A stretch of DNA of 64,000 nucleotides from Lachnospiraceae bacterium C7 (GTDB lineage Bacteria > Bacillota > Clostridia > Lachnospirales > Lachnospiraceae), in NCBI GenBank assembly GCA_900113385.1, contig FOPE01000004.1:1-64000 (forward strand), written 5' to 3'. The first letter of the stretch is position 1. The number at the start of each line of letters is the position of its first letter. Below the pieces are notes generated by a model that did not search any database, had not been told where the DNA came from, and was given only the letters and a program-made list of their open reading frames with translations. Shown here one piece after another: positions 1 to 64,000 of this stretch. Made by a program: the position numbers and the translations under genes.

Positions 1-412
1 CCTCATCCCACCCGATGAAGTGCATTTGATGCCAGACTTATTTTTTGAAAAGTAACTAAAAGACTTAAATGCAGGTAGTGATCGATTTGTCAATAGGTGT
101 TATTAGATGGGTCGCGTTTACTTTTGCATAAGAATTAGCCAGCCGTCTGTTTGCTATGCAATTTTCAATATACCCACTGTCTGGAATAAGGTAATTATAG
201 CACCTTTTCAGAAAGAAGGTAGCCTAAAAAAAGTCGAATTTGATGTCAAAAATCGATTTTGTGTAATCAGACGATATTTCAGTTGGGTTTTAGTTTTTCA
301 TTCAAGGATAAATGTAAAGAGATGAGAGCGGAAATCAAAACAAAGGCCTTTGCAAAATTTAAACAATCAGCTCAACTTATAAATTAGATATTGCATTTTG
401 GAGGTAATTATT
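1..412. other. No supported gene (window start)
   Basis: I see no convincing gene here. A 72-codon open frame from an ATG at 107 has no ribosome binding site, no recognisable motif and poor amino-acid composition, so I treat it as chance. The final bases before 413 carry the GGAGGT ribosome binding site of the next gene (400-405). Confidence 0.6.
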
Positions 413-790
413 ATGAAAACATGGAAATTAGTTAGCGGTATTATTTCAATTATTTTATTCGTATTTGTGGCATTTCAGTCATGTGCAGCAGGTATTAGTA
501 ATGCACTTGAGGAAAATGGCCAAGTAAGTGGCTCAGCCGGAATTATAGTTTCAATTATGCTATTAGCAGGTGGAATTGTATCAGTTGCTACTAGAAAGTC
601 ACAGAAAAAAGGTGGCAATATAGCTCTTGTTATTTTATTTGGTTTAGGAGCATTAATTGGAGTCACATCAGCTGGAGATTTCACAGATTTATATGTTTGG
701 TCAGTATGGTGCTTGATCAACGCAGTATTAGCAGTGGTTGCTATCATTAAAAATAAGCAGATAGATGAACCAACAAACGAACAATTATAG
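413..790 (+). CDS. Small four-helix membrane protein, function unknown
   Basis: This encodes 125 residues with about four hydrophobic helices (near residues 5-25, 38-56, 66-84 and 92-112) and a short acidic C-terminal tail. The start is the ATG at 413, because GGAGGT at 400-405 sits 7 bases upstream; an in-frame TTG at 398 overlaps that site and is rejected. Similar small proteins beginning MKTWK and containing a QSCAAG stretch occur in gut Firmicutes and their mobile elements, from memory and not checked. It lies just before an IS-end-like palindrome and two more small membrane or anchored proteins, which suggests an accessory patch. No enzymatic motif is visible and I do not assign a function. 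Confidence 0.8.
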   Translation: MKTWKLVSGIISIILFVFVAFQSCAAGISNALEENGQVSGSAGIIVSIMLLAGGIVSVATRKSQKKGGNIALVILFGLGALIGVTSAGDFTDLYVWSVWCLINAVLAVVAIIKNKQIDEPTNEQL

Positions 791-865
791 AACAAGGTTA
801 CACCTAATAAAACCTGTGTATTAGAAAAAAGAGAGTACACTAATAAACAGAGTTCTATTAGTAAA

Positions 866-956
866 GAGCACCTTGAGGTGTACCGACCCCCCAAAAGTTA
901 GACCTAAAAAATCTAACGATGGGAGGTCGGTACAGAATAGGGGCCTTGAGGTGCTC
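866..956. repeat. Long imperfect palindrome, IS-end-like
   Basis: Nested inverted arms are visible: GAGCACC (866-872) with GGTGCTC (950-956), GTACCGACC (880-888) with GGTCGGTAC (925-933), and GTTAGA (897-902) with TCTAAC (912-917). The left arm, TGTACCGACCCCCCAAAAGT, resembles terminal inverted repeats of IS3-family elements in Firmicutes, but no transposase lies between the arms. The decamer CCTTGAGGTG also occurs twice, at 871-880 and 944-953. It is probably a collapsed or non-autonomous insertion-sequence remnant; an RNA hairpin is the alternative. It sits between two genes and disrupts neither. Confidence 0.6.
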
Positions 957-992
957 ATTATTATAAAATATATAGAAAATGGAGACAAGATA

Positions 993-1304
993 ATGGAACA
1001 AAAAGATTTAAATTTTGATTATAACAATAATGAAAATTCACAAGGAATAGCTCAATTTAATACGGCTCAACCTAATAATGTTGCACAAGAAGGAACTATT
1101 GATCGTAAGCAAGGTTTTAAAATTTTTGGAATTGTTGTAAGCCTAATAATGATCATTTTAGGAATAATTTGTATCGCTGATACAACTCATTTTGGAGGGG
1201 ATTACTATACAGAAATATATCAAACTGTAAGAAAAGGTTTTGGAATTTTATTTGTTTTTTTAGGTACTATGTCTATTGTATATATGGAAATTAAAGGAGA
1301 ATAG
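993..1304 (+). CDS. Small two-helix membrane protein, function unknown
   Basis: This encodes 103 residues. An Asn/Gln-rich cytoplasmic N-terminus (about 1-38) is followed by a helix near residues 43-62, a short polar loop with several Tyr, and a second helix near 80-97. The start is the ATG at 993, preceded by GGAGAC at 981-986; an open frame continues upstream to 873 but runs through the palindrome and has no binding site. The gene ends 3 bases before the next start, so the two are probably cotranscribed and translationally coupled. I recognise no family. Confidence 0.75.
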   Translation: MEQKDLNFDYNNNENSQGIAQFNTAQPNNVAQEGTIDRKQGFKIFGIVVSLIMIILGIICIADTTHFGGDYYTEIYQTVRKGFGILFVFLGTMSIVYMEIKGE

Positions 1305-1307
1305 TTA

Positions 1308-1694
1308 ATGAAACGCGCAATAAAGATAGGGATTGTAATTCTCATGTTAGGTTTGATAGCCGGCACAGCAGTCTATGTGAATTACACTAATAAAGAAACA
1401 GTAGAAAGTAAATATAAAAAAGAATATAAGCAAGATGATGATTTAGATGATGATGACTACGACTCAGATTCAGATGATGATTTAAATGATGATGACTACG
1501 ACTCGGATTCAGATGATGATTTAAATGATGATGACTACGACTCGGATTCAGATGATGATTTAGATGATGATGACTATGACTCGGATTCAGATGATGATGA
1601 CTACGACTCAGACTTAGCTTATGATTATTATGATTCAAATAATTATGATAATTTACTAGATGGCTACATGCCATGGGATAAAGTTGATGAATAA
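1308..1694 (+). CDS. Membrane-anchored Asp/Ser-repeat protein
   Basis: This encodes 128 residues. An N-terminal signal anchor (about residues 5-25, ending in VYVNYTN) is followed by a Lys/Glu linker and then about 60 residues made almost only of Asp, Ser and Tyr, in 13-residue tandem units of the type DDDYDSDSDDDLN. A short tail ends MPWDKVDE. No cleavage site or sorting motif is evident, so I predict an anchored protein with an extremely acidic domain outside the membrane. Such domains can bind Ca2+ or other cations, or act as charged spacers, but that is inference. The ribosome binding site AAAGGAG lies inside the end of the preceding gene. Repeat number could vary by slippage. Confidence 0.75.
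   Translation: MKRAIKIGIVILMLGLIAGTAVYVNYTNKETVESKYKKEYKQDDDLDDDDYDSDSDDDLNDDDYDSDSDDDLNDDDYDSDSDDDLDDDDYDSDSDDDDYDSDLAYDYYDSNNYDNLLDGYMPWDKVDE
1434..1612 (+). repeat. 39-bp in-frame tandem repeat
   Basis: About four near-identical 39-bp units encode DDDYDSDSDDDLN/D. The units differ only at a few positions (for example CTCAGA versus CTCGGA, and TTAAAT versus TTAGAT), so they are recent or homogenised. The unit length is a multiple of three, so gain or loss of a unit keeps the reading frame. Confidence 0.85.
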
Positions 1695-1777
1695 TTTTCA
1701 TAGCACATTTATTTTAAAAATTCAAGCCTATTATTATTTAAACTCTGGCCGAAATATTTAGTGGAGAATTAAGTGAA

Positions 1778-2524
1778 ATGTTGAATATAGAAAGGGCGAG
1801 GATTATGAGAAACATATCTATTTTTTTGAGTGTTAAAAAAACATTACGAGTCGTTGCAAAAATTATAAAATATATTGTTGTAATTGTTGGATTCTTAGCT
1901 TTTATAAAAGAATCTAAATTAAGAAGAATGGATTCAAAACATGAATATTCTGGATTTTATGAAAAATATCTAAAAAGACCATTAGATGCAATGATAGCAG
2001 CAAGTTTGCTACTAATAGGTCTTCCATTCATATTTGTTAAATTAATAAAAAATAAAATAAAATACGGTTCAGAAATATTTAAATTCCAAGATAAAAGCGG
2101 AAAAAATGGAAGATTTTTCCAAATGATGCAATTTAGACCATGTAAAGGTGGAAAAAGAAAAAAAGGTTGTTTGTTGTCTAAAGTGCCTGAACTTATAAAC
2201 ATCTTGAAAGGTGATATGAGTTTTGTAGGACCATGTCCATTAGAACCAAAATATGTTCGATTGTATAATAATCATCAGCGTCGCAGACAAGAAGTTCGTC
2301 CAGGAGTTACTGGACTTGCTCAAATTCACAAAAATAATATGAATTCAATAGTATGGGAAAAAATTTTTGACTGGGACGTGAAATATGTCGACAATGTAAC
2401 ATTGCTTGGAGATTTAAAGATACTTTTTTCAACGTTCAAAAATTGGATTTTACGTAAAAATACAGAATTTGTAAAATTTGATGAGGTAGCACCATTTGAA
2501 GGAACTATGCATGATTTTAATTAG
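1778..2524 (+). CDS. Divergent bacterial sugar transferase (phosphoglycosyl transferase fold), probably inactive
   Basis: This encodes 248 residues. After a hydrophobic N-terminal segment (about 28-45), residues 63-230 match the monotopic polyprenyl-phosphate sugar-phosphate transferase family: a KRPLDAMIAASLLLIG re-entrant helix, an F-R-P site, VPELINILKGDMSFVGP, EVRPGVTGLAQ and WDVKYVD. Functional members carry an Asp-Glu catalytic pair in a DELPQL motif just before NVLKGDMS; here that position reads SKVPEL, so both acids are lost. GPRPL is changed to GPCPL, and the loop after F-R-T-M is shortened. I infer a pseudoenzyme or a strongly altered activity. ATG 1778 (GGAG at 1763-1766) and ATG 1805 are both possible starts. 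No other glycan genes are nearby. Confidence 0.75.
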   Translation: MLNIERARIMRNISIFLSVKKTLRVVAKIIKYIVVIVGFLAFIKESKLRRMDSKHEYSGFYEKYLKRPLDAMIAASLLLIGLPFIFVKLIKNKIKYGSEIFKFQDKSGKNGRFFQMMQFRPCKGGKRKKGCLLSKVPELINILKGDMSFVGPCPLEPKYVRLYNNHQRRRQEVRPGVTGLAQIHKNNMNSIVWEKIFDWDVKYVDNVTLLGDLKILFSTFKNWILRKNTEFVKFDEVAPFEGTMHDFN

Positions 2525-2579
2525 CAGAAAATTGTGATTAATAAAAGGTTTATAATTTAAGAAAAAACAATAGAATTAT

Positions 2580-2709
2580 GTCTGATTTTAGATTGAATAG
2601 GAACGGAATTTTGGTTAATTTTACAATTTTTCCCATGTCACCTTGAATACATCAGCACTTTAATGTAAAATAGAAAAAAAGCGAAGGGAGAGTTTAGTCT
2701 AAATCAGAC
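2580..2709. repeat. Nested inverted repeats before sstT
   Basis: GTCTGATTTTAGA (2580-2592) pairs with TCTAAATCAGAC (2698-2709) with one bulge, and inside it ATTTTACA (2618-2625) pairs with TGTAAAAT (2664-2671). The outer right arm ends 11 bases before the sstT start. Because the likely promoter lies between the arms, the structure could form in full only in read-through RNA, or it could act as DNA. Confidence 0.4.
2643..2671 (+). promoter_or_regulatory. Probable promoter of sstT
   Basis: A TTGAAT -35 box (2643-2648) and a TAAAAT -10 box (2666-2671) are separated by 17 bases. This would place the transcription start about 45 bases before the sstT ATG. Confidence 0.55.
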
Positions 2710-2720
2710 GGAATTATATT

Positions 2721-4025
2721 ATGGAATTATTAAAAAAATTTAAGAAAGTTGGGAGAGCATATAACGATACAAGTCTTGTTATAAGGATAATTGTAGGTAT
2801 GTTATGTGGTGTCGTGTTTTACATGGCCCTTCCAAAAGTAACAGGAATTAGTATTTTAGGTGATTTATTTGTAGGAGCACTTAAAGCTATTGCACCTATT
2901 TTAGTTTTTGTTTTAGTTAGCAGTGCTTTAGCAGCAGGTAGTTCGAAACTAGATAAGCGTTTCGGATTAGTTATTTTGTTTTATTTGTTAAGCACATTTT
3001 TAGCAGCAGTGTCTGCGGTAGTTTTAAGCTTTGCGTTTCCACAGAAACTAGCATTAAAAGCTGCAGCAAAATCTACATCTGCGCCAGGTGGTATAGGTGA
3101 GGTAATCAAAAACGTATTACTAGATGCAGTTCAGAATCCTCTAAATGCCATTATAGAAGGAAAATATATAGGAATTTTATTTTGGGCAGTTCTTTTTGGA
3201 TTTGCCATAAAAAATATAGGGAGTGACACAACTAAGCGCTTCATGAAGGATGTATCAGATAGTATATCTCAAATTGTAAAATGGATAATTAACTTTGCGC
3301 CATTTGGTATTGCAGGCCTTGTGTATACAAATCTTGTTGATAATGGCCTTAAAGTTTTTTTGAAGTATGGAAAGTTACTTGCACTATTAATAGGATGTAT
3401 GTTAGTAGTTGCATTTGTTGTAGATCCTTTAATTGCTGGAATAGCATTAAAGCGTAATCCATATCCACTTGTAATTAAATGCTTAAAAGAAAGTGGAATT
3501 ACAGCATTTTTTACAAGAAGTTCAGCAGCAAATATTCCAGTAAATATGGAGCTTTGCGAGAGAATGGGATTAGACAAAGATATGTATTCAGTATCTATTC
3601 CATTAGGAGCTACAATTAACATGGATGGAGCAGCTATAACGATTACCGTAATGACACTTGCAGCAGCTAATACAGTAGGCGTAAATGTAAGTATTGGAAC
3701 AGCAATATTGTTAAGTGTTTTATCAGCACTTGCAGCTTGTGGAGCTTCAGGCGTAGCAGGTGGTTCATTGCTTTTGATTCCAATGGCTTGTTCATTATTT
3801 GGAATATCAGATACAGTAGCTATGCAAGTAGTTTCAGTAGGATTTATGATAGGTGTTGTACAAGATTCAATTGAGACAATGCTTAATTCTGCAGGAGATG
3901 CGATGTTTGCAGCAACAGCAGAGTTTTGCCAGTGGCAAAAGGAAGGCAAAAGATTGCCAGACTTTATGTACAGTAGAAAAGAAAAAGCTGATTTTGCTAA
4001 TCAAATGAGTGAAAATTTAGAATAG
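2721..4025 (+). CDS. sstT: Serine/threonine:Na+ symporter SstT
   Basis: This 434-residue protein of the dicarboxylate/amino acid:cation symporter family imports L-serine and L-threonine with Na+ across the cytoplasmic membrane. Eight or so hydrophobic segments are visible, together with family signatures: the serine-rich re-entrant loop TRSSAANIPVNMELCERMGL near 268-288, IPLGATINMDGAAITI near 294-310, and GASGVAGGSLLLIPMA near 340-356. The ribosome binding site is weak (GGA about 10 bases upstream). It is monocistronic, with a promoter at 2643-2671 and a terminator at 4047-4101. Other members of the family move glutamate or aspartate, but sequence style and length favour SstT. Confidence 0.9.
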   Translation: MELLKKFKKVGRAYNDTSLVIRIIVGMLCGVVFYMALPKVTGISILGDLFVGALKAIAPILVFVLVSSALAAGSSKLDKRFGLVILFYLLSTFLAAVSAVVLSFAFPQKLALKAAAKSTSAPGGIGEVIKNVLLDAVQNPLNAIIEGKYIGILFWAVLFGFAIKNIGSDTTKRFMKDVSDSISQIVKWIINFAPFGIAGLVYTNLVDNGLKVFLKYGKLLALLIGCMLVVAFVVDPLIAGIALKRNPYPLVIKCLKESGITAFFTRSSAANIPVNMELCERMGLDKDMYSVSIPLGATINMDGAAITITVMTLAAANTVGVNVSIGTAILLSVLSALAACGASGVAGGSLLLIPMACSLFGISDTVAMQVVSVGFMIGVVQDSIETMLNSAGDAMFAATAEFCQWQKEGKRLPDFMYSRKEKADFANQMSENLE

Positions 4026-4046
4026 AATATTAGGAAAATATATAAA

Positions 4047-4101
4047 ACCGACCTTGTTTTTAGAAAAAGTGAAAAAATCTAAAAATGAGGTTGGTATTTT
4101 T
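4047..4101 (+). terminator. Intrinsic terminator after sstT
   Basis: Arms of about 18 bases (ACCGACCTTGTTTTTAGA and its near complement ending GAGGTTGGT) enclose an A-rich loop and are followed by ATTTTTAT. Confidence 0.8.
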
Positions 4102-4120
4102 ATGCCTAAAATGATATAAT
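4091..4120 (+). promoter_or_regulatory. Promoter of the methyltransferase gene
   Basis: An extended -10 element TGATATAAT has its TATAAT at 4115-4120. A TTGGTA at 4091-4096, inside the preceding terminator arm, lies 18 bases upstream as a possible -35 box. Confidence 0.55.
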
Positions 4121-4162
4121 TTAAGTTAGAAACAACTAACTTAAACGATAAGGGGAAAAACT

Positions 4163-4813
4163 ATGAAAACAGCAAATGAATATAAAAAATTAACTATTAG
4201 GGAATTTACAAAGGCAGCAGATGTTTATGAAACAGACAAAGCCGGAATATACGAGATGTGCAGAAAAGATTACCCATATATAAAAGATGAACTAGATAAA
4301 ATTGAATATAAGGATTTACTTGACTGTGGTTGCGGTACGGGAGCTATGATTTCTCTTTTACATGAAAATGACAGTAGCAAAAATTATACAGGTTTAGATA
4401 TTACTCCACGTATGATAAAGGTAGCTAATGAAAAAAAATTACAATCTGCACAATTTATAGTAGGGGATTGTGAAGAAATTCCTTTTGAAGATGAAAGTTT
4501 TGATGTGATAATTTGCACAAATAGTTTTCATCATTACCCTAATCCACAGCGCTTTTTTGACAATGCATATAGAGTGCTAAGAAAGGGCGGATACTTGATT
4601 TTTCAGGACTATACAGCCTCTAAAGCGTTAGTGTGGTTTTTAAATCATACGGAGATGCCAATTGCTAACGTAATAGGACATGGGGATGTTGCAATGCACA
4701 CCCAAAAGGAAGTTGGCGAATTTTGCCAAAAAGCAAATTTGCAAGTAGAAAAGATACAGGCATCTAAAGGAATGCGTCTACATTTAGTGGCTAAAAAGCC
4801 GAAAGCATATTAG
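4163..4813 (+). CDS. Class I SAM-dependent methyltransferase
   Basis: This 216-residue protein has the UbiE/Methyltransf_11-type fold. Motif I is LDCGCGTG at residues 53-60, an acidic residue ends strand 2 (GLDITPRM), and IVGDCEEIPFEDESFDVIIC gives motifs II-III, followed by FHHYPNPQRFFDNAYRVLRKGGYLIF. The substrate cannot be read from sequence: the C-terminal part is short and lacks a recognisable substrate domain. AGGGG lies 8 bases before the ATG. The gene is transcribed alone from the promoter at 4115-4120. Confidence 0.85.
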   Translation: MKTANEYKKLTIREFTKAADVYETDKAGIYEMCRKDYPYIKDELDKIEYKDLLDCGCGTGAMISLLHENDSSKNYTGLDITPRMIKVANEKKLQSAQFIVGDCEEIPFEDESFDVIICTNSFHHYPNPQRFFDNAYRVLRKGGYLIFQDYTASKALVWFLNHTEMPIANVIGHGDVAMHTQKEVGEFCQKANLQVEKIQASKGMRLHLVAKKPKAY

Positions 4814-4903
4814 AAAAATGAACAAAATGAATGAAAAAAACATACAATTTCACCAAAAATAAAAAAAATAATAAAAAAATGTTCCTATTGTTTCAAAATA
4901 TAG

Positions 4904-4909
4904 TATAAT
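4904..4909 (+). promoter_or_regulatory. Possible -10 box in the tgt leader
   Basis: A perfect TATAAT lies 230 bases before tgt. No good -35 box is present at 17 bases (GTTCCT is the best). A terminator follows at 4997-5045, so RNA from here may end before tgt. Confidence 0.45.
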
Positions 4910-4915
4910 TATATC

Positions 4916-5045
4916 TGAGGATGATAAAAGAAGTTAAAACAAGAGGTTGATGAGGTTACAAAAAGGTTAGATAAAATTAATAAAACATATCTAGTCAAAA
5001 AGCCATTAAGAGTATATAATGTATTCTTAGTGGCTTTTCATTTTA
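4916..5045 (+). ncRNA. Candidate short leader RNA or attenuator before tgt
   Basis: Within the 322-base gap between the methyltransferase and tgt, a TATAAT is followed about 90 bases later by an intrinsic terminator, and tgt begins 90 bases beyond that. The stretch has no convincing ORF (MIKEVKTRG at 4921-4950 lacks a spaced binding site). I checked for the preQ1 aptamer common before queuosine genes and did not find its CCUC/CUAA arrangement. Confidence 0.35.
4997..5045 (+). terminator. Intrinsic terminator in the tgt leader
   Basis: AAAAGCCATTAAGAGTATA and TATTCTTAGTGGCTTTT form a near-perfect 16-base-pair hairpin ending in a T-rich tract (CTTTTCATTTT). Confidence 0.8.
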
Positions 5046-5135
5046 GAAAGAATTTATCTTTTTGAAAGGTTCGTCTAACTGTGCTTTAGAAATTGAACTT
5101 AAGGAAGCTACAAGAAGATTTAAAGGAGATAAATA

Positions 5136-6296
5136 ATGGCAAAATATGAATTATTGAAACAAGATGGCCGTGCAAAAAGAGGTGTTTTTCACACAGTGCA
5201 TGGCGATATTCAGACACCAGTATTTATGAATGTTGGTACAGTAGCAGCTATCAAAGGTGCTGTATCTACTACTGACTTAAAAGACATTAAATGTCAAGTT
5301 GAGTTATCTAATACATATCATCTTCATGTTCGTACAGGTGATAAACTCATTAAAGAAGTTGGTGGACTTCACAAATTTATGGTTTGGGATAGACCAATTC
5401 TTACAGATTCCGGCGGATTCCAAGTTTTCTCATTAGCAAAACTTAGAAAAATTCATGAAGAGGGTGTATACTTTAACTCTCATATTGATGGACATAAAAT
5501 TTTTATGGGACCAGAAGAAAGTATGCAAATTCAATCTAACTTAGGTTCTACAATTGCTATGGCCTTTGATGAGTGCCCACCAGCTCTTGCAGATAGAAGA
5601 TATGTAGCTAATTCAGTAGCTCGTACAACACGTTGGTTAGAGAGATGTAAAAACAAAATGACAGAACTTAATTCTCTTGAAGACACAGTTAATAAAGACC
5701 AGTTACTTTTTGGTATTAACCAAGGTGCTATTTTTGATGATATTCGTATTGATCATGCAAAGAGAATTTCAGAATTAGATTTAGATGGATATGCAGTAGG
5801 TGGACTTGCAGTAGGTGAGTCTCATGAGCAGATGTATCATGTACTTGACGTAACAGTTCCACACCTTCCATTAGAAAAACCAACATACCTTATGGGTGTA
5901 GGTACTCCAGCTAATATCTTAGAAGGAGTAGAGCGTGGAGTAGACTTCTTTGATTGTGTATATCCAAGTCGTAATGGACGTCATGGTCACGTATACACTA
6001 ATCAAGGAAAAATCAACTTATTCAATAAGAAATATGAAAAAGATATGCGCCCAATCGAAGAAGGATGTGGTTGTCCAGCATGTAGAACATATTCTAGAGC
6101 ATATATCAGACATTTGCTTAAAGCAAAAGAGATGCTTGGAATGAGACTTTGCGTATTACATAACCTATACTTCTATAATACTATGATGGAAGAGATTCGT
6201 GATGCTATTGATGATGGAAGATTCAAGAGCTACAAAGACGATAAAATTTACAATATGGGCCAAATAAACCGTGAAAAAGAGAAAAATAACGGATAA
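5136..6296 (+). CDS. tgt: tRNA-guanine transglycosylase
   Basis: This 386-residue enzyme exchanges G34 in the anticodon of Asp, Asn, His and Tyr tRNAs for the queuosine precursor preQ1. Visible hallmarks are the catalytic-loop Asp in LTDSGGFQVFSL (Asp near 91), GGLAVGE near 225, the NGRHGHVYT motif, and the zinc site CGCPAC followed by RAYIRHLL and LHNLYFY. The length is normal for the family. AAAGGAG precedes the ATG by 7 bases. yajC follows, as in many bacteria, although secDF does not follow here. No other queuosine genes are in the window. Confidence 0.97.
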   Translation: MAKYELLKQDGRAKRGVFHTVHGDIQTPVFMNVGTVAAIKGAVSTTDLKDIKCQVELSNTYHLHVRTGDKLIKEVGGLHKFMVWDRPILTDSGGFQVFSLAKLRKIHEEGVYFNSHIDGHKIFMGPEESMQIQSNLGSTIAMAFDECPPALADRRYVANSVARTTRWLERCKNKMTELNSLEDTVNKDQLLFGINQGAIFDDIRIDHAKRISELDLDGYAVGGLAVGESHEQMYHVLDVTVPHLPLEKPTYLMGVGTPANILEGVERGVDFFDCVYPSRNGRHGHVYTNQGKINLFNKKYEKDMRPIEEGCGCPACRTYSRAYIRHLLKAKEMLGMRLCVLHNLYFYNTMMEEIRDAIDDGRFKSYKDDKIYNMGQINREKEKNNG

Positions 6297-6301
6297 AAAG
6301 C

Positions 6302-6330
6302 TTGTAACAATTAGCATATTTGTGTAAAAT
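6302..6330 (+). promoter_or_regulatory. Promoter of yajC
   Basis: TTGTAA (6302-6307) and TAAAAT (6325-6330) are spaced 17 bases, with a TG two bases before the -10 box. The same -35/-10 pair recurs before ppdK. Confidence 0.7.
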
Positions 6331-6386
6331 ATACTTAGTTGGGAGACTACGGTCTGTATACTTAAGTAACAAATTAGGAGGAGAAA

Positions 6387-6716
6387 ATGATGGTTTCAAT
6401 TTTAGCATCATCTTCAGCAGCTACAGCTGGTTCAATGTGGATGACAATATTAATGCTTGTTGTAATGTTTGGGTTCATGTATTTTGCAATGATTCGCCCT
6501 CAGAAAAAAGAGCAACAGCAGAAAGAGATTATGTTAAAAGAGCTTGCAGTAAATGATACAGTGCTTACAACTTCAGGATTTTACGGTACAGTTATTGACG
6601 TAAAAGAAGGCGATGATACAGTTATTGTTGAATTTGGTAACAACAGAAATTGCCGTATTCCAATGCAGAAAGCAGCAATCGCTCAGGTTGAAAAACCAGA
6701 AGATTCAGTTAAATAA
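6387..6716 (+). CDS. yajC: Preprotein translocase accessory subunit YajC
   Basis: This 109-residue protein has one N-terminal transmembrane helix (about 12-31) followed by the diagnostic MIRPQKKEQQ stretch, and a small beta-rich domain with LTTSGFYGTVIDVKEGDDTVIVEFG. YajC associates with SecDF and the Sec channel at the cytoplasmic membrane. AGGAGG lies 5 bases before ATG 6387; ATG 6390 follows immediately and either could be used. It follows tgt but has its own promoter, and a terminator at 6745-6786 ends the unit. Confidence 0.95.
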   Translation: MMVSILASSSAATAGSMWMTILMLVVMFGFMYFAMIRPQKKEQQQKEIMLKELAVNDTVLTTSGFYGTVIDVKEGDDTVIVEFGNNRNCRIPMQKAAIAQVEKPEDSVK

Positions 6717-6744
6717 TTTTAACATTAATCTATAAATTAAAAGA

Positions 6745-6786
6745 TAAAGGCTTTGACAGGTATTAGATACTTGGCAAAGCCTTTTT
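6745..6786 (+). terminator. Intrinsic terminator after yajC
   Basis: AAAGGCTTTG and CAAAGCCTTTTT form the hairpin, followed by T residues. Confidence 0.85.
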
Positions 6787-6909
6787 AGTATTGAAAAAAA
6801 TAACTAGATGTTATATTATGTTAAGTAGTCTATAAATTTTGAAAATGATAATTAAAAATCAGATAATTCAAAAAGGGAAACATAATACTAGATACACGGA
6901 GGATTGAAA

Positions 6910-8025
6910 ATGGAATATAAAGTAGGAGTAATTTCTGGTGATGGAATAGGACCAGAAGTAGTTGCTGAAGCAAAAAAAGTGCTTGATGCAATAGCCCAAA
7001 AGTATGGTCATAAGTTTAATTACACTAGTATTTTAATGGGTGGTTGTTCTATAGATGCAACAGGAGTGCCACTTACAGATGAAGCTATTGAAACAGCAAA
7101 AGCACAAGATGCTGTGCTTATGGGATCAATTGGAGGTAATACATCTACATCGCCATGGTACAAACTAGCGCCAAATCTAAGACCAGAGGCAGGACTATTG
7201 AAACTGAGAAAATCTTTAAATTTATTCGCAAATCTAAGACCAGCATATTTATATAAAGAGTTAAAAGAAGCTTGTCCTTTAAGAGAAGATATAATCGGGG
7301 ATGGCTTTGATTTATTAATTATGAGAGAACTTACAGGTGGACTTTACTTTGGAGCACGAGAAACAAAAGAGGTAAACGGAGTTGTTACAGCTACAGATAC
7401 TTTGACATATAATGAAAATGAAATAAGAAGAATTGCAAAACGTGGCTTTGATATTGCAATGAAACGTAGAAAAAAAGTTACATCAGTAGATAAGGCAAAT
7501 GTTTTAGATTCATCAAGATTATGGAGAAAAATAGTAGAGGAAGTTGCAAAAGAATATCCAGAGGTAAAATACGAGCACATGTTAGTCGATAATTGTGCAA
7601 TGCAATTAGTAAAAGATCCAAAACAATTTGATGTTGTTCTTACGGAAAATATGTTTGGAGATATTTTGTCAGATGAAGCAAGTATGATTACAGGTTCTAT
7701 AGGAATGTTGTCTTCAGCTAGTTTAAATGAAACAAAGTTTGGATTATATGAACCAAGTGGTGGCTCAGCACCAGATATTGCAGGAAAGGGAATCGCTAAT
7801 CCAATAGCTACTATATTAAGTGCAGCAATGATGCTTAGATATTCTTTTGATTTAGACGATGAGGCAGAAAAAATAGAAAATGCCGTACAAAAAGTTTTAG
7901 AAGAAGGATATAGAACTATAGACATTATGCCACAGGATAAGAAAAGTGGTGCATCTTCAAAAAATGTGAAAATTAAGGAAGTAGGAACAAAGAAAATCGG
8001 AGATTTAATAGCAGAAAGAGTGTAG
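6910..8025 (+). CDS. leuB: 3-isopropylmalate dehydrogenase
   Basis: This 371-residue NAD-dependent enzyme oxidises and decarboxylates 3-isopropylmalate in leucine synthesis. It has the beta-decarboxylating dehydrogenase signatures: GDGIGPEV near 10-17, the ELTGGLYFG loop that is typical of LeuB rather than isocitrate dehydrogenase, the Tyr/Lys region around VDKANVL, and DNCAMQLV with NMFGDILSDEASMITGSIGML. The start is ATG 6910, 7 bases after GGAGG; a TTG at 6904 is too close to the site. ilvD and ilvB follow on the same strand, forming a branched-chain amino acid group, but leuA, leuCD, ilvC, ilvN and ilvE are absent from the window. Confidence 0.97.
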   Translation: MEYKVGVISGDGIGPEVVAEAKKVLDAIAQKYGHKFNYTSILMGGCSIDATGVPLTDEAIETAKAQDAVLMGSIGGNTSTSPWYKLAPNLRPEAGLLKLRKSLNLFANLRPAYLYKELKEACPLREDIIGDGFDLLIMRELTGGLYFGARETKEVNGVVTATDTLTYNENEIRRIAKRGFDIAMKRRKKVTSVDKANVLDSSRLWRKIVEEVAKEYPEVKYEHMLVDNCAMQLVKDPKQFDVVLTENMFGDILSDEASMITGSIGMLSSASLNETKFGLYEPSGGSAPDIAGKGIANPIATILSAAMMLRYSFDLDDEAEKIENAVQKVLEEGYRTIDIMPQDKKSGASSKNVKIKEVGTKKIGDLIAERV

Positions 8026-8199
8026 TAAAAAAACTTGAATTTTTTTATTATATGATTTACCATAAAAGGGATTTTAATGTGGCCATAGCCTAGTATTAGG
8101 AGTTGCTAGGTGAGCAAAAAAGTCTTTAAATCAATCAGTGATTTATCTAATAACGAATTAATTTTTATATGGCGAAAAATCAGGAAGGAAGTTTATATT

Positions 8200-9870
8200 A
8201 TGAAAAGTGATAACATGAAGGCTGGAATGCAACAAGCGCCAGCAAGGAGTTTATTAAATGCATTAGGATTTACACCGGAAGAGATTAAAAAACCATTGGT
8301 CGGAATTGTAAGCTCATACAATGAGATTGTTCCAGGCCATATGAATATTGATAAAATTGTTAATGCAGTAAAATTAGGAGTCGCAGAAGCTGGCGGTATG
8401 CCAGTAGTCTTTCCAGCTATTGCAGTTTGTGATGGAATTGCAATGGGACACATCGGAATGAAATATTCATTAGTTACAAGAGATTTAATAGCAGATTCAA
8501 CAGAATGTATGGCAATTGCTCATCAGTTTGATGCTCTAGTTATGGTACCAAACTGCGATAAAAATGTGCCAGGTTTACTAATGGCAGCAGCTAGAATTAA
8601 TGTACCAACAGTGTTTGTTTCAGGTGGACCTATGCTTGCAGGTCATATTGGAGGAAAAAAACGTAGTTTATCTTCAATGTTTGAAGCAGTTGGTGCAAAT
8701 GCAGCAGGTAAGATGACGTTAGACGAAGTTACAGAATATGAAGAAAAAGTATGTCCTACTTGCGGTTCATGTTCTGGAATGTACACTGCAAATTCAATGA
8801 ATTGCCTAACAGAAGCATTAGGAATGGGACTTAGAGGTAATGGAACTATTCCTGCAGTGTATTCAGAGAGAATTAAATTAGCAAAACATGCCGGAATGGC
8901 AGTTATGGATATGTATAATAAAAATATTAGACCTAGGGATATCATGACAAAAGATGCAATTTTAAATGCATTAACAGTAGATATGGCATTAGGATGTTCA
9001 ACAAACTCTATGTTACATTTACCAGCAATTGCTCATGAAGTAGGTTTTGATTTTGATATAGCTTTTGCAAATCCAATAAGTGAAAAAACACCTAACTTAT
9101 GTCATTTAGCACCAGCAGGTCCAACATATATGGAAGATTTAAATGAAGCAGGCGGAGTATACGCAGTTATGAAAGAACTTGCAGATGTAGAACTTCTTAA
9201 TACAGAATGTATGACAGTTACAGGAAAGACTATAGGGGAAAATATTCAAAATGCAGTAAATAGAAATCCAGAAGTAATCAGACCTATAGACAAACCATAT
9301 TCAAAAACAGGTGGACTAGCTGTTTTAAAAGGAAATTTAGCACCAGATGGTTCAGTAGTAAAACGTTCAGCAGTAGTTGAAGAAATGATGGTTCATGAAG
9401 GACCAGCAAGAGTATTTGATTGTGAAGAAGACGCAATTGAAGCGATTAAAGGTGGAAAAATTGTAGAAGGTGACGTTGTAGTAATTAGATATGAAGGACC
9501 AAAAGGTGGCCCAGGAATGAGAGAAATGTTAAATCCTACATCAGCTATTGCAGGTATGGGATTAGGAAGTTCCGTTGCACTTATTACAGATGGACGTTTT
9601 TCAGGAGCATCAAGAGGAGCTTCAATAGGACATGTTTCTCCAGAAGCAGCATTAGGTGGTCCAATCGCACTTGTAAAAGAAGGAGATATTATAAAAATTG
9701 ATATTCCAAATCTAAAATTAGAATTAGATGTAGATGATAAGGAACTAGAGCAAAGAAGAAAAGAATGGAAACCAAGAGAACCTAAAGTTACAACAGGATA
9801 TCTTGCTAGATATGCCTCAATGGTAACCTCAGGAAATAGAGGAGCAATTTTAGAAGTTAATAATAAATAA
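8200..9870 (+). CDS. ilvD: Dihydroxy-acid dehydratase
   Basis: This 556-residue Fe-S dehydratase converts 2,3-dihydroxy-isovalerate and its methylvalerate homologue to the 2-keto acids of valine and isoleucine synthesis. Cluster ligands are visible in [11 protein letters not shown] and [18 protein letters not shown], and the C-terminal [12 protein letters not shown] and [20 protein letters not shown] motifs are intact. I place the start at ATG 8200 (AGGAAGGA upstream), giving the standard N-terminus [19 protein letters not shown]. The frame stays open to a GTG at 8110, which has its own AGGAG 7 bases upstream and would add 30 residues. ilvB starts 21 bases after the stop. Confidence 0.95.
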
Positions 9871-9891
9871 CCACCAAAAGGGGATAAATAG

Positions 9892-11640
9892 ATGAAAGTT
9901 ACAGGAGCAGAAGTAGTTATACAGTGTCTAAAAGAACAAGGAGTTGACACAATTTTTGGATATCCAGGAGGAGCAATTTTAAATGTTTATGATGCATTAT
10001 ATAAACATGAAGAAATACATCATGTTTTAACATCTCATGAGCAAGGAGCAGCTCATGCAGCAGATGGATATGCTAGAGCAACAGGAAAGGTCGGAGTGTG
10101 TTTTGCCACCTCCGGCCCTGGAGCCACAAATTTAGTTACAGGAATTGCAACAGCATATATGGATTCAATTCCTGTTGTGGCAATAACATGTAATGTTAAC
10201 GTTCCACTTTTAGGCAAAGACTCATTTCAAGAAATAGATATAACAGGCATTACAATGCCCATAACAAAACATAATTTTATCGTTAAAGATGTAAAAAATC
10301 TTGCAACAACCATAAGAAGAGCATTTTCTATTGCAAAGACAGGTCGTCCTGGCCCTGTACTTGTAGATATTGCAAAAGACGTAACAGGTGCAGAAGTAGA
10401 TTATGATTTTATTCCACAAAAGAAGACTACAAAAAAAGATAATGATATTTTATCAAGGGTGCACAGAGTTAAATCAGATGGCACAAAAGAGGAAATCAAA
10501 ATTGAATCAACAGTTATTTCAAATAGGGAGTTAGAAGATGCTATAAAATTAATAAAAGCAGCAGATAAACCATTTGTTTTTGTAGGTGGTGGAGCTATTT
10601 TAGCAGATGCAGACAAAGAACTTGCTGAATTTGTAGAAAAAATTGATGCGCCAGTGTGTGATTCATTAATGGGAAAAGGTGCTTATGATGGAACAAAAGA
10701 AAATTATACTGGAATGCTTGGAATGCATGGAACAAAAGCTTCAAATCTTGGAGTAAGTGAGTGCGACTTATTAATAGCAATAGGAGTAAGATTTTCAGAT
10801 CGTGTAATGGGTAATCCTAAAAAATTTGCGCAGAATGCAAAAATATTGCAGTTTGATATAGATCCAGCAGAAATCAATAAAAATATTAAGGTTGATTCAG
10901 CGGTAATAGGTGACGTAAAAGTAATTTTGCAGGAAATTAATAAAAAATTAGATACACATCAACATAATGAATGGATTAAACATATTGAAGAATATAAAGA
11001 AAAATTCCCATTATCTTATCCAAAGGTCGGATTAAGTGGTCCTTATCTAGTAGAAAAACTATATGAAAAAACAAAAGGTGAGGCAATAATTGTTACAGAG
11101 GTTGGCCAGCATCAAATGTGGGCAGCCCAATATTATAAATATAAAAAGCCACATACATTCTTAAGTTCAGGTGGTCTAGGTACAATGGGCTATGGCTTAG
11201 GAGCATCTATTGGAGCACAAACAGCTAAAAAAGATACTCAAGTAGTAAATATTGCAGGTGATGGATGTTTTAGAATGAATATGAACGAAATCGCCACAGC
11301 TTCAAGGGAAAAATTACCACTAATACAGATAATAGTAAATAATCATGTGTTAGGAATGGTACGCCAATGGCAAACACTTTTCTATGAAAAGAGATATTCT
11401 GCTACAGTATTAGATGATGGAGTGGATTATGTAGCAATTGCAAAAGCTATGGGAGCTGAAGCCTCAAGAGTTACAACAAGAGAAGAATATGAAAAAGCGT
11501 TAGACGAAGCTTTAAAATCTAAAAAGCCATACGTTATTGACTGTATAATTAATAGTGATGATAAAGTTTGGCCAATGGTTGCGCCAGGTGCACCAATTAG
11601 TGAAGTCTTTGATGAAAGCGATATAAAAAATAGCAAATAA
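9892..11640 (+). CDS. ilvB: Acetolactate synthase, large catalytic subunit
   Basis: This 582-residue thiamine-diphosphate enzyme condenses pyruvate with pyruvate or 2-ketobutyrate at the start of valine and isoleucine synthesis. The N-terminal domain has the catalytic Glu in TSHEQGAAHAADGYARATG. The central FAD-binding domain carries FVGGGAILADADKEL and LGMHGTKASN. The C-terminal domain has the thiamine diphosphate motif NIAGDGCFRMNMNE followed by NNHVLGMVRQWQ. AAAGGGG precedes the ATG. It is coupled to ilvD. No regulatory subunit ilvN follows; the next gene is serC with its own leader, so a small subunit would have to be encoded elsewhere. Confidence 0.95.
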   Translation: MKVTGAEVVIQCLKEQGVDTIFGYPGGAILNVYDALYKHEEIHHVLTSHEQGAAHAADGYARATGKVGVCFATSGPGATNLVTGIATAYMDSIPVVAITCNVNVPLLGKDSFQEIDITGITMPITKHNFIVKDVKNLATTIRRAFSIAKTGRPGPVLVDIAKDVTGAEVDYDFIPQKKTTKKDNDILSRVHRVKSDGTKEEIKIESTVISNRELEDAIKLIKAADKPFVFVGGGAILADADKELAEFVEKIDAPVCDSLMGKGAYDGTKENYTGMLGMHGTKASNLGVSECDLLIAIGVRFSDRVMGNPKKFAQNAKILQFDIDPAEINKNIKVDSAVIGDVKVILQEINKKLDTHQHNEWIKHIEEYKEKFPLSYPKVGLSGPYLVEKLYEKTKGEAIIVTEVGQHQMWAAQYYKYKKPHTFLSSGGLGTMGYGLGASIGAQTAKKDTQVVNIAGDGCFRMNMNEIATASREKLPLIQIIVNNHVLGMVRQWQTLFYEKRYSATVLDDGVDYVAIAKAMGAEASRVTTREEYEKALDEALKSKKPYVIDCIINSDDKVWPMVAPGAPISEVFDESDIKNSK

Positions 11641-11675
11641 TATAAAAAATAATACTAGATTTTTACACTTTGTTG

Positions 11676-11691
11676 TGATACAGTATTAAAA
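11676..11691 (+). promoter_or_regulatory. 16-base element shared with 63717-63732
   Basis: TGATACAGTATTAAAA in the ilvB-serC gap recurs exactly at 63717-63732 in another intergenic region. TTTACA lies 16 bases before TATTAA here, so it may be part of a serC promoter. The role is unknown. Confidence 0.35.
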
Positions 11692-11748
11692 ATAAAGGGA
11701 TACAAAATTTAAATGTAAAAATATAATATTTTAGGAGGAAGTTTGAAA

Positions 11749-12828
11749 ATGAGTAGAGTTTATAATTTCTCAGCAGGACCGGCAGTTTTACCTGAAGAGG
11801 TTTTACAGGAAGCAGCAGATGAGATGCTTGATTATAGAGGTTGTGGAATGTCGGTTATGGAGATGAGTCACCGCTCAAAAGTCTATGATGACATTATCAA
11901 AGAAGCAGAAGCAGATCTTCGTGATTTAATGAATATTCCAGATAATTATAAGGTATTATTTTTGCAAGGTGGGGCTTCACAGCAGTTTGCTGCAGTCCCT
12001 ATGAACCTCATGAAAAATAAGAAAGCAGGCTATATCATAACTGGACAGTGGGCAAAAAAAGCTGCAGCAGAAGCAAAAAAATATGGCGAAGTAGTAGAGT
12101 TAGCTTCATCAGCTGACAAAACTTTTACATATATTCCAGATTGCAGTGATTTACCAATAACAGATGATATGGATTATGTATATATTTGTGAAAATAATAC
12201 AATTTATGGAACTAAATATAAAACATTGCCAAACACAAAAGGAGTAGACTTAGTTGCAGATGTTTCGTCATGTTTTTTATCAGAGCCTATTGATGTGTCT
12301 AAATATGCAGTGGTTTATGGTGGAGTACAAAAAAATGTTGGACCAGCAGGAGTAGTAATTGTAATAATTAGAGAGGATTTAATTCGTGATGACGTAATGC
12401 CTTTTACACCTACAATGCTTAAGTATAAGACACAAGCTGATAAAGATTCGCTTTATAATACACCACCATGTTACAATATCTATATATGTGGAAAAGTATT
12501 TAAGTGGTTAAAGAAGATGGGTGGGCTTACTGAAATTCAAAAACGTAACGAAGAAAAGGCAAAAATTTTATATGACTTTTTAGATCAAAGTAAAATGTTT
12601 AAGGGAACAGTTGAAGCAAAAGATCGTTCGTTGATGAATGTTCCATTTGTTATAGGAGATAAAGAATTAGAAGCAAAATTTGTTAAAGAAGCAGAGGAAA
12701 ATGGTTTAGTAAATCTTAAAGGACACAGAACAGTGGGAGGTATGCGAGCATCTATATATAACGCAATGCCTAAAGCTGGTGTAGAAAAATTAGTAGAGTT
12801 TATGAAGAAATTTGAGGCTGAAAATTAA
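11749..12828 (+). CDS. serC: Phosphoserine aminotransferase
   Basis: This 359-residue PLP-dependent class V aminotransferase converts 3-phosphohydroxypyruvate to phosphoserine, and also acts in pyridoxal phosphate synthesis in some bacteria. The characteristic start YNFSAGPAVLPEEVL, the FLQGGASQQFAAVPMNL motif, the lysine site YGGVQKNVGPAGV and the C-terminal GHRTVGGMRASIYNAMP are all present. The start is ATG 11749 with AGGAGG 10 bases upstream; a TTG at 11743 is rejected. serA follows 119 bases later, so serine synthesis from 3-phosphoglycerate is encoded here except for serB. Confidence 0.97.
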   Translation: MSRVYNFSAGPAVLPEEVLQEAADEMLDYRGCGMSVMEMSHRSKVYDDIIKEAEADLRDLMNIPDNYKVLFLQGGASQQFAAVPMNLMKNKKAGYIITGQWAKKAAAEAKKYGEVVELASSADKTFTYIPDCSDLPITDDMDYVYICENNTIYGTKYKTLPNTKGVDLVADVSSCFLSEPIDVSKYAVVYGGVQKNVGPAGVVIVIIREDLIRDDVMPFTPTMLKYKTQADKDSLYNTPPCYNIYICGKVFKWLKKMGGLTEIQKRNEEKAKILYDFLDQSKMFKGTVEAKDRSLMNVPFVIGDKELEAKFVKEAEENGLVNLKGHRTVGGMRASIYNAMPKAGVEKLVEFMKKFEAEN

Positions 12829-12947
12829 AACTAGATATAATCAAAACTCAGTACATTTAAAACTAACAAATTAAAGCTAGTAAGAGAAAATAATAATAGG
12901 AAAACAAAAATTAATAACAGGAAAACAAAAGAAAAGAGGAGTTTAGT

Positions 12948-14111
12948 ATGTATAAATACACTTGCCTTAATCCTATAGCAGATGTTGGCTTAAAAGTTTT
13001 TTCAAAAGAGTATGAAAAGGTAGAACAGTTAGAAGATGCACAGGCAGTATTAGTAAGAAGTGCAGCTATGCATGATTTAGAACTTCCTGAAGGAATTCTT
13101 GCAATTGCAAGAGCAGGAGCAGGCGTTAACAATATTCCACTAGAGGAGTGTGCAAAAAAAGGAGTAGTAGTTTTTAATACACCAGGTGCTAATGCTAATG
13201 GTGTAAAAGAACTTGTGCTTGCAGGAATGCTATATGCTTCACGAGATATTGTTGGCGGAATGGAATGGTTACTAGATAATCAAGATGACGAAGGAATTGC
13301 AAAAAAAGCAGAAAAGAAAAAGAAGAATTTCGCTGGGCATGAAATCCTTGGTAAAAAGCTCGGGGTTATTGGACTTGGAGCAATTGGTGTTTTAGTTGCA
13401 AATGCAGCAGCTCATTTAGGAATGGAAGTATACGGTTATGATCCATATATTTCAGTTAATGCAGCTTGGAATCTTGATCATACAGTAAAACACATTGGAA
13501 ATGTGGAAGATATTTATAAAACATGTGATTTTATAACAATACATGTACCATTATTAGATTCTACAAAAGGCATGATTAGTAAAGAAGCAATTTCAATGAT
13601 GAAAGAAAATGCTGTAGTGTTAAACTTTGCTCGTGATTTATTAGTTGATGAAAAAGCAATAGTAGAGGCACTAGAAGAAGAAAAAATTGGATGCTATGTA
13701 TCTGATTTCCCAAATCCTATTACAGTAGGTGCAAAAGGATGTATCGTAACACCACACCTTGGAGCATCTACAGCAGAATCAGAAGATAATTGCGCAGTAA
13801 TGGCTGCAAAAGAATTAAGAGATTATATAGAAAATGGAAATATTGTTCATTCCGTAAATTATCCAGATTGTAGCATGGGATTATGCGAAACAGTTGGAAG
13901 AATAAGCATCATGCACAAAAATAATAAAGGTATGATTGCAAAATATACAACAATTTTAGGAGATGCAGATGTAAACGTTTCAGATTTGACCAATAAAGGT
14001 AAAGGAGAGTATGCATATTCTTTAATTGATGTAGATTCAAAAGTGTCAGATGATGTCCTAGAAAAATTAAGTGAAATTGATGGAGTTTTTAGGGTAAGAC
14101 GCGTTAAATAA
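12948..14111 (+). CDS. serA: D-3-phosphoglycerate dehydrogenase
   Basis: This 387-residue NAD-dependent enzyme commits 3-phosphoglycerate to serine. Order: substrate-binding domain, Rossmann domain with GLGAIGVLVANAAAHLGMEV near 139-158, the Arg-containing LNFARDLLVDE, PHLGASTAESEDN with the catalytic His, and a C-terminal ACT domain from about residue 318 (ISIMHKNNKGMIAKYTTIL). The segment that usually reads D-V-F-x-x-E-P with the catalytic Glu is SDFPNP, so that Glu is missing. This short Firmicute-type variant is, to my recollection, widespread, so I still expect activity. GAGGAG lies about 8 bases before the ATG. Confidence 0.93.
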   Translation: MYKYTCLNPIADVGLKVFSKEYEKVEQLEDAQAVLVRSAAMHDLELPEGILAIARAGAGVNNIPLEECAKKGVVVFNTPGANANGVKELVLAGMLYASRDIVGGMEWLLDNQDDEGIAKKAEKKKKNFAGHEILGKKLGVIGLGAIGVLVANAAAHLGMEVYGYDPYISVNAAWNLDHTVKHIGNVEDIYKTCDFITIHVPLLDSTKGMISKEAISMMKENAVVLNFARDLLVDEKAIVEALEEEKIGCYVSDFPNPITVGAKGCIVTPHLGASTAESEDNCAVMAAKELRDYIENGNIVHSVNYPDCSMGLCETVGRISIMHKNNKGMIAKYTTILGDADVNVSDLTNKGKGEYAYSLIDVDSKVSDDVLEKLSEIDGVFRVRRVK

Positions 14112-14148
14112 ACGAAAAATTAAGCTTTTTTAATTAATTACATTATGC

Positions 14149-14203
14149 TATACTTAGTAGGCAATTAAATAGGGTAGTTTTGCTACCTATATTTAGTTGC
14201 CTA
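14149..14203 (+). promoter_or_regulatory. -10 box and 5' hairpin before mscS
   Basis: TATACT at 14149-14154 is followed at the expected start point by a stem of about 20 base pairs. Its arms are 14158-14177 and 14183-14203, beginning TAGGCAA and ending TTGCCTA. There is no T-tract, so it is a 5' leader stem rather than a clear terminator. The -35 region is only T-rich. Confidence 0.5.
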
Positions 14204-14267
14204 TTGTCATAAAAAGAAATAACAATAGCCTATTAAAATAAAGAATAAAAAGAAGAGAGGATTGAGG

Positions 14268-15194
14268 ATGATTAATTTATTTTTAAGTGGTCTGCTTGCA
14301 AAACAAACAACAACAGATATTGATGAATTATCGGACAAAGCAACAGAGGCTGCTCAGAATGTGGTAAAACAACCTAGCATAATTAAAAAATGGCTGGAGG
14401 ATTTGATTCCACAAGCATTAGATTTTGGCCTTAGCATTTTATGGGTTGTAGTAGTAATCTTTATTTCAAGAAAAGTAGTTAAATGGATTACAAAAATTCT
14501 TAAAAAATCATTAAATAAATTCGGAGTTGAAAGAGGTGTTAATACATTTCTTTGTTCCCTTGTAAAATATACGATTTATATCATAATCGGAATGACAGTT
14601 TTAGCTAAGTTTGGTTTAGCAAGTTCAGTGGTAGCAATTGTAGGTTCTGCAGGTCTTACTGTAGGTCTTGCTCTCCAAGGAAGCTTATCAAACTTTGCAG
14701 GTGGTGTACTTATTTTATTATTAAAACCATTTGTAGTAGGAGACTACATTATCAATAATGCTACAAAAGAGGAAGGAATTGTACATGAAATTACAATTTT
14801 TTACACAAAATTATTAACTGTTGATAATAGAATGATTTTAATTCCTAATGGCACATTATCAAACACTAGTTTGACAAATGTATCAAAAATGGATGAAAGA
14901 CAACTTGACATTATAGTTGGAGTAAGCTATGAAGCAGATCTTGCAAAAACAAAAGATGTACTTAAAAAAGTAATTGAAAGCGATGATAGAGTTATTAAAT
15001 CAAAAGGTGTTAATGTATTTGTGTCAGAATTGGCAGACAGCTCAGTGAACATGGGAGTGCGAGGCTGGGTTAAGACAGATGATTACTGGCCAGCAAAGTG
15101 GGATATTACTGAGAAAATCAAGGTATCACTAGATGCCAATAATATTTCAATTCCATATCCACAATTGGATGTACAAATTAAAAATGAAACATAA
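14268..15194 (+). CDS. mscS: Small-conductance mechanosensitive channel
   Basis: This 308-residue homoheptameric channel releases solutes under hypo-osmotic membrane tension. After a short amphipathic start there are three membrane helices (about 45-62, 88-108 and 112-140). The pore-lining helix carries the Gly/Ala packing motif VGSAGLTVGLALQGSLSNFA, followed by the beta domain (GGVLILLLKPFVVGDYI) and a mixed alpha/beta vestibule. The start is ATG 14268, 7 bases after GAGAGG; an in-frame TTG at 14262 abuts the binding site. It is monocistronic. Confidence 0.93.
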   Translation: MINLFLSGLLAKQTTTDIDELSDKATEAAQNVVKQPSIIKKWLEDLIPQALDFGLSILWVVVVIFISRKVVKWITKILKKSLNKFGVERGVNTFLCSLVKYTIYIIIGMTVLAKFGLASSVVAIVGSAGLTVGLALQGSLSNFAGGVLILLLKPFVVGDYIINNATKEEGIVHEITIFYTKLLTVDNRMILIPNGTLSNTSLTNVSKMDERQLDIIVGVSYEADLAKTKDVLKKVIESDDRVIKSKGVNVFVSELADSSVNMGVRGWVKTDDYWPAKWDITEKIKVSLDANNISIPYPQLDVQIKNET

Positions 15195-15259
15195 AAATAA
15201 CACAAAATAGGCAATATTAATGACAAAATGGAAAATTTAATAAAAATTCTGAAAATTGT

Positions 15260-15288
15260 TTGACACCCCCATGAAAGTGTGATAATCT
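15260..15288 (+). promoter_or_regulatory. Promoter of the cold shock gene
   Basis: TTGACA (15260-15265) is followed by TGTGATAATCT. The -10 box is TAATCT at 17-base spacing or GATAAT at 15. The leader to the ATG is about 50 bases. Confidence 0.65.
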
Positions 15289-15345
15289 TATCTTGTTGTT
15301 AAGAAACAATTTAATTTATTTTTATTAAGTAGGAGGAATTTAGTT

Positions 15346-15546
15346 ATGCAGGGTACAGTAAAATGGTTTAACGCAAAAAAAGGTTACGGTTTTCTTTCTG
15401 ATGAAGCCGGAAAGGATGTCTTCGTTCATTTTTCAGCAATCAACATGGACGGATTCAAAGAGCTCAAAGATGGGGAAAAAGTTGAGTTCGAAATCGTTCA
15501 AGGTGAAAAAGGACCACAGGCAACAAACGTATCACCTATTGAATAG
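15346..15546 (+). CDS. cspA: Cold shock domain protein
   Basis: This 66-residue single-stranded nucleic-acid-binding OB-fold protein acts as an RNA chaperone. Both RNA-binding motifs are visible: KGYGFL (RNP1, near 16-21) and VFVHFSAI (RNP2, near 30-37), along with the standard start [19 protein letters not shown] lies 8 bases before the ATG. It is transcribed alone from a good TTGACA promoter and closed by a terminator at 15583-15619. Which paralogue (CspA to CspG type) cannot be told from sequence. Confidence 0.95.
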
Positions 15547-15582
15547 AGAATATTAAGTGTAAATCACATAGAATTCCCAAGG

Positions 15583-15619
15583 GAGGATGTAGGTCAATGA
15601 AAGGCTTACATCCTTTTTT
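15583..15619 (+). terminator. Intrinsic terminator after the cold shock gene
   Basis: AGGATGTA and TACATCCT arms enclose a 15-base loop and are followed by TTTTTT. Confidence 0.8.
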
Positions 15620-15644
15620 AATATGCAAAAAAGAGTTAGTGTGG

Positions 15645-15650
15645 TATAAT
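15645..15650 (+). promoter_or_regulatory. Extended -10 promoter of the M16C protease operon
   Basis: TGGTATAAT has an extended TG motif and lies 29 bases before the start codon of the peptidase gene. No clear -35 box is present. Confidence 0.55.
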
Positions 15651-15678
15651 GTTATTACTTATGTTTAGGAGGTAGACA

Positions 15679-18594
15679 ATGCAGATCGAAAAACTAACTG
15701 CTTATAAAATTATAGAAACAAAAAAACTAGATGACATAGGCTCTACAGGTTATATTTTAGAGCACATTAAGAGTGGCGCAAGGGTCAGCATCATTTCTAA
15801 TTCAGATGATAACAAAGTCTTTTATATAGGCTTTAAGACTCCACCAAAAGACGAGACAGGAGTACCACATATTATAGAGCATACAGTTCTTTGTGGTTCA
15901 GATAAATTTCCAGTTAAAGATCCATTTGTAGAATTAGTCAAAGGTTCTTTAAATACATTTTTAAATGCCATGACATACCCTGATAAAACTGTTTATCCTA
16001 TTGCAAGTTGCAATGATAAGGATTTTCAGAATCTTATGGACGTATATTTAGATGCTGTTTTTCATCCAAATATTTACAAACATAAAGAGATTTTTAAACA
16101 AGAAGGTTGGCATTATGAATTAGAGAATAAAGATGCTCCACTTACTATTAATGGAGTTGTATATAATGAGATGAAAGGTGCATATTCATCACCAGAAGAG
16201 ATCTTGCAAGAGCAGATTTCACGTGCACTTTTCCCAGATAATGCTTATGGAAAAGATTCCGGTGGTAATCCACAACATATTCCTGAGTTGACATATGAGG
16301 ATTATCTCAATTTCCACAGAAAATATTATCATCCAGCTAATTCATATATTTATTTATATGGTGACATGGATGTGGCCAAAAAGCTTGATTGGATGGATAA
16401 AGAATATTTAAGCAATTATGATAGAATTGATGTGGATTCAGAGATTAAAAAACAACCGGCTTTTAAAGAAGTCAAAACAGTAGAAAAAGAATATTCAATT
16501 GCATCAGAAGAAGATCCAGCTGATAAGACATATTTATCATATAGCAAGGTTATTGCAGATGTATTAGACAAGAAGTTATATCAAGCCTTTGATGTATTAG
16601 AGTATGCTCTTGTTTCAGCGCCTGGAGCTCCAGTTAGAAAGGCACTTTTAGACGCTGGAATTGGTAAAGATATTCTAAGCTCGTATGATGCTGGAATTTT
16701 ACAACCAACATTTACAATTACTGCAAAAAGAACTAATAAGCAAGAGCAGGCACGTTTCGTAGAAGTTATAGAAAAAGAGCTTAAGAGATTAGTTAAAGAA
16801 GGGCTTAATAAAGATGCATTACGTGCAGCTATCAATGCATCAGAGTTTAGATTTAGAGAGGCTGATTTTGGTCAGTTCCCTAAGGGACTTTTATATGGTC
16901 TTCAGTTATTAGATAGTTGGTTGTTTGATGATACAAAACCATTTATTCACATTGAATGTTTAGACACATTTAAGTTTTTAAAAGAACAGATAGATACAAA
17001 TTATTTCGAAGAATTAATACAAAAATATCTTCTAGATAATACACATGGAGCTGTGGTATCATTAGTACCTGTGGCAGGCCTTAATTCAAAGGCTGATAAA
17101 GCATTAGAAGATGAACTTGCTAAGGTTAAAGCAAGTATGTCAGAAAAAGAGATTGAACAATTAGTAGAAGATACTAAGAGTTTAAAACAATACCAAGAAG
17201 AACCTTCACCAAAAGAAGATTTAGAGAAAATTCCTATGCTTAAACGAGAAGATATGCGTAAGGATGTATTACCATTTTCTAATATTGAAAAAGAAGTTGA
17301 AGGCGTAAAAGTAGTGTTACATGATTACGAAACAAATGGAATTGATTATATCAATTATATGTTTGATATATCTGACTTTTCAAAAGAAGAACTTTTCTAT
17401 GTTGGTATTTTAAAAGCAACACTTAGTTTCGTAGATACAAAGAACTATAAGTATGCAGATCTCTCTAATGCAATTAATATTTATACAGGAGGAATTTCAT
17501 TTACAACTAACAACTTCTCAGCGTATGATGGTTCAGATGAACTTTATGTTAAAGCAGAAGTTAAAATGAAAGTGTTACATGAGAATCTTTCAAAAGCTAT
17601 TGAGTTAGTAAGAGAAGTTATGTTTAATACTGATTTTTCAGATAAGACTAGATTAAAAGAGATTATCTCTCAATCAGTAACAAGACTTAGAAGTTCACTT
17701 AGTAATAATGGTAATTTAATTGCAGCTATGCGAGCAATGACATATTTTTCTAAATTTGCATATTACGTAGATAATATGTCTGGTTTAGAATTTTATAGAC
17801 AGCTTTGTGATATAGATAAAAACTTCCAGGAAAAAGCAGATGAGATTATTGAAAAATTATATGCAGTTTTAAGAAAAATTGTATGTAAAAATAGATTAAT
17901 CGTAAGCGTTACATCTAATAATGAACTTTACGAAGAAACAAAAGACGTTCTAGCTAAAGAATTTGCAACATATGAGCTAGGAGAAACAGTAAGTAAAATG
18001 CCTGCAATTGAATTTACACAAAAAAATGAAGGCTTTATGGACGCTTCACAAATTCAATATGTTGCACGAGCAGGAAGCTTCAAAAAACATGGATTTGAAT
18101 ATAGTGGCTATCTCAGAATTTTAAAAGTTATTTTGAGTTACGATTATCTATGGATTAACGTTAGAGTTAAAGGTGGAGCATATGGTTGCTCAGGTTCATT
18201 CCTTAGAACAGGAGAAGGATATCTTGTATCATATAGAGATCCTAATTTGTCTAAGACTAATGACATTTACGAAAAGACACCAGAATATTTAAGAAACTTC
18301 AATCCTAACGAGCGAGATATGACAAAGTATATCATTGGAACATTTAGCTCAATGGATACACCACTTTATCCAGAAGGAATGGGTTCAAGATCAATGTCTG
18401 CATATATTTCTAAATTATCAATTGATACTCTTCAAAAGGAAAGAGATCAAATCAGAAATGCAACAGTAGAAGATATTAGAAATTTAGCAGATTTAGTACA
18501 GGCAATTCTCGATGATGGTAACATTTGTGTTATCGGAAACGAAGATAATATTAAAAAAGAGTCAAAACTCTTTAAAAACATTGAAACATTATAA
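15679..18594 (+). CDS. M16C family zinc metallopeptidase (presequence-protease type)
   Basis: This 971-residue protein has the four-domain clamshell architecture of the PreP/falcilysin branch. The inverted zinc motif HIIEH is at residues 64-68, with the distal ligand in NEMKGAYSSPEE (Glu near 164). The C-terminal half carries the conserved inactive domain with VRVKGGAYGCSGSF near 827-842. There is no signal peptide, so I infer a cytoplasmic enzyme degrading small unstructured peptides. AGGAGG lies 7 bases before the ATG. era begins 17 bases after the stop, and recO and a lipoprotein gene follow, so this is likely the first gene of an operon. Confidence 0.93.
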   Translation: MQIEKLTAYKIIETKKLDDIGSTGYILEHIKSGARVSIISNSDDNKVFYIGFKTPPKDETGVPHIIEHTVLCGSDKFPVKDPFVELVKGSLNTFLNAMTYPDKTVYPIASCNDKDFQNLMDVYLDAVFHPNIYKHKEIFKQEGWHYELENKDAPLTINGVVYNEMKGAYSSPEEILQEQISRALFPDNAYGKDSGGNPQHIPELTYEDYLNFHRKYYHPANSYIYLYGDMDVAKKLDWMDKEYLSNYDRIDVDSEIKKQPAFKEVKTVEKEYSIASEEDPADKTYLSYSKVIADVLDKKLYQAFDVLEYALVSAPGAPVRKALLDAGIGKDILSSYDAGILQPTFTITAKRTNKQEQARFVEVIEKELKRLVKEGLNKDALRAAINASEFRFREADFGQFPKGLLYGLQLLDSWLFDDTKPFIHIECLDTFKFLKEQIDTNYFEELIQKYLLDNTHGAVVSLVPVAGLNSKADKALEDELAKVKASMSEKEIEQLVEDTKSLKQYQEEPSPKEDLEKIPMLKREDMRKDVLPFSNIEKEVEGVKVVLHDYETNGIDYINYMFDISDFSKEELFYVGILKATLSFVDTKNYKYADLSNAINIYTGGISFTTNNFSAYDGSDELYVKAEVKMKVLHENLSKAIELVREVMFNTDFSDKTRLKEIISQSVTRLRSSLSNNGNLIAAMRAMTYFSKFAYYVDNMSGLEFYRQLCDIDKNFQEKADEIIEKLYAVLRKIVCKNRLIVSVTSNNELYEETKDVLAKEFATYELGETVSKMPAIEFTQKNEGFMDASQIQYVARAGSFKKHGFEYSGYLRILKVILSYDYLWINVRVKGGAYGCSGSFLRTGEGYLVSYRDPNLSKTNDIYEKTPEYLRNFNPNERDMTKYIIGTFSSMDTPLYPEGMGSRSMSAYISKLSIDTLQKERDQIRNATVEDIRNLADLVQAILDDGNICVIGNEDNIKKESKLFKNIETL

Positions 18595-18611
18595 AAATCA
18601 AAGGAGAAATA

Positions 18612-19523
18612 ATGAACGTAAGTTTTAAATCAGGATTTGTAACAATAATAGGTAGACCAAACGTAGGAAAATCAACACTAATGAACAGAATCATTGGTCA
18701 AAAAATTGCAATAACATCAAATAAACCACAGACAACAAGAAACCGTATCCAAACAGTATATACAGATATGGATAAAGGACAAATTGTTTTTGTGGATACA
18801 CCAGGTATTCATAAAGCAAAAAATAAATTAGGAGAGTTTATGGTTAATGCAGCAGAACGTACTTTAAACGAAGTAGATGTTGTATTATGGCTTGTAGAAC
18901 CAACTAATTATGTCGGAGCAGGTGAACAGCATATTATTGAAAAGCTAAAAAAAGCTCAGACTCCAGTTATTTTAATTATCAATAAAGTTGATACAGTAGA
19001 AAATGACAAAATTTTAGAGTACATTGATACATATCGTAAACTATATGATTTTGATGAAATTATTCCTACTTCGGCACTTAGGGGTAACAATGTTGATGAC
19101 GTAATTGACACTATCTTCAAGTATTTACCATATGGTCCACAGTATTACGATGAAGATACAATTACAGATCAGCCTGAAAGAGCTATTTGTGCAGAAATCG
19201 TTAGAGAAAAAGCATTACATGCATTAAGCGATGAAGTTCCACACGGTATTGCAGTAGGAATTGATAGCATGAAAAGCAGAAAAAATAAAAAAGGCTTAAT
19301 TTACGACATTGATGCTACAATTGTTTGCGAAAAGAATTCCCACAAAGGAATTATCATTGGAAAACAAGGTGCTATGCTTAAGAAAATTGGTTCAAATGCT
19401 AGATATGAAATGGAACGTTTATTAGATGCCAAAGTTAACCTTAAATTGTGGGTAAAAGTTAAGAAGGATTGGAGAGACAGTGATTTCTTAATTAAGAACT
19501 TTGGATTCAAAGATGAAGATTAA
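18612..19523 (+). CDS. era: GTPase Era
   Basis: This 303-residue GTPase helps mature 16S rRNA and the 30S subunit. The G domain shows G1 GRPNVGKST (14-22), the switch region TTRNRI, G3 DTPGIH and G4 NKVD. The C-terminal KH domain contains GIIIGKQGAMLKKIG, which binds the 3' end of 16S rRNA. Length is typical. AAGGAG precedes the ATG. It sits 17 bases after the peptidase gene and 8 bases before recO, a conserved Firmicute neighbour. Confidence 0.98.
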   Translation: MNVSFKSGFVTIIGRPNVGKSTLMNRIIGQKIAITSNKPQTTRNRIQTVYTDMDKGQIVFVDTPGIHKAKNKLGEFMVNAAERTLNEVDVVLWLVEPTNYVGAGEQHIIEKLKKAQTPVILIINKVDTVENDKILEYIDTYRKLYDFDEIIPTSALRGNNVDDVIDTIFKYLPYGPQYYDEDTITDQPERAICAEIVREKALHALSDEVPHGIAVGIDSMKSRKNKKGLIYDIDATIVCEKNSHKGIIIGKQGAMLKKIGSNARYEMERLLDAKVNLKLWVKVKKDWRDSDFLIKNFGFKDED

Positions 19524-19531
19524 TAATATAT

Positions 19532-20290
19532 ATGCAAACTAATAATATTGTATTAACAGGCATGGTGTTGTCAGCCATGCCTGTAGGAGATTATGACAAA
19601 AGAGTCACTATTCTCACGAAAGAAAGGGGTAAAATTACAGCTTTTGTTCGAGGAGCAAGGAGGCCAAACAGCCAACTAGTAGCTGTAGCTAATCCCTTTT
19701 GTTTTGGAGAATTTGAGCTCTACGAAGGAAGAAATGCGTATACTTTATCAAAAGCAAACGTAAAAAATTATTTTAGAGAACTTACATTAGACGTATCATC
19801 TGCATATTTTGGCTTTTATTTTTTGGAATTCGCAAATTATTTTTGCCAAGAAAACACAGAAGAAAAAGAATTCTTGAAACTTTTGTATCAATCTCTTAGA
19901 GCATTAGAAAGTCCGCATTTTGATAACAACTTAGTGAAAGCTGTATATGAGCTAAAGGCAATTACTTTAGCAGGAATTGCACCATCGATGTTTAGTTGTA
20001 TGAGATGTCATAAAACGGAGAATTTAAATTATTTTTCGATTGAAAGGTCTGGAATTTTTTGTGGCAATTGCAAAAAAGAACTAAAGACCTATAAGATTTC
20101 TGATGCTACTAGATACACTATGCAGTTTGTGATATCTCAAAGCGTAGAAAAATTATATACGTTTAAGTTGTCTGATGAAATTTTAGACGAGTTAAGGTAC
20201 ATTATGAAGAAATTTATAGAATATCATATTCAACATAAGTTCAAGTCCCTTGAAATAATAGAACAAGACGTGTATAATTACAAAGGTTGA
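19532..20290 (+). CDS. recO: DNA repair protein RecO
   Basis: This 252-residue protein loads RecA with RecF/RecR and anneals single strands. The N-terminal OB domain (MPVGDYDKRVTILTKERGKITAFVRGARRP) is followed by a helical domain and the zinc-binding module CMRCHKTE and CGNCKK. The start at ATG 19532 has no recognisable binding site; with era ending 8 bases earlier, translation probably depends on coupling. An aggag site before the next gene overlaps its 3' flank. Confidence 0.96.
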   Translation: MQTNNIVLTGMVLSAMPVGDYDKRVTILTKERGKITAFVRGARRPNSQLVAVANPFCFGEFELYEGRNAYTLSKANVKNYFRELTLDVSSAYFGFYFLEFANYFCQENTEEKEFLKLLYQSLRALESPHFDNNLVKAVYELKAITLAGIAPSMFSCMRCHKTENLNYFSIERSGIFCGNCKKELKTYKISDATRYTMQFVISQSVEKLYTFKLSDEILDELRYIMKKFIEYHIQHKFKSLEIIEQDVYNYKG

Positions 20291-20312
20291 GACTAAGTTT
20301 AAGGAGAACGAC

Positions 20313-21161
20313 ATGAAAAGATTTTTAAAAGCAGTGCCCGTTGCTTTACTTTGTGGAGCATTGTTAAGTGGATGCGGAGAGTCATATGAAGCTAAAACTA
20401 GTACAATTTTTATTTCGAATGACGGCTCTATAGTTTCCACAGATGTAGAGGCTTTTGATGCTAAGACATACGATAAAAAAGAGTTTAAAAAATATGCAAA
20501 AGAAGCTGTTGATGAGTATAACGACAAGAATGGTTCAGGAAAAGTTAAATTAAAAGATGTAACTTTTAAAAATGATGATGCCATTTTGACAATATCATAT
20601 AAAACATATGAAGATTACATGAAATTTAGTGGAATCGATGCTTATGTTGGAACTGTATCGGATGCAGTTTCAGAAGGCTATGATATAGATGCAGATTTCG
20701 TATATGTTAAAGATGGTAAGGCTGTGAAAAAGATTTCTAAAAGCAAGATTTTAGATGATAATTCAGCTAAGATAGCCATAGTAAAAGCTAATGTTAACGT
20801 AAAAGTCGATGGTGATATTGAGTATACATCAGCTAAAAATGTTAAGGTTTTAGATAACGAAACAGTTGAAATCGCAAATGGAAATGATTTACTTGATTCA
20901 GTTAAAGAACTAAGCAAAAAATCTAATGCAAAGTCAAGTAAAGATAATTCAAGCAAAGACAATTCAAAAAATGAAAAATCTAAAACAAATAAATCTGCCA
21001 AAAAAGCTAGTAAAGAATCAGCAGATACAAGTGTAGATGATGATGATTTAGCTGTTGGTACAGAATCAGAAAGTGAAGTAAAATTTGATTTTAGTGATTC
21101 AAGCAAACATGATAACCAAAATCAGATTTCGGATGTATTCACATACATCATATATAAATAA
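20313..21161 (+). CDS. Lipoprotein with Lys/Ser-rich linker, function unknown
   Basis: This 282-residue protein starts with a lipoprotein signal peptide: KR, a hydrophobic core, then LSGCGES with the lipidation Cys near residue 22. A folded-looking domain of about 165 residues follows, rich in Asp, Lys and short beta-prone stretches, then a low-complexity Lys/Ser/Asn region (about 205-235) and an acidic Asp/Ser tail. It should face outward from the membrane. I recognise no family. AAGGAG precedes the ATG. It lies 22 bases after recO and 50 bases before glyS, a position that may be conserved in related genomes. Confidence 0.85.
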
Positions 21162-21211
21162 ACTGCATAATTACCTTGCAGAAATCAGAGAGAATGAGAG
21201 GACTATCTGTT

Positions 21212-22609
21212 ATGGAGAAAACCATGGAGAAAATTGTACAAGTAGCAAAAGCAAGAGGATTTGTATATCCTGGCTCTGAAATTTATGGAGGACTTGCAAA
21301 TACTTGGGATTATGGAAATTTAGGTGTAGAACTTAAAAACAACGTAAAAAAAGCTTGGTGGAAAAAATTCATTCAAGAAAACAAATATAACGTAGGTGTT
21401 GACTGTGCTATTCTTATGAATCCACAGACTTGGATTGCTTCAGGTCACTTAGGCGGATTCTCAGATCCACTTATGGATTGTAAAGAATGTCATGAAAGAT
21501 TTAGAGCTGATAAAATCATTGAAGATTTTGCTGAAAAAAATGGTATTGAATTAGAAACATCTGTTGATGGATGGACTAATGAAGCAATGCAAGATTTCAT
21601 TAAAGAGCATTCTATTCCATGTCCAGCTTGTGGAAAACACAACTTTACAGACATCAGACAATTTAACTTAATGTTCAAAACATTCCAAGGTGTTACAGAA
21701 GATGCTAAGAATACAGTATACTTAAGACCAGAAACTGCTCAAGGTATTTTCGTAAACTTTAAAAATGTTCAAAGAACATCACGTAAAAAACTTCCATTTG
21801 GTATTGGACAGGTTGGTAAATCATTCAGAAATGAGATTACACCAGGTAACTTTACATTCCGTACAAGAGAGTTTGAACAGATGGAATTAGAGTTCTTCTG
21901 TGAGCCAGGTACAGATATGGAATGGTTCCACTACTGGAGAAACTTCTGTAAAGAATGGTTATTATCTTTAGGAATTAAAGAAGATGAAATCAGATTAAGA
22001 GATCATGATCAAGACGAATTATCATTCTACTCAAAAGGAACTACAGATATTGAATTTACATTCCCATTTGGTTGGGGAGAATTATGGGGAATCGCTGACA
22101 GAACAGATTATGATTTGAAATGCCATCAAGAAGTATCAGGTCAGGATTTAACATACTTTGATGATCAAAAAGGTGAAAAATATATTCCATACGTTATCGA
22201 GCCATCACTTGGTGCTGACCGTGTAGTATTAGCATTCTTATGTTCAGCATATGATGAGGAAGATATCGGAACAGAAGAAAAGCCAGATGTAAGAACAGTA
22301 TTCCACTTCCATCCAGCTCTTGCACCAGTTAAGATTGGTGTATTACCTCTTTCTAAGAAATTAAACGACAGTGCTACAAAAGTATTCGAGCAACTTGCTA
22401 AGAACTATAACTGTGAGTACGATGATAGAGGAACAATCGGAAAACGTTACCGTAGACAAGATGAAATTGGTACTCCATTCTGTGTAACATATGATTTCGA
22501 TTCAGAAGAAGATCACGCAGTAACAGTACGTGATCGTGATACAATGCAACAAGTAAGAATTAAGATTGAAGATCTTGATGCATATTTCGCAGATAAATTC
22601 AAATTCTAA
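21212..22609 (+). CDS. glyS: Glycyl-tRNA synthetase (alpha2 type)
   Basis: This 465-residue class II synthetase is of the dimeric type, also called glyQS. Motif 2 is visible at [26 protein letters not shown] and motif 3 near [13 protein letters not shown]. The C-terminal anticodon-binding domain contains [22 protein letters not shown]. The start is ATG 21212 ([20 protein letters not shown]), the usual N-terminus in this group, with AGAGGA 9 bases upstream; a frame open from 21176 is not needed. Too little space exists upstream for a T-box, so the gene is probably read from the recO operon. Confidence 0.97.
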
Positions 22610-22610
22610 T

Positions 22611-22720
22611 GATGTTATAATGATATTTTGAATGGTGTTATAATGACATCCTGAAAGATATTCTAAATGATGTTATAATGACATCCTAAAAGATATTCTA
22701 ATGAGTTTATAATAAAATTT
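22611..22720 (+). repeat. Degenerate tandem repeat containing TATAAT boxes
   Basis: Units of 23, 35 and 34 bases and a partial unit each contain TTATAATG. The two longest (22634-22668 and 22669-22702) match at nearly every position, sharing GTTATAATGACATCCT and AAAGATATTCTAA. The repeats start at the glyS stop codon. Confidence 0.8.
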
Positions 22721-22784
22721 TGATTTGAATTAAAATATGTGAGTGCACTTTGACGAGTGGCACGTAATATATTAGAAGATATAT

Positions 22785-22824
22785 GGGCAGGTCCACAATT
22801 TGTGAGATCTGTCCTTTTCTTTTT
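22785..22824 (+). terminator. Intrinsic terminator downstream of glyS
   Basis: GGGCAGGTCCACAA and TTTGTGAGATCTGTCC form a stem of about 14 base pairs, followed by TTTTCTTTTT. A second small hairpin (GTGCACT with AGTGGCAC) lies just upstream near 22744-22763. Confidence 0.8.
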
Positions 22825-22860
22825 GACTTTAATGTGCTAATATTAGGCTAGCGAAGGAAG

Positions 22861-24003
22861 GTGAGGAAAGCGTTAACATTTTTTAAAGAATGGTACAAGG
22901 AATTTGCAAGTGTGAGGGAAAAGTTTATAGGTAATCGCAAAATATTTTTTATGGTTTTAGCAATCGTTATTGGGATATGTGTAGTATTCTTTATAAGATG
23001 TTTACATGACCATATATCACATGATAAATGTGAAGTCTTATGGATGTTTTTTATGATTTTACCATTTCTGTTTATGCATTATGTAGATGAAAAAGGTATA
23101 ATATATCTTGGAATTCCAAGTGAGATAACAGCGATAATTTTAATGTGGACACCTCTTAAAAGTCATATTGGATATTGCGGAAAAAATATGGTGTTGTATT
23201 ATCCAATTATTTATCCTTGTGTTGTTGGTTTCGCATATATAATCAAGCTAGAAATCAATGAATATAAACAAACATTAGAAGAACTTTCAAATGAGAAAAA
23301 AATGCATCAAAAAGAAATTCATCTCAGATTTAAAGAACAGGTTTTATTGTATCAGGAAAAAGAAAGAATTGTAGAAGAATTTTATCAAAAAATTAATCAT
23401 CATAATTTAATTATGGAGCAGTTGATCAAAAATGGTGAACTAGAAGATGTAAAAGCATACTTAGAAGAAATCAATAATAAAATGGATTATGATGAAGAAT
23501 TTTGTAAAGACTGTTGTAATTATGCAATAAAAGGAATACTTTTATTATATAGTCGAAAAGCCAAAGAAGAAGGTTGCAATCTTAAAGTTAGGGCTGAAGT
23601 TCCTAAAAATCTTGAAATCAATCCAACAGATGTCACATATATCTTGGCAAATGCGTTAGAAAATTCAATTAATGCAGCAAAAGAACGTTTAAGAGAACGC
23701 ATAACAGAAACAGATCAGTTAGAAGAATTGTCTGAAGAATATAAGCAAGATAATCTTGTTGAAAATATTCGTGTCTATATTTCCTATGATGTAGAGGAAA
23801 GTGAGTTAGATATTAAAATTGCTAATGGCTGTTCTAAGAATAAGAAGAATCTTTTTACAGAAGATGGAATTCCTATAAGTGATAGAAAAGACGGCGGGAT
23901 GGGAACTATAACCATAAGACGTGTGGCTGAAAAGTATAAAGGAGTAGCCAATTTTAATAGATATGGTGAAACATTTTTAACAAGAGTGCAGATTTTATGC
24001 TAA
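22861..24003 (+). CDS. Orphan sensor histidine kinase-like membrane protein
   Basis: This protein of about 380 residues has an N-terminal membrane region of roughly four helices (near 28-45, 60-78, 84-100 and 115-135), a coiled segment (140-180) and a C-terminal GHKL ATPase domain of the AgrC type: N-box ALENSINAAK and G-box DGGMGTITIRRVAEKYKG. The dimerisation segment reads YQKINHHNLIMEQL, so the phosphoacceptor His is probable but not in a classic RHD motif. The GTG at 22861 abuts AAGGAAG with no spacing; a GTG at 22912 is an alternative start. No response regulator gene is adjacent. Confidence 0.8.
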   Translation: MRKALTFFKEWYKEFASVREKFIGNRKIFFMVLAIVIGICVVFFIRCLHDHISHDKCEVLWMFFMILPFLFMHYVDEKGIIYLGIPSEITAIILMWTPLKSHIGYCGKNMVLYYPIIYPCVVGFAYIIKLEINEYKQTLEELSNEKKMHQKEIHLRFKEQVLLYQEKERIVEEFYQKINHHNLIMEQLIKNGELEDVKAYLEEINNKMDYDEEFCKDCCNYAIKGILLLYSRKAKEEGCNLKVRAEVPKNLEINPTDVTYILANALENSINAAKERLRERITETDQLEELSEEYKQDNLVENIRVYISYDVEESELDIKIANGCSKNKKNLFTEDGIPISDRKDGGMGTITIRRVAEKYKGVANFNRYGETFLTRVQILC

Positions 24004-24503
24004 AAAGTATAGAAACTGCATTCTTTTTTTGTCTTAGATGACATGTTTTTCACCTCTAATCAAAGCATGGATGGGGTAAAATTTGCAGCTATAAAAGCAA
24101 AATATTCCGCTTAAAGATGTCAGATAATTCAAAAAGTATCATATTAAAGGTGGGAAAAATTGAAAACAAGACTGTTGATGCTATAAAATCATCGTAAATA
24201 CGACTAAAAAACAGAAAAACACTAGGTCTATAATCGGCAAAACGACAAAAAACGAAAAGATATTATCAGACAACTTACAGAATAACATTAAAAAGACAAG
24301 TAATAATCAAAAAAGAAGGAAAAACAGAGAAAAGAAAATAAATTTTATTAAATTTTGATAAAAAGCTTGTAAAAAATATAAAGTGTGCTAAAATAATTTG
24401 TGTGCGATATTACTAAAAAAATTCGCAATATAATGTATGGGATAGGCATTTTTACGAAAATGCCGCAAATGGGTAAAAAAATGTAATAGGAGGAAGTGTT
24501 AAA
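24004..24503 (+). promoter_or_regulatory. ppdK upstream region with promoter and leader hairpins
   Basis: No ORF is supportable in this 500-base gap. A promoter is visible at 24367-24394: TTGTAA, 16 bases, TAAAAT with a TG element just before. The leader then carries a perfect hairpin, GGCATTTT-TACG-AAAATGCC (24445-24464). A weaker pairing of GCGATATT with ATTCGC lies around 24404-24427. The AGGAGG binding site lies about 10 bases before the ATG. Confidence 0.65.
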
Positions 24504-27200
24504 ATGGCAAAGAAATGGGTGTATTTATTTACAGAAGGAAACGCTGACATGCGCGAATTACTTGGAGGAAAAGGAGCTAACTTAGCTGAGATGACTAACA
24601 TCGGTCTTCCAGTACCACAAGGTTTTACCATTACAACTGAGGCATGTACTCAGTACTATGAGGATGGTAGAGAAATCAACGATGAGATTCGTGGCCAGAT
24701 TGAAGAGTACATTTTAAAAATGGAAAAAATTACAGGAAAGAAATTTGGCGACAAAGAAAATCCATTACTTGTATCTGTTCGTTCAGGAGCTAGAGCTTCA
24801 ATGCCAGGAATGATGGACACAATTTTGAACCTAGGTTTAAATGAGGACGTTGTTGAGGTTATTGCTAAAAAATCTAACAATCCACGTTGGGCTTGGGACT
24901 GTTACAGAAGATTCATCCAGATGTACTCAGACGTTGTTATGGAAGTTGGCAAAAAATATTTCGAAGAGTTAATCGATGAAATGAAAGCAAAACGAGGCGT
25001 TGAACAAGACGTAGAGCTTACAGCAGATGACTTAAAAGAATTAGCTAATCAGTTTAAAAATGAATACAAAGAAAAAGTAGGTAGTGATTTCCCAGACGAA
25101 CCAAAAGAACAGTTATTTGGTGCAATCAAAGCTGTTTTCCGTTCATGGGATAACCCTAGAGCAAATGTTTATAGAAGAGACAATGATATCCCTTATTCAT
25201 GGGGTACAGCTGTAAACGTTCAGTCAATGGCATTTGGTAACATGGGAGATGATTGTGGTACAGGTGTTGCATTCACAAGAGACCCAGCTACAGGTAAAAA
25301 AGGATTATTTGGTGAATTCCTTACAAATGCACAAGGTGAGGATGTTGTTGCTGGTGTTCGTACACCAATGCACATTTCTGAAATGGAAGATAAATTTCCA
25401 GAAGCATTCAAACAATTTAAAGAAGTATGCCAAATTCTTGAATCTCACTATAGAGATATGCAGGATATGGAGTTTACTGTTGAAAACGGAAAACTTTATA
25501 TGTTACAGACAAGAAATGGTAAGAGAACAGCTCAGGCAGCTTTAAAGATTGCTTGTAACCTTGTAGATGAGGGAATGAGAACAGAAGAGGAAGCAGTTGC
25601 AATGATTGATCCTCGAAATCTTGATACATTACTTCATCCTCAATTTGATCAGGAAGCTCTTAAGAAAGCAACTCCAATGGGTAAAGGCCTTGGTGCTTCA
25701 CCAGGTGCAGCAACAGGTAAAGTTGTATTTACAGCAGATGACGCTGTTGAATGGGCTAATAGAGGAGAAAGAGTAATCTTAGTTAGACTTGAGACATCTC
25801 CAGAAGATATCACTGGTATGAAATCAGCACAAGGTATTTTGACAGTTCGTGGTGGTATGACATCACATGCAGCTGTAGTAGCTCGTGGAATGGGCGAATG
25901 TTGTGTAGCTGGTTGCGGTGATATCACAATGGATGAAGCAAATAAATGCTTCAAATTAGGTGGAAAAGAATATCACGAAGGAGACATGATTTCTATTGAT
26001 GGTTCAACAGGTAACATTTACGATGGAGCAATCCATACAGTAGATGCTCAAATCGCTGGAGAATTTGGAAGAATCATGGGCTGGGCTGATAAATATAGAA
26101 GATTAAAAGTTAGAACAAATGCAGATACACCAAGAGATGCTAAAAAAGCTAGAGAACTTGGAGCAGAAGGTATCGGACTTTGCCGTACAGAGCATATGTT
26201 CTTCGAGCCAGAAAGAATTGATGCATTTAGAGAAATGATTTGTTCTGATACAGTAGAGGAAAGAGAAGAAGCTTTAGAGAAAATTTTGCCATATCAGCAG
26301 AGTGATTTCAAAGCTTTATATGAAGCACTTGAAGGAAATCCTGTAACAATCAGATTCCTTGATCCACCACTTCATGAGTTCGTACCTACTGAAGAAGCTG
26401 ATATTGAAAAACTTGCAAGAACAAAAGGTAAATCTGTAGATGAAATCAAAGCTATGATTAATAGCTTACATGAATTTAACCCAATGATGGGACACAGAGG
26501 ATGCCGTCTTGCTGTTACTTATCCAGAAATTGCTAAGATGCAGACAAAAGCTGTAATTAGAGCAGCAATTGAAGTTAAAATTGAGCATAGTGACTGGACA
26601 GTTAGACCAGAGATTATGATTCCATTAGTTTGTGATATCAAAGAACTTAAATTTGTTAAGAAAGTAGTAGTTGAAACAGCTGATGAAGAAATCAGAAATG
26701 CTGGTATTAAACTTGACTACGAAGTTGGTACAATGATTGAGATTCCAAGAGCTGCATTAACAGCTGATGAAATCGCTACAGAGGCAGACTTCTTCTGCTT
26801 TGGTACAAACGATTTAACACAGATGACATATGGATTCTCAAGAGATGATGCAGGTAAATTCTTGAATTCTTACTACGATACTAAGATTTTTGAGAATGAT
26901 CCATTTGCTAAACTTGATCACACAGGTGTTGGAAAACTTATGGAGATTGCAATTAAACTTGGCAAACCAGTTAATCCAAAACTCCATATCGGTATCTGTG
27001 GAGAACATGGTGGAGATCCTTCATCAGTAGAGTTCTGCCACCAGATTGGACTTGATTATGTATCATGTTCACCATTTAGAGTTCCAATTGCAAGATTAGC
27101 AGCAGCACAGGCAGCTATCGCAGAAAAAAAGGCACAAACTACAAAAGAAATTGATGTAACTGTCAACAACAGCAAATCGAAAGGAAAAACATTAGTTTAG
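24504..27200 (+). CDS. ppdK: Pyruvate phosphate dikinase
   Basis: This 898-residue enzyme interconverts pyruvate, ATP and phosphate with phosphoenolpyruvate, AMP and pyrophosphate; in anaerobes it serves glycolysis or gluconeogenesis. The N-terminal ATP-grasp domain begins at VYLFTEGNADMRELLGGKGANLAEMT. The swivelling domain carries the phosphorylated His in GGMTSHAAVVARGMG (near 455). The C-terminal PEP-binding barrel has GLCRTEHMFFE, MMGHRGCRLA, FFCFGTNDLTQMTYGFSRDD and GICGEHGGDP with its catalytic Cys. Length and residues match the well-studied Clostridium symbiosum enzyme. It is monocistronic, with its own promoter and a terminator at 27283-27312. Confidence 0.98.
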   Translation: MAKKWVYLFTEGNADMRELLGGKGANLAEMTNIGLPVPQGFTITTEACTQYYEDGREINDEIRGQIEEYILKMEKITGKKFGDKENPLLVSVRSGARASMPGMMDTILNLGLNEDVVEVIAKKSNNPRWAWDCYRRFIQMYSDVVMEVGKKYFEELIDEMKAKRGVEQDVELTADDLKELANQFKNEYKEKVGSDFPDEPKEQLFGAIKAVFRSWDNPRANVYRRDNDIPYSWGTAVNVQSMAFGNMGDDCGTGVAFTRDPATGKKGLFGEFLTNAQGEDVVAGVRTPMHISEMEDKFPEAFKQFKEVCQILESHYRDMQDMEFTVENGKLYMLQTRNGKRTAQAALKIACNLVDEGMRTEEEAVAMIDPRNLDTLLHPQFDQEALKKATPMGKGLGASPGAATGKVVFTADDAVEWANRGERVILVRLETSPEDITGMKSAQGILTVRGGMTSHAAVVARGMGECCVAGCGDITMDEANKCFKLGGKEYHEGDMISIDGSTGNIYDGAIHTVDAQIAGEFGRIMGWADKYRRLKVRTNADTPRDAKKARELGAEGIGLCRTEHMFFEPERIDAFREMICSDTVEEREEALEKILPYQQSDFKALYEALEGNPVTIRFLDPPLHEFVPTEEADIEKLARTKGKSVDEIKAMINSLHEFNPMMGHRGCRLAVTYPEIAKMQTKAVIRAAIEVKIEHSDWTVRPEIMIPLVCDIKELKFVKKVVVETADEEIRNAGIKLDYEVGTMIEIPRAALTADEIATEADFFCFGTNDLTQMTYGFSRDDAGKFLNSYYDTKIFENDPFAKLDHTGVGKLMEIAIKLGKPVNPKLHIGICGEHGGDPSSVEFCHQIGLDYVSCSPFRVPIARLAAAQAAIAEKKAQTTKEIDVTVNNSKSKGKTLV

Positions 27201-27282
27201 CCCATTTGCTATTTAGACATTTTCATAAATTTTTTTCATAACACAGTAACTCCTTTTTTAGTAATCTAGCGTATGCTAGGAA

Positions 27283-27312
27283 GGGCATCACCCGAAAGGG
27301 TGGTGCTTTTTT
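27283..27312 (+). terminator. Intrinsic terminator after ppdK
   Basis: GCATCACCC-GAAA-GGGTGGTGC is a GNRA-looped hairpin followed by TTTTTT. Confidence 0.92.
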
Positions 27313-27420
27313 CGTTGTGGGGGCCATATTAATAATCTATAATATGATAATTTATGATATAATTAAAGGTATGGATTTTAGATTAAATTAGAGTTCAATT
27401 GATGAACTCGTGTACATTAA

Positions 27421-27650
27421 TTAAGGAGATATACAATTTCAGATGGTATAAGAGATCATAATGTATTGGGCTTTGATACCAAAAAAGTTTTAGTATATAA
27501 AGACATGACTCTAAAAAATTAGTTGCAGAAAACAAATGTATTGTTGCTTATGAAGAAGAAGTAATGTCAAATGAGGCCAAAAGGTCAGTATAAGATAAAA
27601 GAATATGAAGAAGGCTATGATGAAGCTGAAAATATAAAAGTAGACAATAG
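27421..27650 (+). pseudogene. Decayed coding remnants upstream of fic
   Basis: Short open pieces in different frames read like protein: ISDGIRDHNVLGFDTKK through LVYKDMTLKN (27436-27522), VAENKCIVAYEEEVMSNEAK (ending near 27593), and RPKGQYKIKEYEEGYDEAEN to a TGA at 27652-27654. An AAGGAGA binding site at 27423-27429 is not followed by a usable ATG. I read this as one or two small genes broken by frameshifts, possibly including a partner of the Fic protein; the identity is not recognised. Confidence 0.45.
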
Positions 27651-27668
27651 ATGAGAGGTGGTAATGTA

Positions 27669-28274
27669 ATGTTGTCAAATAAGCTTGGAATTTCGGATTC
27701 AACTGAATTAGCGAGAGAAGAAGAAAAAATAAGTAAAAAGAAAGCTATAGAATTATTTGAATCAGGACTATTAGATGAACTTGAGCCAGGTACATGGGAA
27801 TCTTTACAGAAAATACATAAATTTTTGTTTGAAGATATTTATGATTTTGCAGGAAAAATGAGAGAAGTAAATATTGCTAAGGGAAATTTTAGATTTGCCT
27901 CTGTGATGTATTTAGAACCGGCACTAGAAAATATAGAAAAAATGCCACAAACATCTTTTGATGAAATCGTGGAAAAATATGTTGAAATGAATGTAGCACA
28001 TCCTTTTCGAGAGGGAAATGGAAGGAGTATTCGTATATGGCTGGATTTGATTTTTAAGAAAAAAATTAATAAGGTTGTGGATTGGAGCGCAGTAGATAAA
28101 GAAGAATATTTACAAGCTATGGAAAGAAGTCCAATTAATGATATTGAAATCAAATATATTTTAAAGAATGCTTTAACATCCGAGATTGATAATAGTGAAG
28201 TTTATATGAAAGGTATAGATCATAGTTATTACTACGAAGGATACTATACATATAAGACAGAAGATTTGCAATAA
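27669..28274 (+). CDS. Fic family protein (AMPylase fold)
   Basis: This 201-residue protein has the Fic core [14 protein letters not shown] near residues 116-129, matching HPFxxGNGRxxR with the catalytic His, and the flap region [12 protein letters not shown] upstream. Fic enzymes transfer AMP or related groups to hydroxyl side chains and often act as toxins. The (S/T)xxxE(G/N) inhibitory helix is not evident within this protein, so an antitoxin partner would be expected; the decayed upstream remnants may be what is left of one. The start is ATG 27669, 7 bases after GAGGTGG; an upstream ATG at 27651 overlaps the site. A perfect palindrome spans the stop codon. Confidence 0.9.
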
Positions 28275-28293
28275 TGCAAATCTTCTGTCTTAT
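28252..28293. repeat. Perfect 19-bp palindrome spanning the fic stop
   Basis: Arms 28252-28270 and 28275-28293 are exact complements around a 4-base loop that contains most of the fic TAA codon. There is no T-tract after it. The recognisable hsdS fragment starts at the next base, so the right arm lies at the junction of two unrelated coding pieces. Confidence 0.85.
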
Positions 28294-28797
28294 GTTTGGG
28301 AACAGCGTAAGGTTTCAAGTATGATAACTGATATAGCAGATGGACCATTTGGAAGTAACCTTAAAACAGAACATTATACAGCGGAAAAGGAAGCCAGAAT
28401 AATACAGCTTAGCAATCTTTCAGACTACGGATGGCAAGAAGAAAATACTCGTTATACTACATTTGAACATGCTAAGGAGATAAAGAGATGTATCGTTAAT
28501 GAAGGCGAATTGATAATGGGAAAAATGATGCCTGCAGGAATGACTATTATGCGCCCAAACACCGAAAAAATGTACATTCTATCTTCTGATTGTGTGCGTA
28601 TAAAACTCGATAATAATATAGAAACAGATAAGTTCTTTTTATATACAACTAGGAGTGATACTTTTCTTAATCAGGTCAACAATGATTCACAAGGAAGTAC
28701 TCGTGTCAGAACGAGTATTTCTAAAATCAGAAACATGGATGTTTTTATACCATCTGTTCCTGAGCAAGAGAAAATAGGTGAGTTTTTTGTGTTGTAG
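28294..28797 (+). pseudogene. hsdS: Type I restriction specificity subunit fragment
   Basis: About 168 codons cover one target recognition domain. The reading begins VWEQRKVSSMITDIADGPFG, the usual junction after a conserved repeat, and continues through LIMGKMMPAGMTIMRP, QGSTRVRTSISKIRNMDVF and PSVPEQEKIGEFF, where the central conserved helix would normally continue. It stops after three more residues. The other recognition domain and hsdM and hsdR are absent, so it is a remnant. An ATG at 28321 could start a shorter product, but no binding site is visible. Confidence 0.8.
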
Positions 28798-29000
28798 TCA
28801 TACTAAAATGGCCTAAGCGTCGAGCAACGCTTGCAATAGACACACTGGCAAAAAGAAGTAATAAGGCATGGGTATGTCTTTATCCATTTTAAAGTCATTA
28901 GATATTTGTCCATGGTGACTTTCCTGATAGCACCTTCTTTATACATAGTAATCCATTGTTCATAATAATCGCAAAATAAAGTTTCTTTTTCTATAATCAT
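28767..29000 (-). pseudogene. Internally deleted tyrosine recombinase
   Basis: From ATG 29000, with GGAGG 7 bases upstream, the frame reads MIIEKETLFCDYYEQWITMY and on to KYLMTLKWIKTY, the N-terminal core-binding domain of an integrase. At about 28870 the sequence jumps, in another frame, to HALLLLFASVSIASVARRLG followed by HFSMTTTQKTHLF, the C-terminal catalytic His-x-x-Arg helix region and beyond. The central catalytic domain is missing. The 3' end overlaps the end of the hsdS fragment on the other strand. Recombinases of this type often sit beside hsdS genes and invert them. Confidence 0.75.
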
Positions 29001-29404
29001 TTTAATTCCTCCAATGGATGCAGCAGTTATGTTAATTTAAAAATAGGCTATGCAAAATAAAAAATCAATATAGTATTTTTATCTTCGTGAAAATTGAATG
29101 AATGAAGCATAATCAAATGTTTTTACCAGTGCGGAAAATAATCCGATTAAATATATAAAAAAATTTAACACATCAATAAATGAGAGAGGCACTTGCATTT
29201 GGTCATATTTAATTTTAAAGAATGCTTTAACACCAGGGATTAATAACCGAAAATTTATACATAATTCCCAAAAGTGTAAAGAATTTTTCAAAATATTAGG
29301 AATTGTAGTTTACAAAAAAATATCTAGAGTTCATAATATTTAAGTACACACTTTTTGAGTGTGTAGTATTGTTGTCTACATATTTAGGCATAGGAGGTGT
29401 TTAA
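29001..29404. other. Gap before feoB: fic remnant and hairpin
   Basis: No intact gene is present. A decayed second copy of the fic 3' end occurs near 29209-29265 and is described separately. A hairpin, ACACAC-TTTTTGA-GTGTGT (about 29346-29363), lies just before feoB. I found no convincing Fur or DtxR box. A 70-codon minus-strand frame at 29079-29291 crosses the fic remnant and is rejected. Confidence 0.5.
29209..29265 (+). pseudogene. Degenerate copy of the fic 3' end
   Basis: Bases 29212-29232 are identical to 28158-28178 inside fic, and flanking bases still align. The copy reads YLILKNALTPGINNRKFIH against [19 protein letters not shown] in the intact gene, with stops around it. So fic-derived sequence brackets the hsdS and recombinase fragments. 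Confidence 0.7.
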
Positions 29405-31768
29405 GTGAATTTAAAAGAACTTAAAATAGGACAGACAGCAACTATAAAAAGTGTTGGTGGAAGTGGTGCTCTTCGTCAACATTTTCTTGATATGGGACTT
29501 ATTCCACAAAGTGATGTAACATTAATAAAATATGCTCCAATGGGTGATCCAATGGAGATTATGGTTTCAGGTTACGCATTAACTATTAGATTGTCTGATG
29601 CAGAAAAAATAGAAATAGAAAATGTTAGAAAAAAAATAACAGAAAATAATAATACAGATAAGACTTTATTGCGTGATATTTCTCATCCAGCCATAGGTGA
29701 AGATGTAAGTGATCACGATTATACAAAAGAACATAAACATAAAAGAAAAATTAATAATAAATTAACATTTGCACTAGTAGGAAACCAAAATTCGGGAAAA
29801 ACAACATTGTTTAATAGATTGACCGGATCTAATCAACACGTAGGAAATTTTCCTGGAGTTACAGTAGATAGAAAAAGTGGTTCTATAAAGGGATATCCTA
29901 ATACTGAAGTGGTTGATTTACCAGGAATATATTCGTTATCACCTTATACTAGTGAGGAAATTGTATCTAGAAAATTTGTAATTGAGGAAAAGCCTTCTGC
30001 TATAATAAATATTGTTGATGCGACAAATATTGAGCGTAATCTTTATTTGACAATGCAATTGCTAGAATTGGATGTTCCAGTGGTTATAGCATTAAATATG
30101 ATGGACGAAATGAAAGGCAATGGTGGTTCAGTAAATATAAATTTATTTGAAAAATTAATACAAGTGCCAGTTGTTCCAATTTCGGCTGCAAAGAACCAAG
30201 GTATAGAAGAACTTATCACACATGCAATTCATATTGCAAAATATAATGAAAAACCATTAAAAAATGATTTTTGCGATAAAAATGATTATGATGGAGCAGT
30301 ATATAGGGCAATACATTCAATAATGAATTTAGTAGAGGATCATGCGGAAAAAGCCGATATTCCTATAAGATTTGCAACTAGTAAAATTATTGAAAAGGAC
30401 CCACTTGTAATAGATGCATTAGATTTACATGATAATGACAGAATAGCTCTTAATACAATTGTGGATCAAATGGAAAAAGAAAGAGGTTTAGACAGAGCTG
30501 CTGCAATTGCCGACATGAGATTTACATTTATTAAAAGATTATGCAGTCAGGCAATAGTAAAACCAAAAGAAAGTAAAGAAAGAGAACGTAGTAAAAAGTT
30601 AGATAAAATTTTTACGGGAAGATGGACAGCAATACCAGTATTTATTGGAATAATGGCAATTATTTTTTATCTTACATTTAATGTAATAGGAGCGTTTTTT
30701 CAAGAAGTATTAGCGGATGCTATAGGTTGGATAACAAAAATAGTAGATAACGCATTGTCACAAGCTAATGTGGCAGCACCAATACACTCATTAGTGATAG
30801 ATGCAATTTTTGAAGGTGTAGGTACAGTACTTAGTTTTGTTCCAATAATTGTAGTATTATATTTCTTCTTATCTATTTTAGAAGATAGTGGCTACATGGC
30901 CAGAGTTGCGTTTTTTATGGATAAACTCTTACGTAAAATTGGATTATCAGGAAGAAGTATAGTTCCTTTGTTAATAGGATTTGGTTGCAGTGTTCCAGCA
31001 GTGATGTCAACACGAACTTTGCCATCAGAAAGAGATAGAAAAATGACACAACTTTTAATTCCATTTATGAGTTGTAGCGCAAAGATGCCTATTTATGCAT
31101 TTTTCTCTGCAGCATTTTTCCCAAAATACGCAGCATTAATAATGGTAGTGCTATATTTCACAGGAATATTAATGGCAATTTTAGTTGCTATGATTAGCAA
31201 ATATTCTATTTTTAAAGGAGAGGCTGTTCCTTTTGTAATGGAACTTCCAAATTATAGAATGCCAGGAATAAAAAACGTGGCAATGCTTTTATGGGATAAA
31301 GCAAAAGACTTTATTCAGAGAGCATTTACAGTTATTTTTCTAGGAATCATAGTTGTTTGGTTTTTACAGAATTTTAATCCATATTTTCACATGGTTAAAA
31401 ATTCAGAAGATAGCATATTAGCAAGTTTAGCAGGGGTAATAGCACCAGTATTTATTCCATTAGGATTCGGTAACTGGAAAGCTGTCACATCGCTGATTTC
31501 AGGATTTTTAGCAAAAGAAAGTGTGGTATCAATGCTTACTGTACTTTATGGTGGAGCAAGTAAAATGGCAACACAGATGACAGGATTAACAGCATTTACA
31601 TTTTTAGTTTTCTGTCTACTATATACACCTTGTATTGCAGCAGTAGCAGCTGTAAAAAAAGAATCTGGTGGAAAAGCAGCATTAGTTACAGTAATCTTTC
31701 AATGTGCTATCGCTTGGTTAATTGCATTTATAGTTCATTCGATAGGTTTAATAATAGGATTTAGATAA
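29405..31768 (+). CDS. feoB: Ferrous iron permease, FeoA-FeoB fusion
   Basis: This 787-residue protein fuses an N-terminal FeoA SH3-like domain (residues 1-74, MNLKELKIGQ to IEIENV) to the complete FeoB Fe2+ transporter. The GTPase domain has G1 GNQNSGKTT, G3 DLPGIYSL and G4 NMMD; the membrane part has gate motifs with the metal-site Cys in LIGFGCSVPAVM and MSCSAKMPIYA. It imports Fe2+ across the cytoplasmic membrane. The start is GTG 29405, 7 bases after AGGAGG. A small ABM-fold gene follows 17 bases later and is probably cotranscribed. Confidence 0.95.
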   Translation: MNLKELKIGQTATIKSVGGSGALRQHFLDMGLIPQSDVTLIKYAPMGDPMEIMVSGYALTIRLSDAEKIEIENVRKKITENNNTDKTLLRDISHPAIGEDVSDHDYTKEHKHKRKINNKLTFALVGNQNSGKTTLFNRLTGSNQHVGNFPGVTVDRKSGSIKGYPNTEVVDLPGIYSLSPYTSEEIVSRKFVIEEKPSAIINIVDATNIERNLYLTMQLLELDVPVVIALNMMDEMKGNGGSVNINLFEKLIQVPVVPISAAKNQGIEELITHAIHIAKYNEKPLKNDFCDKNDYDGAVYRAIHSIMNLVEDHAEKADIPIRFATSKIIEKDPLVIDALDLHDNDRIALNTIVDQMEKERGLDRAAAIADMRFTFIKRLCSQAIVKPKESKERERSKKLDKIFTGRWTAIPVFIGIMAIIFYLTFNVIGAFFQEVLADAIGWITKIVDNALSQANVAAPIHSLVIDAIFEGVGTVLSFVPIIVVLYFFLSILEDSGYMARVAFFMDKLLRKIGLSGRSIVPLLIGFGCSVPAVMSTRTLPSERDRKMTQLLIPFMSCSAKMPIYAFFSAAFFPKYAALIMVVLYFTGILMAILVAMISKYSIFKGEAVPFVMELPNYRMPGIKNVAMLLWDKAKDFIQRAFTVIFLGIIVVWFLQNFNPYFHMVKNSEDSILASLAGVIAPVFIPLGFGNWKAVTSLISGFLAKESVVSMLTVLYGGASKMATQMTGLTAFTFLVFCLLYTPCIAAVAAVKKESGGKAALVTVIFQCAIAWLIAFIVHSIGLIIGFR

Positions 31769-31785
31769 AAGAGAGGAGAATTATT

Positions 31786-32115
31786 ATGAGTATTACAGTT
31801 AATTTGAGATACAAAGGTAAAAATGGAGCAGCTATTGCATTTGCAAAAGAAATGATTAGTTCAGGCACCGTAGAAGCTATTAGAAAAGAAGCTGGTAATT
31901 TAAGATATGAGTATTATACTGCATTAGAGGACCCTGAAACTGTCCTATTAATAGACAGTTGGGATAATCAAGAAGCAATAGATATCCATCATGCATCTCC
32001 TATGATGGCAACAATAGCTGAACTCAGAGAAAAATATGATCTTCATATGACAGTTGAAAGATTTGTATCAGATGATAATATATCTGATCACGATGCTAAA
32101 TTTATAAGAAAATAG
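31786..32115 (+). CDS. ABM-domain protein (putative quinol monooxygenase)
   Basis: This 109-residue dimeric alpha/beta-barrel protein belongs to the antibiotic biosynthesis monooxygenase superfamily. Diagnostic features are ITVNLRYKGKNGAAIAFAKE, EAGNLRYEYYTALEDPETVLLIDSWDNQEAIDIHH and the HHASPMM segment. Members oxidise quinols, degrade haem or have unknown substrates; the family alone does not decide. Its position 17 bases after feoB, with GAGAGGAG before the ATG, suggests cotranscription and perhaps a link to iron or redox, but that is inference. Confidence 0.82.
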   Translation: MSITVNLRYKGKNGAAIAFAKEMISSGTVEAIRKEAGNLRYEYYTALEDPETVLLIDSWDNQEAIDIHHASPMMATIAELREKYDLHMTVERFVSDDNISDHDAKFIRK

Positions 32116-32193
32116 TGTATTATAATAACATGAACAATTAAATTATCGAAGGATATAATTTTTAAAATTAAAGTTAAAATGCTTTAATATTTA

Positions 32194-32223
32194 TTGTTAA
32201 TTGCCCACTTAATAAGGTATAAT
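32194..32223 (+). promoter_or_regulatory. Promoter of the exonuclease gene
   Basis: TTGTTA (32194-32199) and TATAAT (32218-32223) are separated by 18 bases. Confidence 0.6.
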
Positions 32224-32265
32224 ATATATAAATGTTTAACGGAATAAGGTTGAGGGAGGAAATTA

Positions 32266-32913
32266 ATGGAAAAAATCATTTTAGATTTAGAATTTTGCAA
32301 AGTATCTCCCAAATTTGCGGAGCAAAGAGAAATTTGCAAAGAAGAAATTATACAAATAGGGGCAGTTAAGTTAGATGAAAAAGATCAAATAGTAGATAAA
32401 TTTAATGAATATGTAAAGCCAGAATTCTCGCGTATTTCTAAAAAAGTTGAAAAGCTTACTAATATTTCAAATGAGATGTTAGAGGGAAAACGTAATTTTA
32501 CGGAGGTTATAGGTGATTTTATTAAATGGACAGGAGACAAAGATACTACTGTTTATTCATGGAGTATGGAAGATAAAGTTGTTATTGAACGTGAACGCAA
32601 ATTAAAGGGAGTCAATGACAAAAGATTAGAGAATCTTTTGAATAATTGGGTGGATCTTCAACAGATAATAGATAATATTTTATGTGTTAGTCAAAACCTT
32701 TCTTTAGATAATGTACTGAAAGGAATCAATGTACAATTCGTAGGTCAGAAACATTCCGCAATTGATGATGCACTCAATACAGCATTTATTTACCAGACAA
32801 TACAGGATAGAGATTTATTTGAAAAGAAAATGCGTCCATTAGTTGAAATTATGCAACCAACTGAGTCATTAACCTTTTCCATGGGTAATTTATTGCAAGG
32901 AATACTAGTTTAG
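32266..32913 (+). CDS. DEDDh 3'-5' exonuclease (RNase T/DnaQ fold)
   Basis: This 215-residue protein of the KapD/RNase T-like group has ExoI ILDLEFC (Asp and Glu near residues 5 and 7), ExoII in the region YSWSMEDKVVIERE, and ExoIII HSAIDDALNTA near 164-174 with the His and Asp of the DEDDh set. The conserved K.TNIS stretch follows the first strand. It should remove nucleotides from 3' ends of RNA or DNA; the natural substrate is unknown. GAGGGAGG precedes the ATG. It has its own promoter and stands alone. Confidence 0.85.
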   Translation: MEKIILDLEFCKVSPKFAEQREICKEEIIQIGAVKLDEKDQIVDKFNEYVKPEFSRISKKVEKLTNISNEMLEGKRNFTEVIGDFIKWTGDKDTTVYSWSMEDKVVIERERKLKGVNDKRLENLLNNWVDLQQIIDNILCVSQNLSLDNVLKGINVQFVGQKHSAIDDALNTAFIYQTIQDRDLFEKKMRPLVEIMQPTESLTFSMGNLLQGILV

Positions 32914-33075
32914 AATTGTTTGGAAAAAGGCTTTTTAAACAATGAAAATTTTAAACAAAGATGCTACATTAAAAAGGTATAGTGGCAAAGCAAAAAGGAA
33001 ACCCAAATTAAATTTGAAATTAAAGTTTCCATAAAACACTTGAAAACGCTAGAAAAAAAGGAAAATAAAATGCGT

Positions 33076-33104
33076 TTGACACACACAACTTTTTTTGGTA
33101 GAAT
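33076..33104 (+). promoter_or_regulatory. Strong promoter of the 33.1 kb non-coding RNA
   Basis: A consensus TTGACA (33076-33081) lies 17 bases before TAGAAT (33099-33104). This is among the best promoter matches in the window, yet no ORF follows for 270 bases. Confidence 0.75.
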
Positions 33105-33109
33105 TACTT

Positions 33110-33337
33110 ACATATTCAGCATGAAGACGATCTTAAACAGTAAGCATTAGTTTTGGGTGATAAATAGACGTTGTTTTGCTGGATCGATTCATTGTAATTA
33201 ATTAGGAAGTATGTAAATGGTTGACAACTTGACGGATTATGACGGAAACCGCTCGTTTATTGTTTGTCTACTAGAATTTAAAATGATTAATTTACATTGA
33301 AAAAGCAGCTTATTTCATAGGCTGCTTTATTTTTTTT
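33110..33337 (+). ncRNA. Candidate structured non-coding RNA, about 225 nt
   Basis: The region between a consensus promoter and a strong terminator has no ORF but can fold. The first 105 bases form a rod: 33110-33117 with 33206-33214 (one bulge), ATGAA (33121-33125) with TTCAT (33188-33192), CGATC (33128-33132) with GATCG (33182-33186), and CAGTAA (33138-33143) with TTGCTG (33176-33181). A second hairpin can form from TTGACAAC to GTTTGTC (about 33221-33268). ATGTAAAT (33211-33218) can alternatively pair with ATTTACAT (33290-33297). Size and a rod with an open terminal part resemble 6S RNA, but I cannot confirm that family. sbcD begins 45 bases beyond the terminator. Confidence 0.6.
33302..33337 (+). 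terminator. Terminator of the non-coding RNA
   Basis: AAAGCAGC and GCTGCTTT enclose an 11-base loop and are followed by ATTTTTTTT. Confidence 0.9.
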
Positions 33338-33381
33338 GCGCAAATATTATATAATATAAGTATATTGGAGGTATGATACAA

Positions 33382-34551
33382 ATGAAAATAATTCACATAT
33401 CTGATTTACATATTGGACTAAAGTTAATAAATAGAGATCTTCTAGAGGATCAAAGAGAAATTTTAGCACAGTTTATTGAAAAAGCGAAAGAAAAGCAGCC
33501 AGATGTTGTAGTGATAGCAGGTGATATATATGACAAAGCAATTCCATCGGCAGAGGCAGTAAGTGTTTTTGATGAATTTGTGGAAAAAATTATAAAAGCA
33601 TTACCAGCTACCAAATTAATGTTTATAAGTGGCAACCATGATAGTGCTCAAAGAATTGATTGTTTTAGAAATGTTTTGCAAAGACAAAATATTTACATGA
33701 TAGGTAATCCACCAAAGTTTGAAAATGAGCATATTGCTAAAGTGGTTTTAGAGGATGAATTTGGTAAAGTGAATTTTTATTTGCTTCCATTTGTAAAGCC
33801 ATCTATGGTAAAAGAAATTATAGGAAAAGACGAAAATGACAGAAATTTTTCCTATGATGAAACAATAAAAAGATTATTAGAACGAGAAAATATAGATCAG
33901 AATCAGAGAAATATTTTTGTTAGCCATCAATTTTATTTGCCAGTTGGAAAGAGTACAGAAGATGTTGAAAGAATGGATTCAGAGATTTGTTCAGTAGGAA
34001 ATATTGATGAAGTAAGTGCAAAATATCTAGAGATTTTTGACTATGCAGCACTAGGTCATATTCATAAGCCAATGAAAGTTGGAAGCGAGTTCTTTAGATA
34101 TTGTGGAACACCATTTCCTTATTCAGTAAGCGAAGCAGGACAAGAAAAAGGTGCTATTTTTGTAGATATCAAAGATAAAAAATCTGATAATCGCAATGAT
34201 TATATCACTACTGAAGTGATTCCATTAGAATCTAAAAGAAAAGTTAGAAAAATTAAAGGCGAGCTTTTAGAAATTTTAAAATATCCAAGTGAGGATTATG
34301 TTTCCATTACTTTAACAGATGAAGATATTTTAAATCTTACAGACGTGCAAGACAGGTTAAAAACTGCTTTCCCAAATTTATTAGAGATTATACGAGAAAA
34401 TATAAGGCATGCAAATTATAATATCCAACAAAAAAAGATAAAAAAGGACAATCCATATGAATTATGTCTTGAGTTTCTTGGGGACAAAGCAGACGAAAAG
34501 GAAAAAGAAATTATTCAAGAGATAATAAATTCAATACAGGGAGAAATATAA
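33382..34551 (+). CDS. sbcD: Exonuclease subunit SbcD (Mre11 family)
   Basis: This 389-residue Mn2+-dependent calcineurin-like phosphoesterase works with SbcC to cleave hairpins and blocked DNA ends. Metal-site motifs are visible in order: ISDLHIG (residues 5-11), AGDIYDKAIPS, SGNHDSAQR, SHQFYLPVG and LGHIHKP. The C-terminal capping domain follows. The start is ATG 33382, 9 bases after TTGGAGG; an ATG at 33373 is too close. sbcC starts 2 bases after the stop. A TATAAT near 33350, after the RNA terminator, may provide the promoter. Confidence 0.96.
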   Translation: MKIIHISDLHIGLKLINRDLLEDQREILAQFIEKAKEKQPDVVVIAGDIYDKAIPSAEAVSVFDEFVEKIIKALPATKLMFISGNHDSAQRIDCFRNVLQRQNIYMIGNPPKFENEHIAKVVLEDEFGKVNFYLLPFVKPSMVKEIIGKDENDRNFSYDETIKRLLERENIDQNQRNIFVSHQFYLPVGKSTEDVERMDSEICSVGNIDEVSAKYLEIFDYAALGHIHKPMKVGSEFFRYCGTPFPYSVSEAGQEKGAIFVDIKDKKSDNRNDYITTEVIPLESKRKVRKIKGELLEILKYPSEDYVSITLTDEDILNLTDVQDRLKTAFPNLLEIIRENIRHANYNIQQKKIKKDNPYELCLEFLGDKADEKEKEIIQEIINSIQGEI

Positions 34552-34553
34552 CT

Positions 34554-37500
34554 ATGAAACCACTTAAACTAAAAATGGAGGCTTTTGGATCATACGGAAA
34601 AGCCACAGAAATAGATTTTACATTTCCTAATCAAAATCTTTTTTTGATTACAGGAGATACAGGAGCAGGAAAAACAACTATATTTGACGCAATTGTTTTT
34701 GCATTATATGGAGAAACTAGTACAGGTGCAAAAAACGGTAAAAAAAGCGGATTAGAATTACAAAGTCAATTTATAGGACTAGATGTTAAGCCTTTTGTTG
34801 AGTTAACATTTGAAGAAAAAGGGCAAAAATACACAGTTGAGAGAATACCACAACATCAGTCATGGAAAAAAGGAAAAAAAGAATTAAAGAAAACTCCAGA
34901 TACAGAAAAAGTATCCTTAACCATGCCAGATGGAACGGATTATGCTAATTCTATCGGTGAGACAAACAAAAAAATTGAAGAAATTGTAGGTTTAACTAAA
35001 GAACAATTCATGCAAGTTGGAATGATAGCTCAAGGCGAATTTATGGAATTACTAAGAGCATCTTCAGATTCCAAAAAAGAAATTTTTAGAAAACTTTTTA
35101 ACACACAATTATTTAAAAAAGTTGTAGATGAACTTGCTATCAGAAAAAAAGATAAAGAAAAAACTTTAAATGAATTAAAGATTAAATTGCAAGCAGATGT
35201 AGCACATACCTCAGTTCCAGAACAGTATGACAAAAAAGATGAAATTGAAGAAAGCATAAGACAAATAACTAATCAAGCAGACATAAGTATTTCTCTAGTG
35301 GAATTATTTGTAGAGCATTTAGAAAAAATGTGTCAATGGCAAAAAGAAGAAGGCCAAAAGGCAAAAAAAATAAAAGATGAGTCTGCAAAAGAAAAAGATG
35401 TAGCTTTAGAAGAAAAAACAAAAGCAAAAACTCTTTTAGATGAGTTTGATAATTTTCTTAAAAATAAACAGGAATTAGAAAAAATTAAAGAGCAAGAAGA
35501 GGAAATCTTGAATTTAGAGAAAAAATCTAAAACAATTTTAAATGCTTATGAGATCTTGCCTTATAGTGAAAAACTTGAAAGATCTAAGACTGAATTACAG
35601 AGAACTAAAAAAAGATTAGAAGAAAATCAAACTCTTTTGCCTCGATATAAAGAAGACGCAGTTAAATTAGAAAAATTAATGGCGGAAGAAAGAAAAGAAG
35701 TAGATAAGGAAAGAAGCAATTATGCAACTTTACTTGAAAAAGTTGAAAAAAATGTAAATGCTTTTTCTGAGTTAGAGAAACTAGATACTTTTTTTAAGAA
35801 GGCGGAATTAGAATCTAATAATGCTAAAAAAGAAAAGGAGTTAGCAGATAAAAAATTAGAGCAACAAGAACTTCAAATAAAAGAGTGGAAGGTTCAAAAA
35901 GAAAAAATAAAAGACGCTAAATCCATTTTTAGTGATTGGCAAGTTAAGCAGAAAGAAAATGAAAGAATTAGAAATAGTTTAAAAGATGCTATTGATATTA
36001 AAACTAAAATAGATGCTATACTAAATGAATTAAAAAAGGAGCAAGAAGAATATAGAAGGATTTCTGAAAGTTATTCTGTAGAACAGGAAAAATATATTAA
36101 GTTAAATAGAGTTTTTTTAAATAATCAGGCAGGGGGTTTAGCCCAAAGTCTTATAGAAGGAGAACCATGTCCAGTATGCGGATCTATTGATCATCCAAAT
36201 CCTTTTGTCTTTAAAGAGGGTGAGGAAATACCTAGCCAGGAAAAAGTTCAAGAGTTAGAAGAAAAGGTAAATAAACTCAATATACAGCAGACCAAACTTT
36301 CCGCAGATTGTAAAGCAAAAAAAGATAATATAAATGAATTGGAAAATAATTATCACATGGAAGTTGACAAAGTTATTTTGTCAATGAAGGAATTTAAAGA
36401 AGGTAATATGTTTTTAGATGGAGATCCTTCGGTAGATAATCTAGAAAATATTCATGCAGATAGTGATGATTACGAAAATATAGTTGCAAAACTAAAGAAA
36501 ATTTTAAATAATTGGTTTTGTCTTATCGATAGGAAAAAAGATGAAATCGCTGACAATGTAAAACAGCTTGAAGTCCTAGAAAACAATTTAAGTAAGGCAG
36601 ACGAATTACGCGAATTAGCTCATGAAGCAGTAGATAAGTGCATTAAAAAATTACATGAGAAAGAAAATGTTTTAGTTGAGTTATCAGCACGAAAGAAAAG
36701 TTTGGAAGAAAATTTAGAATTTGGTTCTAAAGATGAAGCTTTGAAAGAAAAAAATAGGGCAGAAAAAATCCTTCAGGAAAAAATTGAAAGCAGTCAAAAA
36801 GTAGAACAACGCAGAAATGAAGCAAAATCTACTCTTGAAAATATACAAACAATAATTCAAACAGATAATGAGGCGCTTCCAAGGCTTACAGAAGAAAATC
36901 AAGATAATCAAAAAGAATATGAAAATATTTTGAAAGAAAAGGATTTCGCTGAAAAGCAATGGATGGAAGTTATTGAAAAATATACCAAATCTGATGCAGA
37001 TGATTTAGAGTTAAAAGTAAAGAGATACTGGCAAAATAAGGCAGCTGCAGAAAAGTTGTTAGAAGAAAATAAAAAGAAAATTCAGGGTAAAGAGCGTCCT
37101 GATTTAGAACAATATAATAAAAAATTGGAAGTGGCTCAAGAAAAATTAGCTGAAGCAGAGAAAAAATATAGCAACATAACAAGTAGAATGGAGACTAATG
37201 TAACAATTTTACAAAATCTTAAACCACAGATGCAGCAGAGAAGCGACGTATTAGAACAGCAGGAAAGACTAAGTCGTTTGTATGGTATTTTTGCAGGAAA
37301 TGTATCTGGATCAAGAATGGATCTAGAAACTTTTGTGCAAAGAAGATATTTAGAGCAAATTTTAGGGGCTGCAAATCGTAGATTTGAAGCAATGTCTGCA
37401 GGACAATTTGAACTTCAAATGGTAGATATTGAACAATCAGGAAAAGGAAAAAATAGAGGACTAGATCTTATGGTGTATTCTAATATAACTGGAAAATCAA

Positions 37501-37808
37501 GGGAGATAAAGACTTTGTCCGGTGGAGAATCATTTATGGCAGCCTTGGCCTTAGCTCTTGGAATGGCTGATGAAATCCAAGCTAATTCTGCTGCGATTAA
37601 TTTAGACGTTATGTTTATAGATGAAGGTTTTGGTTCTCTAGACGATCATTCTAGAGAGCAAGCAATTCGTGTTTTGAAAGAAATGGCTGGAGGCTCAAAA
37701 CTTATTGGTATTATTTCTCATGTCACAGAATTAAAACAGGAAATAGATAACCAATTGATTGTTAAGAAAGACGAAAAAGGAAGTAAGGTTGAATGGCAAA
37801 TTTCTTAA
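34554..37808 (+). CDS. sbcC: Exonuclease subunit SbcC (Rad50 family)
   Basis: This 1084-residue SMC-like ATPase partners SbcD. Walker A GDTGAGKTT is near residues 35-43. Two very long coiled coils flank the zinc-hook GEPCPVCGSIDHP near 537-549. The C-terminal half-domain holds the signature LSGGESFMAALALALGMAD and Walker B INLDVMFIDEGFGSLD. The complex tethers and degrades DNA ends and processes palindrome-derived hairpins, which is of interest given the many inverted repeats in this window. The start lies 2 bases after sbcD with GGGAG in the sbcD end, so the two are translationally coupled. Confidence 0.97.
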   Translation: MKPLKLKMEAFGSYGKATEIDFTFPNQNLFLITGDTGAGKTTIFDAIVFALYGETSTGAKNGKKSGLELQSQFIGLDVKPFVELTFEEKGQKYTVERIPQHQSWKKGKKELKKTPDTEKVSLTMPDGTDYANSIGETNKKIEEIVGLTKEQFMQVGMIAQGEFMELLRASSDSKKEIFRKLFNTQLFKKVVDELAIRKKDKEKTLNELKIKLQADVAHTSVPEQYDKKDEIEESIRQITNQADISISLVELFVEHLEKMCQWQKEEGQKAKKIKDESAKEKDVALEEKTKAKTLLDEFDNFLKNKQELEKIKEQEEEILNLEKKSKTILNAYEILPYSEKLERSKTELQRTKKRLEENQTLLPRYKEDAVKLEKLMAEERKEVDKERSNYATLLEKVEKNVNAFSELEKLDTFFKKAELESNNAKKEKELADKKLEQQELQIKEWKVQKEKIKDAKSIFSDWQVKQKENERIRNSLKDAIDIKTKIDAILNELKKEQEEYRRISESYSVEQEKYIKLNRVFLNNQAGGLAQSLIEGEPCPVCGSIDHPNPFVFKEGEEIPSQEKVQELEEKVNKLNIQQTKLSADCKAKKDNINELENNYHMEVDKVILSMKEFKEGNMFLDGDPSVDNLENIHADSDDYENIVAKLKKILNNWFCLIDRKKDEIADNVKQLEVLENNLSKADELRELAHEAVDKCIKKLHEKENVLVELSARKKSLEENLEFGSKDEALKEKNRAEKILQEKIESSQKVEQRRNEAKSTLENIQTIIQTDNEALPRLTEENQDNQKEYENILKEKDFAEKQWMEVIEKYTKSDADDLELKVKRYWQNKAAAEKLLEENKKKIQGKERPDLEQYNKKLEVAQEKLAEAEKKYSNITSRMETNVTILQNLKPQMQQRSDVLEQQERLSRLYGIFAGNVSGSRMDLETFVQRRYLEQILGAANRRFEAMSAGQFELQMVDIEQSGKGKNRGLDLMVYSNITGKSREIKTLSGGESFMAALALALGMADEIQANSAAINLDVMFIDEGFGSLDDHSREQAIRVLKEMAGGSKLIGIISHVTELKQEIDNQLIVKKDEKGSKVEWQIS

Positions 37809-37855
37809 AAAAGTGCTTTAAACCTTGCAAAATCTAAAAAGATGCGTTTTATATC

Positions 37856-37919
37856 TTGCAAAATCTAAAAAAATAGTGTATTCTAATATCTAGGGTCTGC
37901 TTAAGGACTCTAGATATTA
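37856..37919 (+). promoter_or_regulatory. Promoter and 5' hairpin of smpB
   Basis: TTGCAA (37856-37861), 17 bases, TATTCT (37879-37884) with a TG just upstream. A hairpin TAATATCTAG (37884-37893) with CTAGATATTA (37910-37919), plus GTC with GAC inside, covers the start point. The -35 region CTTGCAAAATCTAAAAA is a direct repeat of 37824-37840. Confidence 0.6.
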
Positions 37920-37964
37920 AAGTTTATGAAGTTTTAGTTTATAAGTTCAGAAAGGAGAGTTGTT

Positions 37965-38432
37965 ATGGCTAAAACACCTAGAAAGTTAATTGCAAACAAC
38001 AAAAAAGTGCGTCATGACTATTTCCTAGAAGAGACTTATGAAGCTGGTATCAGCTTAGCAGGAACAGAGGTTAAGTCACTTCGTATGGGACGTTGCTCTA
38101 TCAAAGAGTCATTTATCCACATAGAAGATGGCGAGGTTATTCTTTACGGAATGCATATAAGTCCTTATGAGAAAGGCAACATTTTTAACAAAGATCCTCT
38201 TAGACCTAGAAAGTTACTTATGCATAAGAAAGAGATTCAAAAGCTTATTGGTAAGATAGCTCAGAAAGGTTATACAATTGTTCCAGTTGAGGTATATTTT
38301 AAAAATAGCTTAGTAAAAGTTGAAGTGGCTCTTGCAAAAGGTAAGAAGTTATATGATAAGCGACAAGACATTGCTAAGAGAGACCAGAAGCGAGAAGCTG
38401 AGAGAGACTTTAAGATAAGAAATTTGGGCTAG
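37965..38432 (+). CDS. smpB: SsrA-binding protein SmpB
   Basis: This 155-residue protein binds tmRNA and guides it into stalled ribosomes for trans-translation. The OB fold shows [27 protein letters not shown], then the hallmark HISPYEKGN near 65-73, and the basic tail [27 protein letters not shown] lies about 9 bases before the ATG. Its partner RNA follows with no gap: the tmRNA 5' end begins 6 bases before the last base of this stop codon. Confidence 0.98.
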
Positions 38433-38767
38433 TACTGGTTTCGACGGGGCATTTGCAGCTGGAGAAGCGAGCCGCATGCGATGCGTTAAATGGCACAATT
38501 AAAATTAAACGCTGAAGATAATAATTTAGCATTCGCTGCCTAATTTGGCAGCAGTCTGACTTAGCGCACCTACACGTTAAGACCCAGGCTTCGACTATGT
38601 AGGAAACGACACAAGCTAAGCTTTGCGTTTGTGGGCGTATCATGAAGCTACTTAAGCCGTTAGGGTGTTAGTTCTCGCACGGTGGAGGGAATGTCAAAGA
38701 ACTGACTACACTCGTAGAAGTACAGGGAATCTTGCTTCGGACATGGGTTCGACTCCCATCTAGTCCA
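38426..38767 (+). ncRNA. ssrA: Transfer-messenger RNA (tmRNA)
   Basis: The acceptor arm pairs GGGCTAG at 38426-38432 with CTAGTCC at 38760-38766, with A as discriminator and no encoded CCA. The tRNA-like part is clear: TGGTTTCGACGGG at the 5' side and ATGGGTTCGACTCCCAT as T arm at the 3' side. The tag frame at 38502-38543 reads KLNAEDNNLAFAA then TAA, possibly preceded by an uncoded Ala. Hairpins and pseudoknots fill 38544-38720. The 342-base length is typical of one-piece tmRNA. It releases stalled ribosomes and marks the nascent protein for ClpXP-type proteases. Confidence 0.97.
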
Positions 38768-38770
38768 TTG

Positions 38771-38812
38771 AAAGCCTTGAAACATGATAATGTGTTTCAA
38801 GGCTTTTTGTTT
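38771..38812 (+). terminator. Intrinsic terminator after ssrA
   Basis: AAAGCCTTGAAACA and TGTTTCAAGGCTTT are exact complements over 14 bases and run into TTTGTTTT. Confidence 0.92.
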
Positions 38813-38856
38813 TATATATAAAAGTAGAATCAAAGAGAATTTAATGGAGAAAAATA

Positions 38857-39333
38857 ATGAAAAAATCAACAAATCATAAAAATAATTTAACAACTTTATG
38901 CTACATTGAAAAAGATGAAAAATATTTAATGATGCACAGGGTGAAGAAAGAAAATGATATTAATAAAGACAAGTGGGTTGGTGTAGGAGGACATTTTGAA
39001 GAAGATGAGACTCCAGAAGAATGTTTACTTAGAGAAGTGTTAGAGGAGACTAATCTTCGCTTGAAAAAATATAAGTTGCGAGGTATTATTACATTTATTT
39101 CAGATCAGTGGGAAACAGAGTACATGTTTTTATATACAGCAACTGACTTTGAGGGTGAGATAGGTGAATGTGATGAGGGCAATTTAGAATGGGTTAAAAA
39201 AGAAGAAGTATTTAATTTACCAATATGGGAAGGTGACAAAATATTTTTTGAAATGCTTAATACTAGAAAAGAATTTTTCACCTTAAAGTTAAGATATGAA
39301 GGTGATAAATTAGTAGAATATAAAAAGTCTTAA
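38857..39333 (+). CDS. Nudix hydrolase (MutT-like)
   Basis: This 158-residue protein carries a full Nudix box, GGHFEEDETPEECLLREVLEE followed by T-N-L, near residues 48-71, with the REVLEE metal-binding core. The opening strands LTTLCYIEKDEKYLMMHRVKK and WVGVGGHF fit the 8-oxo-dGTP diphosphatase-like group, which cleanses oxidised nucleotides, but substrate prediction for Nudix enzymes is unreliable. The ATG has GGAG 8 bases upstream. It follows the tmRNA terminator and is followed by a 124-base gap before mecA. Confidence 0.88.
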   Translation: MKKSTNHKNNLTTLCYIEKDEKYLMMHRVKKENDINKDKWVGVGGHFEEDETPEECLLREVLEETNLRLKKYKLRGIITFISDQWETEYMFLYTATDFEGEIGECDEGNLEWVKKEEVFNLPIWEGDKIFFEMLNTRKEFFTLKLRYEGDKLVEYKKS

Positions 39334-39457
39334 ACTTTTCTAAAGTAGCGAATATTAGCGGTTTTTGTGCCGAAATATAGGGTAACAAAAAAGAAATAAA
39401 ACAAAGCAATTTACAAAACAAAAAAACAAAAAAATAGAGAAAGGAAGGTGAAGCTTT

Positions 39458-40057
39458 ATCGAATTTTCACGAGTGGGGGATCACACCATTCAGTGCGTAG
39501 TAACAGAAGAAGAAATACTAGATTTGGGTTATACCATGGATGATATCATGTCGAATGGAGAAAAAACACAAGAATTTATGCACCATATTTTCAACATGGC
39601 GGAAAAGGAATTTCACATTGACTTAGAACTAGGAGTTAAAAAAGTTCGTGCCAATTTTAGACCAAATCATACAATTGCTTTGACTTTCTCAGAAAATCAT
39701 GTCGACGTCAGTGATTTGACTGAAGAAAAAGATGAAGAGGTCGCAACTGAAAGAGGAAGAAGAAAAAATCGGATGGATGGTATAATGGTTTTCAATTCAT
39801 TTGATAGATTATATGCTTTCTCAAAAACAGTTGTCTTTGAAAAAAGAGTTCCAAATTGTCTTTATAGATTTAATGGTTCATATGTGGTGATTTTAGATTT
39901 ATTCGGTTTGACACAAAAACAGGTAAAACGCATGTCAATTCTTGCTGAAGAATATGCAGATGGTACATACGAAGGATCCGAGAAAAAAGCCTTTATTGAA
40001 GAGCATGGCAAACTTATTGTAGAAAGAGATGCCCTTGCAACAATAAAGATGATTTAA
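39458..40057 (+). CDS. mecA: Adaptor protein MecA, probable non-canonical ATC start
   Basis: This protein of about 199 residues has an N-terminal substrate-binding domain (EFSRVGDHTIQCVVTEEEIL), an acidic linker with TEEKDEEVATERGRRKNR, and the C-terminal ClpC-binding domain (VVFEKRVPNCLYRFNGSYVV through KAFIEEHGKLI). MecA delivers proteins to ClpCP and restrains competence in Bacillus. The reading frame continues upstream of GTG 39473 to an ATC at 39458, which lies 9 bases after AGGAAGG and would give the family-typical MEFSRV start. GTG 39473 has no binding site. I therefore favour initiation at ATC, or an ATG altered by mutation or sequencing error. Confidence 0.85.
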   Translation: MEFSRVGDHTIQCVVTEEEILDLGYTMDDIMSNGEKTQEFMHHIFNMAEKEFHIDLELGVKKVRANFRPNHTIALTFSENHVDVSDLTEEKDEEVATERGRRKNRMDGIMVFNSFDRLYAFSKTVVFEKRVPNCLYRFNGSYVVILDLFGLTQKQVKRMSILAEEYADGTYEGSEKKAFIEEHGKLIVERDALATIKMI

Positions 40058-40080
40058 TTAGTACTATAAAAAATGTTGCT

Positions 40081-40160
40081 AAGAAATTAAAGTTAAAAAG
40101 AAATTAAAATTAATAAGAAATTACGATTAATAAGAAATTACGATTAATAAGAAATTAAAA
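40081..40160 (+). repeat. 17-bp tandem repeat after mecA
   Basis: Four to five units of the type AAGAAATTACGATTAAT start at 40081, 40098, 40115, 40132 and 40149. The third and fourth are identical; the others differ at one to three bases. The rest of the 506-base gap to acyP is AT-rich with no supportable gene. Confidence 0.85.
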
Positions 40161-40333
40161 AGTAGTTTCAAGAAGAAGTTTTAAAGAAGTAATAAACAAA
40201 AGTTGTTCTAAGAAGTTGTTATAAAGAAAAAGTATTATATGCGAATAACTTTTTGATGCAGCATTATATAAGATTTGAATATAATTAGAATTTTTTTATA
40301 AATCACTTCGATAGCAATTTCCAAACGAAGTAT

Positions 40334-40381
40334 AAAAAGGTTAAGATACCGCTAAGATATTGGTAAACTTAACCTTTTTTG
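40334..40381 (+). terminator. Intrinsic terminator between mecA and acyP
   Basis: AAAAGGTTAAG with CTTAACCTTTTTT, plus TACC with GGTA inside, form the stem. The A-tract on the left makes it a possible two-way terminator for the convergent acyP. Confidence 0.8.
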
Positions 40382-40489
40382 ATTGTAGTAAAAATAGTTT
40401 ATACATTTCATGTAGCATGCATGCTTAAAAATATATGCTTGGCATATATAATCAATGAATAATACAATTAATAAATAAGCAAACCAATT

Positions 40490-40563
40490 AATAAATGAAC
40501 TAATTAAAAAATGAACTAATTAAAAAATGAACCAATTGATAAATAAGTAAATAAATAACCTAA
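40490..40563. repeat. Degenerate 16-bp repeats after acyP
   Basis: Units of about 16 bases resembling AATTAAAAAATGAACT occur four or so times with drift between the terminator and the acyP stop codon. Confidence 0.6.
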
Positions 40564-40833
40564 TTAATATATAGTTCTAAATTTCTTCTCAGATGGATCA
40601 ACGTCAATTAGGTGATTTTCTACGTGATCAATTTTTATATAAGAATCAGCAGTTAATTCTTTCAAAAATTTATATATATTATAAAAGTCACCTTGAATTT
40701 CCATACTTACAGATCCATCAGAGTTATTTTTTACCCAACCAGTAAGTTTTAATTTATCTGCAATTAATCCAGATGTAAATCTAAAACCTACACCTTGAAC
40801 TCTTCCAAAAAATCTAAGTCTTCGTCTTTGCAT
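40564..40833 (-). CDS. acyP: Acylphosphatase
   Basis: This 89-residue enzyme hydrolyses acyl phosphates such as acetyl phosphate or carbamoyl phosphate. The signature GRVQGVGFR with the catalytic Arg is near residues 10-18, and GWVKNNSDGSVSMEIQG with the catalytic Asn is near 32-48. The binding site AAAGGA precedes the ATG by 11 bases. The 20 bases covering site and start codon (40831-40850) are identical to those of dapF. It is convergent with mecA and has a promoter at 40881-40909. Confidence 0.95.
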   Translation of the reverse strand: MQRRRLRFFGRVQGVGFRFTSGLIADKLKLTGWVKNNSDGSVSMEIQGDFYNIYKFLKELTADSYIKIDHVENHLIDVDPSEKKFRTIY

Positions 40834-40880
40834 AAGTCACCAATTCCTTTACTAAGTGTTTGAATATATTGTATTGAATA

Positions 40881-40909
40881 ATTTTAGAATAAATTAAAAT
40901 ATTGTACAA
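40881..40909 (-). promoter_or_regulatory. Promoter of acyP
   Basis: On the minus strand, TTGTAC (40909-40904) is 17 bases before TAAAAT (40886-40881). Confidence 0.6.
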
Positions 40910-41351
40910 ATTAAATTAATTTAAAACAAAAAAAATGGGAACGATTTTAATGTTAAAATCTACCCTTATAAAAAGTATACTTGATGAATAAAGGAAAGTC
41001 AAAGTTACTATAATGAAAATTGTTATTAGTAAAATTGTCCAAAATAATAAATTAACAAAAAATAAAAAATATTTTGTAAAATAAAAACTTAATTAATTTA
41101 ATAAAATGATAAAAAAGACTAAAATTGTTCAATAATAACAAATGAACCTCCTACGATTGAATTAAAATTGTAAAAATCACAAAAGAGAAAGAATGTTCTG
41201 ATAAATTAATGGAAAAGAATATAAAAAATGCATAAAAAAATGAATATAAATTTTAAGTGAAAAAATATAAAAAAAATGCAAAATATTTTGAAAATATGTT
41301 ATACTTATAGGCGTAGGGTATATAACATAAAAATAAATGGGGGTGGAAATT
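40910..41351. other. AT-rich gap with -10 box for the small ORF
   Basis: No gene is visible. TATACT at 41300-41305 lies about 45 bases before the 24-codon ORF, with only a weak TGCAAA -35 box (41277-41282). The rest is A/T homopolymer-rich. Confidence 0.4.
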
Positions 41352-41426
41352 ATGTCAGGAATCGAAATCTATTTTGAAATCTATTATGGCATCGAAGCAA
41401 CACAGAAAAGTGAAAGCGAAGAATAG
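41352..41426 (+). CDS. 24-residue small protein or leader peptide candidate
   Basis: ATG 41352 is preceded at 5-11 bases by the G-rich binding site GGGGGTGG. The frame encodes MSGIEIYFEIYYGIEATQKS plus SESEE, then TAG. The first half is aromatic and beta-prone with an internal EIYFEIYYGIE near-repeat; the tail is polar and acidic. There is no signal peptide. It lies in the leader region of the GGDEF/EAL gene, upstream of a terminator at 41595-41645. It may be a regulatory leader peptide or a small functional protein; I recognise no family. Confidence 0.5.
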   Translation: MSGIEIYFEIYYGIEATQKSESEE

Positions 41427-41961
41427 AACCAACAAATAACTATTTTTATTGGAGAGGTAAAATAGTTTAAAGTTGTTTACTATAGAATGCTTATCATATG
41501 GCGAATGCTTTAAAAATGGCAATTTGGCCAAGAATGTTGTTTCAACCTAGTTGTATGAGGTTATAAGGGTGGCTTCAGCAACTAAAATCTTAAGAGAGCT
41601 GTTTACACGTAGCAAGAGAGGTCTAGGTGTATATGGCTCTTTTTTATGGCCAATCTAAAATCACTAATAAAATAGTTTCCGTTTTTTTTAAAATAAGAAA
41701 AGAAAAAAATATAAAAAAAAGAAATTAAAAAAATAATTAGAAATAATAAAAAAATTACAACAATAAAAAATATATATTCAATTAAAGAAAATCCCGATTT
41801 ATGAAAGTTTTGTAAAATTGCACAAAAATTAAAAGAATGTTTAATCGTTACTCAAACTTGAAAAAATAAAAAGTTTGTTAGATTTATCTAAAAATATTAT
41901 TTGTTGTCGATATAAATAATACAAATGTAACTATTTTTATAGCTATAATTGTAATAAATAT
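41427..41961. other. Leader region before the GGDEF/EAL gene
   Basis: No further ORF is visible. Small hairpins (TGGC-AATTTG-GCCA near 41517-41531, AACCT-AGTTGTATG-AGGTT near 41549-41568, TAGTTG with CAACTA) precede the terminator at 41595-41645. The sequence from 41646 to 41961 is A/T homopolymer-rich; a TATAAT occurs at 41943-41948. I looked for type I and II c-di-GMP aptamer cores and did not recognise either. Confidence 0.4.
41595..41645 (+). terminator. Terminator in the leader of the GGDEF/EAL gene
   Basis: AGAGC with GCTCT and TACAC with GTGTA, with wobble pairs between, form a stem of about 14 base pairs closing an 18-base loop, followed by TTTTTT. It lies 380 bases before the gene and after the small ORF. 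Confidence 0.75.
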
Positions 41962-42024
41962 ATGCGACACAGCTATGCGAAAGGGACGTTATATATGATT
42001 AATAAACAATTATATGGAGATACT

Positions 42025-45000
42025 ATGAAAAAAAATAATAATGATATGTCAACTATTAATCCTGTATATATTTGGCTTGCCAATAAAAATAAAAGTTTGA
42101 GCTCAGGATATTTTTCATATGTAAATTTTATGAAGCATTTATGTTTCTTTAATATAAATATAACTGACGATAAAATAGAAAAAGTACATATCGGAGAAAT
42201 TAATAATCCAATAACTAGATTTAATAAAGAAAAAATTTCATATGATAAGATATATAAAAATTTAATTATATACAATGTTGAAGATGAGAATAAAAATGAG
42301 GTAAGCGATTTTTTTGATAGAAAAAATCTAATAGATGAATATGATAGTGGTGCAAGTTATAAAGAAATAACAATAGAATTATATGTTGGTGCAGAGAGAA
42401 AAAAACATGAACTATGTATAAATTGTCAACTTTTATTAAACGAAGAAAACAATAAATTGTATGGTTATTTTCTTGCTGTAGAAGCTAAAAACAATAAATT
42501 TGAATTATCAGTTGATGATAAAGAAATAAGAAAAGAATATAAGCAACAATATATTCAATTTAAAGATGACATGAAAAATGATAAATTAACGAATCTTCCT
42601 GGAATGTCAAAATTTAATGAATTAGTATATAAAGAGATTGAAAACGATAGGAAAAATAAAATTTTTAAAAATTACAAATTTATATACATTGATGTTAATG
42701 GATTTAAATTTTTTAATGACAGTTATGGATTTAAGGAAGGCGATAGATTTCTAATATATTTATCAAATCAAATCAGAAGTATTTTTGTAACGAAGTTTAT
42801 TTCAAGATTTTATGATGATCATTTTGTAGTATGCTCGTCAGATGATGATGTCATTTCTCAAGTAGTGCGTTTGCATCAGGCTGCATTAGCATATTCTTCT
42901 GATGAAAAATTAGAAATAAAAGCTGGAATTTATACTATGCAAGATTATGAAGATGATGTTAGTGGAGCTTGTGATAAGGCCAAATTGGCATGTCAGCATG
43001 TAAAAAATAGATTTGATACATGCTATTATTGTTACGACGATAGTATCGGACAAAAGATGAGAAAAGAACATTATATTGTTTCAAATATTGATACAGCATT
43101 GAAAAATGGCTACATAGAAGTATATTATCAGCCAATTATTAGAAATATGACAGGTGAAATCTGCAGTTGGGAAGCTTTAGTGCGTTGGAATGATCCAAAA
43201 TATGGAATAATCAATCCAGGAGAATTTATCAACGTTCTTGAAAAAGCCAGGATGATATGTAAAGTTGACGTATATGTAATTAACCAGGTAATAAAACAAT
43301 ATGGTGACAGAAAACGAAATTTAGGTGATCCTAAACCAGTTTCTATCAACTTGTCTAGACTAGATTTTGAATTGTGCGACATAATTGGAATAATGGATAG
43401 TTTGCGAAAAGCTTATCATGTTCCAAGAGAGTGTATTCATGTTGAAATAACTGAAAGTATATTAGATAAAGATGTAGAATTTTTAAAAGGAAAAATTAAG
43501 TCTATTCAGGAAAAAGGCTATGAAGTTTGGATGGATGACTTTGGCAGTGGATATTCATCATTTAATGTTTTGAAAGATTATAATTTTGATGTATTAAAAA
43601 TAGATATGAAATTTCTTAAGGATTTTGATACAAATGAAAAATCAAGAGAGATATTAGTATCAATAGTAAATATGGCAAAAAGGCTTGGAATTGGAACATT
43701 AGCAGAAGGCGTTGAAACACAAGCACAGTTAGATTTTTTGAGGTCAATAGGCTGTGATAGAGTTCAGGGATTTTATTATAGTAAACCTGTTCCATATAAA
43801 AATACAATTCGAATGTTAGAAAATAAAAAAATTGCTAGAGAAAAAAATGAAAAAGTGGCCTACTATAGCAAGTTAGGAAAAATCAATTTGTTAAGTCATG
43901 CTCCACTATTTAATATTAAAGAAAAAATTTATAATGAAATGGAAAAATCCATGGGAATTCCAATTGCCATTGTTGAGGCACGTGGAAACACTATAAGATT
44001 TATAACGGCAAATAATGAATTTGAAAAAATGCTAGAAATGATCGGGCAAAAGGATTCTAAAAGAATGGAAGAACGTTATAATAACGATATGTGGGAGTCT
44101 AAGAGAGAGATAATGGCTCTTGCATTGCAGACAAAGGCAGAAGGTCAAACAAAACAAATTGACATTATTGAAAATGGAATTATGTGTAATTTTAAAATAG
44201 ACTATATTGATTCTTATGATGACTCTAATGCTTATTTAGTGCGCGTTTTATACGTGGATTCAGAACTTTCAACATTAAAAGAGCGAATGATGGAAGCAGA
44301 TGTGAGATTTTTGTATTCACTTTTTGCTTGTATTGATTCAATATGCTATGAAGATGATAGGATGGATAATTTATATTTGAATCCTGTACGTTTTCATAGA
44401 AAAAGCACAGAAGGCGGCTATAGAAATAGGATGAAGTATGTGGAGGAAAACCTAATTCATGAAGCTGACCGCAAGCGATTTAGAGAGTTTATGGAGTTGG
44501 ATAAATTGCGTAAACGCTGCAATAAGCAAGAAAAGAAATTTATAGAAGATATGTTTAGGATAAAAAGAGGAAAAAATAAGTACATATGGTTTTTTATATG
44601 GCTAATACCTTATTCCGTTGGAAATAAAGAATTTGTGTTAGCATGTATTAATGAAGTACCAGTTATAATTCGCAATTTTATTAGTGGATATCAAAAAATG
44701 CTAGGCATTGATTTGTCTGATGTATATGATGATATAAAATTGACAGAAAGTGAATTTGTTAAACGAACAGAAGAAGCATATTCTATATATGAAAGATCGT
44801 TTTACAATCGACTTTCAATAGATCAAGAAGTACTTAGAAATTTGTTGGAATATAGCGATAGAGGTATTTTTTGGAAGGATACAGATAGGCGCTTTATTGA
44901 CATAAATAAAAAATTTATGGAATTTTATAATATACAATCTAAAAGAGACATTATTGGAAAAACAGATGAAGAAATGGGTTGGCATGTAAATCCTGACATT

Positions 45001-45699
45001 GCTAAAACAGATGAATATCGTGTTATAACAGAGGGCGCAGTTATAAAAAATAAAAAAATCAATTGCATAGTGCAGGGTAGCGTTCATGATTTAATAATAG
45101 AAAAACGTCCACTTTATTTATCTGGAGAAATCGTAGGAATGATAGGCAATTTTAGAGATGTATCAGATTCTGAATTTGGCGATAATAACTTTAGTACTCT
45201 CGCAATTACTGATGAATTGACACAAGTCCTAAATAGAAGAGGATTTGGAGAAATGCTAGAAAAATACGAAAAAGAGTACTATAGAAATATGGCGGATTTT
45301 GCAATTATATATATAGATATTGATGATTTTAAATATTATAATGACACTTTTGGACATCAGTTTGGAGATAAAGTTTTAAAGACAGTATCTCGCATATTGC
45401 AAGAAAACCATGGTGGTAGAAACGTAATTGCAAGAGTAGGTGGTGATGAATTTGTCATTATTATGAAAGCACGTTCCATGGAAGATGTAAGAAAACTAGA
45501 ATTGGAAATTTATTCTGAAATGGCAGAAGTTTCAGAAATAGATTCAATAATGTGCAAAATTTCAGTGTCTATAGGAAGTGCATGTTATAGTGATTCTAAT
45601 AATATTAGCGACACAATAGAACATGCTGATCATAGAATGTATGAAAGCAAGATTAGAAAGAAAAAAATAAAAAACAGCAAAGAAAAAAACAAAGAGTAG
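42025..45699 (+). CDS. Cyclic di-GMP protein: degenerate GGDEF, EAL, PAS, GGDEF
   Basis: This protein has about 1224 residues. An N-terminal sensor-like region precedes a GGDEF domain whose signature is RFYDDHF (near 261), so it is probably inactive. An EAL domain follows with intact motifs: WEALVRW near 383, INLSRLDFE, EITES, DDFGSGYSS, LKIDMKF and LAEGVETQ. Then comes a central PAS-like region, a PAS domain (LLEYSDRGIFWKDTDRRFID) and a C-terminal GGDEF domain with canonical GGDEF near 1138. It may therefore both make and destroy c-di-GMP. No transmembrane helix is obvious. ATG 42025 has GGAG 5 bases upstream; ATGs at 41995 and 41962 are alternatives. Confidence 0.88.
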   Translation: MKKNNNDMSTINPVYIWLANKNKSLSSGYFSYVNFMKHLCFFNINITDDKIEKVHIGEINNPITRFNKEKISYDKIYKNLIIYNVEDENKNEVSDFFDRKNLIDEYDSGASYKEITIELYVGAERKKHELCINCQLLLNEENNKLYGYFLAVEAKNNKFELSVDDKEIRKEYKQQYIQFKDDMKNDKLTNLPGMSKFNELVYKEIENDRKNKIFKNYKFIYIDVNGFKFFNDSYGFKEGDRFLIYLSNQIRSIFVTKFISRFYDDHFVVCSSDDDVISQVVRLHQAALAYSSDEKLEIKAGIYTMQDYEDDVSGACDKAKLACQHVKNRFDTCYYCYDDSIGQKMRKEHYIVSNIDTALKNGYIEVYYQPIIRNMTGEICSWEALVRWNDPKYGIINPGEFINVLEKARMICKVDVYVINQVIKQYGDRKRNLGDPKPVSINLSRLDFELCDIIGIMDSLRKAYHVPRECIHVEITESILDKDVEFLKGKIKSIQEKGYEVWMDDFGSGYSSFNVLKDYNFDVLKIDMKFLKDFDTNEKSREILVSIVNMAKRLGIGTLAEGVETQAQLDFLRSIGCDRVQGFYYSKPVPYKNTIRMLENKKIAREKNEKVAYYSKLGKINLLSHAPLFNIKEKIYNEMEKSMGIPIAIVEARGNTIRFITANNEFEKMLEMIGQKDSKRMEERYNNDMWESKREIMALALQTKAEGQTKQIDIIENGIMCNFKIDYIDSYDDSNAYLVRVLYVDSELSTLKERMMEADVRFLYSLFACIDSICYEDDRMDNLYLNPVRFHRKSTEGGYRNRMKYVEENLIHEADRKRFREFMELDKLRKRCNKQEKKFIEDMFRIKRGKNKYIWFFIWLIPYSVGNKEFVLACINEVPVIIRNFISGYQKMLGIDLSDVYDDIKLTESEFVKRTEEAYSIYERSFYNRLSIDQEVLRNLLEYSDRGIFWKDTDRRFIDINKKFMEFYNIQSKRDIIGKTDEEMGWHVNPDIAKTDEYRVITEGAVIKNKKINCIVQGSVHDLIIEKRPLYLSGEIVGMIGNFRDVSDSEFGDNNFSTLAITDELTQVLNRRGFGEMLEKYEKEYYRNMADFAIIYIDIDDFKYYNDTFGHQFGDKVLKTVSRILQENHGGRNVIARVGGDEFVIIMKARSMEDVRKLELEIYSEMAEVSEIDSIMCKISVSIGSACYSDSNNISDTIEHADHRMYESKIRKKKIKNSKEKNKE

Positions 45700-45718
45700 A
45701 ACAAAACAGCAAAATTAG

Positions 45719-45800
45719 GATAGTACAATAAATTTTCAAAATAAAGACAGTACAATAAAACTTAGAAATATAGACAGTAAAATAAAAGCTGAAAATTCAT
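45719..45800 (+). repeat. Short interspersed repeats after the GGDEF/EAL gene
   Basis: Three copies of (GA)CAGTACAATAAAA-like sequence, each spaced about 25-28 bases, decay from the first to the third. No gene lies in this 274-base gap. Confidence 0.6.
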
Positions 45801-45882
45801 AAGAAGTATGTAAGTTTTTCATAAAACCAATTGTGCTAAAATTGTGAAGAATCATGAAAAATAAAATAATAGCCAAAAGTTA

Positions 45883-45911
45883 CTGACAAAACCCTGGTAA
45901 AGTGGTATGTT
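45883..45911 (+). promoter_or_regulatory. Promoter of the arabinanase gene
   Basis: CTGACA (45883-45888), 17 bases, TATGTT (45906-45911). The leader can form AGAACT with AGTTCT around a CCCGGGGG loop before the GAGGAGG binding site. Confidence 0.5.
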
Positions 45912-45973
45912 TAACTAGATGATAGAACTAAAGCCCGGGGGAAGTTCTTCATTTTCTTAGAGGAGGAAAAATA

Positions 45974-48925
45974 ATGCAAAAGAACTGTAAAAAAATTTTG
46001 TCAGTAACACTAGCGGCTGCTATGGTAATGACAATGGCAGGTGCTGATTTGTCAACATCGACATTATCTGAAAACGTTAAAGCAGCACAGAGTAACACAT
46101 CTCAAAAAAAACTGATAGGAACATCAGAAAAAATATTTCAAGAATCATCACAAGCAACATCCAAAAAAACATCTAAAAAAATTAAATTATCTCAGGCAGA
46201 TATTGACTCACTTACAGGGGAAGTACAGATTCAAAGAGCAAGTGTACATGACCCTTCAATAGTCTATGATAATGCCCAAGGATGCTATTATGCATTTGGC
46301 TCACATATGGCAGTGGCCAAAACAAATGATTTAAGAAACTGGACAGGAGTAGCAAATGAATCAACATCAAGTAAATTATTTGGGGACATAAACGGAAATG
46401 TTGTTTCATATGAAAAAGCTTTTAATCAGAATGCATTTCATGGCCCTGTAACTGTAGTAGATAAAGATGGCAACAAAAAGGAAATGCAATTAGGCAATTA
46501 CGATATAGATAAATGGAATGGAACTAACACTATTCAAGGAAATATGTGGGCTCCAGACATTTTATACAATTCTAAATTACATAAATGGTGCATGTATGAA
46601 AGTATTAATGGTGCAGATTGGAATTCAGCTATAGTCTTGCTAACATCAGACAATATAGAGGGACCATATGTATATCAAGCACCAATTATATTCACAGGTT
46701 TCTACACAAAAGATTCTACACAAAATTTCAAAGATACAGATCTTGAAGTGGTAATAGGACAGCAAGATGAACTTCCACTTAAATATCAAAAAATGAAAGA
46801 TAGAAAATGGGGCGATTTTTGGCCACATGCTATAGATCCATGTGTTTACTATGATGAAAATGGTCAGTTGTGGATGACCTATGGATCGTGGTCAGGTGGA
46901 ATATACACATTGCAACTTGATGAAAATACAGGACTTCGTGATTACACAGTTAGGTATGACAGTGATTATGATCAAAAGGGACAAGCCGTAACTACAGATG
47001 AATATTTTGGCAAGAAAATTGCTGGTGGATGCTACGTTTCAGGAGAAGGCTCTTATATTCAGCATATAGGAGATTACTATTATTTATTTAATTCCTATGG
47101 ATTTTTCTCACCAGAAGGTGGATATAATATGAGAGTCTTTAGAAGTAAAAATCCAGATGGACCTTTTGAAGATACTCAAGGTAATTCACCAATTTTTGAT
47201 AAATACATTATGAACTATAGCAGCACTGATACAACAAACAATAGAGGCGAAAAATTAATGGGTGGTTATCAATGGGATACAATGCCAAAAGGTGAAGTAT
47301 CTCAGGGACATAATTCAGCTATAGTTGATAAAGATGGAAAAGCATACGTGGTATATCATACCAAATTTAATGATGGTACAGCATCTCATGAACTTCGTGT
47401 GCATCAGTTATTTATGAACGAAAAAGGATGGCTTTGTACTGCGCCTTATGAATATGCTGGAGAAACATTGAATTCTAATGGATATAGCGCAGACGAGGTT
47501 GTTGGAAATTATGGATATATCAATCATAAATTTCAAATGGATTACGAAAAAGTCGAAATTAATAAACCAGAAAGCATTTCTCTTAACGCAGATGGAACTA
47601 TTTCAGGTACACATACAGGTACATGGAAGCAAAAACCTAATACACCATACTGCACTTTACAAATAGATGGCAAAAATTATAGTGGTGTATTTACAAAACA
47701 GATTATTACAGGTACAAAAATTGAAACAATGTGCTTTACTGCTGTAGGTGATGATGGAGTAACTATTTGGGGTTCTATGGATCCAAGTGATAAAGCTAGT
47801 TTGGCACAGGATGCAACAAGTACAAAGATTGTTGTCCCAGAAAAGACATACTCAGACATTGAATTACCTGCAAAAGGAGAACACGGCTCAGAGATTACAT
47901 GGAAATCAAATAAAACTTCTGTATTGGGAAATGATGGAAAAGTAAAAACTGTAAAAAAAGCTAGAAAAGTTACATTAACAGAAACTATTTCAAACGGGAA
48001 ATATTATTTTGAAAAGAAACATAAAGTTATAGTCTCTCCATCACCACAGAATTCTACAGAATCTATGGTGGTTGGAAAATATTATACAAATGAAGAACTT
48101 GATTTATCTAAATGCATGGATGGAAGCTGTTCAGTTGCAAACCCAGTATATAGAAGTCAGGCAAATGGTCTTGATCTGTCAGGGGGAGTATCAGTTGAAT
48201 TCGATATTAAAACTACAGGAGATTTACATGCATTAGGAACTATCTTTTCATTTATGGGAGACAGAGGTTCAAATGGTAGAGTATATTTTACACCGGGTTC
48301 ATATCTTGGATATAATGCAGCAGGAACATATTATGATGCTAACCTTAACAACTACAAGTTAGTTAAAGATTACATTAAAGATGGTGGACATGTAAAAGTT
48401 GAATTTAATACAAATGGTTTTGCCTTATACGTGAATGACAAACTATGCTATGACCAGACAATTTTAGACACTGAAAATGGAGAAGGTACTACAAAAGATT
48501 ATAAAGATGTATTAAATTGGTTACAAAATTCAGCAGATAGAATGTATTTTGGTTACGGTTCATGGTGGAATAATGTAAACGGAGATGAGGCAAACGCTAT
48601 TATCAGCAATGTTGTTGTTAAAGTTGGACCTACACAAGGAAACGGTGATAAGGATAATCAAAAAGACAAAGCTGTAAAAGTACGCAAAGTAAATCTCAGT
48701 AAGAAAAAACTTGTACTTAAAGTAAATAAAACAAAAACGCTTAAGGTAAAAGTTAATCCTAAGGAAGCTAAAAAGCTTGCTAGAATATTTGAATCATCAA
48801 ATGAAGAAGTAGCAACAGTGGATGAAAAAGGAAAAGTTACAGCTAAAAAAGTAGGTAAGGCAACAATAACAGTAACCGTAGGTAATAAAAAAGCAAAATG
48901 TAAGGTTATAGTTAAAAAGAAATAA
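45974..48925 (+). CDS. Secreted GH43 endo-arabinanase, multidomain
   Basis: This 983-residue protein has a signal peptide (about 1-38, K-rich start then VTLAAAMVMTMAG and a VKAA cleavage region). The GH43 five-bladed propeller occupies about 75-500: VHDPSIVYD with the base Asp near 91, MWAPDILYN, AIDPCVYYDENGQLWMTYGS and SGEGSYIQ, with the acid Glu. After it come a C-terminal GH43-associated beta domain, an atrophied Ig-like domain (KTYSDIELPAKGEHGSEITW), a LamG-like domain (about 690-870) and a C-terminal Big_2 domain (VNLSKKKLVLKVNKTKTLKV). It should hydrolyse alpha-1,5-arabinan of pectin outside the cell. No LPXTG motif is present. No arabinose genes are adjacent. Confidence 0.92.
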   Translation: MQKNCKKILSVTLAAAMVMTMAGADLSTSTLSENVKAAQSNTSQKKLIGTSEKIFQESSQATSKKTSKKIKLSQADIDSLTGEVQIQRASVHDPSIVYDNAQGCYYAFGSHMAVAKTNDLRNWTGVANESTSSKLFGDINGNVVSYEKAFNQNAFHGPVTVVDKDGNKKEMQLGNYDIDKWNGTNTIQGNMWAPDILYNSKLHKWCMYESINGADWNSAIVLLTSDNIEGPYVYQAPIIFTGFYTKDSTQNFKDTDLEVVIGQQDELPLKYQKMKDRKWGDFWPHAIDPCVYYDENGQLWMTYGSWSGGIYTLQLDENTGLRDYTVRYDSDYDQKGQAVTTDEYFGKKIAGGCYVSGEGSYIQHIGDYYYLFNSYGFFSPEGGYNMRVFRSKNPDGPFEDTQGNSPIFDKYIMNYSSTDTTNNRGEKLMGGYQWDTMPKGEVSQGHNSAIVDKDGKAYVVYHTKFNDGTASHELRVHQLFMNEKGWLCTAPYEYAGETLNSNGYSADEVVGNYGYINHKFQMDYEKVEINKPESISLNADGTISGTHTGTWKQKPNTPYCTLQIDGKNYSGVFTKQIITGTKIETMCFTAVGDDGVTIWGSMDPSDKASLAQDATSTKIVVPEKTYSDIELPAKGEHGSEITWKSNKTSVLGNDGKVKTVKKARKVTLTETISNGKYYFEKKHKVIVSPSPQNSTESMVVGKYYTNEELDLSKCMDGSCSVANPVYRSQANGLDLSGGVSVEFDIKTTGDLHALGTIFSFMGDRGSNGRVYFTPGSYLGYNAAGTYYDANLNNYKLVKDYIKDGGHVKVEFNTNGFALYVNDKLCYDQTILDTENGEGTTKDYKDVLNWLQNSADRMYFGYGSWWNNVNGDEANAIISNVVVKVGPTQGNGDKDNQKDKAVKVRKVNLSKKKLVLKVNKTKTLKVKVNPKEAKKLARIFESSNEEVATVDEKGKVTAKKVGKATITVTVGNKKAKCKVIVKKK

Positions 48926-48953
48926 AATTTTAACATGTTTTTATAAATAAAAA

Positions 48954-49017
48954 AAGACTCGCAAGCAATTAACAAATGGGATAATCCCACAATTAATTTA
49001 CTTGCGAGTCTTTAATT
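48954..49017. terminator. Bidirectional terminator
   Basis: AAAGACTCGCAAG (about 48954-48966) with CTTGCGAGTCTTT (49001-49013), and an inner hairpin TGGGATAATCCCA. A and T tracts flank the stem, so it can serve both the arabinanase gene and the convergent ABC-F gene. Confidence 0.9.
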
Positions 49018-49041
49018 TGTATATAAGCTAAAAACTAATAA

Positions 49042-50685
49042 TTAGTTTTCTGAATCATCATCTGATTCACTCATAGAGAATACTTGACGTTTTCTAGCCA
49101 TTTCATCATTCTCAAGATACTCATCATAAGTTGTAATCTTATCAATCATAGAACCATTAGGTAATAATTCAATGATACGGTTAGCAGTTGTCTGAACAAC
49201 CTGGTGATCACGGCTGGCAAAAAGAATAACGCCAGGGAATTTAATCATACCATTATTTAATGCAGTAATAGATTCCATATCTAAGTGGTCAGTAGGCTCA
49301 TCAAACATTAAAACATTGCTACCTTCGATCATCATTCTTGAAAGAAGTACACGTACTTTCTCTCCACCGGATAATACGCGCATTTTCTTAACACCATCTT
49401 CACCAGCGAAAAGCATTCTACCAAGGAAACCACGAACATAAGTAGCTTCTTTTACTTCAGAGTACTGTGTAAGCCAATCAACGATAACTTCATCAGTATC
49501 AAAAATCTTTGTGTTATCTTTTGGGAAGTAAGACTGGCTAGTAGTTACACCCCATTTAAATGTACCTTCATCAGGTTCCATTTCACCAGCAAGGATTTTG
49601 AATAATGTAGTTTTAGCTAATTCGTTACCACCAACAAAAGCAACTTTATCATCGTGACCTACAATAAATGAAATGTTATCTAAAACTTTTACTCCATCGA
49701 TAGTTTTAGAAATTCCCTCAACTGAAAGAACATCATTACCGATTTCACGATTAGGTCTAAAGTCGATGTATGGATATTTACGGCTTGAAGGTCTAATGTC
49801 ATCAAGCTGGATTTTCTCAAGAGCTTTCTTTCTAGATGTAGCCTGTTTTGATTTTGAAGCATTAGCAGAGAATCTAGAAATGAATTCTTGTAATTCTTTA
49901 ATTTTTTCTTCTTTTTTCTTATTAGCTTCTTTCATTTGACGAATCATAAGCTGACTTGATTCATACCAGAAATCATAGTTACCAGCATAAATCTGGATTT
50001 TTCCATAATCAAGATCGGCAATGTTTGTACATACCTTGTTAAGGAAGTAACGGTCATGGGATACGATGATTACAGTATTGTCAAAGTTAATAAGGAACTC
50101 CTCTAACCAAGAAATAGCATCTAAATCTAAGTGGTTAGTAGGCTCATCTAAAAGTAAGATGTCAGGGTTACCAAAAAGTGCTTGAGCAAGTAAAACCTTA
50201 ACTTTAATTGCACCAGGTAAATCTTTCATCATTGTGTAATGATCTTCAGAAGGGATTCCAAGACCATTTAATAATGTTGCAGCATCACTTTCAGCATTCC
50301 AACCGTCCATTTCGGCGAATTCAGCTTCAAGTTCACTAGCACGAATACCATCTTCATCTGAAAAATCTTCTTTTGCATAGATTGCATCTTTTTCTTTCAT
50401 AATGTCATAAAGACGTTTGTTACCCATAATAACAGTATCAAGTACCATGTGATCATCATACTTGAAGTGGTCCTGCTGTAAGAATGAAAGACGTTGTCCA
50501 GGAGTGATGATAATTTCACCATTTGTAGGTTCAATCTGACCAGATAAAATTTTTAAAAATGTAGATTTACCAGCACCATTTGCACCGATTAATCCATAAC
50601 AGTTGCCCTCTGTAAATTTGATGTTTACATCTTCAAAAAGAGCTTTTTTGCCAAGACGCAAAGTTACGTTACTTGCTTGAATCAT
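49042..50685 (-). CDS. ABC-F family ATPase (YbiT-like)
   Basis: This 547-residue protein has two ATP-binding domains and no membrane part; ABC-F proteins act on the ribosome in translation or antibiotic protection. Domain 1 has GANGAGKST (34-42), a divergent signature LPGAIKVKVLLAQAL and LLLDEPTNHLDLD. A charged interdomain linker near 240-300 (KKKEEKIKELQEFISRF) follows. Domain 2 has the unusual Walker A GGNELAKTT, signature LSGGEKVRVLLSRM and LMFDEPTDHLD. These deviations fit the YbiT-type subgroup as I recall it, so housekeeping rather than resistance is likely. It is convergent with the arabinanase gene. Confidence 0.92.
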   Translation of the reverse strand: MIQASNVTLRLGKKALFEDVNIKFTEGNCYGLIGANGAGKSTFLKILSGQIEPTNGEIIITPGQRLSFLQQDHFKYDDHMVLDTVIMGNKRLYDIMKEKDAIYAKEDFSDEDGIRASELEAEFAEMDGWNAESDAATLLNGLGIPSEDHYTMMKDLPGAIKVKVLLAQALFGNPDILLLDEPTNHLDLDAISWLEEFLINFDNTVIIVSHDRYFLNKVCTNIADLDYGKIQIYAGNYDFWYESSQLMIRQMKEANKKKEEKIKELQEFISRFSANASKSKQATSRKKALEKIQLDDIRPSSRKYPYIDFRPNREIGNDVLSVEGISKTIDGVKVLDNISFIVGHDDKVAFVGGNELAKTTLFKILAGEMEPDEGTFKWGVTTSQSYFPKDNTKIFDTDEVIVDWLTQYSEVKEATYVRGFLGRMLFAGEDGVKKMRVLSGGEKVRVLLSRMMIEGSNVLMFDEPTDHLDMESITALNNGMIKFPGVILFASRDHQVVQTTANRIIELLPNGSMIDKITTYDEYLENDEMARKRQVFSMSESDDDSEN

Positions 50686-50985
50686 AATTTGATATCTCCT
50701 ATATAAATGTTTTATTGTTGTCTGCCATAAAAAAGCAGTGTTTCTACTATTAAAATATATTTTTTATTTATGGTATATATTCCAAAAAAACTATAATACA
50801 CCGATGATAAAAAAACATACAAATGTAATAATACTAAAAAAATGTTAGAAAAGCAACTGCAAATTCTAGCAATGGAATGTACAATACTATGCAAATAGAC
50901 TATGAAAAAAGCTTATAAATAGATAGTTCTATTGAAAATTACTAAATGGTATCTCAAAAAATACAATCCTTTATGTATGATTTGC
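50686..50985. other. Divergent gap between ABC-F and nifJ
   Basis: No gene is visible. AGGAG at about 50690-50696 (minus strand) is the ABC-F binding site. A weak minus-strand promoter may lie near 50790-50830 (TATTAT), but I cannot place it firmly. Confidence 0.4.
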
Positions 50986-51014
50986 TTGATTTTTATGTCA
51001 AAACTGACTATATT
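50986..51014 (+). promoter_or_regulatory. Promoter of nifJ
   Basis: TTGATT (50986-50991), 17 bases, TATATT (51009-51014). The leader is about 70 bases. Confidence 0.65.
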
Positions 51015-51089
51015 TATATATAGAGGCTCAGTTAATGAATTGAGACCAATATTTTGAACATTTTTAAATAGAAGAGTAGGAGGATTTAC

Positions 51090-54000
51090 ATGAAACGTTC
51101 AATGAAAACAATGGATGGTAACCATGCTGCAGCTCATGTATCATATGCATACACAGATGTAGCGGCTATTTATCCTATCACACCTTCATCTGTAATGGCA
51201 GAAGCAACAGATGAATGGGCTACTGCAGGTAGACAAAATATTTTCGGACAGACTGTACAGGTTACAGAGATGCAGTCAGAGGCTGGTGCTGCTGGTACAG
51301 TACACGGCTCATTAACAGCTGGTGCATTAACAACAACATACACAGCTTCACAGGGACTTTTACTTATGATCCCTAACCTTTACAAAATCGCAGGAGAAAG
51401 ACTTCCAGGTGTATTCAACGTATCAGCACGTTGTGTAGCTTCTCATGCATTAAATATTTTCGGTGATCACTCAGATGTTTACGCTTGCCGTCAGACAGGT
51501 GTTGCAATGCTTTGTGAATCATCAGTTCAGGAAGTTATGGATTTAACTCCAGTTGCTCACTGTGCAGCAATCGAAGGAAGACTTCCATTTATCAACTTCT
51601 TTGATGGATTCCGTACATCACACGAAATTCAGAAAATCGAAACATGGGATTATGCAGATCTTAAAGATATGGTTAACGAAGAAGCAATCGATGCTTTCCG
51701 TAAGAATTCTTTAAATCCAAATCATCCATGTGAGATGGGCTCAGCTCAAAACCCAGATATTTTCTTCCAGACAAGAGAAGCTTGTAACACAGCATACGAT
51801 GAGTTACCAGCTATCGTTCAAAAATACATGGACAAAGTCAATGAGAAGATTGGAACAAACTACAAATTATTTAACTACTATGGTGCTGAGGATGCTGAAA
51901 AAGTTATCATCGCTATGGGTTCAGTTTGTGACACAATCGATGAGACAATCGATTTCTTAAGAGAAAGAGGAGAAAAAGTCGGTGTTGTTAAAGTTCGTCT
52001 TTACAGACCATTCGTAAAAGAAGCTTTAATCGCTGCAATCCCAGATTCTGTTAAGAGAATTTCTGTATTAGACAGAACTAAAGAGCCAGGTTCACTTGGC
52101 GAGCCATTATACTTAGATGTTGTAGCTGCACTTAAAGGATCTAAATTCGATCAGGTTCCAGTATTTAGTGGACGTTACGGATTAGGTTCAAAAGATACAA
52201 CACCAGGACAGATTATTTCTGTATTTAATAATGAAGAAAAAGAAAGATTTACAATCGGTATTATCGATGATGTTACAAACCTTTCACTTGATGTTAAAGA
52301 GGATCCAGTTACAACTCCTGAAGGAACTACAAACTGTAAGTTCTGGGGACTTGGTGCTGATGGTACAGTAGGTGCTAATAAGAACTCTATCAAGATCATT
52401 GGTGATAACACAGACATGTATGCACAAGCTTACTTTGATTATGATTCAAAGAAATCTGGTGGTGTAACAATTTCCCACTTAAGATTTGGACATTCACCAA
52501 TTCGTTCAACATACTTAATTTCAAAAGCTAACTTCGTAGCATGTCACTGTACAGCATATATTTACAAATACAACATGGTACAAGACCTTGTTCCAGGTGG
52601 TACATTCCTTTTCAATACACAGTGGTCAGTTGACGAATTAGATGAGAAATTACCAGGACAGGTTAAAAAATATATCGCTGATAACAATATCAACTTCTAC
52701 ATCATTGATGGTGTAAAAATTGGTAAAGAAATCGGACTTGGAAAACGTATCAACACAGTTTTACAGTCAGCTTTCTTCTCATTAACAAAACTTATTCCAG
52801 AAGAACAAGTACTTCAGTTAATGAAAGATGCAGCAAAAGCTTCTTATGCTAAGAAAGGTGATAACGTTGTTAAGATGAACTGGGATGCTATCGATGCTGG
52901 TGCTACAGCATATGTCAAAGTAGACGTTCCAGAAAGCTGGAAGAATTGCACAGCTGATGACTTAACAGCTAAGATTGGCGAAGGTCGTGCAGACGCTGTT
53001 GACTTCGTTAAAGATATTCAGGTTAAAGTTAACGCTCAGCAGGGTAACAACATTCCTGTATCAGTAGTTAAAAAATATGAAACAGGTAATACACCTTCAG
53101 GTACAGCTGCATTCGAAAAACGTGGTGTTGCAACAGACGTTCCAGTTTGGGATTCAACAAAATGTATCGAATGTAACCAGTGTGCTTATGTTTGTCCACA
53201 CGCTGCAATCCGTCCAGTAGCATTAACAGAAGAAGAAGCTGCAAATGCACCAGAAGGAATGCAGACAAAAGACTTAAATATGATGCCAGGATACAAATTC
53301 GCTATTACTGTTTCAGCTTATGACTGTACAGGATGTGGATCTTGTGTAAATGTTTGTCCAGATAAAGTTCAGGCTATTACAATGGCTTCATTCGAAGAAA
53401 ATGAAGGAGAGCAGGCATACTTTGATTATGGTGTAAGCCTTCCAGATAAAGAAGACGTTATCGAGAAATTCAAACTTACATCAGTTAAAGGTTCTCAGTT
53501 CAGACAGCCATTACTTGAGTTCTCAGGAGCTTGTGGTGGATGTGGTGAAACACCTTATGCAAAATTAATTACACAGTTATTTGGTGATAGAATGTACATC
53601 GCAAACGCTACAGGATGTTCATCAATTTGGGGTAACTCATCACCTTCTACACCATATACAGTAAACAAAGATGGACATGGTCCAGCTTGGTCTAACTCAT
53701 TATTCGAAGATGCAGCTGAGTTTGGTTACGGTATGTTACTTGCTCAGAGAGCTATTCGTGATAGATTAAAAGACGAAGTAGAAAAAGTAGCTTCTGAAAA
53801 TTCAGATGTTAAATCTGCAGCAGACGAGTGGATTGATACATTCGCAAGTGGTATTACAAACGGAGCTGCAACAGACAAATTAGTAGCAGCATTAGAAAAA
53901 GATGGTTCAGCAGCAGCTAAATCAATCTTAAAAGAAAAAGATTATCTTGCTAAGAAATCACAGTGGATCTTCGGTGGTGATGGATGGGCATACGATATCG

Positions 54001-54614
54001 GATTCGGTGGAGTTGACCATGTATTAGCATCAGGAAAAGATATCAACGTAATGGTATTCGATACTGAGGTATATTCAAATACAGGTGGACAGTCTTCAAA
54101 AGCTACACCAACAGGTGCTATTGCACAGTTCGCAGCAGGCGGAAAAGAAACTAAGAAGAAAGACTTAGCTGGTATCGCTATGAGTTATGGTTATGTATAT
54201 GTTGCACACATCGCAATGGGTGCTAACATGGCTCAGACAGTTAAAGCATTAGCAGAAGCTGAAGCTTATCCAGGACCATCACTTATCATCGCTTATGCTC
54301 CATGTATCAACCATGGTATCAAGAAAGGTATGAGCAAAGCAATGACAGAAGAGAAACTTGCAGTAGAATCAGGATACTGGTTCAACTTCAGATACAATCC
54401 TGTTCTTGCAGCAGAAGGAAAAGATGCCTTCATGTTAGATAGCAAAGAGCCAACAGGCGATTATCAGGAATTCTTAAAAGGTGAGAACCGTTATGCTTCA
54501 TTAGTTAAGTTCCACCCAGAGAAAGCTTCTGAGTTATTCGCAAGCGCTGAGCAGACATCTAAAGAACGTTATGAGTACTTAAAGAAACTTGTAACATTAT
54601 ATTCTGCAAAATAA
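51090..54614 (+). CDS. nifJ: Pyruvate:ferredoxin oxidoreductase
   Basis: This 1174-residue single-chain enzyme oxidises pyruvate and CoA to acetyl-CoA, CO2 and reduced ferredoxin, the main pyruvate route in strict anaerobes. Domain order: domain I with MDGNHAAAHVSYAYTDVAAI and YPITPSSVMAE, domain II, the gamma domain (GLGADGTVGANKNSIKI), two 4Fe-4S sites (CIECNQCAYVCPHA near 691 and CTGCGSCVNVCP near 746), and the thiamine-diphosphate domain with a proximal-cluster CGGCGETPY, GCSSIWG and GDGWAYDIGFGG. Codon usage looks optimised (many C-ending codons), consistent with high expression. AGGAGG lies 8 bases before the ATG. Confidence 0.98.
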   Translation: MKRSMKTMDGNHAAAHVSYAYTDVAAIYPITPSSVMAEATDEWATAGRQNIFGQTVQVTEMQSEAGAAGTVHGSLTAGALTTTYTASQGLLLMIPNLYKIAGERLPGVFNVSARCVASHALNIFGDHSDVYACRQTGVAMLCESSVQEVMDLTPVAHCAAIEGRLPFINFFDGFRTSHEIQKIETWDYADLKDMVNEEAIDAFRKNSLNPNHPCEMGSAQNPDIFFQTREACNTAYDELPAIVQKYMDKVNEKIGTNYKLFNYYGAEDAEKVIIAMGSVCDTIDETIDFLRERGEKVGVVKVRLYRPFVKEALIAAIPDSVKRISVLDRTKEPGSLGEPLYLDVVAALKGSKFDQVPVFSGRYGLGSKDTTPGQIISVFNNEEKERFTIGIIDDVTNLSLDVKEDPVTTPEGTTNCKFWGLGADGTVGANKNSIKIIGDNTDMYAQAYFDYDSKKSGGVTISHLRFGHSPIRSTYLISKANFVACHCTAYIYKYNMVQDLVPGGTFLFNTQWSVDELDEKLPGQVKKYIADNNINFYIIDGVKIGKEIGLGKRINTVLQSAFFSLTKLIPEEQVLQLMKDAAKASYAKKGDNVVKMNWDAIDAGATAYVKVDVPESWKNCTADDLTAKIGEGRADAVDFVKDIQVKVNAQQGNNIPVSVVKKYETGNTPSGTAAFEKRGVATDVPVWDSTKCIECNQCAYVCPHAAIRPVALTEEEAANAPEGMQTKDLNMMPGYKFAITVSAYDCTGCGSCVNVCPDKVQAITMASFEENEGEQAYFDYGVSLPDKEDVIEKFKLTSVKGSQFRQPLLEFSGACGGCGETPYAKLITQLFGDRMYIANATGCSSIWGNSSPSTPYTVNKDGHGPAWSNSLFEDAAEFGYGMLLAQRAIRDRLKDEVEKVASENSDVKSAADEWIDTFASGITNGAATDKLVAALEKDGSAAAKSILKEKDYLAKKSQWIFGGDGWAYDIGFGGVDHVLASGKDINVMVFDTEVYSNTGGQSSKATPTGAIAQFAAGGKETKKKDLAGIAMSYGYVYVAHIAMGANMAQTVKALAEAEAYPGPSLIIAYAPCINHGIKKGMSKAMTEEKLAVESGYWFNFRYNPVLAAEGKDAFMLDSKEPTGDYQEFLKGENRYASLVKFHPEKASELFASAEQTSKERYEYLKKLVTLYSAK

Positions 54615-54675
54615 TAAAATAGGTTTTCATTTCTAAGTCTTTGACTTAGAGTTTTATGTAATCTATAATCCAAAA

Positions 54676-54706
54676 ACGCCACCCCATTTTGGGGTGGTGT
54701 TTTTTG
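54676..54706 (+). terminator. Intrinsic terminator after nifJ
   Basis: GCCACCCCA-TTT-TGGGGTGGT hairpin followed by GTTTTTTG. Confidence 0.92.
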
Positions 54707-54720
54707 CGATAAAACAAAGT

Positions 54721-54749
54721 TTGACAACAAAAAACTGTAATGATAAAAT
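54721..54749 (+). promoter_or_regulatory. Promoter of the coiled-coil gene
   Basis: TTGACA (54721-54726), 17 bases, TAAAAT (54744-54749) with an extended TGA before it. Confidence 0.75.
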
Positions 54750-54812
54750 TAATGTATATATGTAAAAGGGTTTTTAGAGAGTTATAAATATAATAAAGAG
54801 GAGAGGGTTAAA

Positions 54813-56381
54813 ATGGAAGAAAAGGGATTTACTTTTGAAAACGATCTTAAATTAGAAGATGCAGAAATCATAGTAGATTACGACGAAACAGTGGATGCAG
54901 ATTCAGATGTAGACACTTTTGATAAAGATGATGACATAATGGAAATCACCATTGATCCAAATAGAAAATTCCCCGCAAATCTTAACGAATCATTAACAGC
55001 AACTCTTAATGAGACATTAGCTGAAGATGCAGCTAAAGAGAAGGCAGCTGAAGAAAAGAAAGATTCTCTAGAAAAGAAAGAGATTTTAAAAAAGGATGAT
55101 ATTCCAAAAAAGAAAGAAAATTTAGAAAAGGAAGATACTCCGGAAAAAAAAGAAACTCTAGAGAAAAAAGAGAAAGCTGGTTCGCGAGGCAGAGCTGTAA
55201 GAACGGCATCTAGACCACGAGTTACAAGAAGCACAAGAAGCTCTAAGATTATTAGAGAAAATAATTTATCAGAGAGCAAGTCAAACAATGAAAAAGAATT
55301 ACAAAAAGAACCACAGATCACATCAGAGAGCAAACTAGAAAAAGAACCACAGATTACATCACAGTATCAACTAGAAAAAGAATTGCAAGTCAAGTCAAAG
55401 GTAACACCAAGTCAAGAAACAAAAGCTACATCATATGAAGAACCCCATGAAGAGCAAAACAAAACTCAATTGGGCCAGGATGGAGCAACACTTTTGGAAG
55501 AAAAAATTAGACAAGCAAAAATTGCAAAGCTAGAAGCAATACAAGCTATGCATGAATTGGGAAGCCATGTAGGGGCAAATGATACAAGAACACAGATATT
55601 AAAAGATGACATAAAAAACGATATTAAGAAAGATACGCAAGAAAACTTAGAGAACAAAGCAAGGGTCGAAGCGAGGAAAGAAGTTAAGGAAAACAAGGGG
55701 GAAAACGATATGATGGTAGCACATGACGACAATTTTTTACTAAATCAAATTGATGAGTTTAGAGAAAAAGCAAAGAAATTGCAAGAAATGATTCAAACAA
55801 AAGAAAATAAAGCAAAGGAACTTCAAAAAATTTTGATAGATAAAGAGGATAAAGCCGAAGAATTACAAAAAATACTAGATGAAAGACAAGACAAGGCAGA
55901 CGGTATTACAGATGAAATTGCAAAAAGATTGAAAGTAATGGAAGAAGAAATTTCAGAACGTATGTCAGATATAGAAATTATAGTTGATAGACAGCTTAAA
56001 GAAAACAGCATTGAACTTGAAAAGTTAAAAACAGAACTTAAAGAAAGTATTGAGGTTTCTAATGATAATGTAGCGGAAATAATGGACGCTAAATTAGATG
56101 AAAAAATAACAGGCAACGAGATTGAAGAAATAGTTGAGGAGCAAGCTGAAGCAGTAAAGGCGACTGTTTCTGAAAAAATTCATACAGAAGGTGTAAAATT
56201 ATATAGAAACACCCAGGATTTATTCAAAGAAATGGACAGTCACGTAGAAGAAATTAGCATTGCTACTAATAATATTTCATCATTAAAAGGTGCAGTTCGT
56301 GGAATTATGGCATTTACCTTACTTAACTTTGCAGGTATGGCCTTTACTATTTTATATACTTTAGGATTTATTAACTTTTAA
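54813..56381 (+). CDS. Tail-anchored coiled-coil protein, function unknown
   Basis: This 522-residue protein begins with an acidic segment (about 1-50, Asp/Glu-rich), followed by a Lys/Glu-rich charged region (70-115), a basic Ser/Arg patch (AGSRGRAVRTASRPRVTRST) and short repeats built on LEKEPQITS. A long coiled coil (about 305-395) holds repeats of the type NKAKELQKILIDKED and KAEELQKILDERQDKA, and more helical sequence follows. A single hydrophobic helix lies at the very C-terminus (MAFTLLNFAGMAFTILYTLG, about 497-516). I predict a cytoplasmic protein anchored by its tail. No enzymatic domain is seen. GAGGAG lies about 9 bases before the ATG. Confidence 0.82.
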   Translation: MEEKGFTFENDLKLEDAEIIVDYDETVDADSDVDTFDKDDDIMEITIDPNRKFPANLNESLTATLNETLAEDAAKEKAAEEKKDSLEKKEILKKDDIPKKKENLEKEDTPEKKETLEKKEKAGSRGRAVRTASRPRVTRSTRSSKIIRENNLSESKSNNEKELQKEPQITSESKLEKEPQITSQYQLEKELQVKSKVTPSQETKATSYEEPHEEQNKTQLGQDGATLLEEKIRQAKIAKLEAIQAMHELGSHVGANDTRTQILKDDIKNDIKKDTQENLENKARVEARKEVKENKGENDMMVAHDDNFLLNQIDEFREKAKKLQEMIQTKENKAKELQKILIDKEDKAEELQKILDERQDKADGITDEIAKRLKVMEEEISERMSDIEIIVDRQLKENSIELEKLKTELKESIEVSNDNVAEIMDAKLDEKITGNEIEEIVEEQAEAVKATVSEKIHTEGVKLYRNTQDLFKEMDSHVEEISIATNNISSLKGAVRGIMAFTLLNFAGMAFTILYTLGFINF

Positions 56382-56401
56382 TTATTTGTAAAGTAAAAGA
56401 T

Positions 56402-56470
56402 AGTTAAGTAAACAGAAAAAATACAAAAAGGATATAATGAGAAACAGTTAAGTGAACAGAAAAAATATTA
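56402..56470 (+). repeat. Direct repeats in the gap before ppaC
   Basis: AGTTAAGTAAACAGAAAAAA at 56402-56421 recurs with one change 45 bases later, at 56447-56466. A TATAAT lies between them near 56433. Confidence 0.7.
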
Positions 56471-56505
56471 AAAGAAAATAATAGAAAAATAAATAAAATA
56501 AAAAC

Positions 56506-56625
56506 AAAAATCTCCTATTATTATTGACAGTTTTGCATTTTTTTAGTATAACTGATATTGTGTGTTAAGATATAAATAACGAGCAGTTATTAAAAATAGA
56601 AAGAAAATAGTAATAGGAGATTTTT
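56506..56625. repeat. Inverted repeat enclosing the ppaC promoter
   Basis: AAAAATCTCCTATTA (56506-56520) and TAATAGGAGATTTTT (56611-56625) are exact complements. Beyond one mismatch the match continues four bases inward, giving 20-base arms (56506-56525 and 56606-56625). The right arm contains the AGGAG ribosome binding site of ppaC. The promoter lies between the arms. Confidence 0.85.
56524..56552 (+). promoter_or_regulatory. Promoter of ppaC
   Basis: TTGACA (56524-56529), 17 bases, TATAAC (56547-56552). It lies between the two inverted arms at 56506-56525 and 56606-56625. Confidence 0.75.
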
Positions 56626-56627
56626 AT

Positions 56628-58283
56628 ATGGAAACAAAGAAAGTTTGGGTAGTCGGACACAAACATCCAGATTCGGATTCAATATGTTCAGCTATTGCGT
56701 ATGCAAATTTAAAAAACAAAATCAATAAAGATGAAAGCATCTCATATGAACCAAGACGTGCAGGAGATGTTAACCCAGAAACAGCCTATGTACTAGATAG
56801 ATTTAATGTTCAGGCTCCAGAATTAGTTAAAGATGCTGGTTCCCAGGTTAAAGACATTAAGATTCGTAAAACTGAAGGTGTAAGCAGTCATATTTCTATT
56901 AGAAAAGCATGGGATATGATGAAAGATTTAAATGTTGCTACACTTCCAGTAGTTAATACTAAGAATAAGCTTGAAGGCTTAATCGTTACAGGTGATATCG
57001 CTGAATCATACATGGACGTATATGATAACGAGACATTAGCAGTTGCTAGAACTCAATACAAGAACATGATTGAGACATTAGCAGGTAAACTTGTTACAGG
57101 TAATGAGCATGGATATTTCATTAAAGGAAAAGTTGTTATAGGAACAGCTACATCAGAAGTATTAAGAGATAAAATTGCTTCAGATGACCTTGTAATTTTA
57201 AGTGATAGAGAAGATGCTCAGTTACTAGCTATTAGTGAAAACTGTAGCTGTCTTGTTGTAAGCAATGGCTTTACAGTAAGCGAGAAAGTTATTGAAGAAG
57301 CAGATAAGAGAGAAGTTGTAGTAATCAGCACTCCTTATGATACATTTACAGCAGCTCGTTTAATTAACCAGAGTATGCCAATTAAATATTTCATGGCAAA
57401 AGATAGTTTTACAACATTTACATTAGATGATCTTTTATCAGATGTTAAAGAGACTATGTCACAGGTTCGTCACAGAGATTTCCCAGTAGTTGATGATGAT
57501 ATGAACTACATTGGAATGATTTCTAGACGTAACTTATTAAGCTTTGATAAAAAGAAAGTTATTTTAGTTGACCATAACGAAAAATCTCAAGCATTAGATA
57601 ACATTGAGGATGCAGAAATCGTTGAAGTAATTGACCACCACAAAATTGGTGATTTACAGACACTTGCTCCAGTTTACTTTAGAAATCAGCCATTAGGTTG
57701 TACAGGTACTATTATTTACCAGATGTACCAGGAGAATGGTGTTGAAATCGAACCAACAATTGCAGGCCTTTTATGTTCAGCAATTCTTTCAGATACACTT
57801 ATGTTCCGTTCACCAACATGTACTATGGTAGATAAAGCGGCAGGTGAAGCATTAGCTAAGATTGCAGGTGTTGATTATGAAGAATTAGCTATTAAGATGT
57901 TTGAAGCAGGAAGTAACTTCGCTGAGAAGACAGAAGAAGAAATCTTAAATCAAGATTTCAAAATCTTCCATGCAGGAGACATTTCATTTGGTGTAGATCA
58001 GATTAGTGCTATGAGTAAAAAACAGTTAGACGAAGTTAAAGCTCGTTTAATTCCAGCTCTTCCAGGTATGTTAGAAGAAAAAGGTATCGATATGGTATAT
58101 GTTATGTTAACAGATATCTTAAATGAATCTACAGACTTAATTTGCGATGGTGAGAATTCAAAAGAAACAGCAACAGCTGCATTTGCCAATGCTAAGAAGA
58201 CAGATGATAGCTTATGGCTTGAAGGCGTTGTTTCTAGAAAGAAACAGCTTATTCCATCACTTATGGGTGCAATTGGAGAATAA
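56628..58283 (+). CDS. ppaC: Manganese-dependent inorganic pyrophosphatase with CBS and DRTGG domains
   Basis: This 551-residue family II pyrophosphatase hydrolyses PPi and is controlled by adenine nucleotides through its insert. The N-terminal DHH part has VVGHKHPDSDSICSAIAYANL. The insert (about 70-300) carries a CBS domain (MMKDLNVATLPVVNTKNKLEGLI), a DRTGG domain and a second CBS domain (RHRDFPVVDDDMNYIGMISR). The catalytic DHH motif VEVIDHHKIGDL follows, and the C-terminal DHHA2 domain ends with VVSRKKQLIPSL, which supplies the Arg/Lys substrate site. AGGAG lies 7 bases before the ATG, inside an inverted repeat. Confidence 0.96.
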   Translation: METKKVWVVGHKHPDSDSICSAIAYANLKNKINKDESISYEPRRAGDVNPETAYVLDRFNVQAPELVKDAGSQVKDIKIRKTEGVSSHISIRKAWDMMKDLNVATLPVVNTKNKLEGLIVTGDIAESYMDVYDNETLAVARTQYKNMIETLAGKLVTGNEHGYFIKGKVVIGTATSEVLRDKIASDDLVILSDREDAQLLAISENCSCLVVSNGFTVSEKVIEEADKREVVVISTPYDTFTAARLINQSMPIKYFMAKDSFTTFTLDDLLSDVKETMSQVRHRDFPVVDDDMNYIGMISRRNLLSFDKKKVILVDHNEKSQALDNIEDAEIVEVIDHHKIGDLQTLAPVYFRNQPLGCTGTIIYQMYQENGVEIEPTIAGLLCSAILSDTLMFRSPTCTMVDKAAGEALAKIAGVDYEELAIKMFEAGSNFAEKTEEEILNQDFKIFHAGDISFGVDQISAMSKKQLDEVKARLIPALPGMLEEKGIDMVYVMLTDILNESTDLICDGENSKETATAAFANAKKTDDSLWLEGVVSRKKQLIPSLMGAIGE

Positions 58284-58306
58284 TTAATTCTAATATGTAC
58301 CACCAA

Positions 58307-58380
58307 TGAGGATACCCCTCAGCAAAAAGGTATTTCGCTGAACTTAAACGGATTTAGGTATTACCTAAATTATGTTTAAG
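58307..58380 (+). ncRNA. Structured element after ppaC (pseudoknot-like)
   Basis: TGAGG (58307-58311) pairs with CCTCA (58317-58321) around the loop ATACC, and that loop is complementary to GGTAT at 58329-58333 beyond an A-rich linker. CAGC (58320-58323) with GCTG (58337-58340) is a competing stem that would present GGTAT in its loop. A 38-base hairpin follows: CTTAAAC with GTTTAAG and ATTTAGGT-ATT-ACCTAAAT (58343-58380). No T-tract follows it; the terminator comes later. Confidence 0.45.
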
Positions 58381-58415
58381 GGAGGCTTAATATAAAGACC
58401 ACAATATAATACATA

Positions 58416-58461
58416 AAAAGGGTGCTGCAGGAATGAATTTCATTCTTGCAACACCCTTTTG
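58416..58461. terminator. Bidirectional terminator between ppaC and the AraC gene
   Basis: AAAAGGGTG and CACCCTTTT arms, with TGCA and GAATGAA pairing inside, form a stem of about 19 base pairs with A and T tracts on the two sides. Confidence 0.9.
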
Positions 58462-58520
58462 TATTGTACGAATAAATATAAAATTAATATTTTTTAAGTG
58501 ATTTTAGTTGCGGTTTAAAA

Positions 58521-59360
58521 TTATTTTTTAAGCCCTTCAGTTGGTGTAGAATTAAAATTTTTCTTATAAGCTCTAGAAAAGGTAGAATAATTTTTAAAGC
58601 CACATTCATAGCATGCTGTTGTAATTGGCATTCCGCTAGCAATTAAATCTTTTGCTAAAAGAAGTCGTTTAGTTGTTATATAATTGCCAATGGTGTAGCC
58701 AGTTTCTTCTTTAAAAGAGTGCATAAGATAATATCTGCTTAAATAGAAACTGTTGGCTAGGGTGTCAATATTTATATCCTCGGTTAAATGTTCGTTAACG
58801 TAGTTTAGAATATCTACTATTTTTTCATTAGAAGAAGAGTTTTTGATGTATTCTATACCGTTGTGAATTGATGCGCGGTTGAGTTGAATCATAAATTCTA
58901 GAAAAAGAATATTGTGATATAACTCGTTGGCGTAATCAATGCTTTTGAATGAATCCTCAAGTTCATGGGTTATTTGACCTAATTTACTATTATTGAAAGA
59001 ATGAACACGAAGAACATGGGATTTATTTTCGTATGCTTGTTTAAAACAAAGGCTAAGATCATTATTATCTTGACTATAATCATTTAAATAGTCTTTTGAA
59101 ATGTATATGATGATGCGCTCATAAGGTGAAGCATCGTGAACAACAGGACGATGTACTTCTCCAGCGTTAACAAATACAATATCATTAGACTGTAAATTAT
59201 ATGAACGTCCTTCAATAGAATAAGTGACATTCCCACTTAAAAATATTAATATTTTATGAAAATTATGGTAATGAAAATTTATGCTTTTCATATCTTGATC
59301 CACGAGATGAAAAATTTTAAAGTTAGAATCAAGATAACCTTTTTGAGTATATGAATTCAT
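58521..59360 (-). CDS. AraC family transcriptional regulator
   Basis: This 279-residue protein has an N-terminal cupin sensor (FHYHNFHKILIFLSGNVTYSIEG, NDIVFVNAGEVHRPVV) and a C-terminal double helix-turn-helix domain (about 180-279: DINIDTLANSFYLSRYYLMHSFKEETG and the signature region ITTACYECGFKNYSTFSRAYKKNFNSTP). The ligand is unknown; cupin-AraC proteins in gut Firmicutes often sense sugars. It is divergent from dapF. Its promoter at 59445-59473 overlaps one of three GCACA direct repeats that could be its own binding sites. Confidence 0.93.
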   Translation of the reverse strand: MNSYTQKGYLDSNFKIFHLVDQDMKSINFHYHNFHKILIFLSGNVTYSIEGRSYNLQSNDIVFVNAGEVHRPVVHDASPYERIIIYISKDYLNDYSQDNNDLSLCFKQAYENKSHVLRVHSFNNSKLGQITHELEDSFKSIDYANELYHNILFLEFMIQLNRASIHNGIEYIKNSSSNEKIVDILNYVNEHLTEDINIDTLANSFYLSRYYLMHSFKEETGYTIGNYITTKRLLLAKDLIASGMPITTACYECGFKNYSTFSRAYKKNFNSTPTEGLKK

Positions 59361-59444
59361 ACCCCCTAAAATGCTCCTTTCTTAGTGCATACATTGTAAT
59401 TTATAAATAAAATTATTTAAAATAATCATGGTTACAATTCTAGT

Positions 59445-59473
59445 TTTATATATCTTACAACGATAGAGCACAA
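59445..59473 (-). promoter_or_regulatory. Promoter of the AraC gene
   Basis: On the minus strand TTGTGC (59473-59468) lies 17 bases before TATAAA (59450-59445). Confidence 0.6.
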
Positions 59474-59517
59474 TTTGCAATATATATAGCACAGTTTTTG
59501 TTTTTTGCACAAAAAGT
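59467..59517 (+). repeat. Three GCACA direct repeats, possible AraC operator
   Basis: GCACAATTTG (59468), GCACAGTTTT (59489) and GCACAAAAAG (59507) start 21 and 18 bases apart, about two helical turns, in the divergent gap. Direct repeats at such spacing are typical AraC-family sites. Confidence 0.45.
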
Positions 59518-59586
59518 GTTCTATAAAATATATAGGAGATAAAAATGAGAAACGTGAATAGGCTAAGAGAAAGGAATTGGTGACTT

Positions 59587-60423
59587 ATGAAGTTTACTAA
59601 GATGCATGGTTGCGGAAATGACTATGTTTACGTTAATCTTTTTGAAGAGAAGATAGACGATTTTAAGAATGTAGCAATTAAAGTTAGTGATAGACATTTT
59701 GGAATTGGCTCAGATGGGCTTATTACAATCGGACCATCTGATAAAGCAGATTTTCGCATGAGAATTTTTAATGCTGATGGCTCAGAAGCAGAGATGTGTG
59801 GTAATGGAGTTAGATGCGTAGGAAAATATGTATATGATCACAAACTTACAGATAAATCAGAAGTTGATGTGGAGACAGGAGCAGGAATTAAACATCTTGT
59901 TTACACAATTGAAAATGACAAAGTTGTAGCAGTAAGAGTAGATATGGGAGAACCAATTCTTTTAGCAAAAGATATACCAGTTACTGCAGATACAGAAAAA
60001 GTTATTGACTATCCTATTACAGTTGATAACAAAGAGTGGAGAATGACATGTGTATCTATGGGTAATCCACATGCAGTAGTTTTTGTGGATGATGTTAAGA
60101 ACTTCCCACTTGAGGAAATCGGACCTAAATTTGAAAACCATAAAGTGTTCCCAAAGAGAACTAACACAGAGTTTGTTCAACTTATTAAAAGAGATGAAGT
60201 TTCAATGAGAGTTTGGGAAAGAGGCTCAGGTGAGACTTTAGCTTGTGGAACAGGTACTTGTGCAACTGTTATGGCTTGTATTTTAAATGGTTACACAGAA
60301 GACAAAGTTTTAGTTCATTTATTAGGTGGAGATCTTGTGATTGAATATGATAGAGAAAATAATCATGTATTTATGACAGGACCAGCAACAGAAGTGTTCT
60401 CAGGTGAGATTACAATTGACTAG
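59587..60423 (+). CDS. dapF: Diaminopimelate epimerase
   Basis: This 278-residue PLP-independent epimerase turns LL- into meso-diaminopimelate for lysine and peptidoglycan. Both active-site cysteines are seen, in [11 protein letters not shown] (near 73) and [10 protein letters not shown] (near 219), along with the start [17 protein letters not shown] and [21 protein letters not shown] lies 11 bases before the ATG; the 20 bases covering both (59570-59589) are identical to those of acyP. murE follows 25 bases later, then dapA, so this is a cell-wall precursor group. Confidence 0.97.
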
Positions 60424-60448
60424 CTATTTGATTTTATAGAGGTGCAAA

Positions 60449-61921
60449 ATGAAATTATCAAAATTAGTAGAAAAATTAGAATATAAATTAGTACAAGGAA
60501 ATATTGATACAGAAATTTCTACATTAGTGTATGATTCAAGAAAAGTAGAAAAAGATTCAGCTTTTGTATGTATTTCAGGTACAGTAAGAGATGCTCATGA
60601 TTTTATACCAGATGTGGTAAAAGCAGGAGCTACAGCTGTAATCGTAGAAAAAGATGTAGAGGTTGCAGAAGGCGTTACAGTTATTAAGGTAGAGAACTCA
60701 AGAAAAGCTTTAGCATATATGGCAGCAGCGTACTTTGATTATCCATCAGAAAAAATTAAGACAATTGGAATTACAGGTACAAAAGGAAAGACAACTACTA
60801 CATATATGGTTAAATCAATTTTAGATTCAGCTAATATCAAAACAGGTTTAATCGGAACAATTGAGACTATCATTGGAGATAAGAGAATTCCATCAGCAAA
60901 CACAACACCAGAGTCATTCATGGTTCAAAAATATTTCAGAGACATGGTTGATGCAGGGCTTGATGCAGTAGTTATGGAGGTTTCATCACAGGCTCTTAAA
61001 CTTGATAGAGTAGCAGGATTTACTTTTGATATTGGCGTGTTTACTAACTTAGAACCAGATCACATCGGAACTAACGAACACAAAGATTTTGAAGAATATA
61101 TGTACTGTAAGAGCTTATTATTTAGACAATGTAAGTACGGCATCTTCAATGGTGATAGTGAGCATTTAGAAGGTATTTTAAAAGGCCATACATGTACAGT
61201 TCAGACATTTGGATACGGTAAAGATAATGACTTAGTTGCAGAAAATGTAGAACTTAAAAAAGCTCACGGAGAGTTAGGCGTTAAATATCATGTTTCAGGA
61301 ATGTCTGACTTTAACGTAGAAGTTAATGTACCAGGTTCATTTAGTGTTTACAATTCACTTACAGCAATTTCTATTTGCAATTATTTCAAGATTGCACCAG
61401 AAGTTATTGAAGAAGCTTTAAAACATGTGACAGTAAAAGGTAGAATCGAAATTGTACCAGTTACAAAGCGCTATACATTAATGATTGATTATGCTCATAA
61501 TGCCATGTCATTAGAAAGCTTGCTTAAGGCCCTTAGAAAATATGAACCAAAGAGATTAGTTTGTTTATTTGGTTGTGGCGGTAACAGAGCAAAATCAAGA
61601 AGATTTGAAATGGGTGAGGTTTCATCTAAGATGGCAGATCTTACAGTTATTACATCTGACAATCCAAGAAACGAAGAACCTATGGATATTATTAATGATA
61701 TTCTTACAGGAGTTAAAAAAGCAGATGGTGCTTATGAGACAATTCCTGATAGAAAAGAAGCTATTAAATTCTGTATGGAAAATGCACAAGACGGAGACAT
61801 CATTGTTTTAGCAGGAAAAGGTCATGAGGATTATCAAGAAATCAAGGGTGTTAAACACCACATGGATGAAAGAGAGCTTATAGCTGACATCATCAAAGAG
61901 AATCCAGACCTTAACTTATAG
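60449..61921 (+). CDS. murE: UDP-MurNAc-L-Ala-D-Glu:meso-DAP ligase
   Basis: This 490-residue ATP-dependent ligase adds the third residue of the peptidoglycan stem. The N-terminal UDP-binding domain has LVYDSRKVEKDSAFVCI. The central domain has GITGTKGKTTTTYMVKSIL near 107-125 and EVSSQALKLDRV. The C-terminal domain has VTVKGRIEIV, MIDYAHNAMSLESLLKAL and the substrate motif DNPRNEEP, whose Arg selects meso-diaminopimelate over lysine. The neighbouring dapF and dapA support that choice. GAGGTG lies about 6 bases before the ATG. Confidence 0.96.
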   Translation: MKLSKLVEKLEYKLVQGNIDTEISTLVYDSRKVEKDSAFVCISGTVRDAHDFIPDVVKAGATAVIVEKDVEVAEGVTVIKVENSRKALAYMAAAYFDYPSEKIKTIGITGTKGKTTTTYMVKSILDSANIKTGLIGTIETIIGDKRIPSANTTPESFMVQKYFRDMVDAGLDAVVMEVSSQALKLDRVAGFTFDIGVFTNLEPDHIGTNEHKDFEEYMYCKSLLFRQCKYGIFNGDSEHLEGILKGHTCTVQTFGYGKDNDLVAENVELKKAHGELGVKYHVSGMSDFNVEVNVPGSFSVYNSLTAISICNYFKIAPEVIEEALKHVTVKGRIEIVPVTKRYTLMIDYAHNAMSLESLLKALRKYEPKRLVCLFGCGGNRAKSRRFEMGEVSSKMADLTVITSDNPRNEEPMDIINDILTGVKKADGAYETIPDRKEAIKFCMENAQDGDIIVLAGKGHEDYQEIKGVKHHMDERELIADIIKENPDLNL

Positions 61922-62000
61922 TCAAAATCATAGTTAAAAATTATAGAAAAGAATTCAAACTACACATTTATTAATTTTGAAAAGACAAGGAGCAATTATT

Positions 62001-62885
62001 ATGTCTATATTTAAAGGAGCAGGAGTTGCTTTATTAACTCCATTTCACGAAGACAATACAATTAACTTTGAAGAGTTAGGAAGAATTATTGAGGATCAGA
62101 TAGCAGGTGGCACAGATGCCCTCGTAGTATGTGGTACTACTGGTGAGCCAGCTACAATGACTTATGAAGAAAGAAAAAGTATTATTGAATTCGCTGTTAA
62201 AAAAGTAAACAAAAGAATTCCAGTAATTGCAGGTACAGGAGCTAACTCAACAAATACAGCAATTAAATTGTCACAACAGGCAAAAGAAGCTGGAGCAGAT
62301 GCTATTCTTGTTGTAACACCATTCTATAATAAATGCACACAAGGTGGTTTGTTCGAACACTATAAAGCAATCGCTGAAAACGTTGACTTACCAATTATCA
62401 TGTATAATGTACCATCACGTACTGGCTGTAACATTTTACCAAAGACAGCTATTCAATTAGCTAAAACATTTGATAACATTGTAGCTATTAAAGAGGCTAG
62501 TGGCGATATTTCACAAATTGCAGACTTAGCAGCAATGAATGATGGTGTGTTAGATATTTATTCAGGAAATGATGATCAAGTTGTTCCAATCCTTGCGTTA
62601 GGTGGAATTGGTGTTATTTCAGTTCTTTCAAATGTAGCACCAAAAGATACACATGATATGGTTATGGATTATTTAAATGGAAATACTAAAAAAGCATTAT
62701 CATTACAACTTAAATATTTAGATGTAATTCACGCTTTATTTAGCGAAGTTAATCCAATCCCAGTTAAATGGGCAGCAAATCTTATGGGCTATAAAGCAGG
62801 AACCCTTAGACTTCCATTAACTGAGCTTGAAACACAACACAAAGAAGAACTTGAGAATGCTATGAGAGAGGCAGCAATTATTTAA
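62001..62885 (+). CDS. dapA: 4-hydroxy-tetrahydrodipicolinate synthase
   Basis: This 294-residue TIM-barrel lyase condenses pyruvate with aspartate semialdehyde, the first step specific to lysine and DAP. Motifs seen are CGTTGEPATM near 43-52, the catalytic Tyr in MYNVPSRTG near 132-140, and the Schiff-base Lys in IVAIKEASGD near 157-166. Glu replaces the usual Ser after GTTG, a common variant. The start is ATG 62001, 8 bases after AAGGAG; a TTG at 61977 is rejected. It ends the dapF-murE-dapA group. Confidence 0.96.
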   Translation: MSIFKGAGVALLTPFHEDNTINFEELGRIIEDQIAGGTDALVVCGTTGEPATMTYEERKSIIEFAVKKVNKRIPVIAGTGANSTNTAIKLSQQAKEAGADAILVVTPFYNKCTQGGLFEHYKAIAENVDLPIIMYNVPSRTGCNILPKTAIQLAKTFDNIVAIKEASGDISQIADLAAMNDGVLDIYSGNDDQVVPILALGGIGVISVLSNVAPKDTHDMVMDYLNGNTKKALSLQLKYLDVIHALFSEVNPIPVKWAANLMGYKAGTLRLPLTELETQHKEELENAMREAAII

Positions 62886-62941
62886 TTTCTTTAATAATAA
62901 TCAAGTGAGAAAGGAAAGCACATATTTGTGCAAGAAAAGAT

Positions 62942-63598
62942 ATGGGAAAACAAACTTGGAAACCAGGAAATATGCTTAATCCAGTACCAGCTGTTATGGT
63001 TAGCGTTGCAGATAAAGATGGTAATGCCAATATAATAACTGTGGGATGGGCAGGTACGATTTGTACAAATCCACCAATGCTTTCAATATCAGTTAGACCA
63101 GAGAGATATTCTTATCACATGATAGAAGAAACAGGAGAATTTGTAGTAAATCTTACTACAAAGGATCTTGTTAAAGAAACAGATTATTGTGGAGTTAAAA
63201 GCGGACGTGATGTAGATAAATTTGACGTTTTAGGCTTGACTAAATTAGAAATGGAGCATGTAAAAGCTCCAGGAATTTCAGAAAGTCCTGTTAATATTGA
63301 ATGTAAGGTGCGTGAAATCAATAAATTAGGTAGTCATCACATGTTCATAGCAGATGTTGTCGGTGTGACAGTAGATGATAAATTTATGGATGAAACTAAT
63401 CGTTTTCATATTAATGACACAGAACTTATAATGTATTCTCATGGTGAGTATTTTGCATTAGGTGAAAAATTAGGAAAATTTGGTTATAGTATTCAAAAGA
63501 AGAAAACTAAATCAAAGGCCAAATCAAAATCTAAAACAAAATCAAGTGATAATAAAAAACGAGAAAATAAAAAAAGTAAACCAAAGAAAAACAAATAA
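62942..63598 (+). CDS. Flavin reductase-like FMN-binding protein with Lys-rich tail
   Basis: This 218-residue protein has the split-barrel flavin reductase fold over residues 1-170: MLNPVPAVMVSVADKDGNAN, TVGWAGTICTNPPMLSISVRPERYSY and GEFVVNLTTKDL. The last 35 residues are a Lys/Ser-rich, disordered tail starting near KKKTKSKAKSKSKTKS. Members bind FMN and reduce flavins or have unknown roles; the partner is unknown. A hairpin GCACA-TATT-TGTGC (62918-62931) lies between a good site AAAGGA (62910-62915) and the ATG, which would shorten an otherwise too long spacing. The gene stands 56 bases after dapA. Confidence 0.88.
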   Translation: MGKQTWKPGNMLNPVPAVMVSVADKDGNANIITVGWAGTICTNPPMLSISVRPERYSYHMIEETGEFVVNLTTKDLVKETDYCGVKSGRDVDKFDVLGLTKLEMEHVKAPGISESPVNIECKVREINKLGSHHMFIADVVGVTVDDKFMDETNRFHINDTELIMYSHGEYFALGEKLGKFGYSIQKKKTKSKAKSKSKTKSSDNKKRENKKSKPKKNK

Positions 63599-63825
63599 CA
63601 TGAGTAAATAACAACGATAAACAATAAATACTAATTATCAACAACAATAAACGATAGACAACAATAAATAATAAACACACTACTAATAAAACATGACAAC
63701 TCTGTATCATGTGGGTTGATACAGTATTAAAATGCAATTTAAAAAATAATAAACAAATATATTAAAAAGATAAACAAAAAGTAATAAACAAAAGTAAAAA
63801 AAATAATAAAAAAAATAATAAACAT
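63599..63825. other. AT-rich gap with palindrome CTGTATCA-N7-TGATACAG
   Basis: No gene is visible. Simple AACAATAAATA-type repeats dominate. A perfect 8-base inverted repeat CTGTATCA (63702-63709) with TGATACAG (63717-63724) stands out, and TGATACAGTATTAAAA at 63717-63732 is identical to 11676-11691. Confidence 0.45.
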
Positions 63826-63899
63826 AAAAAAATGCTTAGCAGATTAAAATGAATTATAACAAAGAGTTATAAGAAATTTTAACGAGCTAGGCATTTTTT
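63826..63899. terminator. Long bidirectional terminator
   Basis: A stem of about 30 base pairs: AAAAAATGC with GCATTTTTT, TTAAAAT with ATTTTAA, and ATTATAAC-AAAGA-GTTATAA at the tip. A and T tracts flank it. It serves the flavin reductase gene and the convergent gene at the window end. Confidence 0.88.
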
Positions 63900-63939
63900 A
63901 TTATAAATGCATATGTAATATGGAATCGATGGATAAAAC

Positions 63940-64000
63940 TTATTGTAATAAGTTATCCATCAAAAATTCATATACATCAGTATTTTTATCTTTCCAGTTA
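63940..64000 (-). CDS. 3' end of an unidentified minus-strand gene (partial)
   Basis: Reading inward from the window edge, the last 19 codons give NWKDKNTDVYEFLMDNLLQ then TAA. The stop lies 40 bases before the shared terminator, the normal spacing for a gene end. A hairpin of ATGGATAA with TTATCCAT (63929-63960) overlaps the stop. Too little remains to name the protein. Confidence 0.6.
   Translation of the reverse strand, partial: NWKDKNTDVYEFLMDNLLQ

Follow-up and report, generated by a model that had tools for sequence, protein, structure and literature searches.

What is encoded in the short interval that directly precedes sbcD and sbcC in Lachnospiraceae bacterium C7: a structured RNA, as an initial annotation had proposed, or something more ordinary? 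A total of 64,000 nucleotides (assembly GCA_900113385.1, contig FOPE01000004.1, positions 1-64,000, forward strand), hereafter the window, were examined, and the locus at 33076-33337 was the subject of this study. Overall, our analysis of the sequence suggests that this locus is a lineage-restricted short transcription unit before sbcCD, a reading to which we give a probability of about 0.6. The features of the locus and its surroundings are as follows.

32266-32913: gene for an RNase_T-type exonuclease, upstream of the locus
33076-33104, plus strand: sigma-70-type promoter, TTGACA-17-TAGAAT, matching 11 of 12 consensus bases
33110-33301, plus strand: putative transcript body without significant overall secondary structure, its start placed from the -10 element
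33114-33184, plus strand: weak 5' hairpin
33217-33300, plus strand: 27-codon ORF
33302-33328, plus strand: intrinsic terminator, a hairpin of 12 pairs followed by a U-rich tail, from the terminator scan
33350-33355, plus strand: TATAAT, candidate -10 element of a separate sbcD promoter, found by eye, with a poor hexamer 17 nt ahead of it
33382-34551, plus strand: sbcD (Pfam Metallophos and SbcD_C), from the second ATG, 10 nt after GGAGG, as the likely start; the ORF as listed begins at 33373
34554-37808, plus strand: sbcC (Pfam AAA_23 and SbcC_Walker_B)

Promoter and terminator signals

The consensus promoter described in the initial annotation is present at 33076-33104, with TG ahead of the -10 element, and is the only 11/12 match within 24001-44000. 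Across the whole window such sites numbered five on the plus strand and one on the minus strand; in 12 shuffles of the window the mean was 2.2 per strand, with one shuffle reaching five. Promoter-like sites as a class were not above shuffles (109 in 24001-44000 against 101.6, sd 10.4). The strong terminator was also found as described, at 33302-33328. Folded alone, 33301-33329 gave a z-score of -5.83, with none of 400 shuffles as good. No other terminator-like site lies in 32500-34000, and of the eight in 24001-44000 just one, directly after tmRNA, is longer; as a class, terminator-like sites in 24001-44000 did not exceed shuffles (8 against 6.1, sd 2.8). From the end of the terminator stem to the probable start of sbcD the distance is 54 nt. 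Although the promoter alone is not rare, the unit at 33076-33328 is likely real because an 11/12 promoter and a terminator occur together. These two signals support the earlier claim of a short, separately transcribed RNA that terminates ahead of sbcD. RNA polymerase would initiate at about 33110 from this housekeeping-type promoter, and the putative RNA of about 220 nt would end at the intrinsic terminator, just before sbcD.

Folding and base composition of the transcript body

The full 227-nt transcript folded better than shuffled sequences (z -3.37, 0 of 200 as good). This excess is mainly due to the terminator, since it drops to z -0.97 for 33110-33300, where the terminator is removed (67 of 400 shuffles as good). 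The first 105 bases, which had been described as a rod, fold at chance level: z-scores were -0.22 for 33110-33215 (80 of 200 shuffles as good) and -0.04 for 33110-33214 (180 of 400). Values for 33187-33300 and 33218-33272 were -1.53 (30 of 400) and -1.35 (34 of 400), respectively. The hairpin at 33114-33184 has a slight edge over shuffles (z -2.12; 13 of 400 did as well; uncorrected for its selection from the fold), and this counts against the reading of the product as an ordinary transcript.

The initial annotation had also proposed two exclusive folds. The 8-nt complementarity between 33211-33218 and 33290-33297 exists in the sequence, but folds forced to hold this pairing or the pairing with the 5' end reached -46.2 and -45.3 kcal/mol, against -53.9 kcal/mol for the best fold. 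The alternative pairings thus cost 7.7 and 8.6 kcal/mol and have a pair probability of 0.000, and at least one perfect 8-nt pair is present in 32% of 1000 shuffles. Given this energy cost and chance frequency, we reject the proposal of two exclusive folds. The main lesson is that, with the terminator left out, neither the apparent rod nor the alternative pairings exceed what shuffled sequence gives.

Analysis of base composition revealed 31.9% GC in the body, 29.9-31.9% in the neighbouring genes and 47.8% in tmRNA. When 25 gaps are ordered by the GC content of their best 190-nt stretch, the one before sbcD shares fourth place; a GC enrichment of the kind that would point to structured RNA is not marked here. 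The intergenic DNA on either side of the body has a lower GC content (25.9% and 21.2%); together with the rank of the gap, this would fit some selected product.

Known RNA families and homologues

Comparison of the 64-kb window with Rfam revealed only tmRNA (38426-38770) at the gathering score, and the locus matched no family there, neither 6S RNA nor any other. Ten matches at E<=10 were found in 33000-33400, all far below gathering; the best by E-value was L20_leader, at 21.2 bits where gathering requires 58.7. The locus resembles 6S RNA (RF00013) in length (about 190-225 nt) and in forming a separate unit under a promoter of its own. However, 6S RNA is a long rod with a central bubble, whereas the best fold of the full transcript here consists of two separate domains and the terminator. 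RF00013 was absent among the matches at E<=10 in 33000-33400, and the genome carries one 6S RNA elsewhere, over the cut-off with 68.1 bits, on a 3.7-kb contig (G000:C12:386-570). The locus is therefore not the 6S RNA of this genome, and the likeness suggested in the initial annotation is not borne out, with no rod beyond shuffles. Rfam gave no match on 12 sbcD loci of relatives. In the literature searches no title on the locus was found among the matches listed; a term search of PMC11109978 found no occurrence of sbcD, and one of PMC8040213 found none of the terms searched.

DNA searches were carried out on overlapping genome sets that include the own genome. Among 60 genomes, two matched: the own copy and one 26-nt piece. 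The family draw of 397 genomes gave 22 at E<=0.01, namely the own copy and pieces of 22-66 nt; the order draw of 392 gave two, the own copy and a 26-nt piece; and the class draw of 391 gave three, the own copy and two others. For the matches shown from these three draws, two first-look candidates were scored per genome. With a 551-nt query, 61 of 62 genomes of the genus matched at E<=1; among the matches listed, those outside the own genome were short pieces, and the best of them had an E-value of 9.8e-4. The strongest match outside the own genome came from the class draw, where 48 nt (33195-33242) are 82% identical in G1108 (E 9.1e-6). That match ends within 49 nt, and the stretch reads as coding there; no closed ORF covers the match in the coding frame, a statement from a list that leaves out frames open at both ends.

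The initial annotation had named an absence of conservation in relatives as counting against its proposal, and beyond short pieces none was found in the genomes searched. The closest member of the genus, G060, is 84% identical at smpB-tmRNA, and no SbcD above 63% identity was found; the searches would therefore miss an RNA conserved solely in the species or among closer relatives. Searches for a mobile origin returned three plasmid and two phage records (coverage 14-22%, E 0.07 to 0.9), none a good match, and two exact 22-nt patterns were absent from viral contigs. A repeat or MITE was also rejected: the own genome holds one full copy, and the other matches listed are short, with E-values of at least 0.016.

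Explanations for the unit and its neighbourhood

Intrinsic-terminator attenuators and riboswitch leaders form a general class in which promoter, short leader, terminator and gene lie on one strand, and the locus shares this order with the same-strand sbcD. It might accordingly be a regulated leader, in which a signal would set terminator formation and the promoter at 33076 would drive sbcCD when needed. Between the transcript and sbcD there is just the terminator on the same strand, and the promoter scan found no plus-strand site of at least 9/12 in that interval, the TATAAT at 33350-33355 being outside the scan list. Against such a leader, the locus differs from the class in that no notable antiterminator, known family or conservation was found: no Rfam riboswitch or leader family reached the gathering score, and the terminator arms have no competing pairing above shuffle level. 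When the terminator pairs were forbidden, 33298-33336 stayed unpaired in the best fold, and 77 and 257 of 300 shuffles formed duplexes with the 5' and 3' arms, respectively, that were no weaker than those of the upstream RNA. Since the arms stay unpaired and the complementarity is at shuffle level, no RNA-only antiterminator is visible; protein-dependent antitermination may act at 33302-33328. Comparison with other sbcD genes points in the same direction. From a total of 108 loci, 91 with at least 300 nt upstream were usable (L005 and L069 denote one locus), and 400 nt upstream were scanned. Five of them (L085, L092, L096, L097 and L102) have a 10/12 promoter with a terminator after it, and four of these five hold tRNA-Pro genes there; at L085, which has no tRNA-Pro gene upstream of sbcD, the promoter and terminator signals touch. 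We consider regulation by attenuation unlikely, though it is the foremost of the alternatives.

The tRNA-Pro genes bear on a different explanation, in which a gene, tRNA or rRNA unit would have decayed or been rearranged at the locus, leaving its promoter and terminator behind as a relic. These genes lie upstream of sbcD in six Oribacterium-type relatives (L092, L096, L097, L101, L102 and L103), as short stable-RNA units comparable in position to the one in the window, and L092 and L102 also carry TTGACA-17-TAGAAT and a terminator nearly as far from sbcD as the one at the locus. However, ARAGORN found no tRNA at the locus, and its alignment to the units of L092 and L096 was insignificant (34 and 282 of 300 shuffles as good), which leaves a tRNA relic unsupported. 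The orthologue of the upstream exonuclease gene in G060 (64% identical) is followed, at the contig end, by what reads by eye as an rRNA-type promoter and leader. The neighbourhood of the exonuclease gene appears rearranged, because this orthologue adjoins an apparent rRNA operon start. A remnant of an rRNA leader is nevertheless unsupported, as the alignment to the G060 leader is no better than shuffles (65 of 300 as good). No 16S gene was detected in the own assembly, and G060 has no close SbcD, with a weak SbcD-type match alone (E 1.3e-6). The piece in G1108 would also fit a relic, with its E-value applying to one of 391 genomes, but it is the top hit of an extensive search and stops where noted above. 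Taken together, a relic seems rather improbable. The same can be said more firmly of a short mRNA, in which a leader of about 107 nt would precede a 27-residue protein encoded at 33217-33300. The statement of the initial annotation that the transcript holds no ORF is too strong, because a 27-codon frame fits ahead of the terminator, its stop codon directly abutting it; an AGGA precedes this frame, with 9 nt from its end to the ATG. This frame has a codon score of -0.97, against -22.45 and -28.16 for the other frames, which hold stop codons. Its codon usage is, however, not gene-like: 35.4% of 1000 random open frames, a background that included the gap before sbcD itself, score as high, and 1.4% of 1000 slices taken from genes in the window score as low. 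An ORF of at least 20 codons led by a Shine-Dalgarno sequence occurs in 9.75% of 2000 shuffles, and the peptide has no Pfam match and no convincing homologue in the 62 genomes of the genus, where six matched at E<=1: the own copy and five others with E-values of 0.14-0.91. The weak peptide match in G060 was taken as chance because it is antisense to a 702-aa ORF. A small protein from this frame is thus weakly possible, and a short mRNA as the explanation of the unit is doubtful. It is very improbable that the locus encodes a species-restricted trans-acting sRNA whose abundance would report or tune DNA-repair capacity beside sbcCD.

Overall, a real but ordinary short transcription unit, lineage-restricted within the reach of the searches, is likely on the sequence signals, and the product of 33110-33330 looks like an ordinary short transcript rather than a new RNA class. 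The best reading of the transcript of about 220 nt is an orphan sRNA, or a terminated leader that would insulate or limit sbcCD; a conserved structure is unsupported. Its likeliest effect would be local: the terminator would stop transcripts from the promoter at 33076 and probably also transcription arriving from upstream genes, and sbcCD would be kept at a presumably low level through read-through or its own weak promoter. Should the transcript be real, it would add to the lineage-restricted short RNAs and might matter locally for sbcCD expression.

The wider surroundings were compared using 11 smpB stretches from 10 relatives, which extend some 3 to 19 kb upstream from smpB. None of 10 window proteins from upstream of smpB was found there at E<=1e-8; hence the arrangement of the locus is unseen in those 10 relatives. 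Several minor observations were made alongside. The tRNA-Pro genes of L092 and L102 form a pair with the anticodons TGG and AGG. Within the window, a short ORF at 15346-15546, under the 100-aa cut-off of the gene map, appears by eye to be of the CspA cold-shock type. A very AT-rich gap of 1.9 kb (40058-41961) precedes an EAL-GGDEF gene; it contains a 24-codon ORF after GGGGTGG (41352-41426) and, judged by eye, a possible acylphosphatase gene on the minus strand.
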